NCBI GenBank assembly: GCA_033439255.1
Contig: CM065880.1
Span: 3,224,001-3,288,000, forward strand
Source: Hericium rajendrae
Lineage: Eukaryota > Basidiomycota > Agaricomycetes > Russulales > Hericiaceae
DNA: 64,000 nucleotides
Direction of reading: 5' to 3'
Shown here: positions 1 through 64,000 of the stretch, one piece after another
Layout of the letters: the number at the start of each line of letters is the position of its first letter
How positions within the stretch are numbered: position 1 is the first letter of the stretch
The notes under the pieces: model-generated
What the model saw: only the letters and a program-made list of their open reading frames with translations
What the model was told of the DNA's origin: nothing
Database searches by the model: none
Program-made: the position numbers and the translations under genes

Positions 1-1147
1 TTCGATCGGCATTAGACGAAGAGTTCTGACCCAAGTTGCTTCCTTCGGCGGCTTCTTCCTTCACCTATGGTGAGCAAATCAATTCGATATCAGCGCTACT
101 TTCGAGGGTACTGATGGGACAGCTTTGACCTGTGTCCTATTAGGAGGCGGGCGAGTCTCTGCTGCTCGTTGGCGCTTTGTGTTCCTGTCAGCGCCTTTCG
201 AGGGAGACTCAGCACGCTTCTTGTCATTCTTTTCCGGTTTCCGACCCGGCTTTGCCTCTTTCTTCTTCGGATGGCCAGTGCGTAATATTCTTCGAGCCTG
301 AAGGAGCTCTGCATGATAGATGATGCTGAATTTTCAGGCGCACTGAGCCGATGGACAGATATATGCGACAAACCTCGAGGCAAATAGCGGAAACGAAACA
401 CCACATATGGATTGTCATTTGCGTCCAAAGGCTTATGTTTAAGCCTGCGCACTATCTCCGCCTGGATTGGTGCTCCCAGCCTGCGTGCGTGTCGTGAGAT
501 AGGACGGTCCAGAGGTGATCAAACCCACGCCTACGTCGTACAATGGGACCCAGCTAATTTCGTCCTTTCCGAAATGGTGTCGAACGTCTGGAACTCCGAA
601 GTGCCGAGGTAAGGGTCATTCGTCGACAGCATGATCTTAGTGCGACAGAGTTTCAGCTCCAATGTACCTATCTGCGATAGATCGCGGGCTGGACTATCAT
701 CGTGGTCTCGATGCAACAACAAGAATTACATGACGCCGATAATTTTGGAGAACTCACATACCGCTAGTCTCAACAGAGGCAAAGACGAACGGGCGTAGGC
801 TACGGTCGCGCTGGATGCCCCGGAACGTGGAAGTGCCTTTTTGCAGTTGGGAAGATCTGACGCAGCCTCCGTCTGCTTCAACCCCATCGACGAATATTCT
901 GGCAAAAGTGTCGCCATTGTACCCGTCACTCGCATAATGAACAACAAAGGTCTAATGGATCAGCGTTGATACGTATGGAGCATAAATTAGAAGGCAGATG
1001 CGGCGGTGATCGTTTGCGCACCTTTCCCACTTCACTGGGAACATAACATATTATCAACCGTTCGTTCTCGACCTGGACTTGATACTCGGGGAGCGCTTCG
1101 CCCTCGCACGAGACCCATGCTTTTAAGCCGCCGAGAGCGAGTGGCAT
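1..1147 (-). CDS. DUF7918-domain protein, copy 1 (3' end outside window)
   Basis: Spliced minus-strand gene starting at ATG 1145-1147. Exons read by eye: 1147-1022, 951-762, 706-535, 480-374, 308-100 and 64 to the window edge; phases agree at every junction and introns are 35-71 bp with GT/AG ends. The product starts MPLALGGLKAWVSCEGEALP, then has a beta-rich region (TFVVHYASDG, DTFARIFVDGVEADGG, RPFVFASVET), a strand block ARDLSQIGTLELKL and the hallmark NPYVVFRFRYLPRELLQ, followed by a Lys/Arg-rich tail. This order matches the DUF7918 family common in Agaricomycetes; its biochemical role is unknown, and the basic tail suggests a nuclear protein (inference). Without splicing the gene looks broken by stops, but all of them fall inside good introns. 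Its 5' end faces the 3' end of a second copy in tandem. Confidence 0.8.
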
Positions 1148-1507
1148 GGCGAGACGTCAAGACACAAGATCTGCAGCGAGCTGCATGAGAATATTTTAAT
1201 GATGAGATCGTTAACGTTCATCAACGATTGAACTTGAAAAAGAGTTTGGCTCGATAAGTCCACTTATATGGCTAGAAATGAGCAAAACAATATCGTAAAG
1301 CCCAAAGACAATCGTAAGATTCTCTTGTCTTCAGCTCCGCGTCAGCTATCCAGCACAGAATCATTACATGATGATCAGGTATCGTAGATAGGGAATATAG
1401 AGATAAGTGACTTTGGGAACTTAACAGAGGCCAGGATATCATGGATTGGAGGGGTATGAGTCCCGTTCTCGCGATGTGCAAATGCCAGAAAGCCGAGCGA
1501 TCAGATC
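1148..1507. other. Intergenic spacer between tandem DUF7918 copies
   Basis: No open frame or repeat of note. It should hold the promoter of copy 1 and the 3' UTR of copy 2; I see no clear TATA box. Confidence 0.5.
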
Positions 1508-2424
1508 TCAGACCTCGGTTAAATCGATGACGTCGCCATTGTGGGGGCCAAGCCGTATTGGCGAAGGTCGCCGCTCGACTTTGCATGGAACGGATGGTAC
1601 ATGCTGCGTTGACTTCATGTCCTGAAGTTCGACCTGTATACTTTGTAGCGCATCCTGTGAGGCTTTGAGTGCTTTCTGCGACGGGAAACATCATTGGGAG
1701 CGAATCAAACAAGTGGTTTATGAACCCAGTCTTACCTCTAATCTTCGAATTCTCTCAGCATCAAACGAATAAATTTGGCCCAACTTGCTTTCGTCTGTGG
1801 CCTCTTCCTTTACCTATGTTCAATGAAATATCTGGGTGTGAGTGTTATCTAAAGGAACATAGTCAACGTAGTTTTACCTGCGTGCTGATAGAAGACAAGC
1901 TATCTTTCGCCAGTCGTCTGCGTTTAGCATTTCGAACAGTCTCTTGCTCAGCAGGAGCAGCGCGTTTCTTGGCGCTCGCTTCCTTTTTGTCAATCAACTT
2001 TGCCTTTAACTCGGTCGGCAATATGCCCCAGGCCTTTAAGAGCTCTGAAACGACATGCTGTTTAGTCACAATTCGCGGGAACATATATATCACAAACCCT
2101 TAGAAACATAGCGGAAACGAAACACGACATACGGATTTTCATTCGAGTCGATGGGCTTGTGCACGAGTCGATTCAGCGCCTTTGCCTTAACAGATGCTCC
2201 TAGTCTGCATTCGGTATTAAAAGGAAGAATGTCCCAGATTTCATTTTAACCCTACGTTGTGTAATGATATCCAGTCAATTTCGTCTTTTTTGAGACGGGA
2301 CCGATCGTATGAAACGCCTCAGTATGAAGTGGGTCATTTGTCGACGGCACAATCGCGGTGCGAGATAGTCTCAACTCCACCGTGCCCAGCTTCGATAAGT
2401 CGCGCGCAGGACTATAACCTTGGT
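1508..2424 (-). pseudogene. DUF7918-domain protein, copy 2, 5' part missing
   Basis: Exons read by eye: 2424-2256, 2204-2098, 2044-1878, 1813-1736 and 1675-1508 (TGA at 1508-1510). They match copy 1 exon for exon, including intron positions and phases, with diverged sequence (NPYVVFRFRYVSKELLKAWG against NPYVVFRFRYLPRELLQARR). The 3' end supplies what is off-window for copy 1: a coiled-coil segment (FDAERIRRLEKALKASQDAL) and a C-terminal GDVIDLTEV. Exons 1 and 2 are missing: the sequence switches to LINE DNA inside intron 2 at about 2430. The remaining exons are open, so the loss came from the LINE insertion and not from general decay. Probably non-functional. Confidence 0.75.
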
Positions 2425-2435
2425 CTTGAGATAAT

Positions 2436-4210
2436 ACCATTGAATGTGGAGGACAAGATGGCGAAAATCGCTGGAGAATACCACGATGAACTCCAAAAAG
2501 CAGGCCGTGACACAACAAGGACGCCTGACGAGACAAACAGAAATCTCACCGAAGTCCTCGACTCTATCCCGCTAAACCAGATCCTACCGGAACACAACAC
2601 GTCACCCCTCCAATCCGCAATCAAACCGAAAGATGTTGCGCAAGCTCTGAAACTCTCAAAAAATGACACGGCCACTGGGCTCGATGGACTACCATATGAG
2701 CTGTGGAAAAAACTACACAGCCAATATAGAAACCATAAGAAACTCGGGAGAACGTACTTCAACCTAATCAAAACGCTCACCGACCTCTTCAACGACATCC
2801 AAACCTTCGGCCTCATACAGGGCTCCGACTTCAGTGCTGGCTGGATGTGCCCAATATATAAGAAAAATGACAAAACTGAAATTGCCAACTATAGGCCGAT
2901 CACGCTGCTCAACACCGACTACAAGATCCTAGCTAAGATCCTAGCCATGCAGTTAGCAGAGTCCATACACTCCATGATCCACGAGGATCAAGCGGGATTC
3001 ATACCTGGACGGTCAATCTTCGATCAAACCAGACTCGCTAAAACAATGATCAAGTTTGCAGAGGCAACGGAAATTAATGGCGTCATAATGGCGCTCGACC
3101 AAGAAAAAGCCTATGACAAAATAGAACATGAATATCTCTGGAAAGTCCTGAAGAAATTCAACCTACCGGAAAGGTTTATCCGAACCGTACGATCCTTGTA
3201 TGAATCGGCCTACACAAAAGTTGCTATCAATGGTCATTTCAGCCATGCCTACCAGGTGACGTGAGGTGTACAGCAAGGCGACCCCTTATCATGCCTACTA
3301 TTTGACATCACCATTGAATCACTGGCGAGCCTGCTAAGAAACTCCCCGAAGCTAACAGGCTTTCAGATACCTGGAACCACGCGACGAGTCCTAGTTAGCC
3401 TCTTCGCAGACGATACAGCACTCTACCTCCACGAAAGTGACAGGTACGATGACGTTGAGGAAATCCTAGAAAAGTGGTGTGCCGCATCAGGTGCAAAATT
3501 CAACATCAATAAAACAGAAATTCTGCCAATTGGGACACAAACCCACCGTGACATGGTACGCACAACAAGGAAGATTAATCCCAATGACACCCAACCCTTG
3601 AACCCCAGCGCAAAAATCGCAGATGACAGAGCCCTTATAAGATACCTAGGGACATGGCTTGGTATCGACATTGATGAGGCGACACCTTGGGAAACGATTC
3701 TAGACCAAATCAGAAACACGCTCAACCGATGGGCCCGAAGCCGCAGCACTATGAGAGGTAAGCGACACGTCGTACAGATGGTCGTTGGCGGCAAGACACA
3801 GTACCTGGCCAAAGTCCATGGCATGCCCGAAAAAATCGTGGAGGACCTGCAAAAAATCATCCACAACTTCATATGGGAAGGAAAAACCAGAGCACCAGTA
3901 TCCATTGAACTCCTCTATAAACCGGTCGAAAAAGGAGGCATTGGTCTACTTGACCTCAAAGCGCAAAACGAAGCAATAGAAATAACATGGATTAAATCAT
4001 ACCTAGACATCAGCCCCTCCCGTCCGACCTGGGCATACATAACAGACATCCTGATAAATAAATTAGCCCCAATGCACTTCCATGGCCCTGCCACCATCAA
4101 TGCATTTCTCCAGAATTGGTACCCACCTCTACAAGGACCACAAAGTAAATACCTACCACAGGAAATTAGCACCATGCTGAAAGTCGCCAAAAAATACAAT
4201 ACTGCCTTTG
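2436..4210 (+). mobile_element. LINE (L1/Tx1-like non-LTR retrotransposon) fragment
   Basis: Open frame with a non-LTR reverse transcriptase in order: ATGLDGLPYELWK, YRPITLLNTDYKILAK, QAGFIPGRSIFDQ, VIMALDQEKAYDKIEHEYLW, GVQQGDPLSCLLFDI and the catalytic FADDTALYL near 3404, then the L1-type C-terminal region (FIWEGKTRAPVS, KGGIGLLDLKAQNEA). The endonuclease half is missing, a typical 5' truncation, and the 3' end is cut at 4211 by an LTR. There is an in-frame TGA at 3262-3264 just before the QGDP motif and a frame change near 3550, so the copy is dead. The left junction lies in intron 2 of the DUF7918 copy. Clade assignment is by motif only. Confidence 0.85.
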
Positions 4211-4566
4211 TGTAACGACCTAGGGTTACGGAAAAGGAGGAGTGTCGCTGAGTCACGATTTCCATATTTAGAAGTCGCGCCAGGCGCATCGTATTTGAGA
4301 GCTCGTCATGTATCCTAAACTTCATCTTGATCAACTCGCATCTTTTTCTTGTTTTCTCTCTCTCTCTCCCTCTCTGTTTCTCTTGCTTTCGTGCGCTCCT
4401 CTCTCAGTTTCTCTTTTCTCGCCTCCTCGTAAGTCTCTCCCTCTTACTCGTCGGCTCTTCGACGAGCCTTCGACTCTCGCCGCCAGCGAAGCGTCAACCC
4501 TCGCGCTCGAACCGAACGAAGCCCTACGCGTGGCTTGGCTTCTCGAGCGCGACGCTTGCCTTTCAG
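4211..4566 (+). repeat. Putative 5' LTR of the gypsy fossil
   Basis: TG start at 4211 is clear; the end is a guess at a CTACA near 4566. The interior is CT-rich (4345-4440), as in many fungal gypsy leaders. No 3' partner was seen in the window. Confidence 0.45.
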
Positions 4567-7500
4567 CTACAGCAAGAGCCTGACAGACGAGGGCACTCTC
4601 GCTGCAGGAGTCTCTCCTCGGTCCTCAAGATGTCTGCCGGCATGAAAGAGGATCCCTGCAAGCCTCACACACCATCAGTTCCCCACTCTCGCTCGTCATC
4701 CGCCTCAACTCGAGCTTCCGGCTGCGACCCGTTTTAGATGTGCGTCACAGATGGTGGATACATCCGGAACTCCAAGTTCAAGATGACCAGTGAACCTACC
4801 CCTTCAGCCAACCGATCGCGCAGAGACGCTACAGCGACCCCTCTGCGCAAACCATTTCCATCTCAACCTCCTCCGGTGCCTCCATCCACTCCAGCCAATG
4901 AGTCTGTCCAGCAACATACCACTATCCCAGGACAGTTCGACATGCCGGAGGTCCGTTCCCCTCAGCTGACCAAAGCCACGCAACCATCGGCTCTTCTGGA
5001 AGGAACGACTCAAGATTCCATCCCTTCGATCATTATAGGAGACCCCCTTAGTCGGGAACAGCTCTCGTTGAGAGCCCTGCAAGTATTCAATCACTTCGGG
5101 CCCAAGGAAGGGGACACTCCCTCCTTGCGGCAGTCCGCACTCCAAATTCTCAAGCAGTCCAATGTCGAAAAGAGAATCTTGGACAAGGGTGAGGTGCTAG
5201 GCCTCCGGCACCCTCGGTTCACTTTTAACGGTCCATTCCTCGCCGAGCTCATCATGCTCATGGATGATATTCAAGACATCCTCGAGAACTTAGCCGGTCT
5301 GCTGCAGCCCCCGCGCAAGGCCTTCGAGATTGACCCTCACGGCCATTTACTATCAGTCCTTCGAGGAGCTCATGATATGAAAGACTTCTATGCGGCCATG
5401 TTCGTGCTCCGGATGTGATTAGAGACTAGTACCAAGGTTGTCACAAAGTACTATCTCGAAGTCACTTCGGAGGAGTGCATCGCATCCCCAGCCACTACCA
5501 ATGCCGACTTCTACACGGACTTCGACATATACCCCTCGGAGAAGGCCGTGCAGCAGTACTTTAAACATCCGGTCGTGCAACGCTCACTCCAAGGAGAGCT
5601 GCAGGAGAGGATAAATCACGGTGAAGCCCCGAGGGACGTCATCTCCGAAATGCAAGAATTTCGTCAATACCAACAAGCCCTGGGCCTCCAACAGAAGCCT
5701 TCCCCCACAGACGAGGAGCAAGTCGAAGCAACTCTCAATATCCTAGCCGAAGATACTTCCGATGAAGGATGAGCTTTGACGAGTGAGGGACTCTCATCGT
5801 CAGTGCCGGAGGGACTAGACCTTTCAAACGTCACCATAAGAAAAGGGAGATCTCAGAGCCGAGCTTCTCTGCCTTCTGAACAATCGTTCGTTCAGGGAGC
5901 TGCGAGTCGTCCCCATTCCTCGTCCACATTCGGCATGAGAGACATCTCGCATACGATGGGTCTACCTTGGAAGAGTAAAGATGCAGATCTAGTATCCTCT
6001 AGAGTGGCATGGCAATCCCCCGTCGTATCTCGAGTTCTCCCAGCTCCTCCACACGTCAATGCTTTGCGAGGCCTAGCGTCGTCGTCTTATAACCTCTCGA
6101 CCGTTTCTCAGCCATGAGCGGAGTCAACGACCTCTCTTCCGCTGCCTGCCTCAGATCCTAACCGAGTAGCTCAGATACTTGCTGATCTGACACGAGACCT
6201 CTCAGGCCTCCTTTCGTCCAGGCAAGCCACAATAAGGGATCCTCCACTGCATTTATCATCTCAGTCACCTCGATACGCGCCGGTGCCTCCGCCTCAGACA
6301 CAGTCTCAGCCGCAACCGCAGCCGCCGTCCACTTCCTATCGCTCGAACATGACTATGCCGTCGACTGCTGGTACTCAGCTTCACGGCTTAGTAAATACAA
6401 CGACTACGGGCTATCCCAGAGGATCAGGCTCACCTCCGAAAGGGAATCAACCGCTGCCGAACAACAGCGGATTGCCTTCCGGAGGAGGACAGCCGCCATC
6501 TGGCGGAGGAGGACAGCCGCCTTCCAGCGGAAGACCGCCACCTCCCGGAGGAGGAGGACCACCACCAGGAGGAGGAGGACCACCACCTCCCGGAGGAGGA
6601 TGGCCTCCGCAGGGCAGAGCGCCGCCTCCTGGAGGAGGATGGCCCCCACATGGAGGACCCGGAGGAGGTGGAAATCCTCCAGATCCATTCGCCTATGCCG
6701 CGCCACCTCCAGGAGGAGCTCCGCCGCCACCTCCAGGACAAGGAGGGAGAGGAGGAGGAGATCCTCCGGGCAGTAATCCTCCGCCAGGAGGTTTCTTTTT
6801 CGCGCCGCCACGTATGCCTTGGAACGCCGCCATGCTCGGCCCACGAATCAAGGAGGAAATTACCCCCGATAAGCTTCCTTCCTGGGACGGAGACCCCTCA
6901 TCAGTCATCTATTACTTCGCTCAAGTCCAGGAATTAGCGAGTATGGGAGGCACTCTCCCAACCGCATTGGGAACGTGGTTGTGGACCCGCCTTCCCGAAG
7001 GTTCAGCCGTGCACTTGTGGTGGATCGGTCTCGATGATACGCGAAAAGACAAGATGACCACAAACTACCTGGAATGGCTCGGCGGCATCAAGAGGCACTA
7101 TCTAGGCGACAAGTGGCAGAACGCCGGGAACCTCGAATGGATGGAGATGCATTTCAGACAGAAGGGACATGAACGGGAATCCCCTCTCGACTACCTTCTG
7201 CGGCGCGTACTCTGGTCCCGAATGCTTCTTGCTATCCCCATGGGAGGTCCAGATGAAGTCCAAGCCGCTCTCCGCAATTCGCCCCCTTCCTGGTCCAGCA
7301 TTCTTTTTTGAGGAAGCGAAGCACCTTCCACGGTAGTCATGTATCGACGTGCACAAGACTACGAAGAAGAACTCGCCGAAGCAGCGTCCCCTGCCAAGTC
7401 CGTAAGCAAGGACGCCGTACAAGCAGCCGTCCGTGAGATCCTGTGGGAAAATGCCCAACGCGCTAGATTCCGTCGTAATAGGCCTGCCCAAGCCAACCTA

Positions 7501-8055
7501 GTGGCAGTCTCGGAGGAAGACGACGAGCTCGCGGCCCTTCAGGCTTTCCTCGCTGAAGAATCACCCACAGCCAGCGAATCGCGTTCGAATGAGGATACTC
7601 TCGTCGCGCAGGCTTATGCCACACTCAAGACGAAACAACGTCCCCCGCCAAAGGGAGGGTATCCGTATGCCAAGCGCGACGACATTAAGTCCAACCTGCA
7701 GCCTCCGCCATCTCCGTGCAAAGTTTGTGGCAGTAGTAAACATTGGGATCGGGAATGTCCGCACTGGGACCAGTACATGGCTAAACGAGCAATGAATGTC
7801 ATCGCGGAGGAGGTCCTCTCCCTGGATAGTGTAGACCAGGAGCATGTATACAACAACACATACCAGACTTTCGTTAATCAATCCGTGCTTGACTTGTACA
7901 TCGCCAAGCCCGAAGTCAAAACGGCTCATTTCGTTAGAGCCACCGCTGATGTGTGGACCCTGGGAATGGAGGCGGCAGCCAAAACCAAAACCAACAGAGT
8001 ACCGGGGGGTGCGAGGGGACCAAGTGTCTCAAGAGGGGAGCGCTGGGAAGTGTAG
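4211..8055 (+). mobile_element. Ty3/gypsy (chromovirus-type) fossil: 5' LTR and gag
   Basis: Starts with TGTAACGACCTAGGG, a start typical of basidiomycete gypsy LTRs, directly after the LINE. After the LTR comes a gag-like region: a Pro-rich N-terminus, a long Pro/Gly tract (about 6460-6800), a capsid-like segment (PSWDGDPSSVIYYFAQVQELA at about 6881) and a CCHC zinc knuckle CKVCGSSKHWDRECPHW at about 7720. There is no protease, reverse transcriptase or integrase: the element is cut near 8055, before the next element begins. It is broken, with a handful of breaks across gag, and no second LTR is available for dating; it looks old. It inserted into the LINE, so it is younger than the LINE. Confidence 0.8.
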
Positions 8056-8446
8056 CTGACGGGTGACCATACTATGGGCAGGGGAGCAAGACCGCGGCAT
8101 CAGGAAAAACGGTTTCTTGGGTAATAGCCGAAGTATGGCTACAGTAGCCGAGCCTTGGCTATAGTAACCGAGCTTTGGCTACCGTAAGCCACCGGTTTGA
8201 TATCCGGAGGCCCGGCAATCTTACAAAGCCAGAACTACAGCTACGGTACTTCCTGTAGCACTTGTAGATCACAAAAATAAAATGTTCACTCTGAGCTATT
8301 CTGCACTCTCAAAAGCATGCTTAAATGCCCAAATCATCCTTTGATTTTACTATAGATGTTCACGATAATTCTCATTGGACCTACAGTAGTTACAAATACA
8401 ATCTAATGTACAAAATTCTGATACGTCTCCTTCAAAGTAGCTGAGC

Positions 8447-8482
8447 GTGGGAACTGTTTTGCTGCAGCAAAATAGTTCCCAC
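8447..8482. repeat. 36-bp palindrome, copy 1
   Basis: Left arm GTGGGAACTGTTTTGCTG followed by its near-perfect complement, with one mismatched pair. It marks the edge between AT-rich flank and GC-rich core. Confidence 0.9.
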
Positions 8483-10158
8483 ATTTTGCATGTATGGGGG
8501 AGTTGGTGGGAGCCTGCATGACTTGGTGCAGGCAGGAAGGACTGGGTGCAAGTGCGAGCAAGGCAGCGTCAGCATGCACGAGGCAGCGCAAACGTGTGCG
8601 AGGCGGCGGCACGGGCGTGCGGGAGGTGGTGCGGGCGTATGAGAGTTGGCAGCGGTGTGGGGGAGACAGCACGGACGCACGGGAGGCAGCGCAGATGCGC
8701 GGGAGATGGCAGGGGCATGGGAGAGACAGCGTGGATGCGCAAGAGGCAACATGGGCATGCACGGGAGATGATGCGGGCGCGCGGGAGACAGCAGGGGCGC
8801 ATGGGAGATGGCAGGGGCGCGTGGGAGGCGGTGTGAACGTGCGCAAGGGGGTGTGTGTGGAGGAGGCGGCGCAGACATGCGCGAGGGGGCGCCAGCGTGA
8901 GGAGGCGACTCCGGCGTGGGGGAGGCAGCGCCGGCATGCGTGTGCGAGGGTGCATGTGCGAGGCGGCGCTGAGGTAGCATGGGTGCGGACGAGGTAGCAC
9001 AGATGCGAGAAGACGACGCCGACCCACGCGAGGCGACGCGGGCATGTGAGAGATGGCAGGAGTGCGGGGGAGGCGGCAGGGGGCGTGGGGGATGCATCAG
9101 TGGCGCGGAGGAGATGGCACTGGCGTGCGCAAGACGGCACCGATGCGGGGGAGACGGGCCAGCATGCACGAGGCAGCACGGACGTGCGCAAGGCGGCGCA
9201 GACGCTGCCTCCCCCACATCCGCGCCATCTGCTCCGTACCCATGCCACCTCGCGCACGCCGGCACCATCTCCCTCATGCATGCGCAGCCTCGCGCACGCT
9301 GGCGCCGTCTCCCCACATCCGCACCATCTGCTCTGCGCCCATGCCACCTCGCGCACGCTGGCGCCGTCTCCCTCACGCATGCACAGCCTCGCGCACGCTG
9401 GCGCCGTCTCCTCCGTGTCCACACCATCTTGCGCATGCCAGCACAGTCTCCCCCGCACCGCTGATGCATCCCCCGCATCTGTATCATCTCCCCCGCATGC
9501 CATCTCGTGCATGCTGGCGCCATCTCCCCCGCACCCGTGCTGCCTTGTGCACGCCGGCACTGCCTCATGCACGCCCGCGCCGCCTCGTGCGGGTCTGCGC
9601 CATCTCACGCGCATCTACACCGCACATGCCAGCGCCGGCATGCACAAGGCGGCACAGATGCGGGGGAGGTGGTGCGGGCATGCACGAGGCAGCGCGGGTG
9701 CGGGAGAGACGGCGCGGATGCGGCGCAGGTGGCGCGAAGGGACGTGGGCGGCGTCTGCATGAGGTGGCGTGGGCGTGCATGAGGCAGTGCCAGCGTGTGC
9801 AAGGTGGCATGGGTGCGGGGAAGACACGCGGGTGCGGGGGAGACAGCGCGGACGCGGAGGTGGTGGTGCCAGCACGGGGGAGATGGTACGGGCGTGCGGG
9901 AGGGGGTACGGGCATGCGCGACTCAGCGCGAGCACGAGAGAGTCTGTGGCAGCGTGCAAAGGTCAGTGGGGGCATGGTGAATCGGTGAGGGGGCGCACGA
10001 GTTGGCAAGGCCATGCGCGAGCAGCAAGGGTGTCGCGAGTCGGCAGTCGACATGTTAGATATCAGAAATAGCATATGAGTGAGCACGAAGTCAGAAACTG
10101 ATGTACCTTGCATACTTGATGCGCCAACGCGAGGATTTTGAAAGAGCAAAAAGCTTGT
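8483..10158. repeat. GC-rich irregular tandem repeat block with strand-skew switches
   Basis: Degenerate units of roughly 18-25 bp (such as CGCGCACGCTGGCGCCGTCT around 9290-9410). The G-rich strand switches: top strand G-rich to about 9190, C-rich to about 9640, then G-rich again. No gene supported. Confidence 0.7.
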
Positions 10159-10194
10159 GTGGGAAGCATTTGGCTGCAGCCAAACGTTTCCCAC
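10159..10194. repeat. 36-bp palindrome, copy 2 (diverged)
   Basis: Left arm GTGGGAAGCATTTGGCTG with its imperfect complement; same length and layout as the copies at 8447 and 11905. Confidence 0.85.
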
Positions 10195-11904
10195 GCGCCC
10201 CCCACTTTTTTTTTTGTTCGAAGTCGATGCGTGCAGGCACGGCCCGCCGCGCACCATGCTGTTTTATTGCCCATATATGGTCAATAAAAATGCATCGGGC
10301 CGCGCGGCTCCGTGCGGCGTGCGGTCGACTTGTTTGCCATGTCGTCTTCCACTCATTCCTCCCACCACCACTCCCCTCCCTATCCTCCTCCCCTCCCTCT
10401 GTCGTCTCCCGTCAAATCGAGTACCGAAGGATGGTAATAGGGTGGTGAGTAAAAAAAAACTTTCCTCTTGCTTCTTCGTGCTAACATAGGGAGTATCGCT
10501 CGAATGAGCGATACTCTCGCCTTCGTTGGCCTCTCCTGTCCACTCGCCTCCCGCCGCCGCCTCTCCCCCATCGACCCACCCCCGATTCTGCCGCCAAACA
10601 TACCGCTGCACAATGCACATGGCAGCCTGCCGCTCACTGCCTCCCCGTCTCGTGCACGGGCCCAGGCGCTGCGTGCAACCCGTCGTGCTGCGCACGCCAG
10701 CGCACGCACGGCCGGCGGATGGCCACAGCAGCGCGCGGGCATGCCAGTTGGCACACGCACACATGCACATCGTGCGTGTCCGTGCGCAGGCGTGCCGATG
10801 CTTCGCATGCGAGCCTCGTACGTCACGCCTTGTGCCTCGTTGCTCAGGCCTGCTGCGTCGTGCACGGGCTCAGTGCCTCGCACACGTCCATCGCACACGT
10901 CCGCCGTGCCTCGCTGCAACCCCTTGCCCCACGAGCCCGATGCCCCACAATGCCGCAACGCCCCGCAACGCCCGCCTTACCTCGCGGACGCCCACCACGC
11001 CTCGCAGATGCCCACCGTGCCTCGCGGATGCCCACCGCGCCTCGTGCACAAGCCCGTGGCAGCCCCAGGCCCCGCAACGCCCGCCGCACCTCGCATACGT
11101 CTCCCGTGCCTTGCACGCACCTGTCACACCCCGTGCGCGCCCGCCGCACATCACGCATGGCTTCCGCGCCCCACCGCACCTCGCACATGGGCCCGGTGCC
11201 TCGCGCACGCCCACCACGCTCCGCCGCACTTCGCGTACAGATTTGCCGCAGTCCAATGCTGGCGCGCACAGCTACCATGCCTTTTGCATGCCCACCGTGC
11301 CTCGCGCACGGACCCAGCACCTGGTGCGTGTGCATGCCATTCATGCTCCGCCTTTCAACCCTGTAGTGACTCCCGCGCCGCCTTCTGCACCCCCGCGCGG
11401 CCTGCTATGCCCCCGCGCGGAATCGCCCATGCCCGCGCCAACTTGTGCATGCCTGCGCTGACTTGCGCATGCCCGCAGGCACTTGCCCGCACCCATGCCA
11501 CCTCCTGTGCACCCGCGCGGACTCGCGCAGCCTCCAGTGTGCCCGTGTGACCTCCAGCACGCCAGCGCAGACTCGCACGCACCTGTGCGGATTCGCGCGT
11601 GTCCTCGCCGACTCGCCATGCCCCCACACGGACTCGCATGCCCCCTTGCCGCCTCCAGAACACCCGTGCCGTCTCCCCCGTGCCCACGCCGTCTCCAGCA
11701 TGCCCCTGCCACCTCGCCCATGCCCGCGCGGACTCGTGTGTGCCAGCGCCAGCTTCTGTGCACCCGTGCCAATGCCCGTGGACCCATGCTGATGCCATGC
11801 ACCCGTGCTGACCCCTGCGGGCCCCTGCCACCTCCCACATACCCCCACCAACTTCTCCATGCCCCACACTGACCCCCACATGCCCATATTGCATTCTGTA
11901 GCAC
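10195..11904. repeat. Second GC-rich block
   Basis: Contains a short AT-richer stretch (10200-10520) with the 26-bp hairpin, then a C-rich top strand to the third palindrome with degenerate GCCTCGCRCACG-type units. No gene supported. Confidence 0.65.
10491..10516. repeat. Perfect hairpin, 11-bp arms, 4-nt loop
   Basis: GAGTATCGCTC, loop GAAT, then the exact complement. A longer version of the same hairpin lies at 50259-50287 in another element. Confidence 0.9.
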
Positions 11905-11940
11905 GTGGGAACTGTTTTGCTGCAGCAAAACAGTTCCCAC
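11905..11940. repeat. 36-bp palindrome, copy 3 (perfect)
   Basis: GTGGGAACTGTTTTGCTG followed by its exact complement over all 36 bases; centre CTGCAG. Confidence 0.95.
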
Positions 11941-12130
11941 GCGGGCTTGGGTGCTGTGGGTGCAGAAGGATATGGAGGGGGAGATTTTATGTATCAGTAC
12001 TATTAGTGTACAGTTGTAACCAGCCAAATTAAAATGTTTTGCATGATATATTGTTGGAGAGGTGATATGAGGGACTATTGTGGATTATATATTATACTGA
12101 ATCTCACATACTACAATATAGCACTCCAGT

Positions 12131-12210
12131 AGCTAGCATAAGCTACAGTGGCTAACATAAGCTACAGTAGCTAACATAAGCTATAGTAGCTAACATAAGC
12201 TATAGTAGAT
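12131..12210. repeat. Short tandem repeat, about 19-20 bp x 4
   Basis: Units close to CTAACATAAGCTACAGTAG just inside the right end of the 8097-12384 element, possibly subterminal transposase sites (inference). Confidence 0.8.
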
Positions 12211-12384
12211 ATACCATCTACAGACTGCTATGGATCACTACAGATGGCTACAGATGGCTACCTGTAGTTGTAATAGAGACCCACCTATCAACAGATGCTA
12301 CAGAAAATATATAATCTATTATAGCTACTGTAGACCATATTTTCTACTGTAGGCTAAAGTAGTGTGGACACTTTTTCCAGATGC

Positions 12385-13384
12385 GGAGGGCGAGCTTGCT
12401 GCGCGCGGGCGACTTCCGACGCGGTTCTGCTAGGGACGATGACGGTACGACAAGACTCACGGGTCTTAGGTGATACGGCTTGACTGATAACGGCGCGGCG
12501 ACGAGTACGACGAATACGATGAACGAAATGAGTAAGTGAGAAAGGCTACGTCTGAGACGTGCTTAGAAAACTGGTGGTGAGAACGTCAAACGGCAGGCTT
12601 TGTGAGATCTGAGCTCTGAGGGGAAAAAGGCAGATTCCGTTCTGATTCTCCAAGTCAGTAGCTACGGTACAAATGGGCAAGGCCGCCTCAGGCGGCCCGG
12701 CGCGACTTTCTACGACAACCTCCCGCTGACCGACCCAATCTCCAATTCCTTCCTGATCCTGCCTGCTCCGGGTCCCTTGGCGAGTGGAGTTGTTGCGACT
12801 CAGCCCGTGCAGGGCAGAGGGCATGCGCGTGGTACGAACGAATCAAAGGTGCTGCCTTACAACGTCGCCCGGGGCATGCATCGGGAACGGCGGGCGCGTT
12901 GAGCTGGAATGGCTGGGATGACGTCAGTAGCGCACTGTCGCGGGCGCCGCTCGTGATCCGGGGGCGTGTGGGCGTTCGAGGGTGCGTTGATTGAGCCAGC
13001 TGGTTCTCTGGGCGCGCTTCTGTTCCTGTGCCGCTGACTCGTCCAGCCGGTTGATCTCCGGCCCGTTCGGTGCATCGGACCACGGGACACCGGCTTTAGT
13101 CCGACCCGGTCGGTCCCGAACCCGTGGGGGCGCTTGTCCTGTGCGGGGAGCAACGTTGCGGTGGGCGGACTTGGTGCGGCTGAGGTGAAGTGAAGCGGGA
13201 CGGGCAAGGAGGCGGGGAGTGGGCAATGCCGTTGCAAGGCACGCTAAAGGGCGCATCATTCTCCCCCTAACTGAAAATTTAGACTCTCCATAGTCTAATC
13301 TGGAGCCCCACGAGGGATTCGGGTGCGGGCATGCGTGAAGCCGATTGTGCGATGGCGCCCTGGGCGGGTGTGCTGCAGCGAGCC
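12385..13384. other. GC-rich flank without a supported gene
   Basis: About 1 kb between the TIR element and the TATA box of the next gene. Several open frames exist on the minus strand (to 131-163 codons), but none has a recognisable motif, intron pattern or low-complexity-free core, so I treat them as composition effects. It probably holds upstream control DNA of the gene at 13456. Confidence 0.5.
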
Positions 13385-13393
13385 TATAAAAGG
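13385..13393 (+). promoter_or_regulatory. TATA box (TATAAAAGG)
   Basis: Consensus TATA box 63 bp upstream of ATG 13456, with nothing but a short leader between them. A strong core promoter by sequence. Confidence 0.65.
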
Positions 13394-13455
13394 CATCTAC
13401 GCCCCGGGAGGGCACTCATCTCCGAGCCATCTTCGCGCCCGGCAGTCTTGTCCCG

Positions 13456-14208
13456 ATGAACACCTTCCTTGATCAAGTCTTCTGCCAGAAAGTGACCTGG
13501 CTCCTTGCGGAGCGCTCGTGGACCCCGCTCGATGCGTCCATGCTGTCCAAGCGCGACACGGTCATCCGGGAACGCGAGATCTGGGGTCGAGACCTCATGG
13601 TCGCCGTAGTATGTCCAAGCTTGCTTGCGGCGTTGTTGCGTACCTGCTAATTCTCGGGACTCCAGAAGGACTACCAGCGCTACGCTGGCGCCATCGACGT
13701 GGGTCTGCAGGATGACATCACGCAGATGTCAGACCACTTCCTGTCCGAGGCCGCCCGTGCATCCGGGAAAGTCCGCCGTTGGCTCGACTGGGGTTGGTAC
13801 CTCATGCCGTCGCTGAAGCACGAGTGGCTCGATTCCCTGGAGCACCATCAGGTAGATGCCGCAGACCGCCTGTCCATGGCCGAGTCCGAGCTGTGGGAGA
13901 CGCGCCGCACGGTGGCCCTGGAGGAAATCGATATCACCTGCCGCAAGTACCAGTATGACGTCATAGACGCGGAGGCCTGCAAGCGGGCTCTGGAGCCGTT
14001 GTTCGCCAGGCTGCATCAAGCGGTCTCCGCGCCGGAGTTGCCATGGGAAGACGCCGGGGGAGAGGTGAGCGAGGATCCGCATGAGCTAGAGACAATGCAC
14101 CGCCTAGTGGCGGAGGTACTCGACTTGGCCGAGCTGCTGCGGCTTCCGCCCTACCGAGCAGACGAGGAGGGCACCCACGACAGGGTCGCGGGAGGGGCCG
14201 CGGATTAG
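13456..14208 (+). CDS. Hypothetical protein, two exons, 231 aa
   Basis: Exon 1 is 13456-13608, intron 13609-13665 (GTATGT donor, CTGCTAAT branch site, CAG acceptor) and exon 2 13666-14208; phase 0 is kept. The product starts MNTFLDQVFCQKVTWLLAER and is rich in Trp, Leu and charged residues, mostly helical by eye, with no motif I recognise, no signal peptide and no membrane segment. The start is favoured by the TATA box and short leader. It is followed after 305 bp by another plus-strand gene of unknown role. Function unknown; it could be a host gene or the relic of an unrecognised element. Confidence 0.65.
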
Positions 14209-14513
14209 TACAGTACGATGTACGCCGGTGGCGAGCATGCCTCGCCGCTCAATTGAACTATTCTGGTGCCAAGGCGCACTATGCTGTCTGTGGGACTTGC
14301 CCATCGCCGAATAGGCTTCCTGTTCGCGAGACGCAGCTGAAATGACAAATGGGCGCCAATCGGGGCCTGAGATCCTGATTGAGTCCGAAGCGACAACTGT
14401 TTTGGCTGGGTGCCCGTGTCGCGGGCTTCTGCGCGAAGCTGCGAAGCTACCTGTACGCGGGGGCTTCTCCGGAGGCAATTCGCCAGGCGCTTCCGTCTTG
14501 TCGTGGAGTCCTT

Positions 14514-15831
14514 ATGAACACTGAGTTGCGAGGCGACTCGCTCCTCAGCACCTCGTCTCCCATGGCTCGCGCGTACGTCGACAACCGCCCCAAGGGTATT
14601 CAGGCTCTCGAACGCCTCTTCGGGTCAGGCCACCCACGCGAAGGCGACCCCGGCAATGTCTGGGCAGAGTGGATCATCCAGGTTGCCACTTGCTTGGTGA
14701 GTCTGCCGGCGCACGTTTTGCTTCCGTCCCCACTGACCACCACTCCTGACAGGGCCCTCTCTTGAGGTCGAATTCGACCCACCTCAACAACGATTTCTTC
14801 CGTCGCAGGATCGCCGACGCCCATGTAGTCTTCAGCTGCCTCGAGCTGAAGTCCGACCGCAAGTGGGGTGCCAAGGTGCTCGACATCTTCGAGCCCCCCG
14901 AAGACCCGACCGAGACAGAGGACCGGGAGACCGACAAGCTCGAGGAGAGCGACGACGACACCCCACTCGCGGCTGCGACACCCAAGGGCAAGGGGCCCAC
15001 GCAGGTCGCGCCCATTTCAACGTGCAAGACAGGGCCCCCTAAGGGAAAAAGGGCGGCCGCGCCAACCAACGAGACCCCGCAGGCCTCGTCTTCCACGCGC
15101 ACCAGGGCTCCGTCGCCGCCCCGCTCGCAGACCGGTGAGCAAGACCGCCTCGAAGTCGCCGCCCTGTTAACTGCCACCGGTGTCGTAGACGCGTCCGCCG
15201 AGCGGGACGTAGACCCGGCTCTGGACGCTCTAGTGTCCGCTGCGACTCGCGCGGCCAAGTGCAAGGCCGTAGCACCTGTCGAGGAGGAGGAGGCGGGGGA
15301 TGAGATTGTCGAGGTGCCCCCGCCGGTGAAGAGGGCGCGTACGGGGCCAGCTGGCGCCGTCGCTGCGAACGAGGGGAAAGGGAAGGCCAAGGCCAAGGAG
15401 CCCGATGAGAAGTGGGGTCCGGTAAGTACCCATCTCCTACACCTGTGCTCAATGCTAATTTTCTGTTTGCGTAGTGCCTGCCCAAGCAGTGGTGTACTGC
15501 ATGCATCAACGAGGGCAAGGAGTGCCTCCGCCGGGTCCTCCCTGCGAAGAACGTCGGGCGCGCGAAGCACGAGCAATGCTGCGAGTGCAGCGAGAAGCGC
15601 ACTTCCTGCCTCGCCTGTGTCGACCTCAACGCGCATCTGATGCGGATGGGTGCGCCCGTCGTGAATCCCGTTGCCGCATGCGCCGCCACGGCTTCTTCTG
15701 GTCGCGACCAGGTGGTCGACTCCCCCGTGGTCTTGCCGGGGATACCAGACCCCGCGGGCGTGCTCTGTAAGTTGCTACCCTGCTGTTGCTACGCGTTTGC
15801 TGACCGGGTGACCGTCCTACAGCCCTGTTTG
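14514..15831 (+). CDS. Hypothetical protein with C-terminal Cys cluster, cut by a transposon
   Basis: Exons 14514-14696, 14753-15421, 15475-15766 and 15823-15831, the last cut by the element end at 15832. Introns have GTGAGT or GTAAGT donors and AG acceptors, and phases fit. The N-terminus has GNVWAEWIIQVATCL and HLNNDFFRRRIADAHVV. A long acidic, Ser/Pro-rich linker follows. Exon 3 has a Cys cluster (CLPKQWCTACINEGKECLRR, then CCECSEKRTSCLACVD) that resembles the Cys-rich fungal DNA-binding-like clusters found in many agaricomycete unknowns. Metal binding is likely and DNA binding is a guess. The gene lacks its 3' end and is probably dead or makes a truncated protein. Confidence 0.65.
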
Positions 15832-15945
15832 CACCAGTCCCAGCTATGAAATTATATTATGTACCAGCAAGTTGCCTAAATCGTATTACAAAAAGTCCAG
15901 CAATTGCTGGCCAGCAACTCGCAGCTCACATTATTATTCTACACA
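15832..15945. repeat. Left terminal inverted repeat of copy A
   Basis: Matches the reverse complement of 22050-22168 with scattered differences, and is nearly the same as 60714-60830. Confidence 0.75.
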
Positions 15946-16734
15946 TTATAATGTGCATCGGGGCCGCTTACCGGGCCGTACAGTACTCACTGCCGCGCGC
16001 ATAGCGCGCCTACTCGCTCGGCACCGTGCTCGCTTTGCCTCGGCACCATCCGCCGCCCTGCGCGCTTGCCGCCTCGGCTACGCGCTCCCCGCCTCCCGCC
16101 CTCGGCTACGCGAGCGCTCGGCTACGTGCTCGCTCGCACATCCCGCCCTCGGCTACGCGCCTGGGCCCGCTCCTCGCCGCCGCTCACTCCCCGCCGCCGC
16201 CGCTCGCTCCCCGCCACCGCCGCTCGCTCCCCGCCGTCGCCGCTCGCTCCCCGCTGCGGCTACGCGTCCTCCAGCACTCGGCTACGCGATGGCGCGAGCT
16301 TCCCGCCCTCCGCTACGCGCCCGCCCTCGGCCCCTCGGCTTTGCAAGCCTCCTCCCGCCACCCCTCGTTCCCCGCCACCGTCGCCGCGTCGCACGCTGCC
16401 GTCGGTGCTGCTGCGTCACTTGCGGGTGCCACGCGCAGCGTGCCACTATTGGCGTTCATGCGCGGTTACTGCGCGCCATGGCCGGGGTGTTCCGCGTTGC
16501 TGCTGGCATCGCGCCGTCTGCTGGCATCACACGGGCCTGCTGGCGCGCGCAAGGGTGCTGGCGTTTGGCGCAGGTGCTGGGGCCTGAGTGCGAGGGGTGA
16601 GGTAAAGGGCAGCACGCCGTTGCTGCGCTGTGCGTGCCAGTGCCGGGATGCTGGGCGTCGTGCCGGGACCCGTCGCGAGTATCGAGCGACGCTTGAGGGT
16701 ATTAAGGGCCGCAGGCGCGCAACGCGCGACCCGT

Positions 16735-16875
16735 TGGGACAGTGGGTCTGAGGGAGCCAGAGGCGAGGCATAGCCGAGCTTAGTCAGCATTGTCCATAGC
16801 GAGGTTCCTCATGTGTAGCTAGCCTTCCTCATCGCATACCATCACTGGGCATAGCTATAGCCCTTGGCCTCTCCA
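16735..16875 (+). repeat. 5' LTR, 141 bp
   Basis: TG...CA ends; identical base for base to 19146-19286. Confidence 0.9.
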
Positions 16876-17181
16876 TGTGGTGATGAGAGTGTGATTCGAC
16901 TCATTCCAGCTTCGAGTCGAGTCTGTCCTGTCTTTTTCTGGCTTTTTCGTCTTTTTTTCGTGCCAGTTTTCGTCTCGCGTCACACCTCGTGTTTCGTTTG
17001 CGCACCTCGTGTCGCGTGCCATTTCTCCTCGTTTTCCTGCGTCCTGCGATCCCACCTGCGTTTTCTAGTGTCTAGCTCCCGTCTCATGTCCCGCGCGCCC
17101 ATTTTCCACACCCGCGAACTGTTTTCGCGCCCCCACCGTCGCTTTCTACACCACAGCACGAGCCCCGCGCGATTACCCAAT

Positions 17182-19098
17182 ATGGGCAAGAACAAGCGCG
17201 CCGCGAAAGCTGCTTGGAGAGCAGCAGCAGCAGCAACTACAATGCTACCAGCAGCTACTCCGAGCCCCCCACATTCGCTCGACACACACGCCGCCGCATC
17301 CGACATCGGCGAACTCCCCGCGCGCACACCACAGCAACCACGTGAGAGCCCGACAGTGCCCGCAGCAGCCGCGCGTCCCGCGCAATTCCCCGCACCCTCG
17401 CACGTTCGCGAGCCAACAGCTCCCGTCACCGACGTCAAGCCCACATCCGCCATTGAAGACGCAACGCACACGCACGACGGCCACGCGTCGTACGCGTGTC
17501 CCACACGCCACGCTGCCCCATCCGCGTTAGCCGCGCCCACCTCCCCGTCCCGTCTTGATAACACGCCAGACGTGCTCGCAACCACCACCCCTGACCCGCA
17601 CCACACGCACGACGGACACACACCGAACGCGTGTGCCGTGACACGCGAACGCGTACCCCCACCCGCACCAACCACGACCACAGACACCCAGCACAAGCCG
17701 CCCGCCGCCTCTCCGTCACAGCCCACGCCGTTCCCGGCACTATCGACGCCCGCCACCACCGCCATCGCCGCACTAGCAGCCTGCATACACGCCGCAGGCC
17801 TGCCGGCCTTTCTCGTCACGACACCCACGCACACGTTCGACAACGAGTGCGTCGAACTCCCCGTCGCATCCGGCAGCACCACAAGCCCCGCACCCGCGAT
17901 GCGCGTGCACGACCCACCTCCGCGTCTGGCGACGACCCGAGAGGAGATCCATCCGGATCTTCTCGCGGCAATCATCGAGGACGGCCGGAGACTCCAGAGG
18001 CAAGCGGCGAGGATGCAGACGCCGGAGCAGCCGTCTGCGGCTACTTGGGACGACGGATGGCTGGAAGGATATGGGCAAGGATGTGAGGAGGGGTACGAGC
18101 AAGGACGCGAGGAGGGGTATAAGCAAGGACATGAGGAGGGGTACAGCGAGGGAGTCGAGGCAGCACGCGCCGAGGTGAGCACCCCACATCGCGTCGATAC
18201 GGGCGTCCAAGCGGACCATCCGTGGACTCTGCCCCAATCCCGCCCATCTGCCCACGTCGACACCGCCGTCCAATCTGCCGCCCCACCCCGCTCGCCTGTA
18301 CCGCATGCCAACTCGTGCGTACCGCCGCACGCAACTGCTGCCTCCCGTGCACCGCCGCCGGCGTCGCATGACCAACGCGCACCCCCAACCACGGAACACT
18401 CCAAGCGCCACGTCGCCGTTGCCGTCGTCCAGACAGACGACCTCGTCATTCCCACGCGCACAGACTCCGCATCACAAACGGACAGCCCGAGCACATCTTC
18501 TTGTGCCAGCCCGACTCCCCCGCTTCATGATTCCCCTGCACAGCGTGTTTCTACCTTCCCTGCTGCCGAGTTATCAAGTCACGCATTTACTAACGAGTCT
18601 TCTTACATGCATACGACATCTAACCTTCCTCCCATATCTCGTAATGACCTTCCCTTGTCCCATAATGACACCACCACATTCATATCTACAGCACATACTC
18701 ATTCCAAACCATTTTCTTGGGCCGATGATGCCTCTTCATTACCTGTCACTATTCCCACCTTACCAGTCTCATCCCCACCTCGTGACTTTTCAATTCTTCG
18801 TTCCACCTCTGCCCGTCCTTTTGAATCCCTACAGCGCCGTGCACGCAGATCTCGCCCTCGCCCCATACGCGTTACTCGTTCGCAGCCACCACTACCACCT
18901 CAACCCCTTCCTGTCATCACACGGCACCATCCATCTGGTCTCCGCACAGGTCAACCGTCAGTCACCATTCAATCATCACCGGCTCCGATGCCCATACAGC
19001 CATGCATAGCTCCTCTCGACTGGGATGCAGACCCACGTTTGCACGAGCTGAGTCGTGTCCTTCAGGGTTTGGGTTGGGTTCGTTCTGGTTCTGGGTGA
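17182..19098 (+). CDS. Single ORF of the pol-less LTR element (gag-like position)
   Basis: Open frame of 638 codons from ATG 17182 (MGKNKRAAKAAWRAAAAATT); the frame is also open upstream without a better start. The N-terminus is basic and Ala-rich, and most of the protein is Pro/Ser/Thr/His-rich and probably disordered. At about 18055-18165 there is a repeat of EGYEQGREEGYKQGHEEGY type, about five 8-residue units, likely an amphipathic helix or coiled coil that could drive assembly (inference). I see no zinc knuckle, protease or polymerase motif. Its position between LTRs suggests a gag-like structural protein, but no homology supports this. Confidence 0.55.
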   Translation: MGKNKRAAKAAWRAAAAATTMLPAATPSPPHSLDTHAAASDIGELPARTPQQPRESPTVPAAAARPAQFPAPSHVREPTAPVTDVKPTSAIEDATHTHDGHASYACPTRHAAPSALAAPTSPSRLDNTPDVLATTTPDPHHTHDGHTPNACAVTRERVPPPAPTTTTDTQHKPPAASPSQPTPFPALSTPATTAIAALAACIHAAGLPAFLVTTPTHTFDNECVELPVASGSTTSPAPAMRVHDPPPRLATTREEIHPDLLAAIIEDGRRLQRQAARMQTPEQPSAATWDDGWLEGYGQGCEEGYEQGREEGYKQGHEEGYSEGVEAARAEVSTPHRVDTGVQADHPWTLPQSRPSAHVDTAVQSAAPPRSPVPHANSCVPPHATAASRAPPPASHDQRAPPTTEHSKRHVAVAVVQTDDLVIPTRTDSASQTDSPSTSSCASPTPPLHDSPAQRVSTFPAAELSSHAFTNESSYMHTTSNLPPISRNDLPLSHNDTTTFISTAHTHSKPFSWADDASSLPVTIPTLPVSSPPRDFSILRSTSARPFESLQRRARRSRPRPIRVTRSQPPLPPQPLPVITRHHPSGLRTGQPSVTIQSSPAPMPIQPCIAPLDWDADPRLHELSRVLQGLGWVRSGSG

Positions 19099-19145
19099 GG
19101 TTCTTTCGAGGCGACGAGGACGTCGCCATTTTCGAGGGGGGCACA

Positions 19146-19286
19146 TGGGACAGTGGGTCTGAGGGAGCCAGAGGCGAGGCATAGCCGAGCTTAGTCAGCA
19201 TTGTCCATAGCGAGGTTCCTCATGTGTAGCTAGCCTTCCTCATCGCATACCATCACTGGGCATAGCTATAGCCCTTGGCCTCTCCA
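19146..19286 (+). repeat. 3' LTR, 141 bp
   Basis: Identical to the 5' LTR; preceded by a polypurine tract and followed by the CCGT target duplication. Confidence 0.9.
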
Positions 19287-19739
19287 CCGTAGACGCTGCG
19301 GTCCCGCGCGTCAGGCGTTGTCGTGGGCGTGGGTGCTGGCGCGCGCAAGCGCGGGTGTCGGGCGTGTGTTCAGGTTGTCGTACGCGAGGGCACATGCATC
19401 CGGGGCATCTTGCACGTGCTTCTGCGCGTGTCCGGCGTGTGTGGAGGTGAGTGGACGGCTATGGTGGGCCGTGGAGGGCATGGTCGAGAGGCTTGGAGCG
19501 CGGCGGATGCGCGTCGGACATGCCAAAGGGGGGAGGCGAGCGGAGAGCGAGGCGAGGCGCGCGAAGAACGCGGAGGTGCGCATGAACGCGCAGAGGGAGA
19601 AGGGTGGGCAGGAAAGGGAGGAGGGTGCAGAGGGAGAGGACGAGGACGGTGACGAGCCGCGCGCCAGCTGTGGCGCGGCTCGGAAATTGCCGAGCAGCAG
19701 TAATAGCCCGAGAAGCCCGAGAGAGGAGGAGGAGTCGGT

Positions 19740-20640
19740 CTTGGGCAGTTTCTGGACCGCATAAGACATAAATTGAATGGTAGATACGTACTGATAGCAA
19801 CAAAGAATGCATAGTAGAAAATTTGAGCGAAATATAGCATTATTAGAGTCAGGAAGGCGAAAATACAGTAATGTTCGGTAACCCTAGTCCATAGTTCAGG
19901 TGGTGCAGGCTTCAGTCCACCAGAATTGGACAAACGAGTTGCGCGAGACGTTTTTAAATGCTATAAACCATATATGTTTGAAGATACAAATATATTTATG
20001 AAGAACTGAGACCTCAAAACTCGAAAAACTTGTAGACTTTGGCCTGAAACGACCGAAAAACATCAATCTTACCCAGATCCTATAGATCTGGGTCATCTAA
20101 AAATCTAATGAAGTAGAGATACATAGCTATAGTATGCCTCGATACATCATTGCAGACCGATAGATGGTAACAGGGAGGTATGCTAAGAAATCGCGACTCG
20201 AATCGGATGTCCGGCGTGCCTGAGACGTCGATTCGAGCGATTGGCTGACAAGCACCGTCCATTTTAGACGTGCGTATCAGTGCTTCGCACACAGGGCACG
20301 TTCAGTCCATTCTATTCAGACACAACTTCGTATATACGTTAGTTGATTGTATCTACAGTCTGGCTATTATTTGTAGAATATAATAAAATTTCTGTGCCTA
20401 GAAAATCGTGTTCGAATGTTGGCCAGCCTCGTTCGGTGCCCTGTTCGGCAAATGCCGGTCGGCGCCGCAACACTCGTGGCTGAGGGACCTGTCCTCTTCC
20501 TCCTCCTCCTTCTCTCATCAAGCCTCCAGTCAAGCGGGGACGATGTAGGGCTCAACAGCCCATGAATTCGTAAGTATTTCGTTCTTAAATCTGTTATTAT
20601 TTGTGTCGCTCACTATTTACTGCTTATTCTAGCTCCCTCG
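19740..20640 (+). other. AT-richer core of copy A with a conserved intron-like unit
   Basis: Conserved with 62010-62890. Both copies have GGGACGATGTAGGGCTCAA, then about 20-25 bp later a GTAAGT donor, and an AG acceptor about 60 bp on (TATTCTAG at about 20630; TTATTTTAG at about 62889) followed by CTCCCTCG. Preservation of splice signals in two diverged copies suggests a transcript; no conserved protein was found. Confidence 0.45.
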
Positions 20641-21777
20641 TGCATTGACGTGGCACGACAGGCCACACCGCGACACCCCACGCATTCCCCTCCACTTCCC
20701 CTCCCCGCGCTCGCAAACGCGCGCCCGACGTCCCCACCACACTCGCGCGTAACGACACGCGCCACGCACTCGCGCCCACCTTTTCTTGCACGCACACCGC
20801 CGTTGCGTGCCCGGAGCATCCGCGCCGCGTCCGCGCGTCGTCGCACCCGCGTGCTCCAGCACCACATCGACACGCCAGCACCGCGCGCGCGTGAATAGCA
20901 CCACGCCGGCGTGCCAGTGCCACCGCCCGCAGCCCGCGCCCGCAGCCCGCAGCCCACGCGTAACAGCCTGCAGCCCGAGCCCCTCGCACGCGCGTCAAGC
21001 ACCGCGATGTGCCCAGCAACACGACGCGCCCAGCAACAAGCCAGCGCGCCAGCATCCGCGCGCACATAACAGTACCACACCCGCGCGTCAGCACACCCCG
21101 CCTGCACGCCAGCACATCTCGCCTGCGCGCCCAGCCCCCGCCTGCGCGCCCAGCCCCCCCGCCCGCGCGTAACAGCCCCTCAGCCCACGCGTCCAGCCTC
21201 TCGCCCGCGCGTCCAGCCTCTCGCCCGCGCATCCAGCCTCTCGCCCGCGCGTCCAGCCTTTCGCCTGCGCGCCCAGCACGTCGCCCGCGCGCCCAGCACC
21301 TCGACGCGTCCAGCACCAAACCGGCGCGTCAGCACCCCCGCGCGCAACAGCACCACTCACGCCCGCGCCAGCACCGCAAATCGCATATCTAGCACCGCGC
21401 CGTGCGCGCCCAGTGCCTCGTCCGCGCGCTCCAGCACCGCAACCCGCACCGCAGCCCGGCGCGCCACGCTCCCGCGCACCCCAGCACCCTACCCCCACCC
21501 CAGCATGCACTCCCGCATGTCCAACACCCCGCGACACCCCGCGTGTGTACGAGCACGCTGTGCTCATGTTCGGCCAGCTGCGGACTGACTAGTGCCCCTA
21601 CGCCGACCGGACCGCGGTGCGCATGCTCTGCAGCAGGCGCACGGCGAGTAGCACGCGGTGCGTGCATGCAGTGCGTGCGTGGCCATGGCGTGGGAGCGGA
21701 ACGGCACGAGCAGGGCAGGGCGGCGTGGGCGGGGCGGGGTAGTAGGCACCGGCGAGCGCGCGAGGAAGCGTGGGGAA

Positions 21778-21865
21778 GCGCCGGCGAGCATGAAGGGAAG
21801 CGCCGGCGAGCGCGAGGGAAGCGCCGGCGAGCACGAGGGAAGCGCCGGCGAGCACGAGGGAAGCG
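21778..21865. repeat. 21-bp tandem repeat, about 4 units
   Basis: Units close to GCGCCGGCGAGCACGAGGGAA near the right end of copy A. Copy B has the related 22-bp unit at 63908-64000. Confidence 0.85.
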
Positions 21866-21944
21866 CAGGTACGCGGGAGCGTCGGCAGGCCCGTAGCCGA
21901 GAGCAACGAGCGCGCCGCGGCGGTAACGAGCAGTAGCGATGGCG

Positions 21945-22168
21945 GCCGAGATCTTTATGATCTCGGCTGATATGTTTTTTATGCAATATCATATTTTTTT
22001 GTGGTCCCTGGGCTATCCCAGGTGCTGCAGTGCCGCATTATAATGCGGCTTAAGTGGCGTGAATTATAATGTGTGTGGCAAGGCCCCGGGCAGCAACTGC
22101 CGGGGTTTTTGTAATACGGTTTAGGCAAGTTGCCTTATATAATGTATTTCAGTGACTGGGACACCTCG
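21945..22168. repeat. Right terminal inverted repeat of copy A
   Basis: Facing, near-identical inverted copy of 23398-23630. Contains the 18-bp palindrome GCCGCATTATAATGCGGC and a hairpin built on CCGAGATC/GATCTCGG. Confidence 0.85.
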
Positions 22169-23397
22169 TCCTGGGGGCGGCGCCGGGAGAGGCCATCCGG
22201 CCCATGCTTCTCGCCAGGGACGTGAACCAGGGTAAATTGAAACATGAGGATGCCGACGATCCACCGGTTCATGGACGCACTAGGGGCGAGATCGGGATTA
22301 TTCAGCATGCCGGATATATAACGGGCGTCGACTTCGATAATCAGGTTGCGAACGCCAATGAGCCAGAGTTTGAGTGCACGAAGGCTCCGGTATAGGCCAT
22401 ATAATTCCAGCTTTGGTTGGGAGAAGCACGCCTCACGGTCGTTCAGGGCGATAGAGCCGAAGCGGGCATACCGGCGGACTTTGGGGTCGTCCACATCTTG
22501 TTGACAGAGTAGGTAACCGATGGCAATATAGGAGGTGTCGACGCCCAGGATCACTGAGGCGGGAGACTCGTAATCTATCGCGCGCAGGGCGGGTGATGCG
22601 AGTAGCGCTTGTTTAAGGTCTTCCTGCGCAGCCAACTGGTCTGGGCCGAACTCGAATGGGGTGTCCTTGCACGTAAGCCGTACCAGATGATGAGCACATT
22701 TTGCAAAGTTCTTGATGAAGATGCGGGCCACGCCAATGGTCCCGAGAAAAGCGCGAATGTCCGAGAGGTCGGTACAAGGTTGCCAGTTGCTGACCTTGGC
22801 GAGGTTGCTGAGTTCTGGCAAACGGCCCGCCGGCGTGCATCTATGGCCGACGACGATGATTTCCGGCATGCAAAGGACAGTCTTTTTCCCTGAGAAGGTA
22901 CCACCACAATATTTCATGCGTTGGACAACACGGTTCGCGCCCTGGAAGTGTTCCCAGACAAAGCGACGAATACCTGGGTTCCAGGGTATAGTTTCGAAAT
23001 TTCCGCCGGGCAACTCGTAACGGGTAGCTGGGCCTTTAATGGGGACATCATCGATATAGGGCATGGTGACAGCTGGGATTTCTGGCCGGAGGATTTCGGT
23101 AATGTCGTCGTGGAAGATAGGCATGGAGTTCGTCCACCCCATGGGCAGCGTAACGAGCCGTTTGGGCCCGAACGGGGTTTGGAACGTGGTCATGTCGCGG
23201 GACTCCTCCGCCAAGAGTTGCTCATCGTAACCAATGTAGAGATCGAGGATGCCGCTGCAAGCACGCCCGGCGAACTGCTCGGCGAGCTGGTCGGTAAAAG
23301 GCGGGATGCCCGAGTGAGCGATGGTGACCTTGTTGAGCGGTTCGAGACTGTGCACAATGCGCAGGCTTGTACTATCCTTTTTGGTGACGCAGAACCA
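22169..23397 (-). mobile_element. Ty3/gypsy pol fragment: reverse transcriptase and RNase H
   Basis: Minus-strand open frame with gypsy RT features (LWFCVTKKDSTSLRIVHSL, TPFGPKRLVTLPMGWTNS, VTMPYIDDVPIKG) and an RNase H-like segment (VILGVDTSYIAIGYLLCQQ), ending near VHVPGEKHGPDGLSRR. The catalytic box reads YIDD. Protease, the first RT strands and integrase are absent on both sides; no LTR is seen. The frame is essentially open but the element is a fragment, hence a fossil. It is hemmed in by two facing KDZ-type ends. Confidence 0.85.
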
Positions 23398-23630
23398 GAG
23401 GTGTCCCAGTCACCGAAATATATTATATTCGGCAACTTGCCGAAATCGTATTACAAAAACCCCGGCAGTTGCTGCCCGGGGCCTTACCATGCACATTATA
23501 ATTCAGTCGACTTAAGCCGCATTATAATGCGGCACAGTGGCACCTGGGATAGCCCAGGGGCCACGACAAAACATATAATATTGCATAAAAAAACATATCA
23601 GCCGAGATCGTAAGGATCTCGGCTGCTCAC
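23398..23630. repeat. Left terminal repeat of the outer KDZ transposon
   Basis: Near-identical inverted match to 21945-22168; includes short inner palindromes (GCCGCATTATAATGCGGC; CCGAGATC hairpin). Confidence 0.85.
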
Positions 23631-23639
23631 CGCCGCGGC

Positions 23640-24470
23640 GCATCCCGCCGCCATGCTCGGCTACGCTCCTGCCCGCCGCACTTCCCGATGGGGGCGGGGC
23701 GGGGCGCGCCCGCCGCTTGCTGCCCGCCGCTGCTGCGCCTGCCATGCACCGGCTGCTCGACGCTGCCCGCCGCCGCCAGTTCTCACCGTGCCTGCCATCC
23801 CTCAGCGGCTCGATGCTGTACCTGCTGGCCGCCCCGCCGCTGCTGCGCCCGCTAGCCGCCCTGCCGCCGCTGTGCCCGCCGCTCGCAGGGCGCTTGCTGC
23901 AGCTGGCGCGCTGCTCCCCGGCCGCTGGTTCTTGCTGCCGCTGGTGGGCTACCTTGCCGCCGCCGCCGATTCCCGCTGCGCCCACTGGCCGCCTCACCGC
24001 TCGCCCCGCTGTTGCTGCACCGCTCGGGCGCTTGCTACCGCTGGCTGCGCCCACCGTGCACCGGCTGCTGCTGCGCCTGCCATGCATCGGCTGTTCGATG
24101 CTGCGCCCGCTGACCACCCCGCCGCTGCTGCACCCGCCGCTCGCCCCGCTGTTGCTGCACCCCTCGGGCACTTGCTGCCACTGGCTGACCCGCCGCTGCT
24201 CGCCACCATGCCTGCTGCTCTTTGTACCGGCAACGGGCTGGTCTGCCCTCGCCCGGCGCTCGTTGGATAGCAGCCTGCTGGTTCTCGGTACCAGCAGCGG
24301 GGCACGTCCACCCGTCCTCACCCAACGGTCGCTGCGACGCTGGTCGTTGCGCGCCCACCGGCCCCCATTGCATGTCCGCTCCTTGTTCCGCTGCGCGTCT
24401 GTCTCTCTTCCGTGCCGGCAGTGGGCTGGCCCACCAGCTTGTCATTGATCTTCCGTATCACTGTCGTCAT
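23640..24470. repeat. GC-rich subterminal block of the outer KDZ transposon
   Basis: Degenerate GCTGCTGCRCCNGC-type repeats between the terminal repeat and the transposase stop codon. The same placement is seen in the inner transposon. No gene supported. Confidence 0.6.
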
Positions 24471-24480
24471 GGTCTATTGA

Positions 24481-25290
24481 TCACAGACCACTTGGCCTGA
24501 AGCTGACGGTGTCCTCGTCCTCCTCGTCGATGAGGTAAGTGCTGTCGAGCTCACGCGATGCCGGGATGGGAATGGAGGTGAGGCGCGATACGACGTCTCC
24601 GTCCTCGAGCGCACTTGAGTCTCCGATAAAGGTAGTGGCTTCTTTTTGGACAATCGACCACGCTGCTGCGAAAGAGTGGGAAAGAGCTTGATACAATGCA
24701 ACTTGTTCAAGAGCAAAGGCGCGGAGACCCTCGCGAAGCTGCGGGGTGGACTGTGGTGGACTTTCTGCACGTTCTTGCCAGTGACATACAGTGTTTCCGA
24801 ACGAAGCCACGACAAGAGACATCTCTAACTTGAGCCAGCGCACTTCTTTGCGCCATCGTGCTGCGCGCGCGTGTGCCTTTGCCCATTCAACACGGACCGC
24901 TGTAAATGCGAGATCAGCTCCAAATCAATTAGTCAATTATATGCTACTTACCTTCGTGCATCACTGCATCGTCAGGACCCTCGGAGATGCCACCATACCA
25001 TATCCAAGATATGGTGCGATGTCCTTCGCCCAGGGCTCCAGGTTCCTCGTCCTGTTCCTCTTCACCTTCGTCATCGTCTTCGCCAGGTTGTTCGGGCATC
25101 AAACGTCCGACGTCGACGCCCTCGTCCTGCTCTTTCTCCAGCCGCCTCAATGTTGTGTCACTGAGACCACGTACATCCTCATCTTTCAGAGGGCGGAGAA
25201 TGTTGGTCCATGATGCATCGTTACCGACGAGTGCACCATAGCACACACGCGCATGTCGGTAACAATGCACACATGCCCAGGCTTTCATGA
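24481..25290 (-). pseudogene. KDZ transposase, outer copy, C-terminal part
   Basis: Begins (minus strand) VMKAWACVHCYRHARVCYG at the right edge and contains NILRPLKDEDVRGLSDTTLRRLE, an acidic stretch, RTISWIWYGG, an intron at about 24910-24955, VRVEWAKAHARAARWRKEVRWLK and the end SRELDSTYLIDEEDEDTVSF, stopping at TGA 24481-24483. It matches the C-terminus of the inner transposase along its length. Its first residues continue exactly from the N-terminal part that ends at 39053: removing the inner transposon and one 7-bp duplication gives an unbroken frame through AVLMKAWACV. Interrupted by the insertion, so inactive as it stands. Confidence 0.85.
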
Positions 25291-25480
25291 CACCAGTACC
25301 AGTACCCACAAAATAATGCGGGCCGGAACCACCCCGCAACAGCATTGCAATTCCTGCGGCTGCAGCCACAGCTAGCCGAGGACCTCCTGCCGCTCGCAAA
25401 ATAATGCTCCGTCTCCACGATGCATTATTTTGCGAGCCTGGGACTTTCTGGCTCGCTTCCACAACCTCCAGAAAAACATA
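25291..25480. repeat. Left TIR of the inner KDZ transposon
   Basis: Reverse complement of 38872-39052 with moderate divergence; carries several AAAATAATGC / GCATTATTTT motifs in both directions. Confidence 0.85.
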
Positions 25481-25489
25481 CCGCGCCAC

Positions 25490-26050
25490 CTCCCCTCGGC
25501 AATTCTGCACGCCCGCCCTCGGCAATTCTGCGCGCCCACCCTCGGCAATTCTGCGCGCCCGCCCTCGGCAATTCTGCGCGCCCGCCCTCGGCAATTCTGT
25601 GCACCCGCCCTCGGCAAATGCTCCGCGCCTCCCCTCGGCAATGCTCCGCGCCCGCCCTCGCCACCGCGCCACCGCGCATGCGCCCTCGCTGCCGCGCCGC
25701 CACCGTATGCGCCACCGCCGCATGCGCCCTCGCTGCCGCGCCACCTCGCATGCGCCCTTGCTGCCGCGCCGCCACCATATGCGCCACCGCCGCATGCGCC
25801 CTCACCGCCGCGCCGCCACCGCCACCACCGCCGCATGCGCCCTCGCTGCCGCGCTGCCACCGTATGTGCCACCGCCGCATGCGCCCTCGCCGCCGCGCCG
25901 CCACCACCGCCACCGCCGCATGCGCCCTCACCGCCGCACCGCCACCGTATGCGCCACCGCTGCATGCGCCCTCGCCGCCGCGCCGCCACCACCGCCACCG
26001 CCGCATGCGCCCTCACTGCGACGGCACATGCCCTTGCCCGCAGCACCGGC
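25490..26050. repeat. GC-rich subterminal block (left), 23-bp tandem units
   Basis: At 25497-25615 about five units near GCCCGCCCTCGGCAATTCTGC, then degenerate CGCCRCCGCATGCGCCCTCGC repeats to 26050. Open frames here run in four or more frames and are not genes. Confidence 0.8.
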
Positions 26051-26531
26051 CCGGGCACTCATCTGCAGCACTTCATCTGTGCTCTCATCAGCCGCATCTG
26101 CCACCGGAACCGCTGCACCGAGTCATCGACCCACTGTGCACATGGCCAGAACTGCTGCGCACTAACCCATTCCTGGAACTCCCCTCGATGCTGTATCACA
26201 GCTCAGAAGAAACTCCGACTCACCTACCGGGATGAACCAATCACGTGTTCATGCGCTATCTGATGCATCGCCAACCGGAGGGTCTTAGAGAGTCCAACTA
26301 CACAGCGGAACGTGCATCAGATAGCGCATGTACCTGTCAACAATCCTCCTAAGGTGGGTGATGCCACATTCATTACATAACAGCTGGAGTCTTTGACGAC
26401 TCCAGCAAATTGCATTGATCCAAGAACGATAGATAAGATTGACGCGCCGAGATACTGTGTATGAAGTCATAGAGATGGGGGAAGTGGTAAGGACCTGGAC
26501 AGAATCAAGAAAGCAAGATTCTGGCACAACA
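26051..26531. other. 3' flank of the companion gene
   Basis: Normal base composition; no motif-bearing frame. Probably the 3' UTR of the minus-strand gene ending near 26532. Confidence 0.45.
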
Positions 26532-29083
26532 TCAGCCCCTTCGCGAACGCTTGACAGCACCTGTGTCAATGGAATCGCTACTTACAAAATGAGCAAGTAA
26601 GCTACAACATACAAGGCGATCACATACCTAGGTGCCGCCCTTTTCTTCCCTTTATCTCCACCACCAACCACCACATTGTGCTCGACCCCCATTGCCACAA
26701 ACACCGCCTTCGTGTCGGAGACCGCATTTAGCCAGTCGCATTGTACGTTGTCCGGCAAGTCCTGGATCCGCTTCCTCCACAACGCGAGGTAAGCCATGAC
26801 ACTGAGGATCCCATTCTTGCCGAACTTGGAGAGCTTAGTCCAGTCGTGGGCTGCGGTGATTGATGTCCCAGCCCCAGTACGGTCAGCAAGGCGGTCGCTT
26901 GGTTGGAGATTGTCCCACCACTGCCAAAAGCCAGTTGGCAGTAGATCCAGCTGGAAGGACTTGCCGTTGACAAACTTGCTGTAGAACTTATGATAGACGC
27001 GGTCCCATTGTACCCAAAGACGTATGAGCTCCGGGCGACCGTTGGTAGGGAGTACACCATCTGAAGTCTGCACAACATATCAATAGCTGACGGTGAGCGA
27101 GGCACGAAGAGAACTCACCGGGAACCCCTTCGAACGCAGCAAATCAACGTACGCCGTGACACAGTCCACCCAAGCCTCCTCACCGCCCACCTGACTGAAG
27201 AAGAACACGGCTTCCTGTAGCCATTTCGGCCACTCGTCGTCGTCGACGCGGATTGAAGCCAAAGCAGATGACGGTATGGTACGAGGAACACCCGCAGAGC
27301 TCTTGCTGGTCGAAGCGACATGGGGAGGACGTGCAGGATGTGGGACGGGTGGGTTTCTCGGACTATCGGCATCGGATTGTGATGGACGATTGGAGGGGGT
27401 GCACCTTCGCGATCTGCATGTTCGCAGACGCCGTCGACGCCCCATGTCTGCCGACCTCCGAGCCATTCCCGCGTTCCTCCACTGACGCGTTCACATGCGC
27501 ACTGGAAGGGGTGTCGTAGATCGGCTCCGGCGTCAGTTCACGGTCCGGCAAGTTCGGCGGGGAGTGGACCATGGAGGCGGATGCAGAGGCTTTGGAAACA
27601 GACGTGGCTGCCAAAGTAGACGAGTGGGTCACTTCTGCGGATGTTGTAAAAGAATGATGACTGGAGAGGGTGGTAGTGGCAGCCGCCGCCGCTGCGGATG
27701 AAGGCGACGACGTGGACGCGTTGGCCCACGTCTCGCTAGAAGTCGGCTTCAAAGGGGAGGTGGCTCGTGCTTCGGCCGTTGACGATGAAGAAGTAGCATT
27801 CGCAGAAGCATTCGCAGTCAATGTCGCGATATCGGGGGACGGAGAAGAGGGCATCGTGCTGGTAGGGACAGTGGATGATGATGGTTGCGGATTAGATGAG
27901 ACTTCCGGCAAAGCCCGTTGTGCGCAAACCTCAGGTGCTATATATGGAAATATCGTTAATTAGGAAGTGAAAAAGCACCCGAAACAAAAGAAAACTCACG
28001 AAATACTTTGGTTGCAAATCGGACATGCGCAGCTGCTGCTGCGTCGAAACCAGGCTTATCGTACTCAGCCCACGTCTGCCGCACGATGCCCCCCGTTAAA
28101 CCGGAATGAATCACAAGTGATCCAATCGCTCCGCGGTCTTGCGGAATCGGACCAGACAGAAGGAGACAGGCTACCATCCCATATTGTCTCGAGACGTTGT
28201 CCACGACCGGTTGCAGATGCTGGAGCACCATACTATGGGCCCTGATGCAAAAGTCGTTAGTGAGGTGACGCGGAAGGTGAGATCAACCAAAAAAAAACGT
28301 ACTTGTGATACTCCTCGGCCGTCTTTGGATGTTGCAACAGCTGTTTGTAATCTGCCATCGCAGCCTTGTAGTTCGCCTCGACTATCGCGCGGATCTCTTC
28401 CTTGATTTCCTCGCTTTCGAGCCCGTACTTCTGCCGTGTTAATTCAGTTTGAAACTTGAACTTGTCCACAGGGATCGTGCCGGCCGACCTGGCCTCATTG
28501 ACGATTGCCGCATATTGCTCGTCGACGGAGGCTTTAACGCGGGAGTCATAGTATTTCGTCGAATAAACTTGCCATGCCGCCTCTCTCCTCGGCGGTGCCA
28601 GGGGGGCGTCAACAATGAACGACTCCTCCACGCTGTTTTCCGGTGCTTTTACCAGCTTTTTGCCATGATGGCGGAACCAATTGCCGATTTTCTAGAAGTC
28701 CCACATATCAGGAATAAACTTTTCATTCAGACAGGAAAAATGGAACCCACCTCATGGACCTCAGTATACGTCGCCTGACGTGCCTTGATCGTGTCCTCGT
28801 CCAACTCGTCCGTGTTGCCAATAAAGGCCATGGTGTCGAGATTTGTCTCCGGCGGGTCATCGAGCTCAACAGCCGCGTCTTCCTCCAAAGGGAGCACCCA
28901 GCCGTACTTGAGAAACCAGAGCTTGGTGGTGTGGGTATAGAAATCGCCTCGATCGCGGGCTTGGTGCCACTTCATAAGGCGAGAGTCGAGGAATACATAT
29001 TTAGTCCCTTTTGCCCAGGAGTTTCGTCCCGGTCCGCGCCTGGTGATCGTGTTATTGGACGCCTTCTTAGACTTTCTGGCCAT
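26532..29083 (-). CDS. KDZ cargo companion protein, unknown function (inner copy)
   Basis: Starts at ATG 29081-29083 (MARKSKKASNNTITRRG). Recognisable blocks: WAKGTKYVFLDSR, YTHTTKLWFLKYGW and DDPPETNLDT in exon 1; PPRREAAWQVYSTKYYDSRV and YKAAMADYKQLLQHPKTAEEY in exon 2; then VVDNVSRQYGMVACLLLSG; a Ser/Ala/Thr-rich linker (about 27370-27900); and a C-terminal domain with WPKWLQEAVFFFSQ, GFWQWWDNLQPSDRL and LAYLALWRKRIQDLP. Introns at about 28705-28750, 28255-28305, 27960-28010 and 27075-27120 fit the phases; near 27400 the reading moves frame, by an intron or a frameshift I could not decide. The last exon probably ends at 26532 after a basic tail. A diverged partial homologue lies at 47969-48928 next to the same partner gene. 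No known fold recognised; the basic N-terminus suggests nuclear location. Confidence 0.7.
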
Positions 29084-29329
29084 GAGTTGACGGTGAGGCA
29101 GAGGAAGTGGGTGATCTGGTCAGATGAGCTGGCACGAGTACGCGAATCCATCAGCTCTGTCTTCGGCAATTGTTCGACAATTCGGCACTTCCCGGTCATT
29201 GTCAAGATCTTAGATTAGATTGCATCCACTGCAGATCAATGCATTGTCAACAAGAAAGTAACACAGAACGCAAAGCAACAAGTAAAGCAACGATAACAGA
29301 CATAGCGACTACGGAAATCAAGAAATATT

Positions 29330-31088
29330 CTAAATTTGCCTCGCCCTTCTCACCAAACCTTCCTGGAGACGCAAAGCCATCCACTGCACAGCTTGTCGAT
29401 GAGTCGGGAAACTGATGTGCTTGTGGCCAGATACTCCATGTATCTGACTTGAACATTCTTCCCTTGTTTATGTCAGTACAGTGCCATAACACGGATAGAA
29501 AGTGAATATCTCACCAGGTTGGGTATATACCTGGATTTAGACCGCAGGCAACAGCATAGAATTTTTTGGACTCAAACGGTTCCATCCCGGAGCAGCCAGA
29601 CAAGCTCTGAAACGTGTCATAGGTCCAGGTGCTTTGGCGGTAGGCCGCATTGGGAGTCGGGTAGTACGTGAAGTGTGGAGAGTTCGACTGGTAAGTTGGG
29701 GGAGGCGACGACGATGCAGCACCTGGATCCTGACTGAAAGCTGAGCCCGGGCGAGGAGGAGACGGTGAACGCGTGTGCTGGGAGTCAGGTGCAGGTCCAG
29801 CATTGGGGTCTGGGGCAGACGTTGCACCAGTGCGTGCAGCTGGCGACTCATGCAGGTCTGCAGCAGGCACTGCACCTGTATCTCCTCAGAGCACTCCACT
29901 GGTGTATGGAGTGGTTGCGGAACGAGTCTCTCGGGCAGGCACATAACGAGTCTCCTGGGCGGGCGTGGAACGAGTCTCCTGGGCGGGTGCGGAACGAGTC
30001 TCCTGGGCGGGCGCGGAGCGAGTCTCCTGGGCGGGCGCGGAGCGAGTCTCCTGGGCGGGCGCGGAGCGAGTCTCTGGCGCAGGCGGTACACCGATATCGG
30101 GGCGGGGTGAGGATCTGACGCGGCCACGGGAGGGCGGAACAGGAAGGGAATGAGACGTGCGGTTTAGTGGAAATGAACCTGGGACATGCGGGGTATCTGT
30201 TTCTGAGGCAGACGTGGACTCGAGACCGAGACCGGACAACTGAGCAGGAAGGGAATACAAAGATGGTGTCGGGTGACGAGCGGGTGACCGAGATACAGAT
30301 GCCGATGAAACAGCAGTGCGAGGAATGGAGGGCGATGCTGCAACTGATAGAGGAGGGATGGTAGACTTGCCATGAGCTGCAGATGCCTGGACATGAGGCG
30401 GCACTGAAGATGCAGGGCGAGGCCCTTTCCGAATTGGCGCGACCGAAGGAGAGGCCGTCGCGGAGACATTCAGGGACGGCGCAGGCTTCATGCTGCGAGA
30501 CGAGGCAGACGAGCGGCTGGGAGCGGTCGCGTATTCCGATTCAGTGGCTGTATCGGTGGCATCGGAGGGGTAATAGCCCCAGAGAGAGTTAGAACTGGCC
30601 TCTTTGGAAGGAGTAACGTCGGATTCGGTGACGACGTCGCTCCAGTCATCATCGTGAAGCTCTTGCACGAGGCCTCGATGGCGGGCAGCAAGAAGATTGT
30701 CGTAGGCAGCCACCTGTGTGTCGTAGGTATCGTAGAAGGCCTGCGGGATGCCACGTGTCATGCCCTCCGCCTCCCAACTATGGAGACCTTTGTCAAATTG
30801 GGAACTCCAAAAGAGGGATAAAGCACTCACCGATGCGCAAAAACGCCTACCTTCCGGCCCACAAAGACCGCAAACCACTTCTGTCCAACTGCTTGTGGAA
30901 GCACTCCATTTTGAGACCGTTTGAAGTCGGAATCTAAGCTCGCTCGTGCCATGTTGGATGCTGTGACGTGGAAGCTATCGTCGGAGATGGAAGGTGCTAG
31001 CAAAAATAAAGTGCTCACCCAAGTCAGAGGTCGGACTGCCCAGGATGCCGACCATGTCCCACATGTCGTCGTCCTCAGCTGCAACCAT
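29330..31088 (-). CDS. Protein with two viroplasmin/RNase H1-N domains (inner copy)
   Basis: Starts at ATG 31086-31088 (MVAAEDDDMWDMVGILG); exon 1 ends at 31019. The first domain-like unit is AVGQKWFAVFVGRKVGVFAHR, intron, then WEAEGMTRGIPQAFYDTY. A long Ser/Pro-rich linker follows with six 8-residue APAQETRS repeats (24-bp DNA repeat, about 29920-30070). The second unit is a classical viroplasmin domain, KKFYAVACGLNPGIYPTW, intron, WEECSSQIHGVSGHKHISF, ending at TAG 29330-29332. Such domains bind RNA/DNA hybrids or double-stranded RNA in RNase H1. No RNase H catalytic domain follows. An in-frame TGA at 29886-29888 lies between linker and second domain, so this copy may be broken or spliced around it. 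The domain name does not imply a virus here. Confidence 0.75.
29920..30075. repeat. 24-bp coding tandem repeat, about 6 units
   Basis: Plus-strand units near GCGGAGCGAGTCTCCTGGGCGG, encoding APAQETRS on the minus strand. Confidence 0.9.
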
Positions 31089-32393
31089 GTGCCCTTTGCG
31101 ACAACGGGGGAAAGGAGCGAGACAGAAACGTGCCTCTACTGGGGTCTCACGATGACACGCCACAACCGGGTCCGAGCGAAGGTGCTTCTTCGGATCTATC
31201 CGAAACAATGCGATAAGGAGTACGCAAATGATAAGACGATAAGGACTCATGACTATGACGACACAAGCCCATCCCGTTGTCCGAGATTCCCTCTTACTAG
31301 ATGCTTTTTTTCCGGTACTTACCTGTCATTAGCATTCAGAAGTAAGTACTCCAATATTTCTGATAGAATCCGTAACGTTCATGAGTGTCTCTTCCGACAT
31401 TTAGCTGGAAATTCAACCCATATCGTCAAGATCGACATTTTGACGATGATCCGGAGCTGCATTGTAGGACGAATGATACATAAAGTACGTCGTAACAGTC
31501 ACTGGATATGACATTCGTCAACTGAATCGCTTTTCGTCGCTGTATAGCATATCGGAAGGCAGTCCTCGTCGTGTTTTCGCGGTGGTTTTCGGCTTTGCAA
31601 CCGTACTATGTCCCTGTCTCCACTTCTCATTTACCACTATCTACCACATATCTGTATGCTGAACTACATTCAATAATCAATGTTTTCGGAGCTAGATTCA
31701 TGTGCCGGAGTTTGGTAGATACAACGATCGAGAAGTACTTGAATAACGGGTGAACGAGTAAAGTGTGATAACGAAGCCTAACTTACAGTTTATAACATAC
31801 AGACTCCCAAGATGATTGTCACTTTTTGTATTATAAGGTTAGATGAGTAACTCGTGTTACGCACTATGAAATTTACACTAATATACTAGCGGGGGTACGA
31901 ATTGAGAGCTGTACGGCTACTGGTGTGTATACATGTGCTTCATGCGTGCACTTGCAGCTCGAGTAACCCAACCCAACACAAGTGGCTGCACGCGCGTGCC
32001 ACAAACACCGGCCTTCTGCAACCGCCACCTCGACCGCGCTTCAAGTTCGACCACCACCTCTACCACGTTTCATCGTCGTCATTCTTTTCTACTTCCGTTC
32101 TTTTTATCGTGTCTATTTCCACCTCAGTCTTGGTCTCGATCGCAGGGTCAGTCACCCGTTCGGTGTCCACTCGGTACGTCCTTTCTTTCTGCCCGCTTCA
32201 GTTCATGTTGTGTAGCGTGCCTCTCCAGGCCCTCTGCACGAACGGGGCTTCACTCTTTCTGACCATAAGCTTACATGTTCTATTACCTACCCAGCTTAGC
32301 CTCAACGACGAGGCGCAAAGGTTCATGGCGGGGAAGGTGCATTTCTGCCGTCCACCTATAGATTACAACTGATTTCTTTTACTGTATACGCGT
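31089..32393. other. Divergent intergenic region (viroplasmin gene / TET gene)
   Basis: 1.3 kb of ordinary composition between two genes that point apart, so it should hold both promoters. CT-rich stretches precede the TET gene (about 32090-32200). No coding exon recognised. Confidence 0.5.
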
Positions 32394-33987
32394 ATGCTTC
32401 AGACACGCTCAGGGCGTGAATTCTCCGCGTACATAACCACCACGATCCCTGTTCCCGACTTCGACTTAGCCGCATTTGTTCAAGCCGGGGTTGGAATCCA
32501 GGACAGTTTCGTGCCCGCAGCCGACGACTCGCACCCGCAGCCGTTGGACCTTGACCCACCTAGAGCATCCCATCCGGAAGTTCCTCCACCACCTCCGTCT
32601 CCCGTTCCGCTGTCTCAGCACCACTCATCATCCGCCAACATCTCCAACGGTGACGCGCCATGCCCTCAAGGCGAAGGCGCAGCTGCTCCCTTCTTTGCAC
32701 AAAGAGAATATCAGAGACAGTGTCGCATCCGCCGTCGTCAGGAGACCAAGGAGCGATATGGTCCCCTCGGCTGTGTCACTAGGTCTTTGGTTGCAAAGTT
32801 TGCCTCACCATCCCCATGCATCGTGCCTGATGACGCACGCCAACTGCCTGTTGCTGAAGGCGCGTTCGTTGCGAAATGCGACCCTCGGCAGCACCCCTCG
32901 AAGCAAATATACCCGCTGAACGAATTATTGGGTGGGTTAAACTTCCAATATAAACAGTGGGATGGACGGTATGTGACTAGTCCCTGTAGGCCGCGCTTTG
33001 TAGCACTAATTCTCCTGCAGAGGAAATGGGGCTGTTGTTGATAGGATGGGGCGTCTTATTGTCGGCATGCCTGCGCAGCCGTCCGACCCAACGTGGTCAT
33101 TCCTCATGCAGGATGGTTGCAAGGCGATGTGCGAAACAGAACACTGCAGTTTCTCGAAGGCGCAGCGTGATCACGGGCGCGGCCGATTTCCTTCATTGAC
33201 GACTGGATTTTCGTATGGCGGCGGCCAACAGGTATGTGTATTTCATGCCCTTGGGACCAATTTTGAACAGATTTTGCAGCAGCCAATGAATTTTTCTCAT
33301 ACTTCGAAGCAGCACATCAGCGCGATCCAGTGTTTGCGCACACACCCGTGTTTTGTCCGCCTAGCAGGTCACAACAATCGTGCGTATACGTCGCTCACAA
33401 TCTACGATCTAATGACAAGTCCGGCCACAGGTGCCTTCTCTATCTATGCGCCAAAACTTTTTCGGCATTATAATGAAATTGTTGACGCAATACAGGCATC
33501 CGACCCGAGCCTGGAGAAACCGTTCAGCAACAGCGTATTTCCTGCCGCCACCTTCAACGTTGGAAGCCAGACTGTCACGAAGAAACACCGGGACTCGTTT
33601 AACGTCCCTTATGGGTGGTGTGCGATCACCGCGCTCGGTGATTATGACCACACTAAAGGCGGCCACTTGTACCTGTGGGAGCTAAAACTAGTCATTGAAT
33701 TTCCGCCCGGAAGCACAGTGTTTATCCCGTCTGCTGTCATCAGCCATGGGAATACCCCGATTTCCGATGGAGAGGTTAGACACTCTTTCACTCAATTCTG
33801 TGCTGGTGGCCTGCTGCGTTGGAAATTGTACGGCTTTCAAAGCGAGGAGGACATGCGGATGAGAGATCCGGCCCTCGCTTTAAAGGTGGACTCCGGCCAA
33901 TTTACCAGATGGTACGAGGGTTTGGGGCTGTTCTCAAAGATTGACGAATTATATGCGGATAACGAACCGTGGCTCTTCCCTAAGTAA
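32394..33987 (+). CDS. TET/JBP-like 2-oxoglutarate, Fe(II)-dependent dioxygenase
   Basis: Three exons: 32394-32968, 33021-33231 and 33280-33987, 497 aa, phases consistent; the second intron is 48 bp and could be retained in frame. The N-terminal third is Pro-rich and disordered (PPPPPSPVPLSQ). The catalytic double-stranded beta-helix carries an HxD motif in KKHRDSFN (H365, D367), then YGWCAITALGDYD, KGGHLYLWELKLVIEFPPGS, the distal His in SAVISHGNTP (H418) and the 2-oxoglutarate Arg in GEVRHSFTQF (R429). All metal and cosubstrate ligands are present. The family oxidises 5-methyl-pyrimidines in DNA; fungal members are expanded and linked to KDZ transposons (established). It lies 188 bp upstream of the KDZ gene on the same strand, inside the same TIRs. 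Likely role: altering methylation marks on the element (inference). Confidence 0.85.
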
Positions 33988-34051
33988 TATACAGTACGAG
34001 TCTCGTATACCCTGGTAGTAACTTACGCTAATCCCTTTTGCATAATAACAA

Positions 34052-34130
34052 CGCGGTCACGTTACCGATCAACAAGAGCAAGCGCTTAACAGCGCGATCA
34101 CGTTACCGATCAACAAGAGCAAGCACTGGC
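34052..34130. repeat. 40-bp direct repeat, 2 units
   Basis: GCGRTCACGTTACCGATCAA... occurs twice with a period of about 40 bp in the 188-bp gap between the dioxygenase and transposase genes; a possible regulatory or transposase site (inference). Confidence 0.8.
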
Positions 34131-34174
34131 TAGGTGTGACATGCTTTCGTCTGTCCTATGCACCTGCTCTAGCC

Positions 34175-37100
34175 ATGAATACACGACGCTTCAATGCCCC
34201 GCTTGCCCAACACCAATTCAAACGCACTCGTTTCAAGCCGACCACGGACTCTTCCACCTCTATTCCTTACCATATTCCTAATGCCGCGCCTGTTACCCAA
34301 CTCTCCGCATCTTCCGACAGTCGTCGCCTCGTCACCCGACAAACACCCATTCCTATTGAGGACACACAGGCATCTAGCAGTGGAGGACAGGGTGTCGAAG
34401 AGGATCTGGGCACCGGCGAGCTCGACGGTGTGGACCGGATTGAGGGCTTGAATGAGGACCGTTCTGCCGCAGAACCGGGCTTGACTGCGAGTAAGTCCAA
34501 CTCGGGTGAGTGGGCTTTTATTTTTGTCTAAGATTCGAATATTACTCACTTTCTACCAGGACTATCCAATCGACACGTGGAGGGCATACTGCGACGAGTA
34601 TCTCCACGAATCAATTCGATTGGAAGGGCGGGGGATGTTTCTATCCCAAACGATGTGTCCAGATTGCCGTCTGGAAGAGGGATCCTTCCGTTGTAGGGAG
34701 TGCATTACCTTCGACCTTGTATGCAAGAAGTGTATGGCTCGTCAGCATCGACGTACGCCATTACATGTTATCGAGGTATGTACTTTCATCTATCTGAAGA
34801 TCTGGCATTGACAAGTATCTAGAAATGGAACGGCACCTTTTTCGAACGAACCACACTGAAAGCTGTCGGTCTCGTTGTCCAACTCGGTCACCTTCCGGGC
34901 GTGCCGTGTCACTTTCCAGAGCCGGGACCGAGCGACTTCGTCATCGTCCATGGAAACGGCATCCACCACGTCTCAATTAACTTCTGCGGCTGTCAGCTGG
35001 CGAATCCTATCCCACGACGAGTGCAGCTTATGCGAGCTGCTTGGTGGCCTGCTACGCCAAAGGAGCCATCATCTGCAGCAACATTCTCCGTTCTGCACCA
35101 GTTCCATATGATGACATTAGAAGGCAAAACGAACGCGACGGACTTTTACAATGCGATTGCCCTCCAAACGGACAATACGGGCCTGAAACCCCCTCCAGTG
35201 AGTGCCTACGTGCATCGGTTTTTGTGATCATAACTCATTTACGTGCAGGATCGACTTGCTGCCTTCATGAATATGGTTCGTGAATGGCGTTACATCAAGG
35301 GAATGAAGCACGCTGGGCGTGGCCACGAGCCTGGCAAGATTGTCGACACCAAGCCAGGCGAAGCTGCGGTTCGATGTCCAGTATGTCCAAGACCGTCGGT
35401 CAATATGCCGGAGACGTTAGTGGGTGTTCCGGAGGAGGATCGGTATGTCAGCCTTGTCAGTATAGCTTCCTCAGGTTAACAGAGTATTTGTAGATTCATG
35501 TACCAACAGGTGTTCTTGATAGATGCAAATTTCCGTATGAAGAACCGCTATCGAGCTAGTCGTCATACCGACGTTAGCTTGACTGGAAACTCCGCGTATT
35601 TCATCGACCAGAACATCTACCAGAAATATATTCTCAACGCTGCTAATCAGGATGATGTACGTGCTTTTGGCTACCAGTGGTATTATGGTATTCAACTCTA
35701 TTCCGTAGATAAGTACCTGTACTGGATTTGCCGCCCTCGCAAATGCCAATACCAAACGCTCGAAGGGTATGAGGTCGACGGGTGTAGGGGCATGTACATG
35801 TCGACACGAGTTCTGGTTGCCGAACGGGGTCGGGGACTTACAAAAGGGTGAACGGTGCGTCATGAATGCTTTGCTTATATTGGACCGCGTTTCTGATATT
35901 GGCGTAGATATTCAAATATGGATTTCATCTTCTTCAGTGCACACTCCCATCACCGGAACAAGAACGGTATCGCGTCTTACGACATCGTGTGCCAGTGGTG
36001 CACCGGGCTAGCTGATCGTCTATGGGGCTTACCCGACGCGATACGTCCGACCAGCCTTCCGGATCTCCAATTTGCTGTGCCCAAATTTCACCTCCCAGCC
36101 CACGGCCCTGCATGTCAAGCACCGTATTCTCTCAACTTCATGGTCGGTGCAGGAAGGACCGATGGAGAGGGCGTGGAGAGAAACTGGGCGCACTTGAATG
36201 GTGCTGCCGCCAGCACGAAGGAGATGGGGCCCGGTGCTTGCCAAGATACCCTCAACGATCATTGTGGCCATGCAAACTGGAGGAAGACCATGAATCTAGG
36301 TAAGTAGACTACAGTACAGTTTGGACATATGCTGATCTAAATCTATGCTAGGCCGCTCATTGCTGAAACGCATGGTCTCTGCTGTATCGGAGGCTATCCG
36401 GCACAGCAACATTTTGCAAGAATTCAACCGTGTTGTGGAGCGGGAGAAACCTGGTGCAGTCGCAAAGTGGGAGCAGATGGTAGTGGCCTGGGAAGAGGAC
36501 CATTCGAAGCCGTGTCCGTATAAGCTTCCAGAGTCTAGTGAGCCATCCTCGTCTTCTCTATAGCAGGGTACTGACCTTCTTTCCCAGGTTTCGATATAGC
36601 GACCATCCGTCAACAGCTAGCAGCAGAAGACGACATAGGCCGCCAACGCAGTGGTGGGAGAGATTCCGCAGTCAATCCTACGTCGTTGGGGTTCGGCGAA
36701 TTTGTGGCCTTGGCTATGGATATTGAGGAGACACAGTGAGTTATGATACTTCAGTATCTGGTGAAGTGCGGGGCTAATCATCAACGTGAAGACGTCTTCT
36801 TGTGAGGGACTGCACGAAAATCAAGGATGGGGCTACGGTGTCCCAAAATGCGTCGCTTCAAGAACGACGCACCAGATTGAGCAAAAAGATTCAGCGTTTT
36901 TCCTCCCACGAGAAGCGTCTGTTCCCAACGCTGTCCCCCGGCACTGAGCTAAATGCTGATCACCCGGAACTCACCTCCCTTTCCTTACCTTCCTCTGTCA
37001 TGGACCCACACCGAACGGCATATTATCCGCAAGAGATGATCGACGCGGAGACCAAGCTTCGGCTTGCAGAGGCTTCAGAGGCCTTGGACAAAGTACGGTA

Positions 37101-37991
37101 TCATCTCCGGGTTTCGTCATATGTGCACCGCTATAAGACGAGTAATGTGGTTGGACAAGGCCCGAATACGCGAGCACGTACTACCCTGAATGCGGTGATC
37201 GCGAAGGCTTGGGCGGCAGTGGGAAGGTACCGCCATGCACGGGCTTGCTATGTGACGCTTGCTGGTGAGGACGGAGAATGGGCTCGAACCTTCCAGCCCC
37301 TAAAGGAGGAGGATGTCCGTGGCCTCAGCGATACCACTCTCAAGAAACTAGAGGCGGAAGAGGAAGGCGACATTGATGTTGAGGCATTGGTGGCTGGGGA
37401 AGGGAGTGAGGGATGCCGTACGGTTTCTTGGATATGGTATGGGGCGGGGGTGGGGACCGGGGCTGGTATCCAGGCAAGAGAAGACCGTACCTTGCATGAA
37501 GATAAGGGCCTCCTCATCTACAAGATCCATGTACCATTACTAAAACATCTTCGTCTGCAGCTGTTCGAGTTGAATGGGCTAAGGCTCGTGCGCGAGCTGC
37601 TCGCTGGCGTGAGGAAGTACGGTGGCTTCGGCAGGAGACCGCATTCGTCATCGGAACATTCCACTTCGAGGTGCAGCAGTGGTGCCGCCGTGCGGGTGAC
37701 GCGTCATCGTCAGATCTGCAGCTCGCAGACGGCCTCACCGCGTACGCCCTGGAGCATGCGCACCTTTACCGGCAGTTAATCTCGTCCTTCTCCACCTCAT
37801 GGAGTGTTGCTCTAGGAGAGGCTGCAAAGTACTTGGGTGCTCCTCTGGCAGAGCATGAAGACGTCGTCTCCCGGCTCGACTCTATCCGACTCCCAGCATC
37901 TCGAGAACTCGACAGAGTCTACTTCAATGATGAGGAAGACACGGACCGGTTCATTCACCAAGACAACAGTGATGACGACGACGACGACTAA
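34175..37991 (+). CDS. KDZ-family transposase with Cys-cluster N-terminus (inner copy)
   Basis: Starts at ATG 34175 (MNTRRFNAPLAQHQFKRTRF), the same start as the outer copy (MSNTRAFNAP). At least nine short introns, for example 34506-34559, 34772-34821, 35199-35249 and 36302-36352. The Cys cluster reads CPDCRLEEGSFRCRECITFD, LVCKKCMARQHRRTPLHVIE and continues with VSINFCGCQLA, the CxC type found on KDZ transposases. The core has LIDANFRMKNRYR (about 35518), GVGACTCRHEFWLPNGVGDL, ASYDIVCQW (about 35972), PKFHLPAHG and TDGEGVERNWAHLN (about 36160); D, D and E in these blocks are the probable catalytic triad. The C-terminus has coiled-coil segments and ends DSDDDDDD-like at 37991. No break was noticed. 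It makes the element autonomous and probably mobilises relatives with the same ends. Confidence 0.9.
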
Positions 37992-38139
37992 GTCGTTCCA
38001 TAGCTGGTGCCGGTACGGTGTATCTCGGTAGGCTTTTGGTTCCAGACATACATCCATCTGTGTAGCTGGTCTTTCACAGACCCTCCTGGTGGGTGTGTGC
38101 CTGGGACCATCTTGCTGATCCGTGATGGAAGGAGGCCTG

Positions 38140-38860
38140 AAGCAGTACCGGAGGCAGAGGGGATGACGGGCAGCAGCGGAGAGCAGTGCGCACAAGCGCT
38201 GGCAGCAGCGGTGGTGAGTGATGCCCAGCAGCATTGCAGAGCGGTGGCCGGGAGCAGTGCGCAGTGGCGGCGGGCAACAGCGGCGGCCAGCATTGCCGAG
38301 CGGCGGAGGAGCAGCGCGCGTAGGAGTGGCAGCAGCAGCGGCGGGCAGCAGCATGCACAAGCGCCGGTGGCAACGGCGGTGGCGGTGGCGCGCAGCAGCA
38401 GCACGCAGCAGCAGCGCGCAGCCGCAGCGTGCAGCGGTGCGCATAAGCGCTGGCAGCAGCAGCGTGCAGCGGTGCGCATAAGCGCTGGCAGCAGCAGCGG
38501 CGGCGGCGGCGGTGGCGCGCAACCGCACGCACAAGCGCTGGCGGGCAGCAGCGGCGGCGGCAGCGCGCAACCGCACGCACAAGCGCTGGCGGGCAGCGGT
38601 GGTGGCGGCGGCGGGCGGCAGCCGCGCGCACAAGCGCTGGCGGGCAGCAACGGTGGCGGCGGGCGGCAGCCGCGCGCACAAGCGCTGGCGGGCAGCAGCG
38701 GTGGCGGCGGGTGGCAGCCACGCGCACAAGCGCTGGCGGGCAGCAGCGGTGGCGGCGGGCAGCAGCCGCGCGCACAAGCGCTGGCGGGCAGCAGCGGCGG
38801 GGAGCATTGCCGAGCAGTGAGCGGGTATTCCCGATGGTGTCGGCAATCAGGGTAGTATTT
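38140..38860. repeat. GC-rich subterminal block (right), about 54-bp tandem units
   Basis: Units around CACAAGCGCTGGCGGGCAGC plus GGTGGCGGC runs, about six good copies between 38510 and 38800. Mirrors the left GC-rich block. Confidence 0.85.
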
Positions 38861-38871
38861 ACTGCATAGAA

Positions 38872-39052
38872 TATGTTTTTTCTGGAGGTTTTGGAATATC
38901 ATGACCTGCCCAGGATTTCTGGGCAGACAAAATAATGCGGCCTACATATGGGCCGCATTATTTTGTGCACGGAGGCGGCTGCAGCCGCAGGAATTGGAAT
39001 GGGTTTGCGGCGTGATTCCGGCCCCATTATTTTGGGGCAACTGGGACGCCTC
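38872..39052. repeat. Right TIR of the inner KDZ transposon
   Basis: Inverted match to 25291-25480; contains the palindrome-like AATGCGGCC...GGCCGCATT at about 38933-38958. Confidence 0.85.
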
Positions 39053-42000
39053 TTCATGAGCACAGCAGTTTGCAATGCCCTCACACGAGTGTTCGGCTCC
39101 TGACCAGTGACATTTTTTGTCTTGTAGCGATGGACGTACGATGATATGCGGAGGTGATGCCGGACCTTGTCCAAAACTTCATGGGCTTCCGCATATCGGA
39201 GCTTCTTCTCGGCGTCGATGATGTTTGAGCCATAGTACACTACTCGGGCGGCGGCATCGAAGGACGATGGAAGGGACAGACGAGTGAGCTCGGGGAATTG
39301 AGAATTGAGTGTCGTGCTTGACGACGACAGCGTTGGCGCGAGCCGCTTTTCTTGAGCGCAAAAGCAGACAATCTTCTTCGAGAGCTTGTTCCTTCGCTCT
39401 TGCAACGTTGCGGCTTGAGACGCGGTGGCTTTGTCCTTGAGGTTCTTCGCGTCCCTTATCAGAAGACGTCTACGCAAAGGCAATCAGCGTAATTCTGAAG
39501 GATGCCTGAATGTTATACTTACTGTGTCTCTTCAATGTCCATCGCCAAAATAATAAACTCGCCAGGGCTTGATGGTGACGCGGTCGCTTCAGAGTCATTA
39601 TTATCTGCACGACCTTCATCTTCATTGAGATATGCAGCGAGCTCCTGCCGGACTGTTGCGACCCGAATTGCTAAAATAGCATTAGCAAAGAAATAATAAA
39701 AGCAAGATAGCAAATTTACTTGAGGTTGGAAGATCATACGGACAGGGTTTGTCGTGATCATCCTCCCAAGCGAGGACCATGCTTTCCCACTCTTGCATCG
39801 TTCCGGGCTTGTGCCGCTCCAGGGTCACGTTGAAGTCTTGCAGTAGTCCCGCATGACGAATGGCCTCCGGGATCGCCGTGACCATGCGGCGAAGTAAAGA
39901 TCGGCCTGAGAAGAATGAAATTAGACAGGGAGAGAGATGCGAAAACATGAGCACGTACCCATATTCACAATCTTCCGCCAGTTAGCATGACCACAGTGAT
40001 CATTTAGAGTATCCTGTCGGGCTCCAGGGCCCATCTCTTTGGTGCTGGCTGCAGCTCCATTGAGATGCGCCCAGTTTCGCTCAACGCCTTCGCCGTCGGT
40101 CCGCCCTGCGCCCACAATGTAATTGAGAGAGTACGGCGCATGACAAGATACGCCGTGCGCCGGAAGATGAAACTTGGGCACGGCAAACTCAAGGTCAGGC
40201 ATGTCGGAGGGCCGAATATTGTCAGGTAGAGCCCAAATCCGATCGATCAAGCCATCACCCCACTGACATGCGATATCGTAAGATGCGAGACCTTTCTTGT
40301 TGAGGTGGTGAGAGTGGGCACTGAAGAATATATAGTCCATATTACAATAGCTGCAGCAATCGCTCGTCAATATATATTAAGATAATGACAAACGGTACGT
40401 ACCGTTCGCCTTTCTGAAGATCGCCGATGCTGTTGGGTAGCCAGAACTCATGACGACATGTACAGGCTCCCACCCCCGTGCTCCTCAACCCTTTTGAACA
40501 CTTCTTATTCGCGTTCGCAAGCGCCGCGAAGCCGGTACATGTACTGATCTAGGGGTATGCAATAATTAAGCCTCGAAATCATGGAGCGATGTGATAAGGA
40601 GATACGTACATCATCTTGGGTAGCAGCATTCAACACATGCTTTGTGTACTCGGTTTGATCCACAAAGTACGCGGTATTTCCGGTGAGACTTTCATCGACA
40701 TGACGACTGGTCCGGTGGCGGTTCTTCATGCGAAAGTTGGCATCAATGAGATAGATCTGACGATACATAAATCTATAGGATAATATCAATATATCATTGA
40801 GATATTAGCCATGCCAACACTGCTCACCTATCATCCTCAGGGATGTCATCGAGCACTGCCGGCACGTTGACGCCTAGCAGCGGACAGGCTGGGCATCGGA
40901 CAGCAATTTCACCGGCCATTGTACCATCCATCTTCGTCTCGGTGTGACCGCGGCCTGCGCGCTTCATGGCTTTGACATATCGCCATTCCCGGACCATGTT
41001 CATGAAGGCCGGCAATCGATCCTAGTACCATTTGTCAGCCAAAATTTTATCGCAGAGAAGCCAGTACCTACCGGTGGAGGATACAATCCCGTGTTATCCG
41101 TTTGCAGCAAGAGCATGCTGTAAAAATCTGTCGCATTCGTCTTGCCTTCCAGAGTCATGAGATGAAATTGACGTAGAACGGCAAACGTCGCCGCAGTCTG
41201 CGGTTGAAGCGCAGTGGCCGGCCACCATGCATTCCACAGCAATTGGACGTATGGAGGAGGCCTCTCGGCCAGTTGGCAGCCACAGAAATTAACCGCGACG
41301 CGATGGAGCCCGTTGACATGGATGACCCAAAAGTCGTGCCCGCAATCTGGAAATTGGCACTGTTGCCCAGGAGGATGGCCTAATTGTATGACGACGCCAA
41401 GGTCGTACAACGTGGTGCACTTGAAGAACCCGTTTTCCCACATCTACTCTCTGTCAGTAAAAGCAAAGTGACTGAGTAAGCACACGTACCTCAACGACGT
41501 GCAACGGCAGCCGACGATGACGACGTGCCATGCAAGGTCCGCATACCAAATCCAGCCCAACACAGTCCAGACAGCGCACAAGCGCGTCCCTCTCGTGGCA
41601 ATCGGGGCAGACCTGATATGTGTAATTGCCACGGCCCTCGAGATGGAGACACTCGTCTAGGTACTCATTGCGAAAACGCCGCCATGTATCTAGAGGATAA
41701 TCCTAGAGATGATGAGTAAGGGTAGGTAGTTATGCTCAAGACGGCACTTACAGAATTCAGGTGTCGCTTCCCCAACACAGAAGTAGAACCCTGGCCATCC
41801 GCCCCGTGCCCATCCATATCCTCCCCAACATCCTCCCCTTCGTAACCATGGTCTTCTTCGTCAACTTTATCTTCGGATTCCTTAGGTATGGCGACCGGCT
41901 TTTGAATGCTCACAAGGCGACGGTTGTCAGCAGATGCTGAGAGGTGAGTGACAGATGCAGAATTAGGGACATAGTACGGAATATGAGCAGACGACGATGC

Positions 42001-42075
42001 CACGTTAAGAGAAAACCGCAGTTTCTTGGTTTGTCGCCCTTTGTAGGGCGCGTTAAAAGCTCGGGTGTTCGACAT
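39053..42075 (-). pseudogene. KDZ transposase, outer copy, N-terminal part and core
   Basis: Starts at ATG 42073-42075 (MSNTRAFNAPYKGRQTKKLRF). It holds the Cys cluster, VAVNFCGCQLAERPPP, LIDANFRMKNRHR (about 40735), GVGACTCRHEFWLPNSIGDL (spliced, about 40440), ASYDIACQW (about 40270), PKFHLPAHG and TDGEGVERNWAHLNGAAAS (about 40090), so the same probable D-D-E residues as the inner copy. By eye the core is close to the inner copy (about four in five residues) while linkers and ends differ more. It stops at ALQTAVLMK, where the inner transposon's right end begins; the rest is at 24481-25290. Insertion, not point decay, seems to have silenced it. Confidence 0.85.
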
Positions 42076-43524
42076 ATACGTGGGAGAATAGCAGGAGGAA
42101 TAAATACGGGATGGATGGTGGTGATAGTGGAGGAAGGCGCTGGTGGCAGGAGGTGGGACCCAGACGTGGCCGGCTTAGGCTGCCGTTGTCAGGTGATCGC
42201 GTACTATCACGTAATAATTCCTATCAACAAAGACACATCCTATCTTGCACGCGCACAGTGAGTAGAATACAATTGTGCACCTATGCAAGTACTTATTTAC
42301 AGAACAAGAGAACCATAGTCGTTATTATACAAGTTCGCATAGAGACAATGTCCCGTAGCTTGGGTAATATTGTGGGCTCGCATAGCATCCGCCCGCAAGC
42401 CCATTTCCCATTTCTATGGATGAAAATCATCGCTGCGATATTCTTGCTGGAACGATGAGAGGGAGGGAGAGGTCTGTGTGAGAAACGATACTTTACTGGT
42501 CAATTATCAGTACAGGGATATGTCAGCGCAAGATAAGCAAGATGAAATCCTCGCGACTCACAGTACAACCCGTTCAACCCCATCATGGCATTGTAAGCTA
42601 TGCTCTTGGTGTTGCATTAGAGAGCTCCCTTCCCACTGAGCTTTGTAATTGGTTACGAGAAGGGGTAGTTTGTGGGGAGGGGGATACTTACAACGGAGCT
42701 TGCTCAATCGAAACTGTTGCCGGGCTGCATTGCCGCCGTTCAACTGTCCAGCGGCGCCTGGATACTTGTCATTTACTTGATTAGAAAGTAAATTGAGATC
42801 ACTCACATTCAGTCTGTATCCATTACAGAAAAAACGAACGAGAATGCACGCCTGCGCGTAGCCTTATCCCGAGCGAATGACGCTCGTCGCAAGGATCTAC
42901 ACGAAACCCGTCAAGAAATGCACTTGGTGGAAGATATAAACCAAAAGAGATATTTAGAAGTATATCCATGCAAAAGTATATCCATGCCAGACCAGATTTC
43001 ATGTACATCGGAGTGTCTGCATGGTCATGGCTGCGACGCAGATAACGCGAATTTAACGGGACTTACATTGTTTGGCAGAAAGGAAGAGCGTATCCAGAGC
43101 ACGAAGAACGGGAGACTAGATGGGCTCTTGACTAGAACAAAGTTGTGGAAAGCGAGGCACAAAAGCATGTATCGCGGTGGGGGAGAGGAGCAATTGCAAG
43201 AACCAAGCAGTCAAGCGGGGTGGCTCAGATGCTGCGTGCGTCGTTACATCCACTCTAGGGTTTAGTTCTGCAAGTCAGTCGAGCTGTTCCTAGCATTCTT
43301 CCAGTTCGACCGCCCTACGGACTCAAAATCTACATCGTATCCATACCGTATATTACCAAAGTCATGGGTTGCTTAGCTTTGTCGATCATCAGAATACCAA
43401 TAAAACTAAGAGGTAGCAATGTATTCACTGTACGATGTGGGTTGGGTTGGGTTTATCGGAGTTTGCCGCCCGCTGCCAGGGCATCGCAACGTGCTTTCCA
43501 CCCTGCCTCGTCACTACTAGTGCC
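42076..43524. other. Divergent spacer of the outer KDZ transposon
   Basis: 1.45 kb between the 5' ends of the transposase (-) and viroplasmin gene (+). No dioxygenase remnant or other gene recognised, unlike the inner transposon. It should contain both promoters. Confidence 0.5.
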
Positions 43525-44408
43525 ATGCCTGGCGACGTTGACCCCGATCTATTTGACATCACCTCCGAAGAACTTTCTTTCATACTTGCTCCCTATGATT
43601 CTTCGGCCGACTCTGAAATAGGTGAGCTCCTTTTTCGTTTGTGTGCTATCTTGTTTCTTACGAGCACCACGTCAGAGGCCCAGATGGCACGGATGAACAT
43701 ACGCAACGAACCAATGCTCAGCGACAATAGATTCCTTCCTCAGGCTCTCGGCGATGGCTGGTTTGCGGTTTTTGTGGGTAGGAGCGTCGGCGTGTTCTCG
43801 AAACGGTACGTTCGTAGCTGTTGAGTCTGCAGGCGTGTATCTTCATTCGTGCCCGCTACAGTTGGGAGGCTGAGGGCATGACCCGTGGCGTGAAGGACGC
43901 TTTTTACTCAGCATATCGCACAGAGCTCGACGCTACCCTTAATTTCAATGCTGCTGCACGTCAAGGCTCGGTATACGAGATTCCAGACGCCAGTTCCCCG
44001 TCGCCTCCGAATGATCTGTACGGCAGCGATGCATCCAGATCATCTAATCGTTCCCTTCCTCAAGCTGTCGGAGACTCCTGGTTTGCAGTTTTTGTAGGTC
44101 GTGGGACAGGCGTAGTCTCTAAAAGGTGTGTTATCGTCGTTCGCTTGTTGCTATGTACTGATCGTTATTGATCTTCATGTAGATGGGAAGCTATGTCTAT
44201 GACACATGGCGTAACTGACGGCTTTTTCTCAGAGTTTCGGACTGAGAGCGATGCCTCAGTAAACTACATGGCAGCCCGTGCGCAAGGTTTCACGGAAGAG
44301 CGACCAGATCAAGCCAGCTGCGCACCCGCAGTTAGCGAATTGAGTGATATCACCAGCGAAAGCGATATCTCGTACATGGGATCGTCCGTCTCCTTTTCCA
44401 TGCGCACA
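43525..44408 (+). pseudogene. Viroplasmin-domain gene, outer copy, 5' part
   Basis: ATG at 43525 (MPGDVDPDLFDITSEELSFIL). First unit: ALGDGWFAVFVGRSVGVFSKR, intron (about 43808-43860), WEAEGMTRGVKDAFYSAY. Second unit: AVGDSWFAVFVGRGTGVVSKR, intron (about 44127-44181), WEAMSMTHGVTDGFFSEF. So this copy has one more N-terminal unit than the inner gene, with an intron at the same point in each unit, as expected from exon-wise duplication. The reading stops at 44409 where a TIR element is inserted; the last domain lies at 46886-47706. Confidence 0.75.
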
Positions 44409-46885
44409 GCATCTGGAAAAACAGGAAGAGCTACAGCCGGCTACCATGAGCTACAGTAGTGATCAGAATCCTACCGTAGTGACCTGTAGCTCTCATAGCT
44501 CTTGTAGTACTCGTAGGACCCCCCCCCTACTACCGTGGCTCTGGTAGTGAGCCGTAGTGACCTGTAGTGAATATGTCTCTACTGTAGCAATGAATCTCTT
44601 TACAGTAGTTATACAATTCAATGTATAAACAACTGTTGATATCCTTATATCTCACTCAATTGCAATATATCAGAACATTCAAAAACTTTATTTAAGAATA
44701 ACTACATAACATGAGCTAGCTAATCACTACTCCATACTACATTAGGCTACTTGTGCTGTCATCTCACAGATATATAAACAGCAGCCCCCTCTACTGTAGT
44801 ACATACATAGGTCAGACAGACATGCGAGTGAGCAGGTGGACATGTAGGCAAGCAGGTGAGTGGACAAGCATGCAAACAAGCAGGTGAGCAGACGAGCATG
44901 TGAACAAGTGAAAAGGTACATAGGTGAGCAGGCAGGTGTGCAGATGAGCAGGCAGGCAAGCAGATTGCGAGCAAGCCATCGGGCAAGCGGACAAGCCATC
45001 AGGCAAGTGGGCAAGCCATCAGGCAAGTGAGCAGGCAAGCAGGCAGGCATGCATGTGGATGGTGTGCGTGGGCAAGCGGGCAGGTAAAGGGCAGATGAGC
45101 AAGCATATCAGCGCTGAAACAACCAATAAAATAAAAACAAACATACATACAATGTACCAGTATTACTCTTGTAGCCTTCTCTTACACCCTTCTAACCTGA
45201 AAAGAGATGAGAACAAAAGAATAACAGACTTACAATAAAACAAGAGAGAGAGAAGTGAGAGAGTGAGAGAGTGAGAGAGAAGAGACTTAGAAAGAGTGGC
45301 AAAGACGACGCGCTGCTGGCAAATCCTGAGGCCAAACAACACCAAAGGCAGAAACCAGATTGCCATATTTGGCAATCTGGTTTCTGGCTCCTGCACGAAA
45401 AATGAAAACATTGCAAGTTATATTACTTACAAAATTTCCTTCAGTGTTTATAGATATAAACTCTATACTGACTTACACTTGTCCAATGCTGGCAGAAATC
45501 AGATTCCAGATATGGCCATCTGTGTTCTGCCCTGTTGTGCGCCTTAGCTGCAAGGAGCGTGGGAGAGTATCCGGGTCCCCTGGAGAGTTCTGCATTTCTC
45601 TGCTACAAACATCAGTTTTTATCTGATTAACACGTACCTAGTACTGACCGAGCCGGACGAATCGTCGCTTTCGAACGATGCCTTGTACGCCATGATCTGT
45701 TGGATATTAATGGCGCTATGGCCAGAATGCTATAAGTGACATTTAGTAGATACAAAAAGTGATATAACTTTATGAATATTGCACGCACCACATATCTTTT
45801 TGGCTCATCTGAATGTTCTTATTCGTAGCTTCCAAGCAAGCCCTCATACGCTACGTTAGGTGCAGAACTCGTGCACCAGTGGCAAAATCTCTGAAAATGG
45901 GGGTCAAACAGCAGTTTTGGCATATCTTCACAACGAGAACACGCACCACTGACGTTTCAGACATTCCTGAACGCGGTTGAGCGTAGCTTTCGAACGGTGC
46001 CCTACAACCTGATCTAAAAAGATTTAAAAATCGTCCCTTTGAGCGAAAATTGGATATATCATGACGAATATTGGACATACCACGAAAATCTTTATCTCGT
46101 TAAAAGGAGCTCATCAAGAGCTTTCGAACGAGTTATTGTGCGCTCTGATGGGTGAAAAACTCGAGGCACTACAACAGAATCTCTGAAACTGTCAGCAAGA
46201 ACATGTTTTGAGGATATCTTTACAACGAGTGAACGCACCGGCAACATTTCTGGTGTTCAGAAAGCAGCATTCAGTAGCTTTCGAACGCATGTACATACAT
46301 GCAAATCGGTGCAGTGCTTGATGCACAACATCAAAATCTATGGTGTCAAAGCGTCAGCCACACATACCTTTTGAAACTTGAAGTCGTCTATGCAAGGGTG
46401 TTATCCTAGACTTGTTGAAAAGTGTTAGTCAAGAGTATTTTAATACACTCACATTTGTTCTGAGTTATTTCCTGCTTGCCTTGGAACCACAAAAAAATGC
46501 AGACACATAGTATGAGCAGGACTTGCTTAGAGGCACATATGTGTGCGTAACATGTCACTAGTGGTGATAGCACATTAGTAATCAAAACTGGCAGATCATA
46601 TGATGAAATACAAGCCTCACATCACTTTTGAAAGACTTTTGAGCAATATAATGGATTAAAAAGACAGTGTCACTACAGAAAACTACAGGAGACTACGGTA
46701 GGACAAGACAAGCTATGGGACCTGAATGCAGTCATACAGTATGTAATAGAAGAGCTACAGGATCAGCTGGAAAACACCGGTAGTTACCATCAGTGCTTCT
46801 ATATCTACATCAGTGCTTCTATAGGCACATCAATGCTTCTATAGGCACATCATCTGATTTAGTGAAACTCCGGTTTTTCCTGATG
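44409..46885. mobile_element. Non-autonomous TIR element (2.48 kb) inside the viroplasmin gene
   Basis: Tips GCATCTGGAAAAAC at 44409 and the complement of TCATCAGGAAAAAC near 46885, like those of the 8097-12384 element. CTACAGTAG/CTACCGTAG motifs lie inside the left end (44445-44600). The interior has a purine-rich GCAGGTGAGCAGGC-type repeat (44820-45060), a perfect 38-bp hairpin (45349-45386) and decayed repeats built around AGCTTTCGAACG (45660-46290). No coding gene found. Confidence 0.6.
45349..45386. repeat. Perfect hairpin, 17-bp arms, 4-nt loop
   Basis: CAGAAACCAGATTGCCA, loop TATT, exact complement. A degenerate relative lies at about 45492-45530. Confidence 0.9.
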
Positions 46886-47706
46886 AGATCGGTCTTCAGC
46901 GTTTGCCACTGCGCAGGGTAGTACACCCCCCTCTCCATCTCCTCTTCGAGGTGAACCCGAGCGCTTCTGCGAGATGTCACCGCCGTCTTCTCCGCTCCAT
47001 CAGTGTAGATATCCACGTGCTGCGTCATCCCTGCCTCCGACTGTGACTGCCACTCATCCTAAGGCACCGGGGCCGTGCCCAGCTTCATCAGTGCCTCCGA
47101 CTGCGACTGATCCTCAGGCATCGGGGCCTAACCCCCGTACCTCTCTGGCATCACGTCCCCGCATGTCATCATATCCGGCACCGCCAGTGGCATCGTCCCC
47201 ATCAGCGACAAGGCCTCATCCGTCCTCTAGCTACACTCGTCCTACGTCTTCTGCACCACGTCCAGCATCCGCAACGCATGCAGCACCATCTGCACCGCTG
47301 CCGTCGTCTTCGCATCTGCCTCCCAGGTACTCATCGCGCGCGCCCGAATTCGAAACGCAGTATCCCAACCCGCTTCGTCACAACGGAGATCTTCATCGGT
47401 TCACCGGCTGGATTTTCGACATTCTTCAAGACATCTCTCATTGTCCTGGCATGACCGAGTTTGATTCTCGTAAATACTATGTCGTGGCGTGTGGTCGGCA
47501 TCCCGGTATATACGCGACCTGGTAAGTCTCTTACGGCTCAAAAAATGATTGGAAAGACTGACTTGATTTACAGGGGCGTTACGGAGGTCGAGGTACATGG
47601 TGTCCCGGGCAGGCTTTTTAAAAGCTTTGTGTCGTATGAAGAGGCAATGGATTGGCTCCTCGAGCGCCTTGCGCAGGGATCCGTGCGTAGTGCGAGCATC
47701 GTCTAA
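46886..47706 (+). pseudogene. Viroplasmin-domain gene, outer copy, 3' part
   Basis: Pro/Ser-rich linker (46974-47330) followed by DSRKYYVVACGRHPGIYATW, intron 47522-47573 and GVTEVEVHGVPGRLFKSFVSYEEAMDWLLERL, a textbook viroplasmin/RNase H1-N domain, ending at TAA 47704-47706. It corresponds to the second domain of the inner gene. Separated from its 5' part by the element at 44409-46885. Confidence 0.8.
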
Positions 47707-47968
47707 GTCTTCCGTCGTGATGTTTTGTTGTCGTGATGTTTTGATGTACTCCGTAGTCCTGTTGTTGCCATTAATGTTGTTGTGCAAGACGATTAGATTA
47801 TGGAGCTGATTGATTGATGGTAGTCAGATGCTGTTGTTGCGGTGCCAGTGGTCCTCAATGATCGGCAAATGCCGACCGTCTGATGCAGCTGTGGGTGCCA
47901 GCTCATTACTGTACCTTCATCTCCCATACGTCAACCTTCCCTGCGCCGTCGCTCATTGCCTGCACCAC
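47707..47968. other. Spacer between viroplasmin and companion genes
   Basis: About 260 bp, same order and direction as in the inner transposon (29084-29329). Confidence 0.5.
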
Positions 47969-48928
47969 ATGGCCAAAGGCAAAGGGAAAGGCAAAAGGCA
48001 GGATAAGGATGAACCGCCTCCCAAACGTGGTCCCCCTGTTTGGGCAAAAGGAACTAAATGGGATTTCTTTGTCGTCCGCATACCCCAGTATCACGAGGCG
48101 GTTGCCACGAAAACAACGGGCCCCTTCTATACCAGGACCACCAAGGTGTATTTCCTCAAGTATGGGTGGGACCTGCCATTCGACAAAGACTCGCCCACAC
48201 CGCTCGAAGATCCGCCGGAGACGAATCTTGATTCACTGTCTCCGATCGGGAACCGGGACACTTTAGATGCTGTGGAGGTTGAAAGGCGTCAAGGTCTTTT
48301 TGACACCATGCGCAAAGTGAGTTCCACATTCATCGCTCGATCGACCATCATCTGACGTCCTTCTAGAAAATAGGTGGCTGGTATCGTCATCATTCCAACA
48401 AGCTTCTGAAGACACCGGACAATAGCGCGCCCGATCCTGCACCCGTGGTTGTGCCCGCCCCCCTGAAACCTCCGAAGAAAGAGGCTGCGTGGCAGGTCTA
48501 TTGGAAAAAGTACTTCAATTCACGCGTCAAAGATGAAGCGGAGTTGCTCTACGCTGCTGCAGTCAAGAAGGCTGAGGATGCTGGTGCAACTCTCCCAGAC
48601 CGGTTCGGCTTCATGGCCGCAATCACAAGAGACAAGTATGCTGCCGAGGATTCTGCGACGATCACCGAGATCCAACGAATGGTCGAGGAACACTATGCCA
48701 CGGCGATGACGGAGTACAAGAAGTATTTGGAGCGCCCCAAGACCGGGGAGGACTATCAGCGGTAAGTCTGTACGCTAAGATCGTCGAGATGTATTCTGAT
48801 AATGTTATAGCGGTCTTAATATGATCTACTCCCATGTTCAGCCTATCATCGAAGGCATCGCCATGCAATATGACTTAGTCGCATCGCTGATAGTGTCCGG
48901 TCCTATGCCCGTGGAAGCCGGGAAGGTC
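47969..48928 (+). pseudogene. KDZ cargo companion gene, outer copy, 3' truncated
   Basis: ATG 47969 (MAKGKGKGKRQDKDEPPPKRG). Blocks shared with the inner gene: WAKGTKWDFFVVR, YTRTTKVYFLKYGWDLPF, EDPPETNLDSL, intron, PPKKEAAWQVYWKKYFNSRV, YKKYLERPKTGEDYQR, intron (about 48762-48810), PIIEGIAMQYDLVASLIVSG. The frame is open to 48928, where a TIR element starts; the linker and C-terminal domain are missing. Shared block order with a quite different linker and basic tail shows the two copies are old relatives, not a recent duplication. Confidence 0.75.
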
Positions 48929-50258
48929 CATCTGAGAAATCTGTTTTGTATATAGCAGCAAGTCCTATTATGGGCCCTATCAGTGAGCTATGAGGGCTAT
49001 GAACTTGGACTATTTAGCTATGTGGAGCTATGGGGCCTATGATAGCCTCCATAGCATGAAGTGTCAAATACATAGGGTGTCATAGCCTTTATAGCTAGGG
49101 GTGTCATATACATAGGACTATGATACTTACCAAGGGAAACTATGACTACTATGGCTACTATACTCCTTATGATGAGCCACATAGGTAGTCAAGACATTTA
49201 AGTCAAAATTTTCTTATATTCAAGGGGTAGACTACTACAAACAAGGAAAATACAAAATCTAACACTATTACACTAGCAAACGAAGGTCCTAAATAGACCT
49301 CGTGCCCTCGCACCTCTTGCGCATCACCATCTGTGTGTGAACGGACAGGTGCGCTCTCGCCCGGCGGATGCATGCTGTCGGGCGGAGGGCGACGAAACGG
49401 GGTGCGCGGGCCGCGCGCGAGCTGGCATGGCCGTGCTTGGCCGTGCGCGCGCGCACGGGGCGAGGCGGCCATGTGCGGGGTGAGGCATCGGCGCAGGGCC
49501 ATGCATGGGACGAGGCGGGGGGGCGCAGATCGGCGTGGCCGCGCGCGAGCTGGCGCGGCCATCCCTGGCTGTACGCGCGTGCATGGGGCGAGGCGGCCAT
49601 GTGCGGGGCATGGTGTCGGCGCACGGGTCATGCGCGGGACGGGGCGGGGCGGGGTGTCACGGATCGTGCATGGCCGCGCGTGAGTTGGCACGGTCTTGCG
49701 TGGCCTTGCTCGCGCGCGGGGTGCGGGGGTCGTGTGCGGGGCAGGGCATCGGCGCACAGGCGATGCCGGAGCAGGCGGGGTGCGCCGGTCGTGCTGGCCG
49801 TGCGCGCACTCGTGTAGACCCGCCTGGTCGCGCGTTTGCGTGCGGACGCTGGGGCGGACGTGTTCGCGCCGTCCGGGCATGCGAGAGTGTGCGCCCGCAT
49901 GGGAAACGGCTGGAGAGGCCGTCCGCGGCGTGCACGCGCAGCTCAGACCTCGCGCGGGCTTGCGACCTTGCGTAGCCGTGTGCGCACAGCCGGATGTCGC
50001 GGCCGCGACGCATTGTCGACGGCGAGGTGGTTGTATGACCCGCACGAACCTGTTGAGGACGTGCGGGTGTCGTTGAGGGTGAGCGCGGGAGTCCGAGCGA
50101 CGTGTCGTGCCCCGTTGCCACGGCAACGAGGCACGACAACGCGGACGTGGACGGCGTTGTTGTCGGGGGATGGGGCTGCTGCGAGCTCGTGGACGTGGAC
50201 CGCGGGGTTGTCGAAGGCGATGGGGGCGTGGTGCGCGCGGTTGCAAGAACGAAAGCAC

Positions 50259-50287
50259 GAGTATCGCTCGGTGAACGAGCGATACTC
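50259..50287. repeat. Perfect hairpin, 12-bp arms, 5-nt loop
   Basis: GAGTATCGCTCG, loop GTGAA, exact complement; same stem as 10491-10516 extended by one pair. Confidence 0.9.
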
Positions 50288-50726
50288 GCTGTGTTAGTAC
50301 AAGAAACAAATGAAAGAGAGTTTTTAAACATACCTATTAGCCCCTCAAGCCGTCTACTAAGTCCTCCCGAGTCTTGAAGACGCCGTGCGTATGGAGAGAG
50401 AGAGGCAGACGAAGGGGGAGATGGAGGGAGTGTTGCATAGATACAAGTCGCGCGACGACTTACAGCCACAGCAGCATTCAACTCGCGCGTTCAGCGGTTT
50501 CGACTCTAACAAATCGAATAAAATCCGTTTAATTCACGAAAAAAGTGAGAAGATATAGCACACCGGTATAAATACAATGAATGAGCCATCTATGTAATTA
50601 CTTTACGACACGCTCGCAGGTATCAAAATCCACTTAATAGAATCTAACGGCCAGCCTCTGGCACGATGCCCGGCTATGCCCGGCCCGGTCTCGGCAAGCT
50701 ACATTTGACGCTCCGATTGCCACGTC

Positions 50727-50734
50727 TATATAAG
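50727..50734 (+). promoter_or_regulatory. TATA box (TATATAAG)
   Basis: Followed by a CT-rich leader and, at 50823, an ATG with a perfect splice donor seven bases later. Confidence 0.5.
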
Positions 50735-50822
50735 ACATGCACGACGCGCTGTCTCTCTCTCTTCCCTACCACTACCATCCCTCGTCTTTCGTCGCTCTCT
50801 CTTCTTCTGCTTCAACTTTCTA

Positions 50823-50919
50823 ATGTTCGGTAAGTTGTTATATTGTTGCTATATTATTCTATTGTTTACTAACCCTACTGTTCTTTGTAGACTTTTATAT
50901 CTTTGCTTTATTATCTTAA
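50823..50919 (+). other. Possible spliced mini-ORF (11 codons)
   Basis: Exon 50823-50829 (ATGTTCG), intron 50830-50890 (GTAAGT, TTTACTAACCC branch site, TGTAG), exon 50891-50919 ending exactly in TAA, then another GTAAGT donor. Spliced product MFDFYIFALLS. A further TACTAAT...TTTAG intron pattern follows to about 50982. It could be a short peptide, a non-coding spliced RNA, or chance in T-rich DNA. Confidence 0.3.
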
Positions 50920-51689
50920 GTAAGTCTTATGTTTTTCTATATCTGTATCTTTGTATACTAATTTGTTGACTTTGCCTTTAGATTATTTTCGCTTTTTCTT
51001 ATCTGTAGAGTAAGTCTTATCTTATCTTTTTTGTCTATGTTTTATCTTTAAGTTCTATCTTATCTTATCTTTGTATCTTATCTCATCTTATCTTTGTATG
51101 TTTTGTTATCTTATCTTGAAGTGTTGATCTTTACAGTGTATCATAGATGTGTAGTTGTAGCTTTGTGCTAAATGTGTTGTAATTTAATATTGTTTGAAAT
51201 ATAATGCTTTTAAATTTTTGATGTTTTAAATGTTATAGATGCAACAAGATTCAAATATATTATATATGTATATTTAAATATATTTTTAGCACTCTTAAGC
51301 AGCATACAAGACATAGGTGATATAGAGTAGATAGCAGCCTTACTAGCTAGACATGATATGATAACAGAGATATACCACATAGCTGACATAGCTATGATAG
51401 CCATCATATGTTATAGCAGCTATGAGAGCTATGATAGCTTATAGTCTATGCTATGATAGCTATGATAGCTATGATAGCTCTATATAGATTACTTCACTAC
51501 TATGGAGTAGCTATGTAGAAAAGAGGACTCCTATGGCCCTATCAGAGCTATGTAGACTATATAGTGCCATATACCACTGGTCCTTTTCTCAGATGTGCGC
51601 AGGATAAGCGCAGCGATAAGCCTGAAGTCATGGTCCCGATATATGACACAGTAATCAAAACAGGTGCGCGTAACTTGGTACGACGTGTT

Positions 51690-52988
51690 CCCGCGGCAAG
51701 GGGTTGATTTCCGCGGGATACACAGCCCCTTCAAGAGCAGAGATCCTATCCAAATTGAATGAGCGAGAGCGAAAGAAGGAAAAGGGGCAAGGTGCCGCGG
51801 CATGGATTACTCTAGGACTTCGCATTCAGGAAACTCAGTAAGTCTTGCCAAAGAATGCCTTATTCATTCAGCATTTCATTCTTTTAATGGAACTGGCAGG
51901 CTATCTATCCTAGCACATCTGCGCAAGTTGGGAAAAAACCTTACCGCGGAGCAGAAAAATGATCTAGCAGACCGCAGACGTCGTCTCCAGGCCAGGGTTT
52001 CGACATTTGAGAGGGCGGCAGGCGACTATCTCCCACAGGATACAGATGTCACAGGTGGTGGCATCCCATTGTCTGAAAATGAAGGGGAAGACTTCGACCT
52101 TGTAGGTGAAGATGGCGAGGATATCGAGCAGCCGGAACAGCAACATGCTCCAGGGAATGCTGCAGCAGACGGCACAAATGTGTATGTCCCAGTGGAGAGG
52201 GTCGCCCTGTCAATCCCATCCTGCCTGGACGACGAGTTGCGCGCGTTGCCGGAGATGCGCTCACTTGTTGCCAAGGAGGCCGAGTTGAGGGAGGGCCAAG
52301 CAAATGATGCTTTGCAGAGCCTTCGTCTAGCATTGGGACATAAGGCGTTTGTTTTCAGACATGACGTCCGCAATGCTGGCAGTCAACGTGGCAAAACCCG
52401 AGCCTGGGCAGATGTCATGTCCATCGAAAACACAGTACAACAGCAGGCCCGCATATATTGGAAGGCAAGAGAGGCATTAGTTACATTGAAAGTCAAGTCG
52501 TCGGTCCTGAAACGACTTCAGCTGCTGGAGAGGGCACAGCTCAAGGTCCATACCGCGGTATTGGATCCCGCGGCAAGGGGGCTGCGGAATGCAAATCTGC
52601 CATGGTTCTGGAGTGTAGATGTGAAAGGGGACTCCACTGAGGCTACATGGCTGGCAGATTGTGAGCCAAAATCATTCTTGCATGTCCGATTGTTCATCCT
52701 TGTCTTACAGTCCATTGTGTCCAATGGCTCCGTGCCCGCGCTCGGTTGCATCGCTGGGAGGAGCAAATGGTAGTGCTTCCATTTGAAATGGAGTGGACTG
52801 TCTGCGGGTTCAGGACACGTGGAGCAGCCTGGAATGCTAGGAAGATATGGGCTGACAGGAAGGGGAAACTGGGTCACTTGGCATATGCAGCCCGTCAGAG
52901 TGCAATGTGGGCAGAATTCGCAACCACCGCAGAAGCTGCATTTGCTCTTGCTAGAGGCGACGATCCTCCATTGCAGTTTGGCATGTAA
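51690..52988 (+). pseudogene. KDZ transposase, third copy, C-terminal part only
   Basis: Exons: about 51690-51839 (ERERKKEKGQGAAAWITLGLRIQETQ), about 51901-52667 (LAHLRKLGKNLTAEQKNDLADRRRRL, acidic linker, KTRAWADVMSIENTVQQQARIYWKAR, LRNANLPWFWS) and about 52719-52988 (VQWLRARARLHRWEEQMVVL to the stop), with introns that keep phase. This is the coiled-coil C-terminal half of a KDZ transposase of a different subgroup from the two nested copies. The Cys cluster and catalytic core are missing; the sequence upstream is cut by the 48929-51595 element. A dead remnant. Confidence 0.75.
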
Positions 52989-53094
52989 TATATTCAGGTT
53001 ATTGAGTTCGAGTCGGGTCCAAATCAATGCATACATTTGTCACTAAGGCAGTACTTATGTCCTTGATGCGATTCCGCGACATTAAATCCCACGG

Positions 53095-53190
53095 CAGCAT
53101 ATCCTACCGCATGGTACCACATCCCGCGGCACTGTATCCCATGTCCCGCGGCACTGTATCCCATGCCCCGCGGCACTGTATCCCACTGCC
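53095..53190. repeat. 22-23 bp tandem repeat with CCGCGG core
   Basis: About four units near CCCGCGGCACTGTATCCCAT, just downstream of the KDZ remnant. Confidence 0.9.
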
Positions 53191-53198
53191 TATCATAT

Positions 53199-55249
53199 TC
53201 ACTTGTCACATATATCCCCAGAGCTGCCCGCCATGTTTTCGATACCATGATATGCTTTGCTTATGTTGGCCCATTTGAGCAGGGCCCCCGTCTCCATTGC
53301 CATCTGATCGTCTTCACCCTGCCTTGATTTCAGACCGGTTATCATGTTCTTGGTCAGGGTAATTGCACTGTCGATGTTCTGCACCATGGGGTCATTGCGT
53401 CGAATCTGTATGAATACAGAAGTAAGTAGAGTCCAGCAGCATTGGTCGTGGCTCACCTCTGTCACAGCCAGCTGGATGGCGACGATGAGATGGTCCAGAA
53501 CGTTTGGCGGTATCGAAACCCCTCCCTTTCGGAAAGCCTTATCCAGTGCTGTTGCCTGGGTATTCACTTGCTTCTTTGAAAGCCACTCCCCCCACGTTCC
53601 ATCCACCACAATGGCATGTAAATTCTGGTCAGGGTAGTCTTACCCCTTTGAAAGGGTATATGAGACACAGAAACAGGGGTCTTATGGGCCTCGTATGCCT
53701 TGGTGCATATGTGGAATGTGTTGTACGCATTCCTTAAATAGTCGTGGACTAGGAGGGGTTCGCAGTGGAAGGCTGCCCACCCGATGATGAAACCCGCGGC
53801 ATCCTAGTCGGGTTCAGCATCAATCAGAATCCAATCAGATCAATCACCACTTGCCAATTCTGCCTTTATGCCGGCATAGATCTGATCCTTCATAATATCA
53901 TAATCTGGGTAATCCACCTTGTCTTTCAGCCATAGGATGGCATCACGAATGCGCCAAGCAGACTCGTTGAGGAGCTGTTGTGCGAGGCAATGCGGAGGTG
54001 CTTGGGGAAAGTCCATGTCTTCTGGATTTAGGGGAGGGGGTCCATCCCACTCCTCCTCATCATATCCATATTCGTCTAGGGTCGGCCAGCTACTGTCTAC
54101 ACTACTGATTAGCAATGCCAGGATCTCGACAATTCCGCACACACCTGAGCCGCGGGTTTGGTCCGTCAATGGATTGATATCCTGGTCTGAACCGTCGTTG
54201 CTAGGATGGCTCTGCATTTGGCTTGTTTTCCAGCGAACTTGGTCAAATAGAACGAGATGACAGAGGGTGCGAAAGTGTGGACAAAATACCGAAAGGGGCA
54301 TTGATCAGATCATCGGACTGTGGAATACTACTGCCAGATTTGGATAACGCTTTAGGCTAAAGAACAAAAGGTCTATAAATTTGTACGTCCGTCTGTATCA
54401 TTGCCATCGGTGACGTCCTCTGCATTGGCACCACGTGTACTATGATTACCCTTTATCGCCGCCCCTATTTCGCTATTCCACTGCTTCACCTTGGTATCCT
54501 CGGCAGCCAACGCCCTCTGCAGCATACCACGCGCTTCCTGTTGGGCTGTTTCTGACTCGTTCAAAGCCTCCAAAAAACTTTTGTTTGTTTCCTCGAAAAG
54601 ATCTGCAGGAGGTGCAGAGCCAGGTACAGTATAGTAACCATTCTAGATATTTGGTAGATTTGAGAATTTAGTGTGTATGATCTGGCAAGAAACATTTCAA
54701 CTCACTCTCGAGAAGAGGGCAGCGTTATACCGCGGGAGTGTATCGGTCAATGGTGGCATGCCGTGGGTGAGTCCTGGGCTAACAATGCCGCGGGATGTGT
54801 GCGCACGAGCTGCACGAGCAGTCATGGTTGAGGTGGATTCAGGAATGAGAGGATGCCATGAACGATCCATATCTTCTATGAAGCGATGATAAATAGATTG
54901 TTGGACTTCATCGGAACATTGGATGCTATCATGGCTCAGTTGAACCAAGCCAAAATCTCTGGCAAGTACTACCTAAAACAATGGTGATAGTGTGATTAGC
55001 ACATTGACATGGCTTTGCGAAGATGGATTGCTGTACCCATTGCTTCACATTCAGGTTAGTGTCACCGACTTCCGATGCCTGTAGTGCAGCAAGAGACTTT
55101 TCCACCCGACGTTTTCGTTCCTGCATATCGCGGGTGCGGAACTCTTCAAGGGGGTCTGGTGAGGGACTCGTTGACATATGGAAAGTGATGGATGGAGATG
55201 AAGTGTAGACCTCGCCGCGAAACCCTACCACATGACAATTCAGGCACAT
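53199..55249 (-). CDS. Unknown multi-exon gene antisense to the third KDZ remnant
   Basis: Series of minus-strand exon-like frames in one direction: MSTSPSPDPLEEFRTRDM and KRRVEKSLAALQASE (about 55169-55020), QQSIYHRFIEDMDRSWHPLIP (about 54860), EALNESETAQQEARGMLQRAL (about 54570), LDEYGYDEEEWDGPPPLNPED and LNESAWRIRDAILWLKDKV (about 54080-53840), then GTWGEWLSKKQVNTQATALD and ENIDSAIT-like helical segments to about 53199. Introns with GT/AG ends can be placed between most of them, but I could not fix every junction, and one join (near 54990) does not keep frame. No homology recognised, and it does not resemble the companion gene of the nested transposons. Possibly cargo of the third KDZ element, placed convergently. 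Confidence 0.45.
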
Positions 55250-55429
55250 GCGCGATACCAGTTGTGATTGTTAAAGTTAGTGTTTTATGCAATGCGCACA
55301 TGTGCGGGTATATGTTATATACCATACGGCTGGTTTATATTTTGAATGACTAATTTTGTCTGCAGTGAAACCCCCCACTGTGATTGATCCCGCGGCATCA
55401 CGCTGCAATTGATCCCGCGGCATGGTGAT

Positions 55430-55690
55430 GACCCAATGGATGTCAGAGGATGGACCGGTGAATGATGAATATACAGTGGTATTGTAAGAGGACCGGCCGG
55501 CCAATGACCCAATGACCAGTAGAAATTGTTAAGAGGATGGTCCCATTAATGACCCAATGGACGGTAGGGGACCAGCCGAGCAACTGAAAACCCGCGGGAT
55601 CGAATGGGCCAGCCAATGATTCATTGGACATAAGAGGATGGGCCGGTCAATGATGAATGAACCGTGGTATTATAAGAGAAGCGGCGTGTG
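55430..55690. repeat. GGGCCGGTCAATGA-type repeat array, left part
   Basis: Degenerate units combining GGACCGGCCGG, CCAATGACCCAATGGA and GATGAATRWACAGTGG. The main part lies at 56730-57750. Confidence 0.8.
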
Positions 55691-55703
55691 GGGGTATATG
55701 TTA

Positions 55704-55980
55704 TACAAGCTCATTAGTGGCCTCGCCATCCGTCGGTGCGTGCTTCAATCGATTTGGGTGTTGTGTTCAGCATCTGAGCCTCTTGCAGTGCATGCTACGG
55801 TGTGCTCCGCTTCGTTATGGAGTCCAGTGCCAAGGGTTGCGAAGTCGTTGTTTCCGGCAAGCTTTGTGCTGCCCGTGCCAAGTCGGTGAAGTTCACCGAC
55901 GGCTTCATGATCCACTCCAGTCAGCCGGTATGTTTCCATCATGTCGCACTTGTCTCATTAAATTCCATTGTATCTCACAG
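55704..55980 (+). pseudogene. RPS3: Captured fragment of ribosomal protein uS3 gene, copy 1
   Basis: Exon 55704-55735 (YKLISGLAIRR), intron 55736-55788, exon 55789-55927 ([20 protein letters not shown], then [18 protein letters not shown] and FMIHSSQP), intron 55928-55980. This is the central KH-adjacent region of eukaryotic uS3, where other species have [25 protein letters not shown]. Neither the ribosomal protein's start nor its end is present; after the second intron the sequence runs into CCGCGG repeats. A fragment of a host gene, introns included, so it was captured as DNA and not through mRNA. Confidence 0.9.
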
Positions 55981-56007
55981 GATATATCAATCACCGGCGG
56001 CGGCTGA

Positions 56008-56575
56008 TTACCCGCGGGAGGTGGGTTGTCCCTGCCTTATCCGCGGGAGGTGGGCTGTCCCTGCCTTACCCGCGGCAGGTGGGGTTGTCCCTGCTGTGTG
56101 CTCCGCTTCGTTATGGAGTCCAGTGCCAAGGGTTGCGAAGTCGTTGTTTCCGGCAAGCTTTGTGCTGCCCGTGCCAAGTCGATGAAGTTCACCGACGGCT
56201 TCATGATCCACTCCGGTCAGCCGGTATGTTTCCATCATGTCACACTTGTCTCATTAGATTCCATTGTATCTCACAGGATATATCAATCACCGGCAGCGGC
56301 TGATTACCCGCGGGAGGTGGGTTGTCCCTGCCTTATCCGCGGGAGGTGGGCTGTCCCTGCCTTACCCGCGGCAAGTGGGTTGTCCCTGCCTTACCCGCGG
56401 CAGGTGGGGTTGTCCCTGCCTTATCTGCGGCAGGTGGGGTTGTCCTTGCCTTGGCAGGTGGGCGGCAAGTGGGTTGTCCCTGCCTTAGCTGTCCCTGCCT
56501 TATCCACGGCAGGTGGGTTGTCCCTGCCTTACCCGCGGCTAGGTGGGTTGTCCCTGCCTTACCCACGGACCAGGA
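56008..56575. repeat. About 30-bp tandem repeat with CCGCGG core
   Basis: Units near ACCCGCGGCAGGTGGGTTGT plus CCCTGCCTT; about three before and eight to nine after the second uS3 fragment (56096-56276). Confidence 0.9.
56096..56276 (+). pseudogene. RPS3: Captured uS3 gene fragment, copy 2
   Basis: Repeats the second exon and following intron of copy 1 ([16 protein letters not shown] to MIHSGQP at 56223, intron to about 56276) with few differences. Here MKF and HSGQP keep the residues usual in uS3, while copy 1 has VKF and HSSQP. A piece of the same intron occurs a third time near 56598-56660. Confidence 0.9.
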
Positions 56576-56729
56576 GCAGCCTGCTGCGTTCTAATTTATG
56601 TTTCCATGATGTCGCACTTGTCTCATTAGGTTCCAAAATTCATGCAATTCCATTGTATCTCATGGAATATATTAACACGGTATCACCCACCTTCACCCCA
56701 GTAACGAGCGTGCACTGTGGTATTATAAG

Positions 56730-57755
56730 AGAACTGGCCTGTCAATGACCCAATGGACGTTGGAGGACGGGCCGGTGAATGATGAATGAACAGTGGTGTT
56801 ATGAGAGGATGGGCTGGTCAATGATCCAATGGAGGAGGACGGGCCGGTGAATGATGAATGTACAGCGGTATTGTAAGAGGACCGGCCGGCCAATGACCCA
56901 ATGGATGTTGGAGGACGGGCCGAGCAATTGACAACCCGTGGGATGGAATGGGCCTGTCAATGACCCAATGAACGTCAGAGGACAGGCCGGTGAATGATGA
57001 ATGTACAGTAGACATTGTGAGAGAACCGGCCCGTTAATGATCCAATGGACGGTAGAGGACGGGCCCGTCAATGATGAATAAACGGTAAAAATGGTAGGAG
57101 GACAGGCCAGCCAATGACCCATTGGATGGTGGAGGACGGGCCCGTCAATGATGAATGTACAGGAGACATTGTACAAGGACGGGCCGGCCAATGACCCAAT
57201 GTACAGTGTTATTGTGAGAGGACGGGCCCGTCAATGACCCGATGGACGGTACAGGACGGGCCGAGCAATTGTGATGCCGCGGGATCGAGTGGGCCGGTCA
57301 ATGATGAATGTACAATGGTATATTCTAAGAGGACGGGCCCATCAATGACCCATTTGTATATACTGCAGGCCCGTCAATGGGGAATTGATAGTAGAAATTG
57401 TGAGAGGATGGGCCGGTCAATGACCCAATGGACGTTGGAGGACGGGCCGGTGAATGATGAATGTACAGCGGTATTGTAAGAGAACCGGCCCGTCAATGAT
57501 GCATTGGTATATACTACAGGCCCGTCAATGGGAAATGGATAGTAGATACTTCATGAGTACGGGCCAGCCAATGACCTCCCACCACATCCAGTGGGCCAGA
57601 CAATGACCCATTGGTACATAGTGAACCAGGCCAGTCAATGATAAATAGACACTACAGATTAAATGACCAGAGGCCAGACAATGACTTATTGGTACATAAG
57701 GGGAGCAGGCCTGTCATTGAGTAACTGCTACATTGTGACCGACAGGCCGGCGCGG
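56730..57755. repeat. GGGCCGGTCAATGA-type repeat array, main part
   Basis: About 1 kb of degenerate units (about 55-75 bp) built from GGACGGGCCGGTGAATGATGA, CCAATGACCCAATGGACG and TTGTRAGAGGAC. No open frame of interest. Confidence 0.85.
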
Positions 57756-57756
57756 G

Positions 57757-60166
57757 ATGACCATTCAACAATGGCACTTTGTCAGGTTCGCCTGGCATTA
57801 CCTCAATGCACTAAGTGACTGTTTCATGTGGTCCAAGAAATATGCCTCCGAGATTTACGCGGTACTCGCGCATATGATCGGGTACTCCGAGCGCATACTC
57901 AACAGAAGCCAGTTCCCAAATTGGTCACGACATTGCCCGCTGATGTCAATGACTGCATGTTCAAATCGACATGGGCCGAGCCCGTCGAAGACACCATAAT
58001 TCAGGTAGAACGCGTCATCGGATATTGGAGCCGCACCTTTAAACCTGCAGAGCAAAACTACTCCGGGACAGAACGCGAAGCTCTCGCCGCGAAGGAAGGC
58101 CTAGTGAAGTTCCAGCCTATTATTGAGGGTGAGGTGATCGTGCTCGTTACTGACCATGCCGCTCTCCAATGGGCAAAGACATACGAAAATAGCAACCATC
58201 GCCTGGGCGCATGGGGAGTGGTATTCTCAGCTTATCGCCCGAGACTTCGAATCATCCATCGCCCAGGACGGCAGCATTCTAATGTGGACCCACTTTCGTG
58301 CCTCCTCCAACACGTACCAGACCATGCTTCACCCGCCGATGACGAGTCCCCCGCCCTGATGACCAATCGAGCAATAGCAGAGCAACAGGAATGAATATCA
58401 GCCAACGCCCCAGCAGCCAAAGCTGCAATGACCATCCTTAGTCTCTGGGACGACTGCGTCGAACCAGTCAATGCCGAAGCTTTCGCCGCGGTCACTCACG
58501 CGAAAGCCAAACAGAATGCCCAATCACCCGACAAGTCACCTTTGCCGAACGCGGAAACTTCGCCCGAGGATGTACCGGAACTTGTAGACGAAGACGATGA
58601 TGACGACGAGGTCGAGGGACTCCCGCCTCCCCCAATGATTCACGTCCACATCAGTGAGGAATATCTACAAGACTTCATTAACGGTTACAAAGACGACCCG
58701 GCCTTTGCATCACGATGGACGGCAGCCGCAGAACCCTACCCTTCATGGCCTGCAGCCCAGTGATTCTACCGCGATGATCGCGGACTCTTGTTCTTCCGAA
58801 ATGCGGATTTGCAACCACGCCTCTGCATTCCCAAATCCCAACAAGCGGCGATCCTCTGCCAAGCTCACGAGTCCCCATTCGAGACAGCTCATTCTGGACC
58901 CGAGAAGTTGTGGCAGCACATAACTGGACATTTCTATTGGCCCCAGATGAAGAAGGACATTATTCGATTCTGCACCTCCTGCGACATCTGTCAAAAAGTC
59001 AAACCTCCGAATTTCACGAGATATGGCCTTCTTTTGCCCCAACCAATCCCGTCCCGGCCCTACGAATCCATATCCTTGGACTTGGTCACTGGTCTCTCCT
59101 GGTCCAACGATTTCAACGCAATCCTCGTGATAGTTGATCGAATGACAAAACATTCTCAATTTATACCCACGACCACAGGACTTTCCGCCGAGGGGTTCGC
59201 CAATCTTTTCGTTCGACACGTTGCATGCCGTTTCGGAATCCCCGATACCGTTATCAGCGATCGGGACCCACGATGGACTTCCGACTTCTGGAAGGCCATC
59301 TCTAACTGCCTACACACGCGCATGTCCCTCTCATCCTCGCACCATCCCCAGCATGATGGGCAGATGGAGATCGTAAACAAAAAAGTCGAAATCATGCTCC
59401 GTGCATATGTGGCATCAGACAAGTCTTCCTGGTCGGATTGGCTCCATCTCTTGGAGCATGCATATAACCAGACAGTCCACGCGTCTACAGGGTTCAGCCC
59501 GCATTTTCTGCTCTACAGATTTCAGCCTAAAGACACTCTCGATTTCCTTTCGCCACTGCGTGGTGGTCACTCACCCCGGATGATTCTATTGCACAAGAAC
59601 GAGCAGGCCTATATGGACCTTATGCGCTTTCACAGGGACAGCACCCGACAGGCCATCGCTGAAGCCCAAGTAAAACAAAGCGACTCCTATAACAAAGGGC
59701 GCCGACTTCTCCAATTCGAGATAGGCGATCTCGTACTTGTCAATCCACACTCTCTCGAGTGGCTCGAATCTAAAGGCGAAGCATCTAAACTCGTACAACG
59801 GGCCATTGGACCATTTGCGATACAAGAACGCATTAACCCCAAAGTCTATCATCTCGACATGAGCGATAAATACGCGGGCTCGCCGATATTCAATATAGAA
59901 CATCTCCGACCATACCACTCTTCGGACGAGATGTTCGGGCCTCGAGATACATTGCCGGACACTCGGCTGCGTATCGAGGCTTCACCAGAATATCAAGTGG
60001 AACGAATAGTCGGACATCGATACGACAAACGCAAATGACAAATGACATATCTTGTCAGACGGGAGGGCTACTCGCCTCTTTACGATGAATGGCTTACTGC
60101 CAAAGACCTTCGCAATGCCCCGCAACGCCTACACTCATACCGACAAGAACATGGTTTAACAACTTA
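57757..60166 (+). mobile_element. Ty3/gypsy chromovirus fossil: RNase H, integrase, chromodomain
   Basis: RNase H segment (VIGYWSRTFKPAEQNYSGTE, VLVTDHAALQWAKTYENSN); integrase with an H2C2 zinc-binding part (HESPFETAHSGPEKLWQHIT, CTSCDICQKVK), a catalytic core (LVTGLSWSNDFNAILVIVDR, FGIPDTVISDRDPRWTS, LSSSHHPQHDGQMEIVNK), and a chromodomain-like end (YQVERIVGHRYDKR, REGYSPLYDEWLTAKDL). Gag, protease and RT are missing: the left edge is the repeat array at 57757. It is broken, with about three breaks; no LTR was identified downstream. The 22169-23397 pol fragment has the opposite orientation and is a separate relic. Confidence 0.85.
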
Positions 60167-60354
60167 GCTTAACGCACTCCGCATGTCTAGGAAATCCGTG
60201 CAAATATATGTATTCTACAGCCTTAGATATGTTTACTAGGCCATCTATAATTACTTCGAACGTATCTAATCTAAGCGCCCGGCATATCCCGTGCGCGTCC
60301 AGGCAACGGCATCTTCGTCACGTCTCTTATCCTCCCCACTATCCTCCTACCCTC

Positions 60355-60713
60355 ATGGACAATACCCCACGCTCCCCACGGGCGCCGCACAGCTGGTCGG
60401 AGGCACTCTCCCCCTTTGCGTCGTCCGAACCCCCTTCGGTGTCTCTCGCCCATCTGAATGCCCACATCGATGGCACAGGCCCCGCACCCAGCTACTCCCT
60501 CGAATCCGCACCCATCGTCAACGCTCGCGAACTCCCCCATCTTGCACCCTCCACATGGGGTTCGTTGCCAGTCCAATACGTAGCATTCGGTGAACTACCC
60601 TTGCCACCACGCCCACTCGGGGAATCCCCGTCGCACTGGACGCCCCCGTCCTTCACCGGTACCACCATGGATTACTACCTCCCCACCTGGTACGACCATA
60701 CGCGACCATGGTT
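60355..60713 (+). CDS. Unknown Pro/Ser-rich protein, 3' part cut by an element
   Basis: ATG 60355 (MDNTPRSPRAPHSWSEALSP); 119 codons open to 60713, where the element's CACCAGTCCCAG end begins. Ends with MDYYLPTWYDHTRPWF. No motif recognised. It lies just downstream of the gypsy fossil and could be a host gene or the start of another element. Confidence 0.45.
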
Positions 60714-63700
60714 CACCAGTCCCAGCTATGAAATTATATTGTGTACCAGCAACTTGCCTAAATCGTATTACAAAAAACCCGGCAGTTGCTGCTCGGGACC
60801 TTGCCATGCACAATATAATTCACTCATATTATAATGTACATCGGGGCCGCTTACCGGGCCGTACACTACGCACTACCGCGTGCTTAGCGCGCCTACTCGC
60901 TCGGCACCGTGCCCGCTTCGCCTCGGCACCGTCCACCGCCCTGCGCACTTCCCGCCTCGGCTACGCGCTCACCGCCTCCCGCCCTCGGCTACGCGCCTGT
61001 GCCCGCCTCCCGCCGCCGCCGCTCGCTCCCCGCCGCCGCCGGCGCTGCCGGCGCTCGCTCCCGTCGCCACTCGCTCCCCGCCGCCGCCGCTTAGTTCCCG
61101 CCGCCGCCGCCGGCTCCCCGCCACTGCTCACTCCCTGCCGCCATCGCCGCTGCTCAGTTCCTGCCGCCGCCGCTCATTCCCAGCCGCCGCCGCCACTCAC
61201 TCCCCGGCACCGTTGCCGCGACGCACGTCATCAGCGCCGCAGACGCTGCTGCCGTCGTCGTTGCTGCGTTGCTGGCGTGGTGCTACACCCACGCGCGGCC
61301 GTCGGGACCCGTGCGCCGTTGCTGCGCACCGCACGCCGTCATTGCGGATTCCACATGGGCGCTGGGCATTGCGCGCGGGTGCTGGGCATCGCGCGCGGGT
61401 ACTGGGATTCGGCACGGGTACTGGGGCCGCGAGGGGGGAGGGCAGCGCGCCATTGCTGCGCTGTGCATGCCGGTGCCGGGGTGCTGCTGTCGCGCCAAAA
61501 CCCGTCGCTCGATACTCGCGACGGTCGCGGGTGTTGAGGGCCGCGGACGCGCGACACGCGACGCATAGAGGCCGCGGCCATGCGCGCCGGGTGTTGTCGT
61601 GGGCGTGGGTGCTGGCGCCGCGCAAGCGCGGGTATTGGGCGCACGTCCACGTCGTCATACGTGGATGCGACGCGTCTGGGGCGTCTTGTACGCGCCTCTG
61701 CGCGTGTCCGGCGTGTGTGGAGGTGAGTGGACGGCTGTGGTGGGCCGTGGAGGGCGTGATCGAGAGGCGTGGAGTGCGGCGGATGCACGGCGGGCACGTC
61801 AGAAGGGGAGGGCGAGGGAGAGCAAGGTGAGATACGCGAAGAGCGCGTAGGTGTGCGTGAGCGCGAAGAGGTAAAAGGATGGGCAGGAAAGGGAGGAGGG
61901 TGCAGACCGAGAGGACGAGGACGAGCCGCACACCAGCTGTGGCGCGGCTCGGAAATTGCCGAGCGGTGGTAGCAGCCCGAGAAGCCCGAGTGAGGAGGAA
62001 GAGTCGAGTCTTGGGCGAGTTCTGGATGGCACAAGACGATAATTGAATGGTAGATACATACCTATAGTAGCGTAGAATACATATAAGAAATTTGGAGCGA
62101 TTCTGAGCAGTATCAGAGTCAGAAGGATGAAAATACGGTAATGCTCCGTAACACTAATGCATAGTTCATATGGTGCAGGCTTCAGCACTTCGATATTGGC
62201 AAAACGAGTTGCGCGAAACGTTTTTAATGCTATATCTCATATATTTCTGAGAGTACAAATATTTTAATGAAGATTTGAGACCTCCAGACTCGAAAACCTT
62301 GTAGAATCTGGCCTGAAATGACCGAAAAACATCAATCTCACCCAGATCCTATAGATCTGGGCAGCAGAAAAATCTATAAAAGTCTATTTACATAGATATA
62401 GTATTCTTCTGCACGAAAAAGCAAACCGATGAACGGTAGGAGGCAGGCGTGCTACGAAATCGCGATTCGAATCGGATGTCCGGCATGCCCGAGACCTCGA
62501 TTCGAGCGTATTCGAGCTTGACGCGTGGACAAGCGCCGTCTGTTTTAGACATGCTTATCACTACTTCGCGCACAGCACGCTCACAATTCCTTCGATTCAT
62601 ACAAAACTTCGTACTTAGATTTCCTCATTGTATCTACAGCTACTACATTATTTGTAGAATTGAATCAAATTTATTGGTTTTGCAATTCCTCTTCGAAGTT
62701 CGACCAGACTCGTTCGGTACCCTGTTCGGCAATTGCCGAACCGTGCCACAAGGCTCGCGGTTGAGCCTCTCCTCCTCCTCCCCCCATCAAGCGGGGACGA
62801 TGTAGGGCTCAATAGCCCACGAAATTGTAAGTGTTTCTTCTCAAATTTGTTATGTACTTGGTTTACTAACTATATTCTTCTTATTTTAGCTCCCTCGCAC
62901 GGTGACGTGGCACGATAGGCTGCACCACGACACCCGACCCCACATTCCCTTCCTCTCCCTCCCTCGCGCTCGCAAATGCGCACCCGATGTGCCCTGCACA
63001 TACGCGCGTAACGGCACGCGCTGCGCACTCGCACCACACCCTTTCCCGCGTGCACACCGCCGTTGTGTGCCGGGAGCATCAGCCCCGCATCCGCGTGTTC
63101 CAGCGTCGCGCCCGCGTACTCCAGCACAACACCGGCACGCCAGCACCCCGCACGCGTGCAAGAGCACCACGTCGGCGCACCAACGCCCGCAGCCCATGCC
63201 CGTAGCCCGCAGCCCGTCCGTAACAACCTGCAGCCTGTGCGTGCAGCCCCTCGCCCGCACGCCCAGCACCGCGACGTGCCAGCAACACGACGCGCTCAGC
63301 ACCAAGCCGGCGCACCAACACCTGCGCTTGCGTACCAGCCCCCGCGCGCCAGTACGCCCCGCCTGCGCGTCCAGCCCCCCGCCCGTGCATAACAGCCCTC
63401 CCAGCTCGCGCGTCCAGTCCCTCAGCCCATGTCTCCAGCCCCTCACCCGTGCGCCCAGCACCTCGACGCGCCCAGCAGCCTCGCACGCGTAACAACCCCA
63501 CGTCCGCGTGCCAGCACACCCCGCCCGCCGCGCCAGCACCGCAAACCGCGCATCTAGCGCCGCGCCCCCGTGCCCAGCGCCTCTCCCGCGCGTTCCGCCC
63601 GCGCGCGCCGGCAGCACAACCCGTACCGCAACTCCCCACGCCACGCCTCCGCGCACGCCAGCACCACGCCCCCACGCCAGCGTGCGTCCAACACCCCGCG

Positions 63701-64000
63701 ATTCCCCGCGTGCGTACCAGCGCGCTGTGCTCATGTGTGGCCAGCCGGGTAGTGCCCCCACGCCAACCGGACCGCGGCACGCATGCTCTGCAGCAGGTGC
63801 ACGGCGAGTAGCACGCGGTGCATGCGTGCAGTGCGTGCTAGCCGCGGTGTGCGGGCAGCGTCGGCGGGGCGGGATGGTCAGCGCCGGCGAGCACGCGAGG
63901 AAACTGGGGGAAGCGCCGGCGAGCGGGAGGAGAGGCGCCGGCGAGCGGGAGGAGAGGCGCCGGCGAGCGGGAGGAGAGGCGCCGGCGAGCGGGAGGAGAG
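60714..64000. mobile_element. Non-autonomous element with KDZ-type ends (copy B), runs off the window
   Basis: Left end CACCAGTCCCAG at 60714, and homologous in order to copy A (15832-22168): terminal repeat, GC-rich block 60850-61250, GTTGTCGTGGGCGTGGGTGC segment near 61595, AT-richer middle (62010-62890), GC-rich block and 22-bp tandem repeats at the edge. It lacks the LTR element, so about 61540-61590 is the empty site. No transposase gene. Its right end should lie a few hundred bases beyond 64000. Confidence 0.75.
63908..64000. repeat. 22-bp tandem repeat, at least 4 units
   Basis: Units GGCGCCGGCGAGCGGGAGGAGA to the window edge; the counterpart in copy A is a 21-bp unit. Confidence 0.9.

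Follow-up and report, generated by a model that had tools for sequence, protein, structure and literature searches.

Which of the genes that travel inside a KDZ transposon are parts of the element, and which are cargo? (The KDZ name was reportedly given by Iyer et al. in 2014.) The question is raised by a locus of Hericium rajendrae in which a KDZ transposase and a TET/JBP-like dioxygenase share one element with a protein of viroplasmin/RNase H1-N domains and with an orphan companion protein. We analysed the whole 64-kb stretch of contig CM065880.1 around this locus (the window), where the four-gene element (the inner element) has inserted into a diverged KDZ relative (the outer element; Table 1). 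Our preferred reading, at a probability of roughly 0.7, takes the inner element for a Kyakuja-like cut-and-paste transposon of the KDZ type that bears TET and a conserved accessory pair, made up of the viroplasmin-domain protein and its companion.

Borders and genes of the inner element

A preliminary description of this locus had reported matched terminal inverted repeats (TIRs) and a 7-bp target duplication, and both were recovered. The TTCATGA duplication is exact; the window contains this 7-mer nine times on its plus and three times on its minus strand, and only the two copies in Table 1 adjoin inverted repeats. The repeats are imperfect, with one stretch of 48 nt (25320-25367/38977-39024, 88%) and another of 26 nt (25296-25321/39022-39047, 81%), and blastn joins the ends in a single match (25299-25367/39044-38977, 85.5%, E = 1.4e-12). 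Judged by eye, a decayed end-to-end similarity extends over ~180 nt, and the outermost ~16 nt match poorly. The termini are CA..TC. All six copies of AAAATAATG/CATTATTTT in the window lie inside the two end regions, three in each. Finally, joining the flanks with the inner element removed restored an uninterrupted KDZ transposase frame, which aligned with the inner transposase over 93 residues with no gap over the junction.

Table 1. Features of the inner element and of the interrupted outer relative (positions in the window).
Feature	Position	Strand	Remarks
Outer KDZ transposase gene, 3′ part	24448..25290	-	
Target site duplication, left copy	25284..25290	.	TTCATGA
Whole inner KDZ element	25291..39052	.	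13,762 bp; borders from target duplication, TIRs and restored target frame
Left TIR region	25291..25480	+	hairpin 25392-25437; 3 copies of AAAATAATG/CATTATTTT
Left subterminal G+C-rich tandem arrays	25493..26019	.	23-bp unit, then 41-44/85-bp units
Companion (orphan) gene	26582..29083	-	exons 29083-28751, 28691-28303, 28241-28000, 27937-27503, 27447-27119, 27067-26582
Viroplasmin/RNase H1-N gene	29314..31088	-	exons 31088-31019, 30960-30831, 30777-29515, 29462-29314
In-frame TGA of the viroplasmin gene	29886..29888	-	in the linker between both domains
TET/JBP-like dioxygenase	32394..33987	+	4 exons, 480 aa, no internal stop; H348, D350, H401, R412
KDZ transposase with CxC2 zinc domain	34175..37991	+	970 aa from exon 2 (34560) to stop; exon 1/2 junction uncertain
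Right subterminal G+C-rich tandem arrays	38388..38797	.	13-, 35- and 48-bp units
Right TIR region	38870..39052	-	hairpin ~38926-38968 (read from sequence); 3 copies of AAAATAATG/CATTATTTT
Target site duplication, right copy	39053..39059	.	TTCATGA
Outer KDZ transposase gene, 5′ part	39060..41702	-	first exon on to ~42.1 kb (read from sequence)
Outer viroplasmin gene, 5′ part	43525..44409	+	two RNase H1-N domains
Plavaka-like insertion splitting the outer viroplasmin gene	44410..46885	.	CATC..GATG ends, AG duplication
Outer viroplasmin gene, 3′ part	46886..47706	+	last RNase H1-N domain
Outer companion gene	47969..48928	+	truncated after ~48928

All four genes of the preliminary description were found within these borders. 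The transposase model used, from exon 2 to the stop, has no internal stop and combines the KDZ domain (Pfam E = 1.6e-36) with the cysteine cluster of the superfamily (CxC2, E = 7.5e-41), both above their curated cut-offs. Its translation contains the motifs LIDANFR, SYDIVCQW and GVERNW, whose D, D and E, respectively, are candidates for the catalytic acidic residues. Three of its ten splice junctions are weak.

The dioxygenase has the HxD...H iron site and distal arginine of TET/JBP enzymes. The full ligand set claimed earlier (H365, D367, H418, R429) is present, with numbers 17 lower in our 480-aa model, presumably because a different intron model had been used; an alternative three-exon model of 496 aa is likewise open. 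The iron motif is HRD, and not the HxE of the PE type. Tet_JBP is the best Pfam family both for the spliced protein (E = 4.3e-4, 20 bits) and for the unspliced frame (E = 1.3e-4, 21.7 bits), though each score is below the curated cut-off of 34.9. The spliced protein matched no PDB chain at E up to 10, and an AlphaFold model of its core from a single sequence reached a pLDDT of 43.8, at which structure matches are meaningless.

The inner viroplasmin gene encodes two RNase H1-N domains; the long linker that joins them is of low complexity, contains a tandem repeat of 24 bp and is the site of the in-frame TGA. The frame-keeping GT..AG introns that span it have non-consensus donors only. Given this stop and the weak transposase junctions, the inner copy may be partly decayed; the element had been described as complete, which we could establish for its borders and not for each of its genes. 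The stop, the weak junctions and the outer element are additions to the preliminary description.

Reverse-transcriptase, RNase H/integrase and Plavaka-like fragments lie around the two elements, and searches with Rfam (at gathering scores) and ARAGORN returned nothing in the window. Such fragments, the TGA and the weak splice junctions would all be expected if the four genes were immobile remnants within a set of nested, dead elements. We regard this as unlikely, given the sharp borders, the perfect 7-bp duplication and the open frames of the TET (480 aa), companion (737 aa) and transposase (970 aa, exon 2 to stop) genes; it would also leave unexplained the gene order that the inner element shares with its target.

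A diverged relative in the same window

The target of the inner element is a diverged KDZ relative. Its own ends were not found in the window, so that it is the order of the genes that points to an outer element; nor was the remainder of its companion gene found to the right of 48928. The transposase, viroplasmin and orphan genes have the same order and relative orientation in both copies, with 33-81% identity depending on the piece. In tblastn searches against the outer element, the inner KDZ transposase gave a best E of 4e-74, the inner companion matched at E = 8e-37, 1e-27 and 6e-9, and the inner viroplasmin protein matched at E = 3e-19, 1.5e-13, 4e-11, 6e-10 and 4e-6.

Differences between the copies were concentrated at third codon positions. 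At positions 1/2/3 they amounted to 0.39/0.31/0.56 for the viroplasmin gene and to 0.33/0.31/0.61 for the companion, whose C-terminal half has no counterpart in the truncated outer copy. Alignments made from DNA only gave 0.29/0.33/0.61 for companion exon 2, 0.38/0.35/0.55 for companion exon 1 and 0.29/0.26/0.53 for a short viroplasmin piece. This pattern argues that the pair was conserved along with the transposase. In contrast, tblastn with the TET protein found no match below E = 1.1 in the window outside its own gene, and no relic of TET stood out above shuffles between the outer genes (42080-43526), where the score was 43 against a mean of 37.6 and a maximum of 50 in 40 shuffles. Thus, as judged from the sequences of these two copies, conservation with the transposase extends to the viroplasmin and companion genes, whereas TET differs.

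Because a diverged KDZ relative has the pair in the same order, the two extra genes are not an accident of one insertion, which suggests that they are long-standing parts of the element. Full-length relatives with intact TIRs that consistently lack the pair had been named beforehand as the result that would speak against the preliminary description; we saw the opposite, in one relative, whose own ends were not found. Could the two be host genes captured by chance and carried as roleless passengers? Gene capture is known in fungal elements, the helitron helpo1.3 is reported with a viroplasmin-domain gene (PMC4289320, in the excerpt available), and the in-frame stop in the inner viroplasmin gene would suit a passenger. 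Yet the same ordered pair beside a diverged KDZ gene, conserved at the protein level, would demand either two captures or long retention without use, and we consider passengers improbable. In collections without fungi, pattern searches matched 0 KDZ, 1 companion and 4 TET sequences among viral contigs and 9 KDZ sequences among genome contigs, and tblastn, as expected, confirmed none of them.

The viroplasmin-domain protein and its companion

The Pfam family Cauli_VI (PF01693) matched one domain of the inner viroplasmin-domain protein at E = 1.1e-16 and the other at E = 1.5e-4 (22.4 bits; cut-off 21). Across the inner and outer copies, all four scanned pieces reached the cut-off (22.4 to 61.2 bits), the inner N-terminal domain only just. 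The two C-terminal domains matched the RNase H1 chain 1qhk in the PDB (E = 1e-6 and 5e-7), whereas the inner N-terminal domain matched no RNase H1 chain there. The frames of the inner viroplasmin gene gave no Pfam match to an RNase H catalytic domain.

In the human RNase H1 domain, the substitutions W43A or K59A/K60A compromise or abolish hybrid binding (PMC10639055, PMC6868509, both as excerpted). The equivalents of K59/K60 in the five domains of the window read IS, KS, DT, SA and SE; both lysines are kept in none of the five and a single lysine in one, unlike 1qhk, which keeps both. The W43 equivalent is in the aligned column in two domains and one column later in the other three. The domains of the window have in common the profile match to the RNase H1-N/caulimovirus viroplasmin family, but do not keep the lysine pair. 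Because of these residues, canonical RNA/DNA-hybrid binding by the viroplasmin-domain protein is not expected, and the hybrid binding of the preliminary description is not borne out.

This bears on a reading in which the element would tune its own chromatin and transcripts by two means, TET oxidising its DNA and the viroplasmin protein binding its RNA/DNA hybrids (R-loops). The domain family is that of the RNase H1 N-terminal domain, its C-terminal members match RNase H1 chains, and each protein has two or three of the domains, as in an engineered three-copy R-loop sensor (PMC10639055, excerpt). The incomplete lysine pair, the unmatched inner N-terminal domain and the absence from the second copy of TET, which supplies the chromatin side of the idea, all count against such self-tuning, and we give it little credence.

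The companion model (737 aa, six exons) has no internal stop and a pI of 8.9; its exon 4/5 junction and 3′ end are uncertain. No Pfam or NCBIfam family matched it at its curated cut-off, and its profile found nothing useful among PDB sequences. A by-eye resemblance to an HMG box was rejected: hhalign gave E = 0.33 and a probability of 0.2%, against E = 0.45 and 0.30 for two controls, and Pfam listed no HMG family at E up to 10. AlphaFold, given a two-sequence alignment of exon 2, predicted three long helices (mean pLDDT 69.9, pTM 0.46), for which the PDB offered nothing better than E = 3, an HMG box ranking 18th (E = 8.6).

Known KDZ elements and a proposed mechanism

TET-bearing Kyakuja (KDZ) DNA transposons of Agaricomycetes have already been published (Kojima 2025, PMC12730594), in line with the earlier statement that KDZ with TET/JBP is established in basidiomycetes. 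In that paper, target duplications are 7 bp in two Laccaria TET+ Kyakuja families and 8 bp in Zisupton and Zisupton-1_PGr (Dileera); Kyakuja-1_LB and -2_LB (Laccaria) have CA..TG ends without inverted repeats; and genes additional to TET occur in other superfamilies, TET+ IS3EU elements carrying an alpha-kinase and TET+ PHISTA elements an unnamed third protein. The inner element resembles TET+ Kyakuja in joining a KDZ transposase to TET/JBP, in its 7-bp duplication and in its CA start, but differs in its inverted repeats, in a right end that is not TG and in its viroplasmin-domain and orphan genes. Since TIR motifs are reported for KDZ/Plavaka in Marasmius (PMC8290104, excerpt), the absence of TIRs may not be a defining Kyakuja feature. 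The terms viroplasmin, RNase H and ribonuclease H1 had no match in the main text of PMC12730594. Among the open-licence papers that we examined, none links viroplasmin domains to KDZ; 'KDZ' and 'caulimo' both occur in PMC5718144, in unrelated contexts.

Two further systems, again from excerpts, can be compared. KDZ1-KDZ3 of Cryptococcus neoformans (9-11 kb, mobility shown; PMC12810828) share the KDZ transposase and inverted repeats with the inner element, but have CxC1 rather than CxC2, duplications of 8 bp (KDZ1) or 4-8 bp (KDZ2 and KDZ3) rather than 7 bp, and the transposase as the sole gene described. In Pleurotus, one large copy of the helitron helpo1.3 exceeds its sister copies by ~10.7 kb, a stretch between inverted repeats in which a viroplasmin-domain gene lies together with a gene for a putative nuclease/transposase (PMC4289320). 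Unlike the inner KDZ element, this stretch is described as helitron gene capture; our guess is that it could be a nested KDZ element of the inner kind.

For the enzyme itself, the comparison is with CcTet of Coprinopsis cinerea (PMC11040006, excerpt), which shares with the inner TET the HxD, the second histidine and the 2-oxoglutarate arginine. By offset counting, Thr323 and Phe391 are also kept, and Arg321, Ser330 and Arg393 are replaced by Thr, Phe and Ala. AG-type enzymes have Asp at the first and Gly or Ser at the second of the positions Asp337 and Gly331; counted by ungapped offset from the anchor residues, these are Cys and Asn here, which would speak against the AG type.

We propose that the ends are most likely recognised by the KDZ transposase with its CxC2 domain, and that insertion would proceed with the 7-bp stagger recorded at the borders. 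Copies of AAAATAATG recur at these ends, both within the inverted repeats and in the hairpin that lies just inside each. The likeliest role of the TET/JBP-like enzyme is to oxidise 5-methylcytosine within or close to the element, which would weaken silencing by methylation; we infer it from the published studies of TET+ elements and of CcTet. On this reading, the orphan companion and the viroplasmin-domain protein form a conserved accessory pair of the KDZ lineage, and the two copies show that both evolved as proteins along with the transposase. The pair would then be older than the divergence of the inner and outer elements, and TET would have been either acquired on one side of it or lost on the other. 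As the likeliest role, at about even odds, the pair would aid mobility or expression of the element as nucleic-acid- or transpososome-binding factors.

Mushroom genomes hold many viroplasmin-domain and orphan genes. It is conceivable, though we doubt it, that these are largely KDZ parts, and that in this KDZ lineage the pair rather than TET is the fixed accessory module, a second anti-silencing or transpososome layer in elements that attack more than one silencing mark.

What was already known here is the TET-bearing Kyakuja; what appears to be new is a viroplasmin and orphan pair common to a diverged relative that is without TET. If the pair proves to be KDZ machinery, a set of unannotated fungal genes could be traced to its source and given a role open to testing, and to describe such elements as a transposase plus TET would be incomplete. 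The nested insertion places exact borders and a diverged relative on one contig, so that a fixed pair with an optional TET can be checked across mushroom genomes.

Borders and ends of the inner element

The preliminary description had placed a KDZ transposon (the inner element) at 25291-39052, and these coordinates proved exact: 13,762 bp separate two copies of the 7-mer TTCATGA. When the flanks were joined with a single TTCATGA, they restored an unbroken minus-strand frame of another KDZ transposase, which aligned with the inner transposase over 93 residues, gap-free across the junction. This restored frame, external to the inner element, is the strongest proof of its borders; therefore, the element jumped into a related transposase gene. 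Judged by the gene families, the host is probably a mushroom-type fungus.

Inverted repeats form the termini: one pair of 48 nt matches at 88% and one of 26 nt at 81%, and a blastn search of the window against itself recovered them as a single match of 69 columns (E 1.4e-12). They are imperfect at the extreme ends, because the outermost ~16 nt match poorly. With both strands counted, the 64-kb window holds six copies of the 9-mer AAAATAATG, all within the two end regions: at each end, one copy is in the inverted repeat and the other two are in a hairpin immediately internal to it (computed at the left end, identified by reading the sequence at the right). AAAATAATG is likely a recognition motif that the transposase would bind. 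Internal to the repeats, G+C-rich tandem arrays, whose units range from 13 to 85 bp, extend for 0.4-0.5 kb per end.

Features of the inner and outer elements
Feature	Coordinates	Strand	Remarks
Target duplication TTCATGA	25284-25290 and 39053-39059		7-mer on both flanks
Inner companion gene	29083-26582	minus	six exons, 737 aa
Inner viroplasmin gene	31088-29314	minus	two RNase H1-N domains, E 1.5e-4 and 1.1e-16 (Pfam)
Inner TET/JBP-like dioxygenase	32394-33987	plus	480-aa open model, three good introns
Inner KDZ transposase	34175-37991	plus	CxC2 E 7.5e-41, KDZ E 1.6e-36 (Pfam)
Outer KDZ transposase	24448-25290 and 39060-42100	minus	tblastn pieces, 42-81% identity; insertion target of inner element
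Outer viroplasmin gene	43525-47706	plus	three RNase H1-N domains; tblastn pieces, 33-65%
Outer companion gene	47969-48928	plus	tblastn pieces, 36-47% identity

A diverged second copy and its accessory genes

Searching the window with the inner proteins (tblastn) detected a second copy, the outer element, and by this comparison the gene into which the inner element inserted is part of a diverged KDZ relative. This relative matches the inner element in gene order and relative orientation. The outer companion gene ends at ~48928, and neither its remainder nor the outer element's own termini were found in the window; its status as an element rests on gene order, because those ends were not found. 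In the window, the best tblastn matches to TET outside its own gene had E values of 1.1 and worse, and the search for a TET relic between the outer transposase and viroplasmin genes scored 43, with 40 shuffles averaging 37.6 and reaching at most 50. Thus, of the four-gene element originally proposed, the viroplasmin and companion genes (the accessory pair) are common to both KDZ copies, but TET is present in only one. A rule of 'pair fixed, TET optional' would rest on two copies in one window.

We codon-aligned the two copies and tallied differences at codon positions 1/2/3. Over 254 codons the companion gave 0.33/0.31/0.61. The viroplasmin protein, compared over 197 codons in five pieces with one inner stretch tallied against both outer N-terminal domains, gave 0.39/0.31/0.56, and one of the five pieces stood at 0.54/0.29/0.63. 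The transposase had a similar pattern in six of seven pieces (position 3, 0.54-0.72); piece kdz4, which spans an intron, departed from it (0.42/0.21/0.41). Because protein-guided alignment favours a third-position pattern, the counts were redone with DNA-only alignments, giving 0.29/0.33/0.61 for companion exon 2, 0.38/0.35/0.55 for exon 1, and 0.29/0.26/0.53 for a viroplasmin piece in coding frame (30-31 sites each). Thus, both accessory genes have been conserved at the protein level since the two elements diverged, over their comparable parts, which exclude the C-terminal half of the companion.

The outer viroplasmin gene is split by a 2,476-bp insertion (44410-46885) with ends CATCTGGAAAAACAGG..GGTTTTTCCTGATG (CATC..GATG) and a 2-bp AG duplication. 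This is close to PlavakaB, for which Kojima gives CATCA..TGATG ends and a 2-3 bp duplication (PMC12730594). The window is a dense nest of transposable elements.

Elsewhere, a ~1.7-kb unit (21936-23633) has inverted repeats (236 columns, 89%) around a minus-strand retroelement RNase H fragment, and another copy of its inverted repeat lies near 60730-60823. Distant direct repeats pair 19290-21113 with 61566-63375 (79%) and 21202-21853 with 63360-63990 (76%), and 141 bp are identical between 16735-16875 and 19146-19286. Plus-strand reverse transcriptase fragments occupy 2221-4215, and a gypsy-type RNase H/integrase region 57819-60038 (plus). A fragment resembling the ribosomal protein S3 C-terminal domain (55800-56389, E 1e-8) is overlapped by a 296-bp tandem duplication (56008-56748, 97%), which satellite-like arrays adjoin.

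Proteins of the inner element

The inner transposase model used is stop-free for 970 residues from exon 2 on. At 7 of the 10 splice junctions examined, an intron is available that preserves the frame and has both a consensus donor and a consensus acceptor; at junction 1 no option combines the two, junction 9 has a good donor and a poor acceptor, and junction 10 a weak donor. Its CxC2 cluster lies ahead of KDZ, like that preceding every intact KDZ transposase gene in Pleurotus (PMC7641404). Just upstream of the gene, 34046-34127 holds two copies of a 41-bp unit, 93% identical.

As the preliminary description had claimed, the dioxygenase has the full ligand set, here H348, D350, H401 and R412; in Pfam, Tet_JBP matches it at E 4.3e-4 and 20 bits, below the curated cut-off of 34.9. 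Positions of CcTet, the Coprinopsis cinerea TET enzyme, were placed by offset counting from the ligand anchors, with residue roles and human TET2 Asn1387 taken from PMC11040006. By offset, Thr323 and Phe391 are shared, whereas Asp337 is replaced by Cys, Arg321 by Thr, Ser330 by Phe, Arg393 by Ala, and Gly331 by Asn, the residue also present in human TET2. Provided that the offset placement holds, the inner TET would not be a 5mC/6mA enzyme of the CcTet type at these positions.

The companion matched no Pfam or NCBIfam model at cut-off (best E 0.022, an unrelated name), and its exon 4/5 junction is one choice among several possible. Structure models of companion exon 2 and the TET core were weak. 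The inner viroplasmin linker contains one in-frame TGA (29888-29886), which in-frame introns span only with non-consensus donors.

Five RNase H1-N domains, inner and outer, were aligned with the RNase H1 chains 3bsu (human) and 1qhk (yeast); the inner N-terminal domain had no match among PDB chains of RNase H1 at E up to 1. In the human domain, W43A and KK59/60AA reportedly compromise RNA:DNA binding, and a W43A/K59A/K60A/D210N protein is in use as a non-binding mutant (PMC10639055 and PMC6868509). The W43-equivalent tryptophan is in register in two of the five domains and one column later in three; the K59/K60 positions read IS (inner) and KS (outer) in the C-terminal domains and DT, SA and SE in the N-terminal ones. 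With both lysines kept in none of the five domains, the RNA/DNA-hybrid binding first proposed for the viroplasmin protein was not supported. The domains probably share the RNase H1 fold; the known hybrid contacts are, by this alignment, absent, and the more likely target is another nucleic acid or a protein partner.

Relation to known elements

Kojima's two Laccaria families of TET-bearing KDZ (Kyakuja) elements have 7-bp duplications and CA..TG ends without inverted repeats (PMC12730594). The inner element shares the 7-bp duplication; in contrast, it has CA..TC ends and inverted repeats. Inverted repeats as such are not new, because they are reported in Cryptococcus KDZ elements (PMC12810828) and, as motifs, in Marasmius KDZ and Plavaka elements (PMC8290104). 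Extra genes occur in TET-bearing elements of other superfamilies: IS3EU has an alpha-kinase gene, and PHISTA encodes a third protein (PMC12730594). We found no text linking viroplasmin to KDZ in the literature searched, a set apart from supplements and Iyer et al., 2014; one candidate paper (PMC5718144) uses 'KDZ' and 'caulimo' in separate, unconnected passages. In a Pleurotus helitron, inverted repeats enclose a 10.7-kb stretch that includes a viroplasmin gene (PMC4289320); this may, as a guess, be another case.

From family knowledge, the KDZ transposase would cut and paste the element by acting on the repeated end motif, and the TET-like enzyme would oxidise methylcytosine. We regard the inner element as a TET-bearing KDZ transposon whose conserved accessory pair is a putative helper in transposition or expression.
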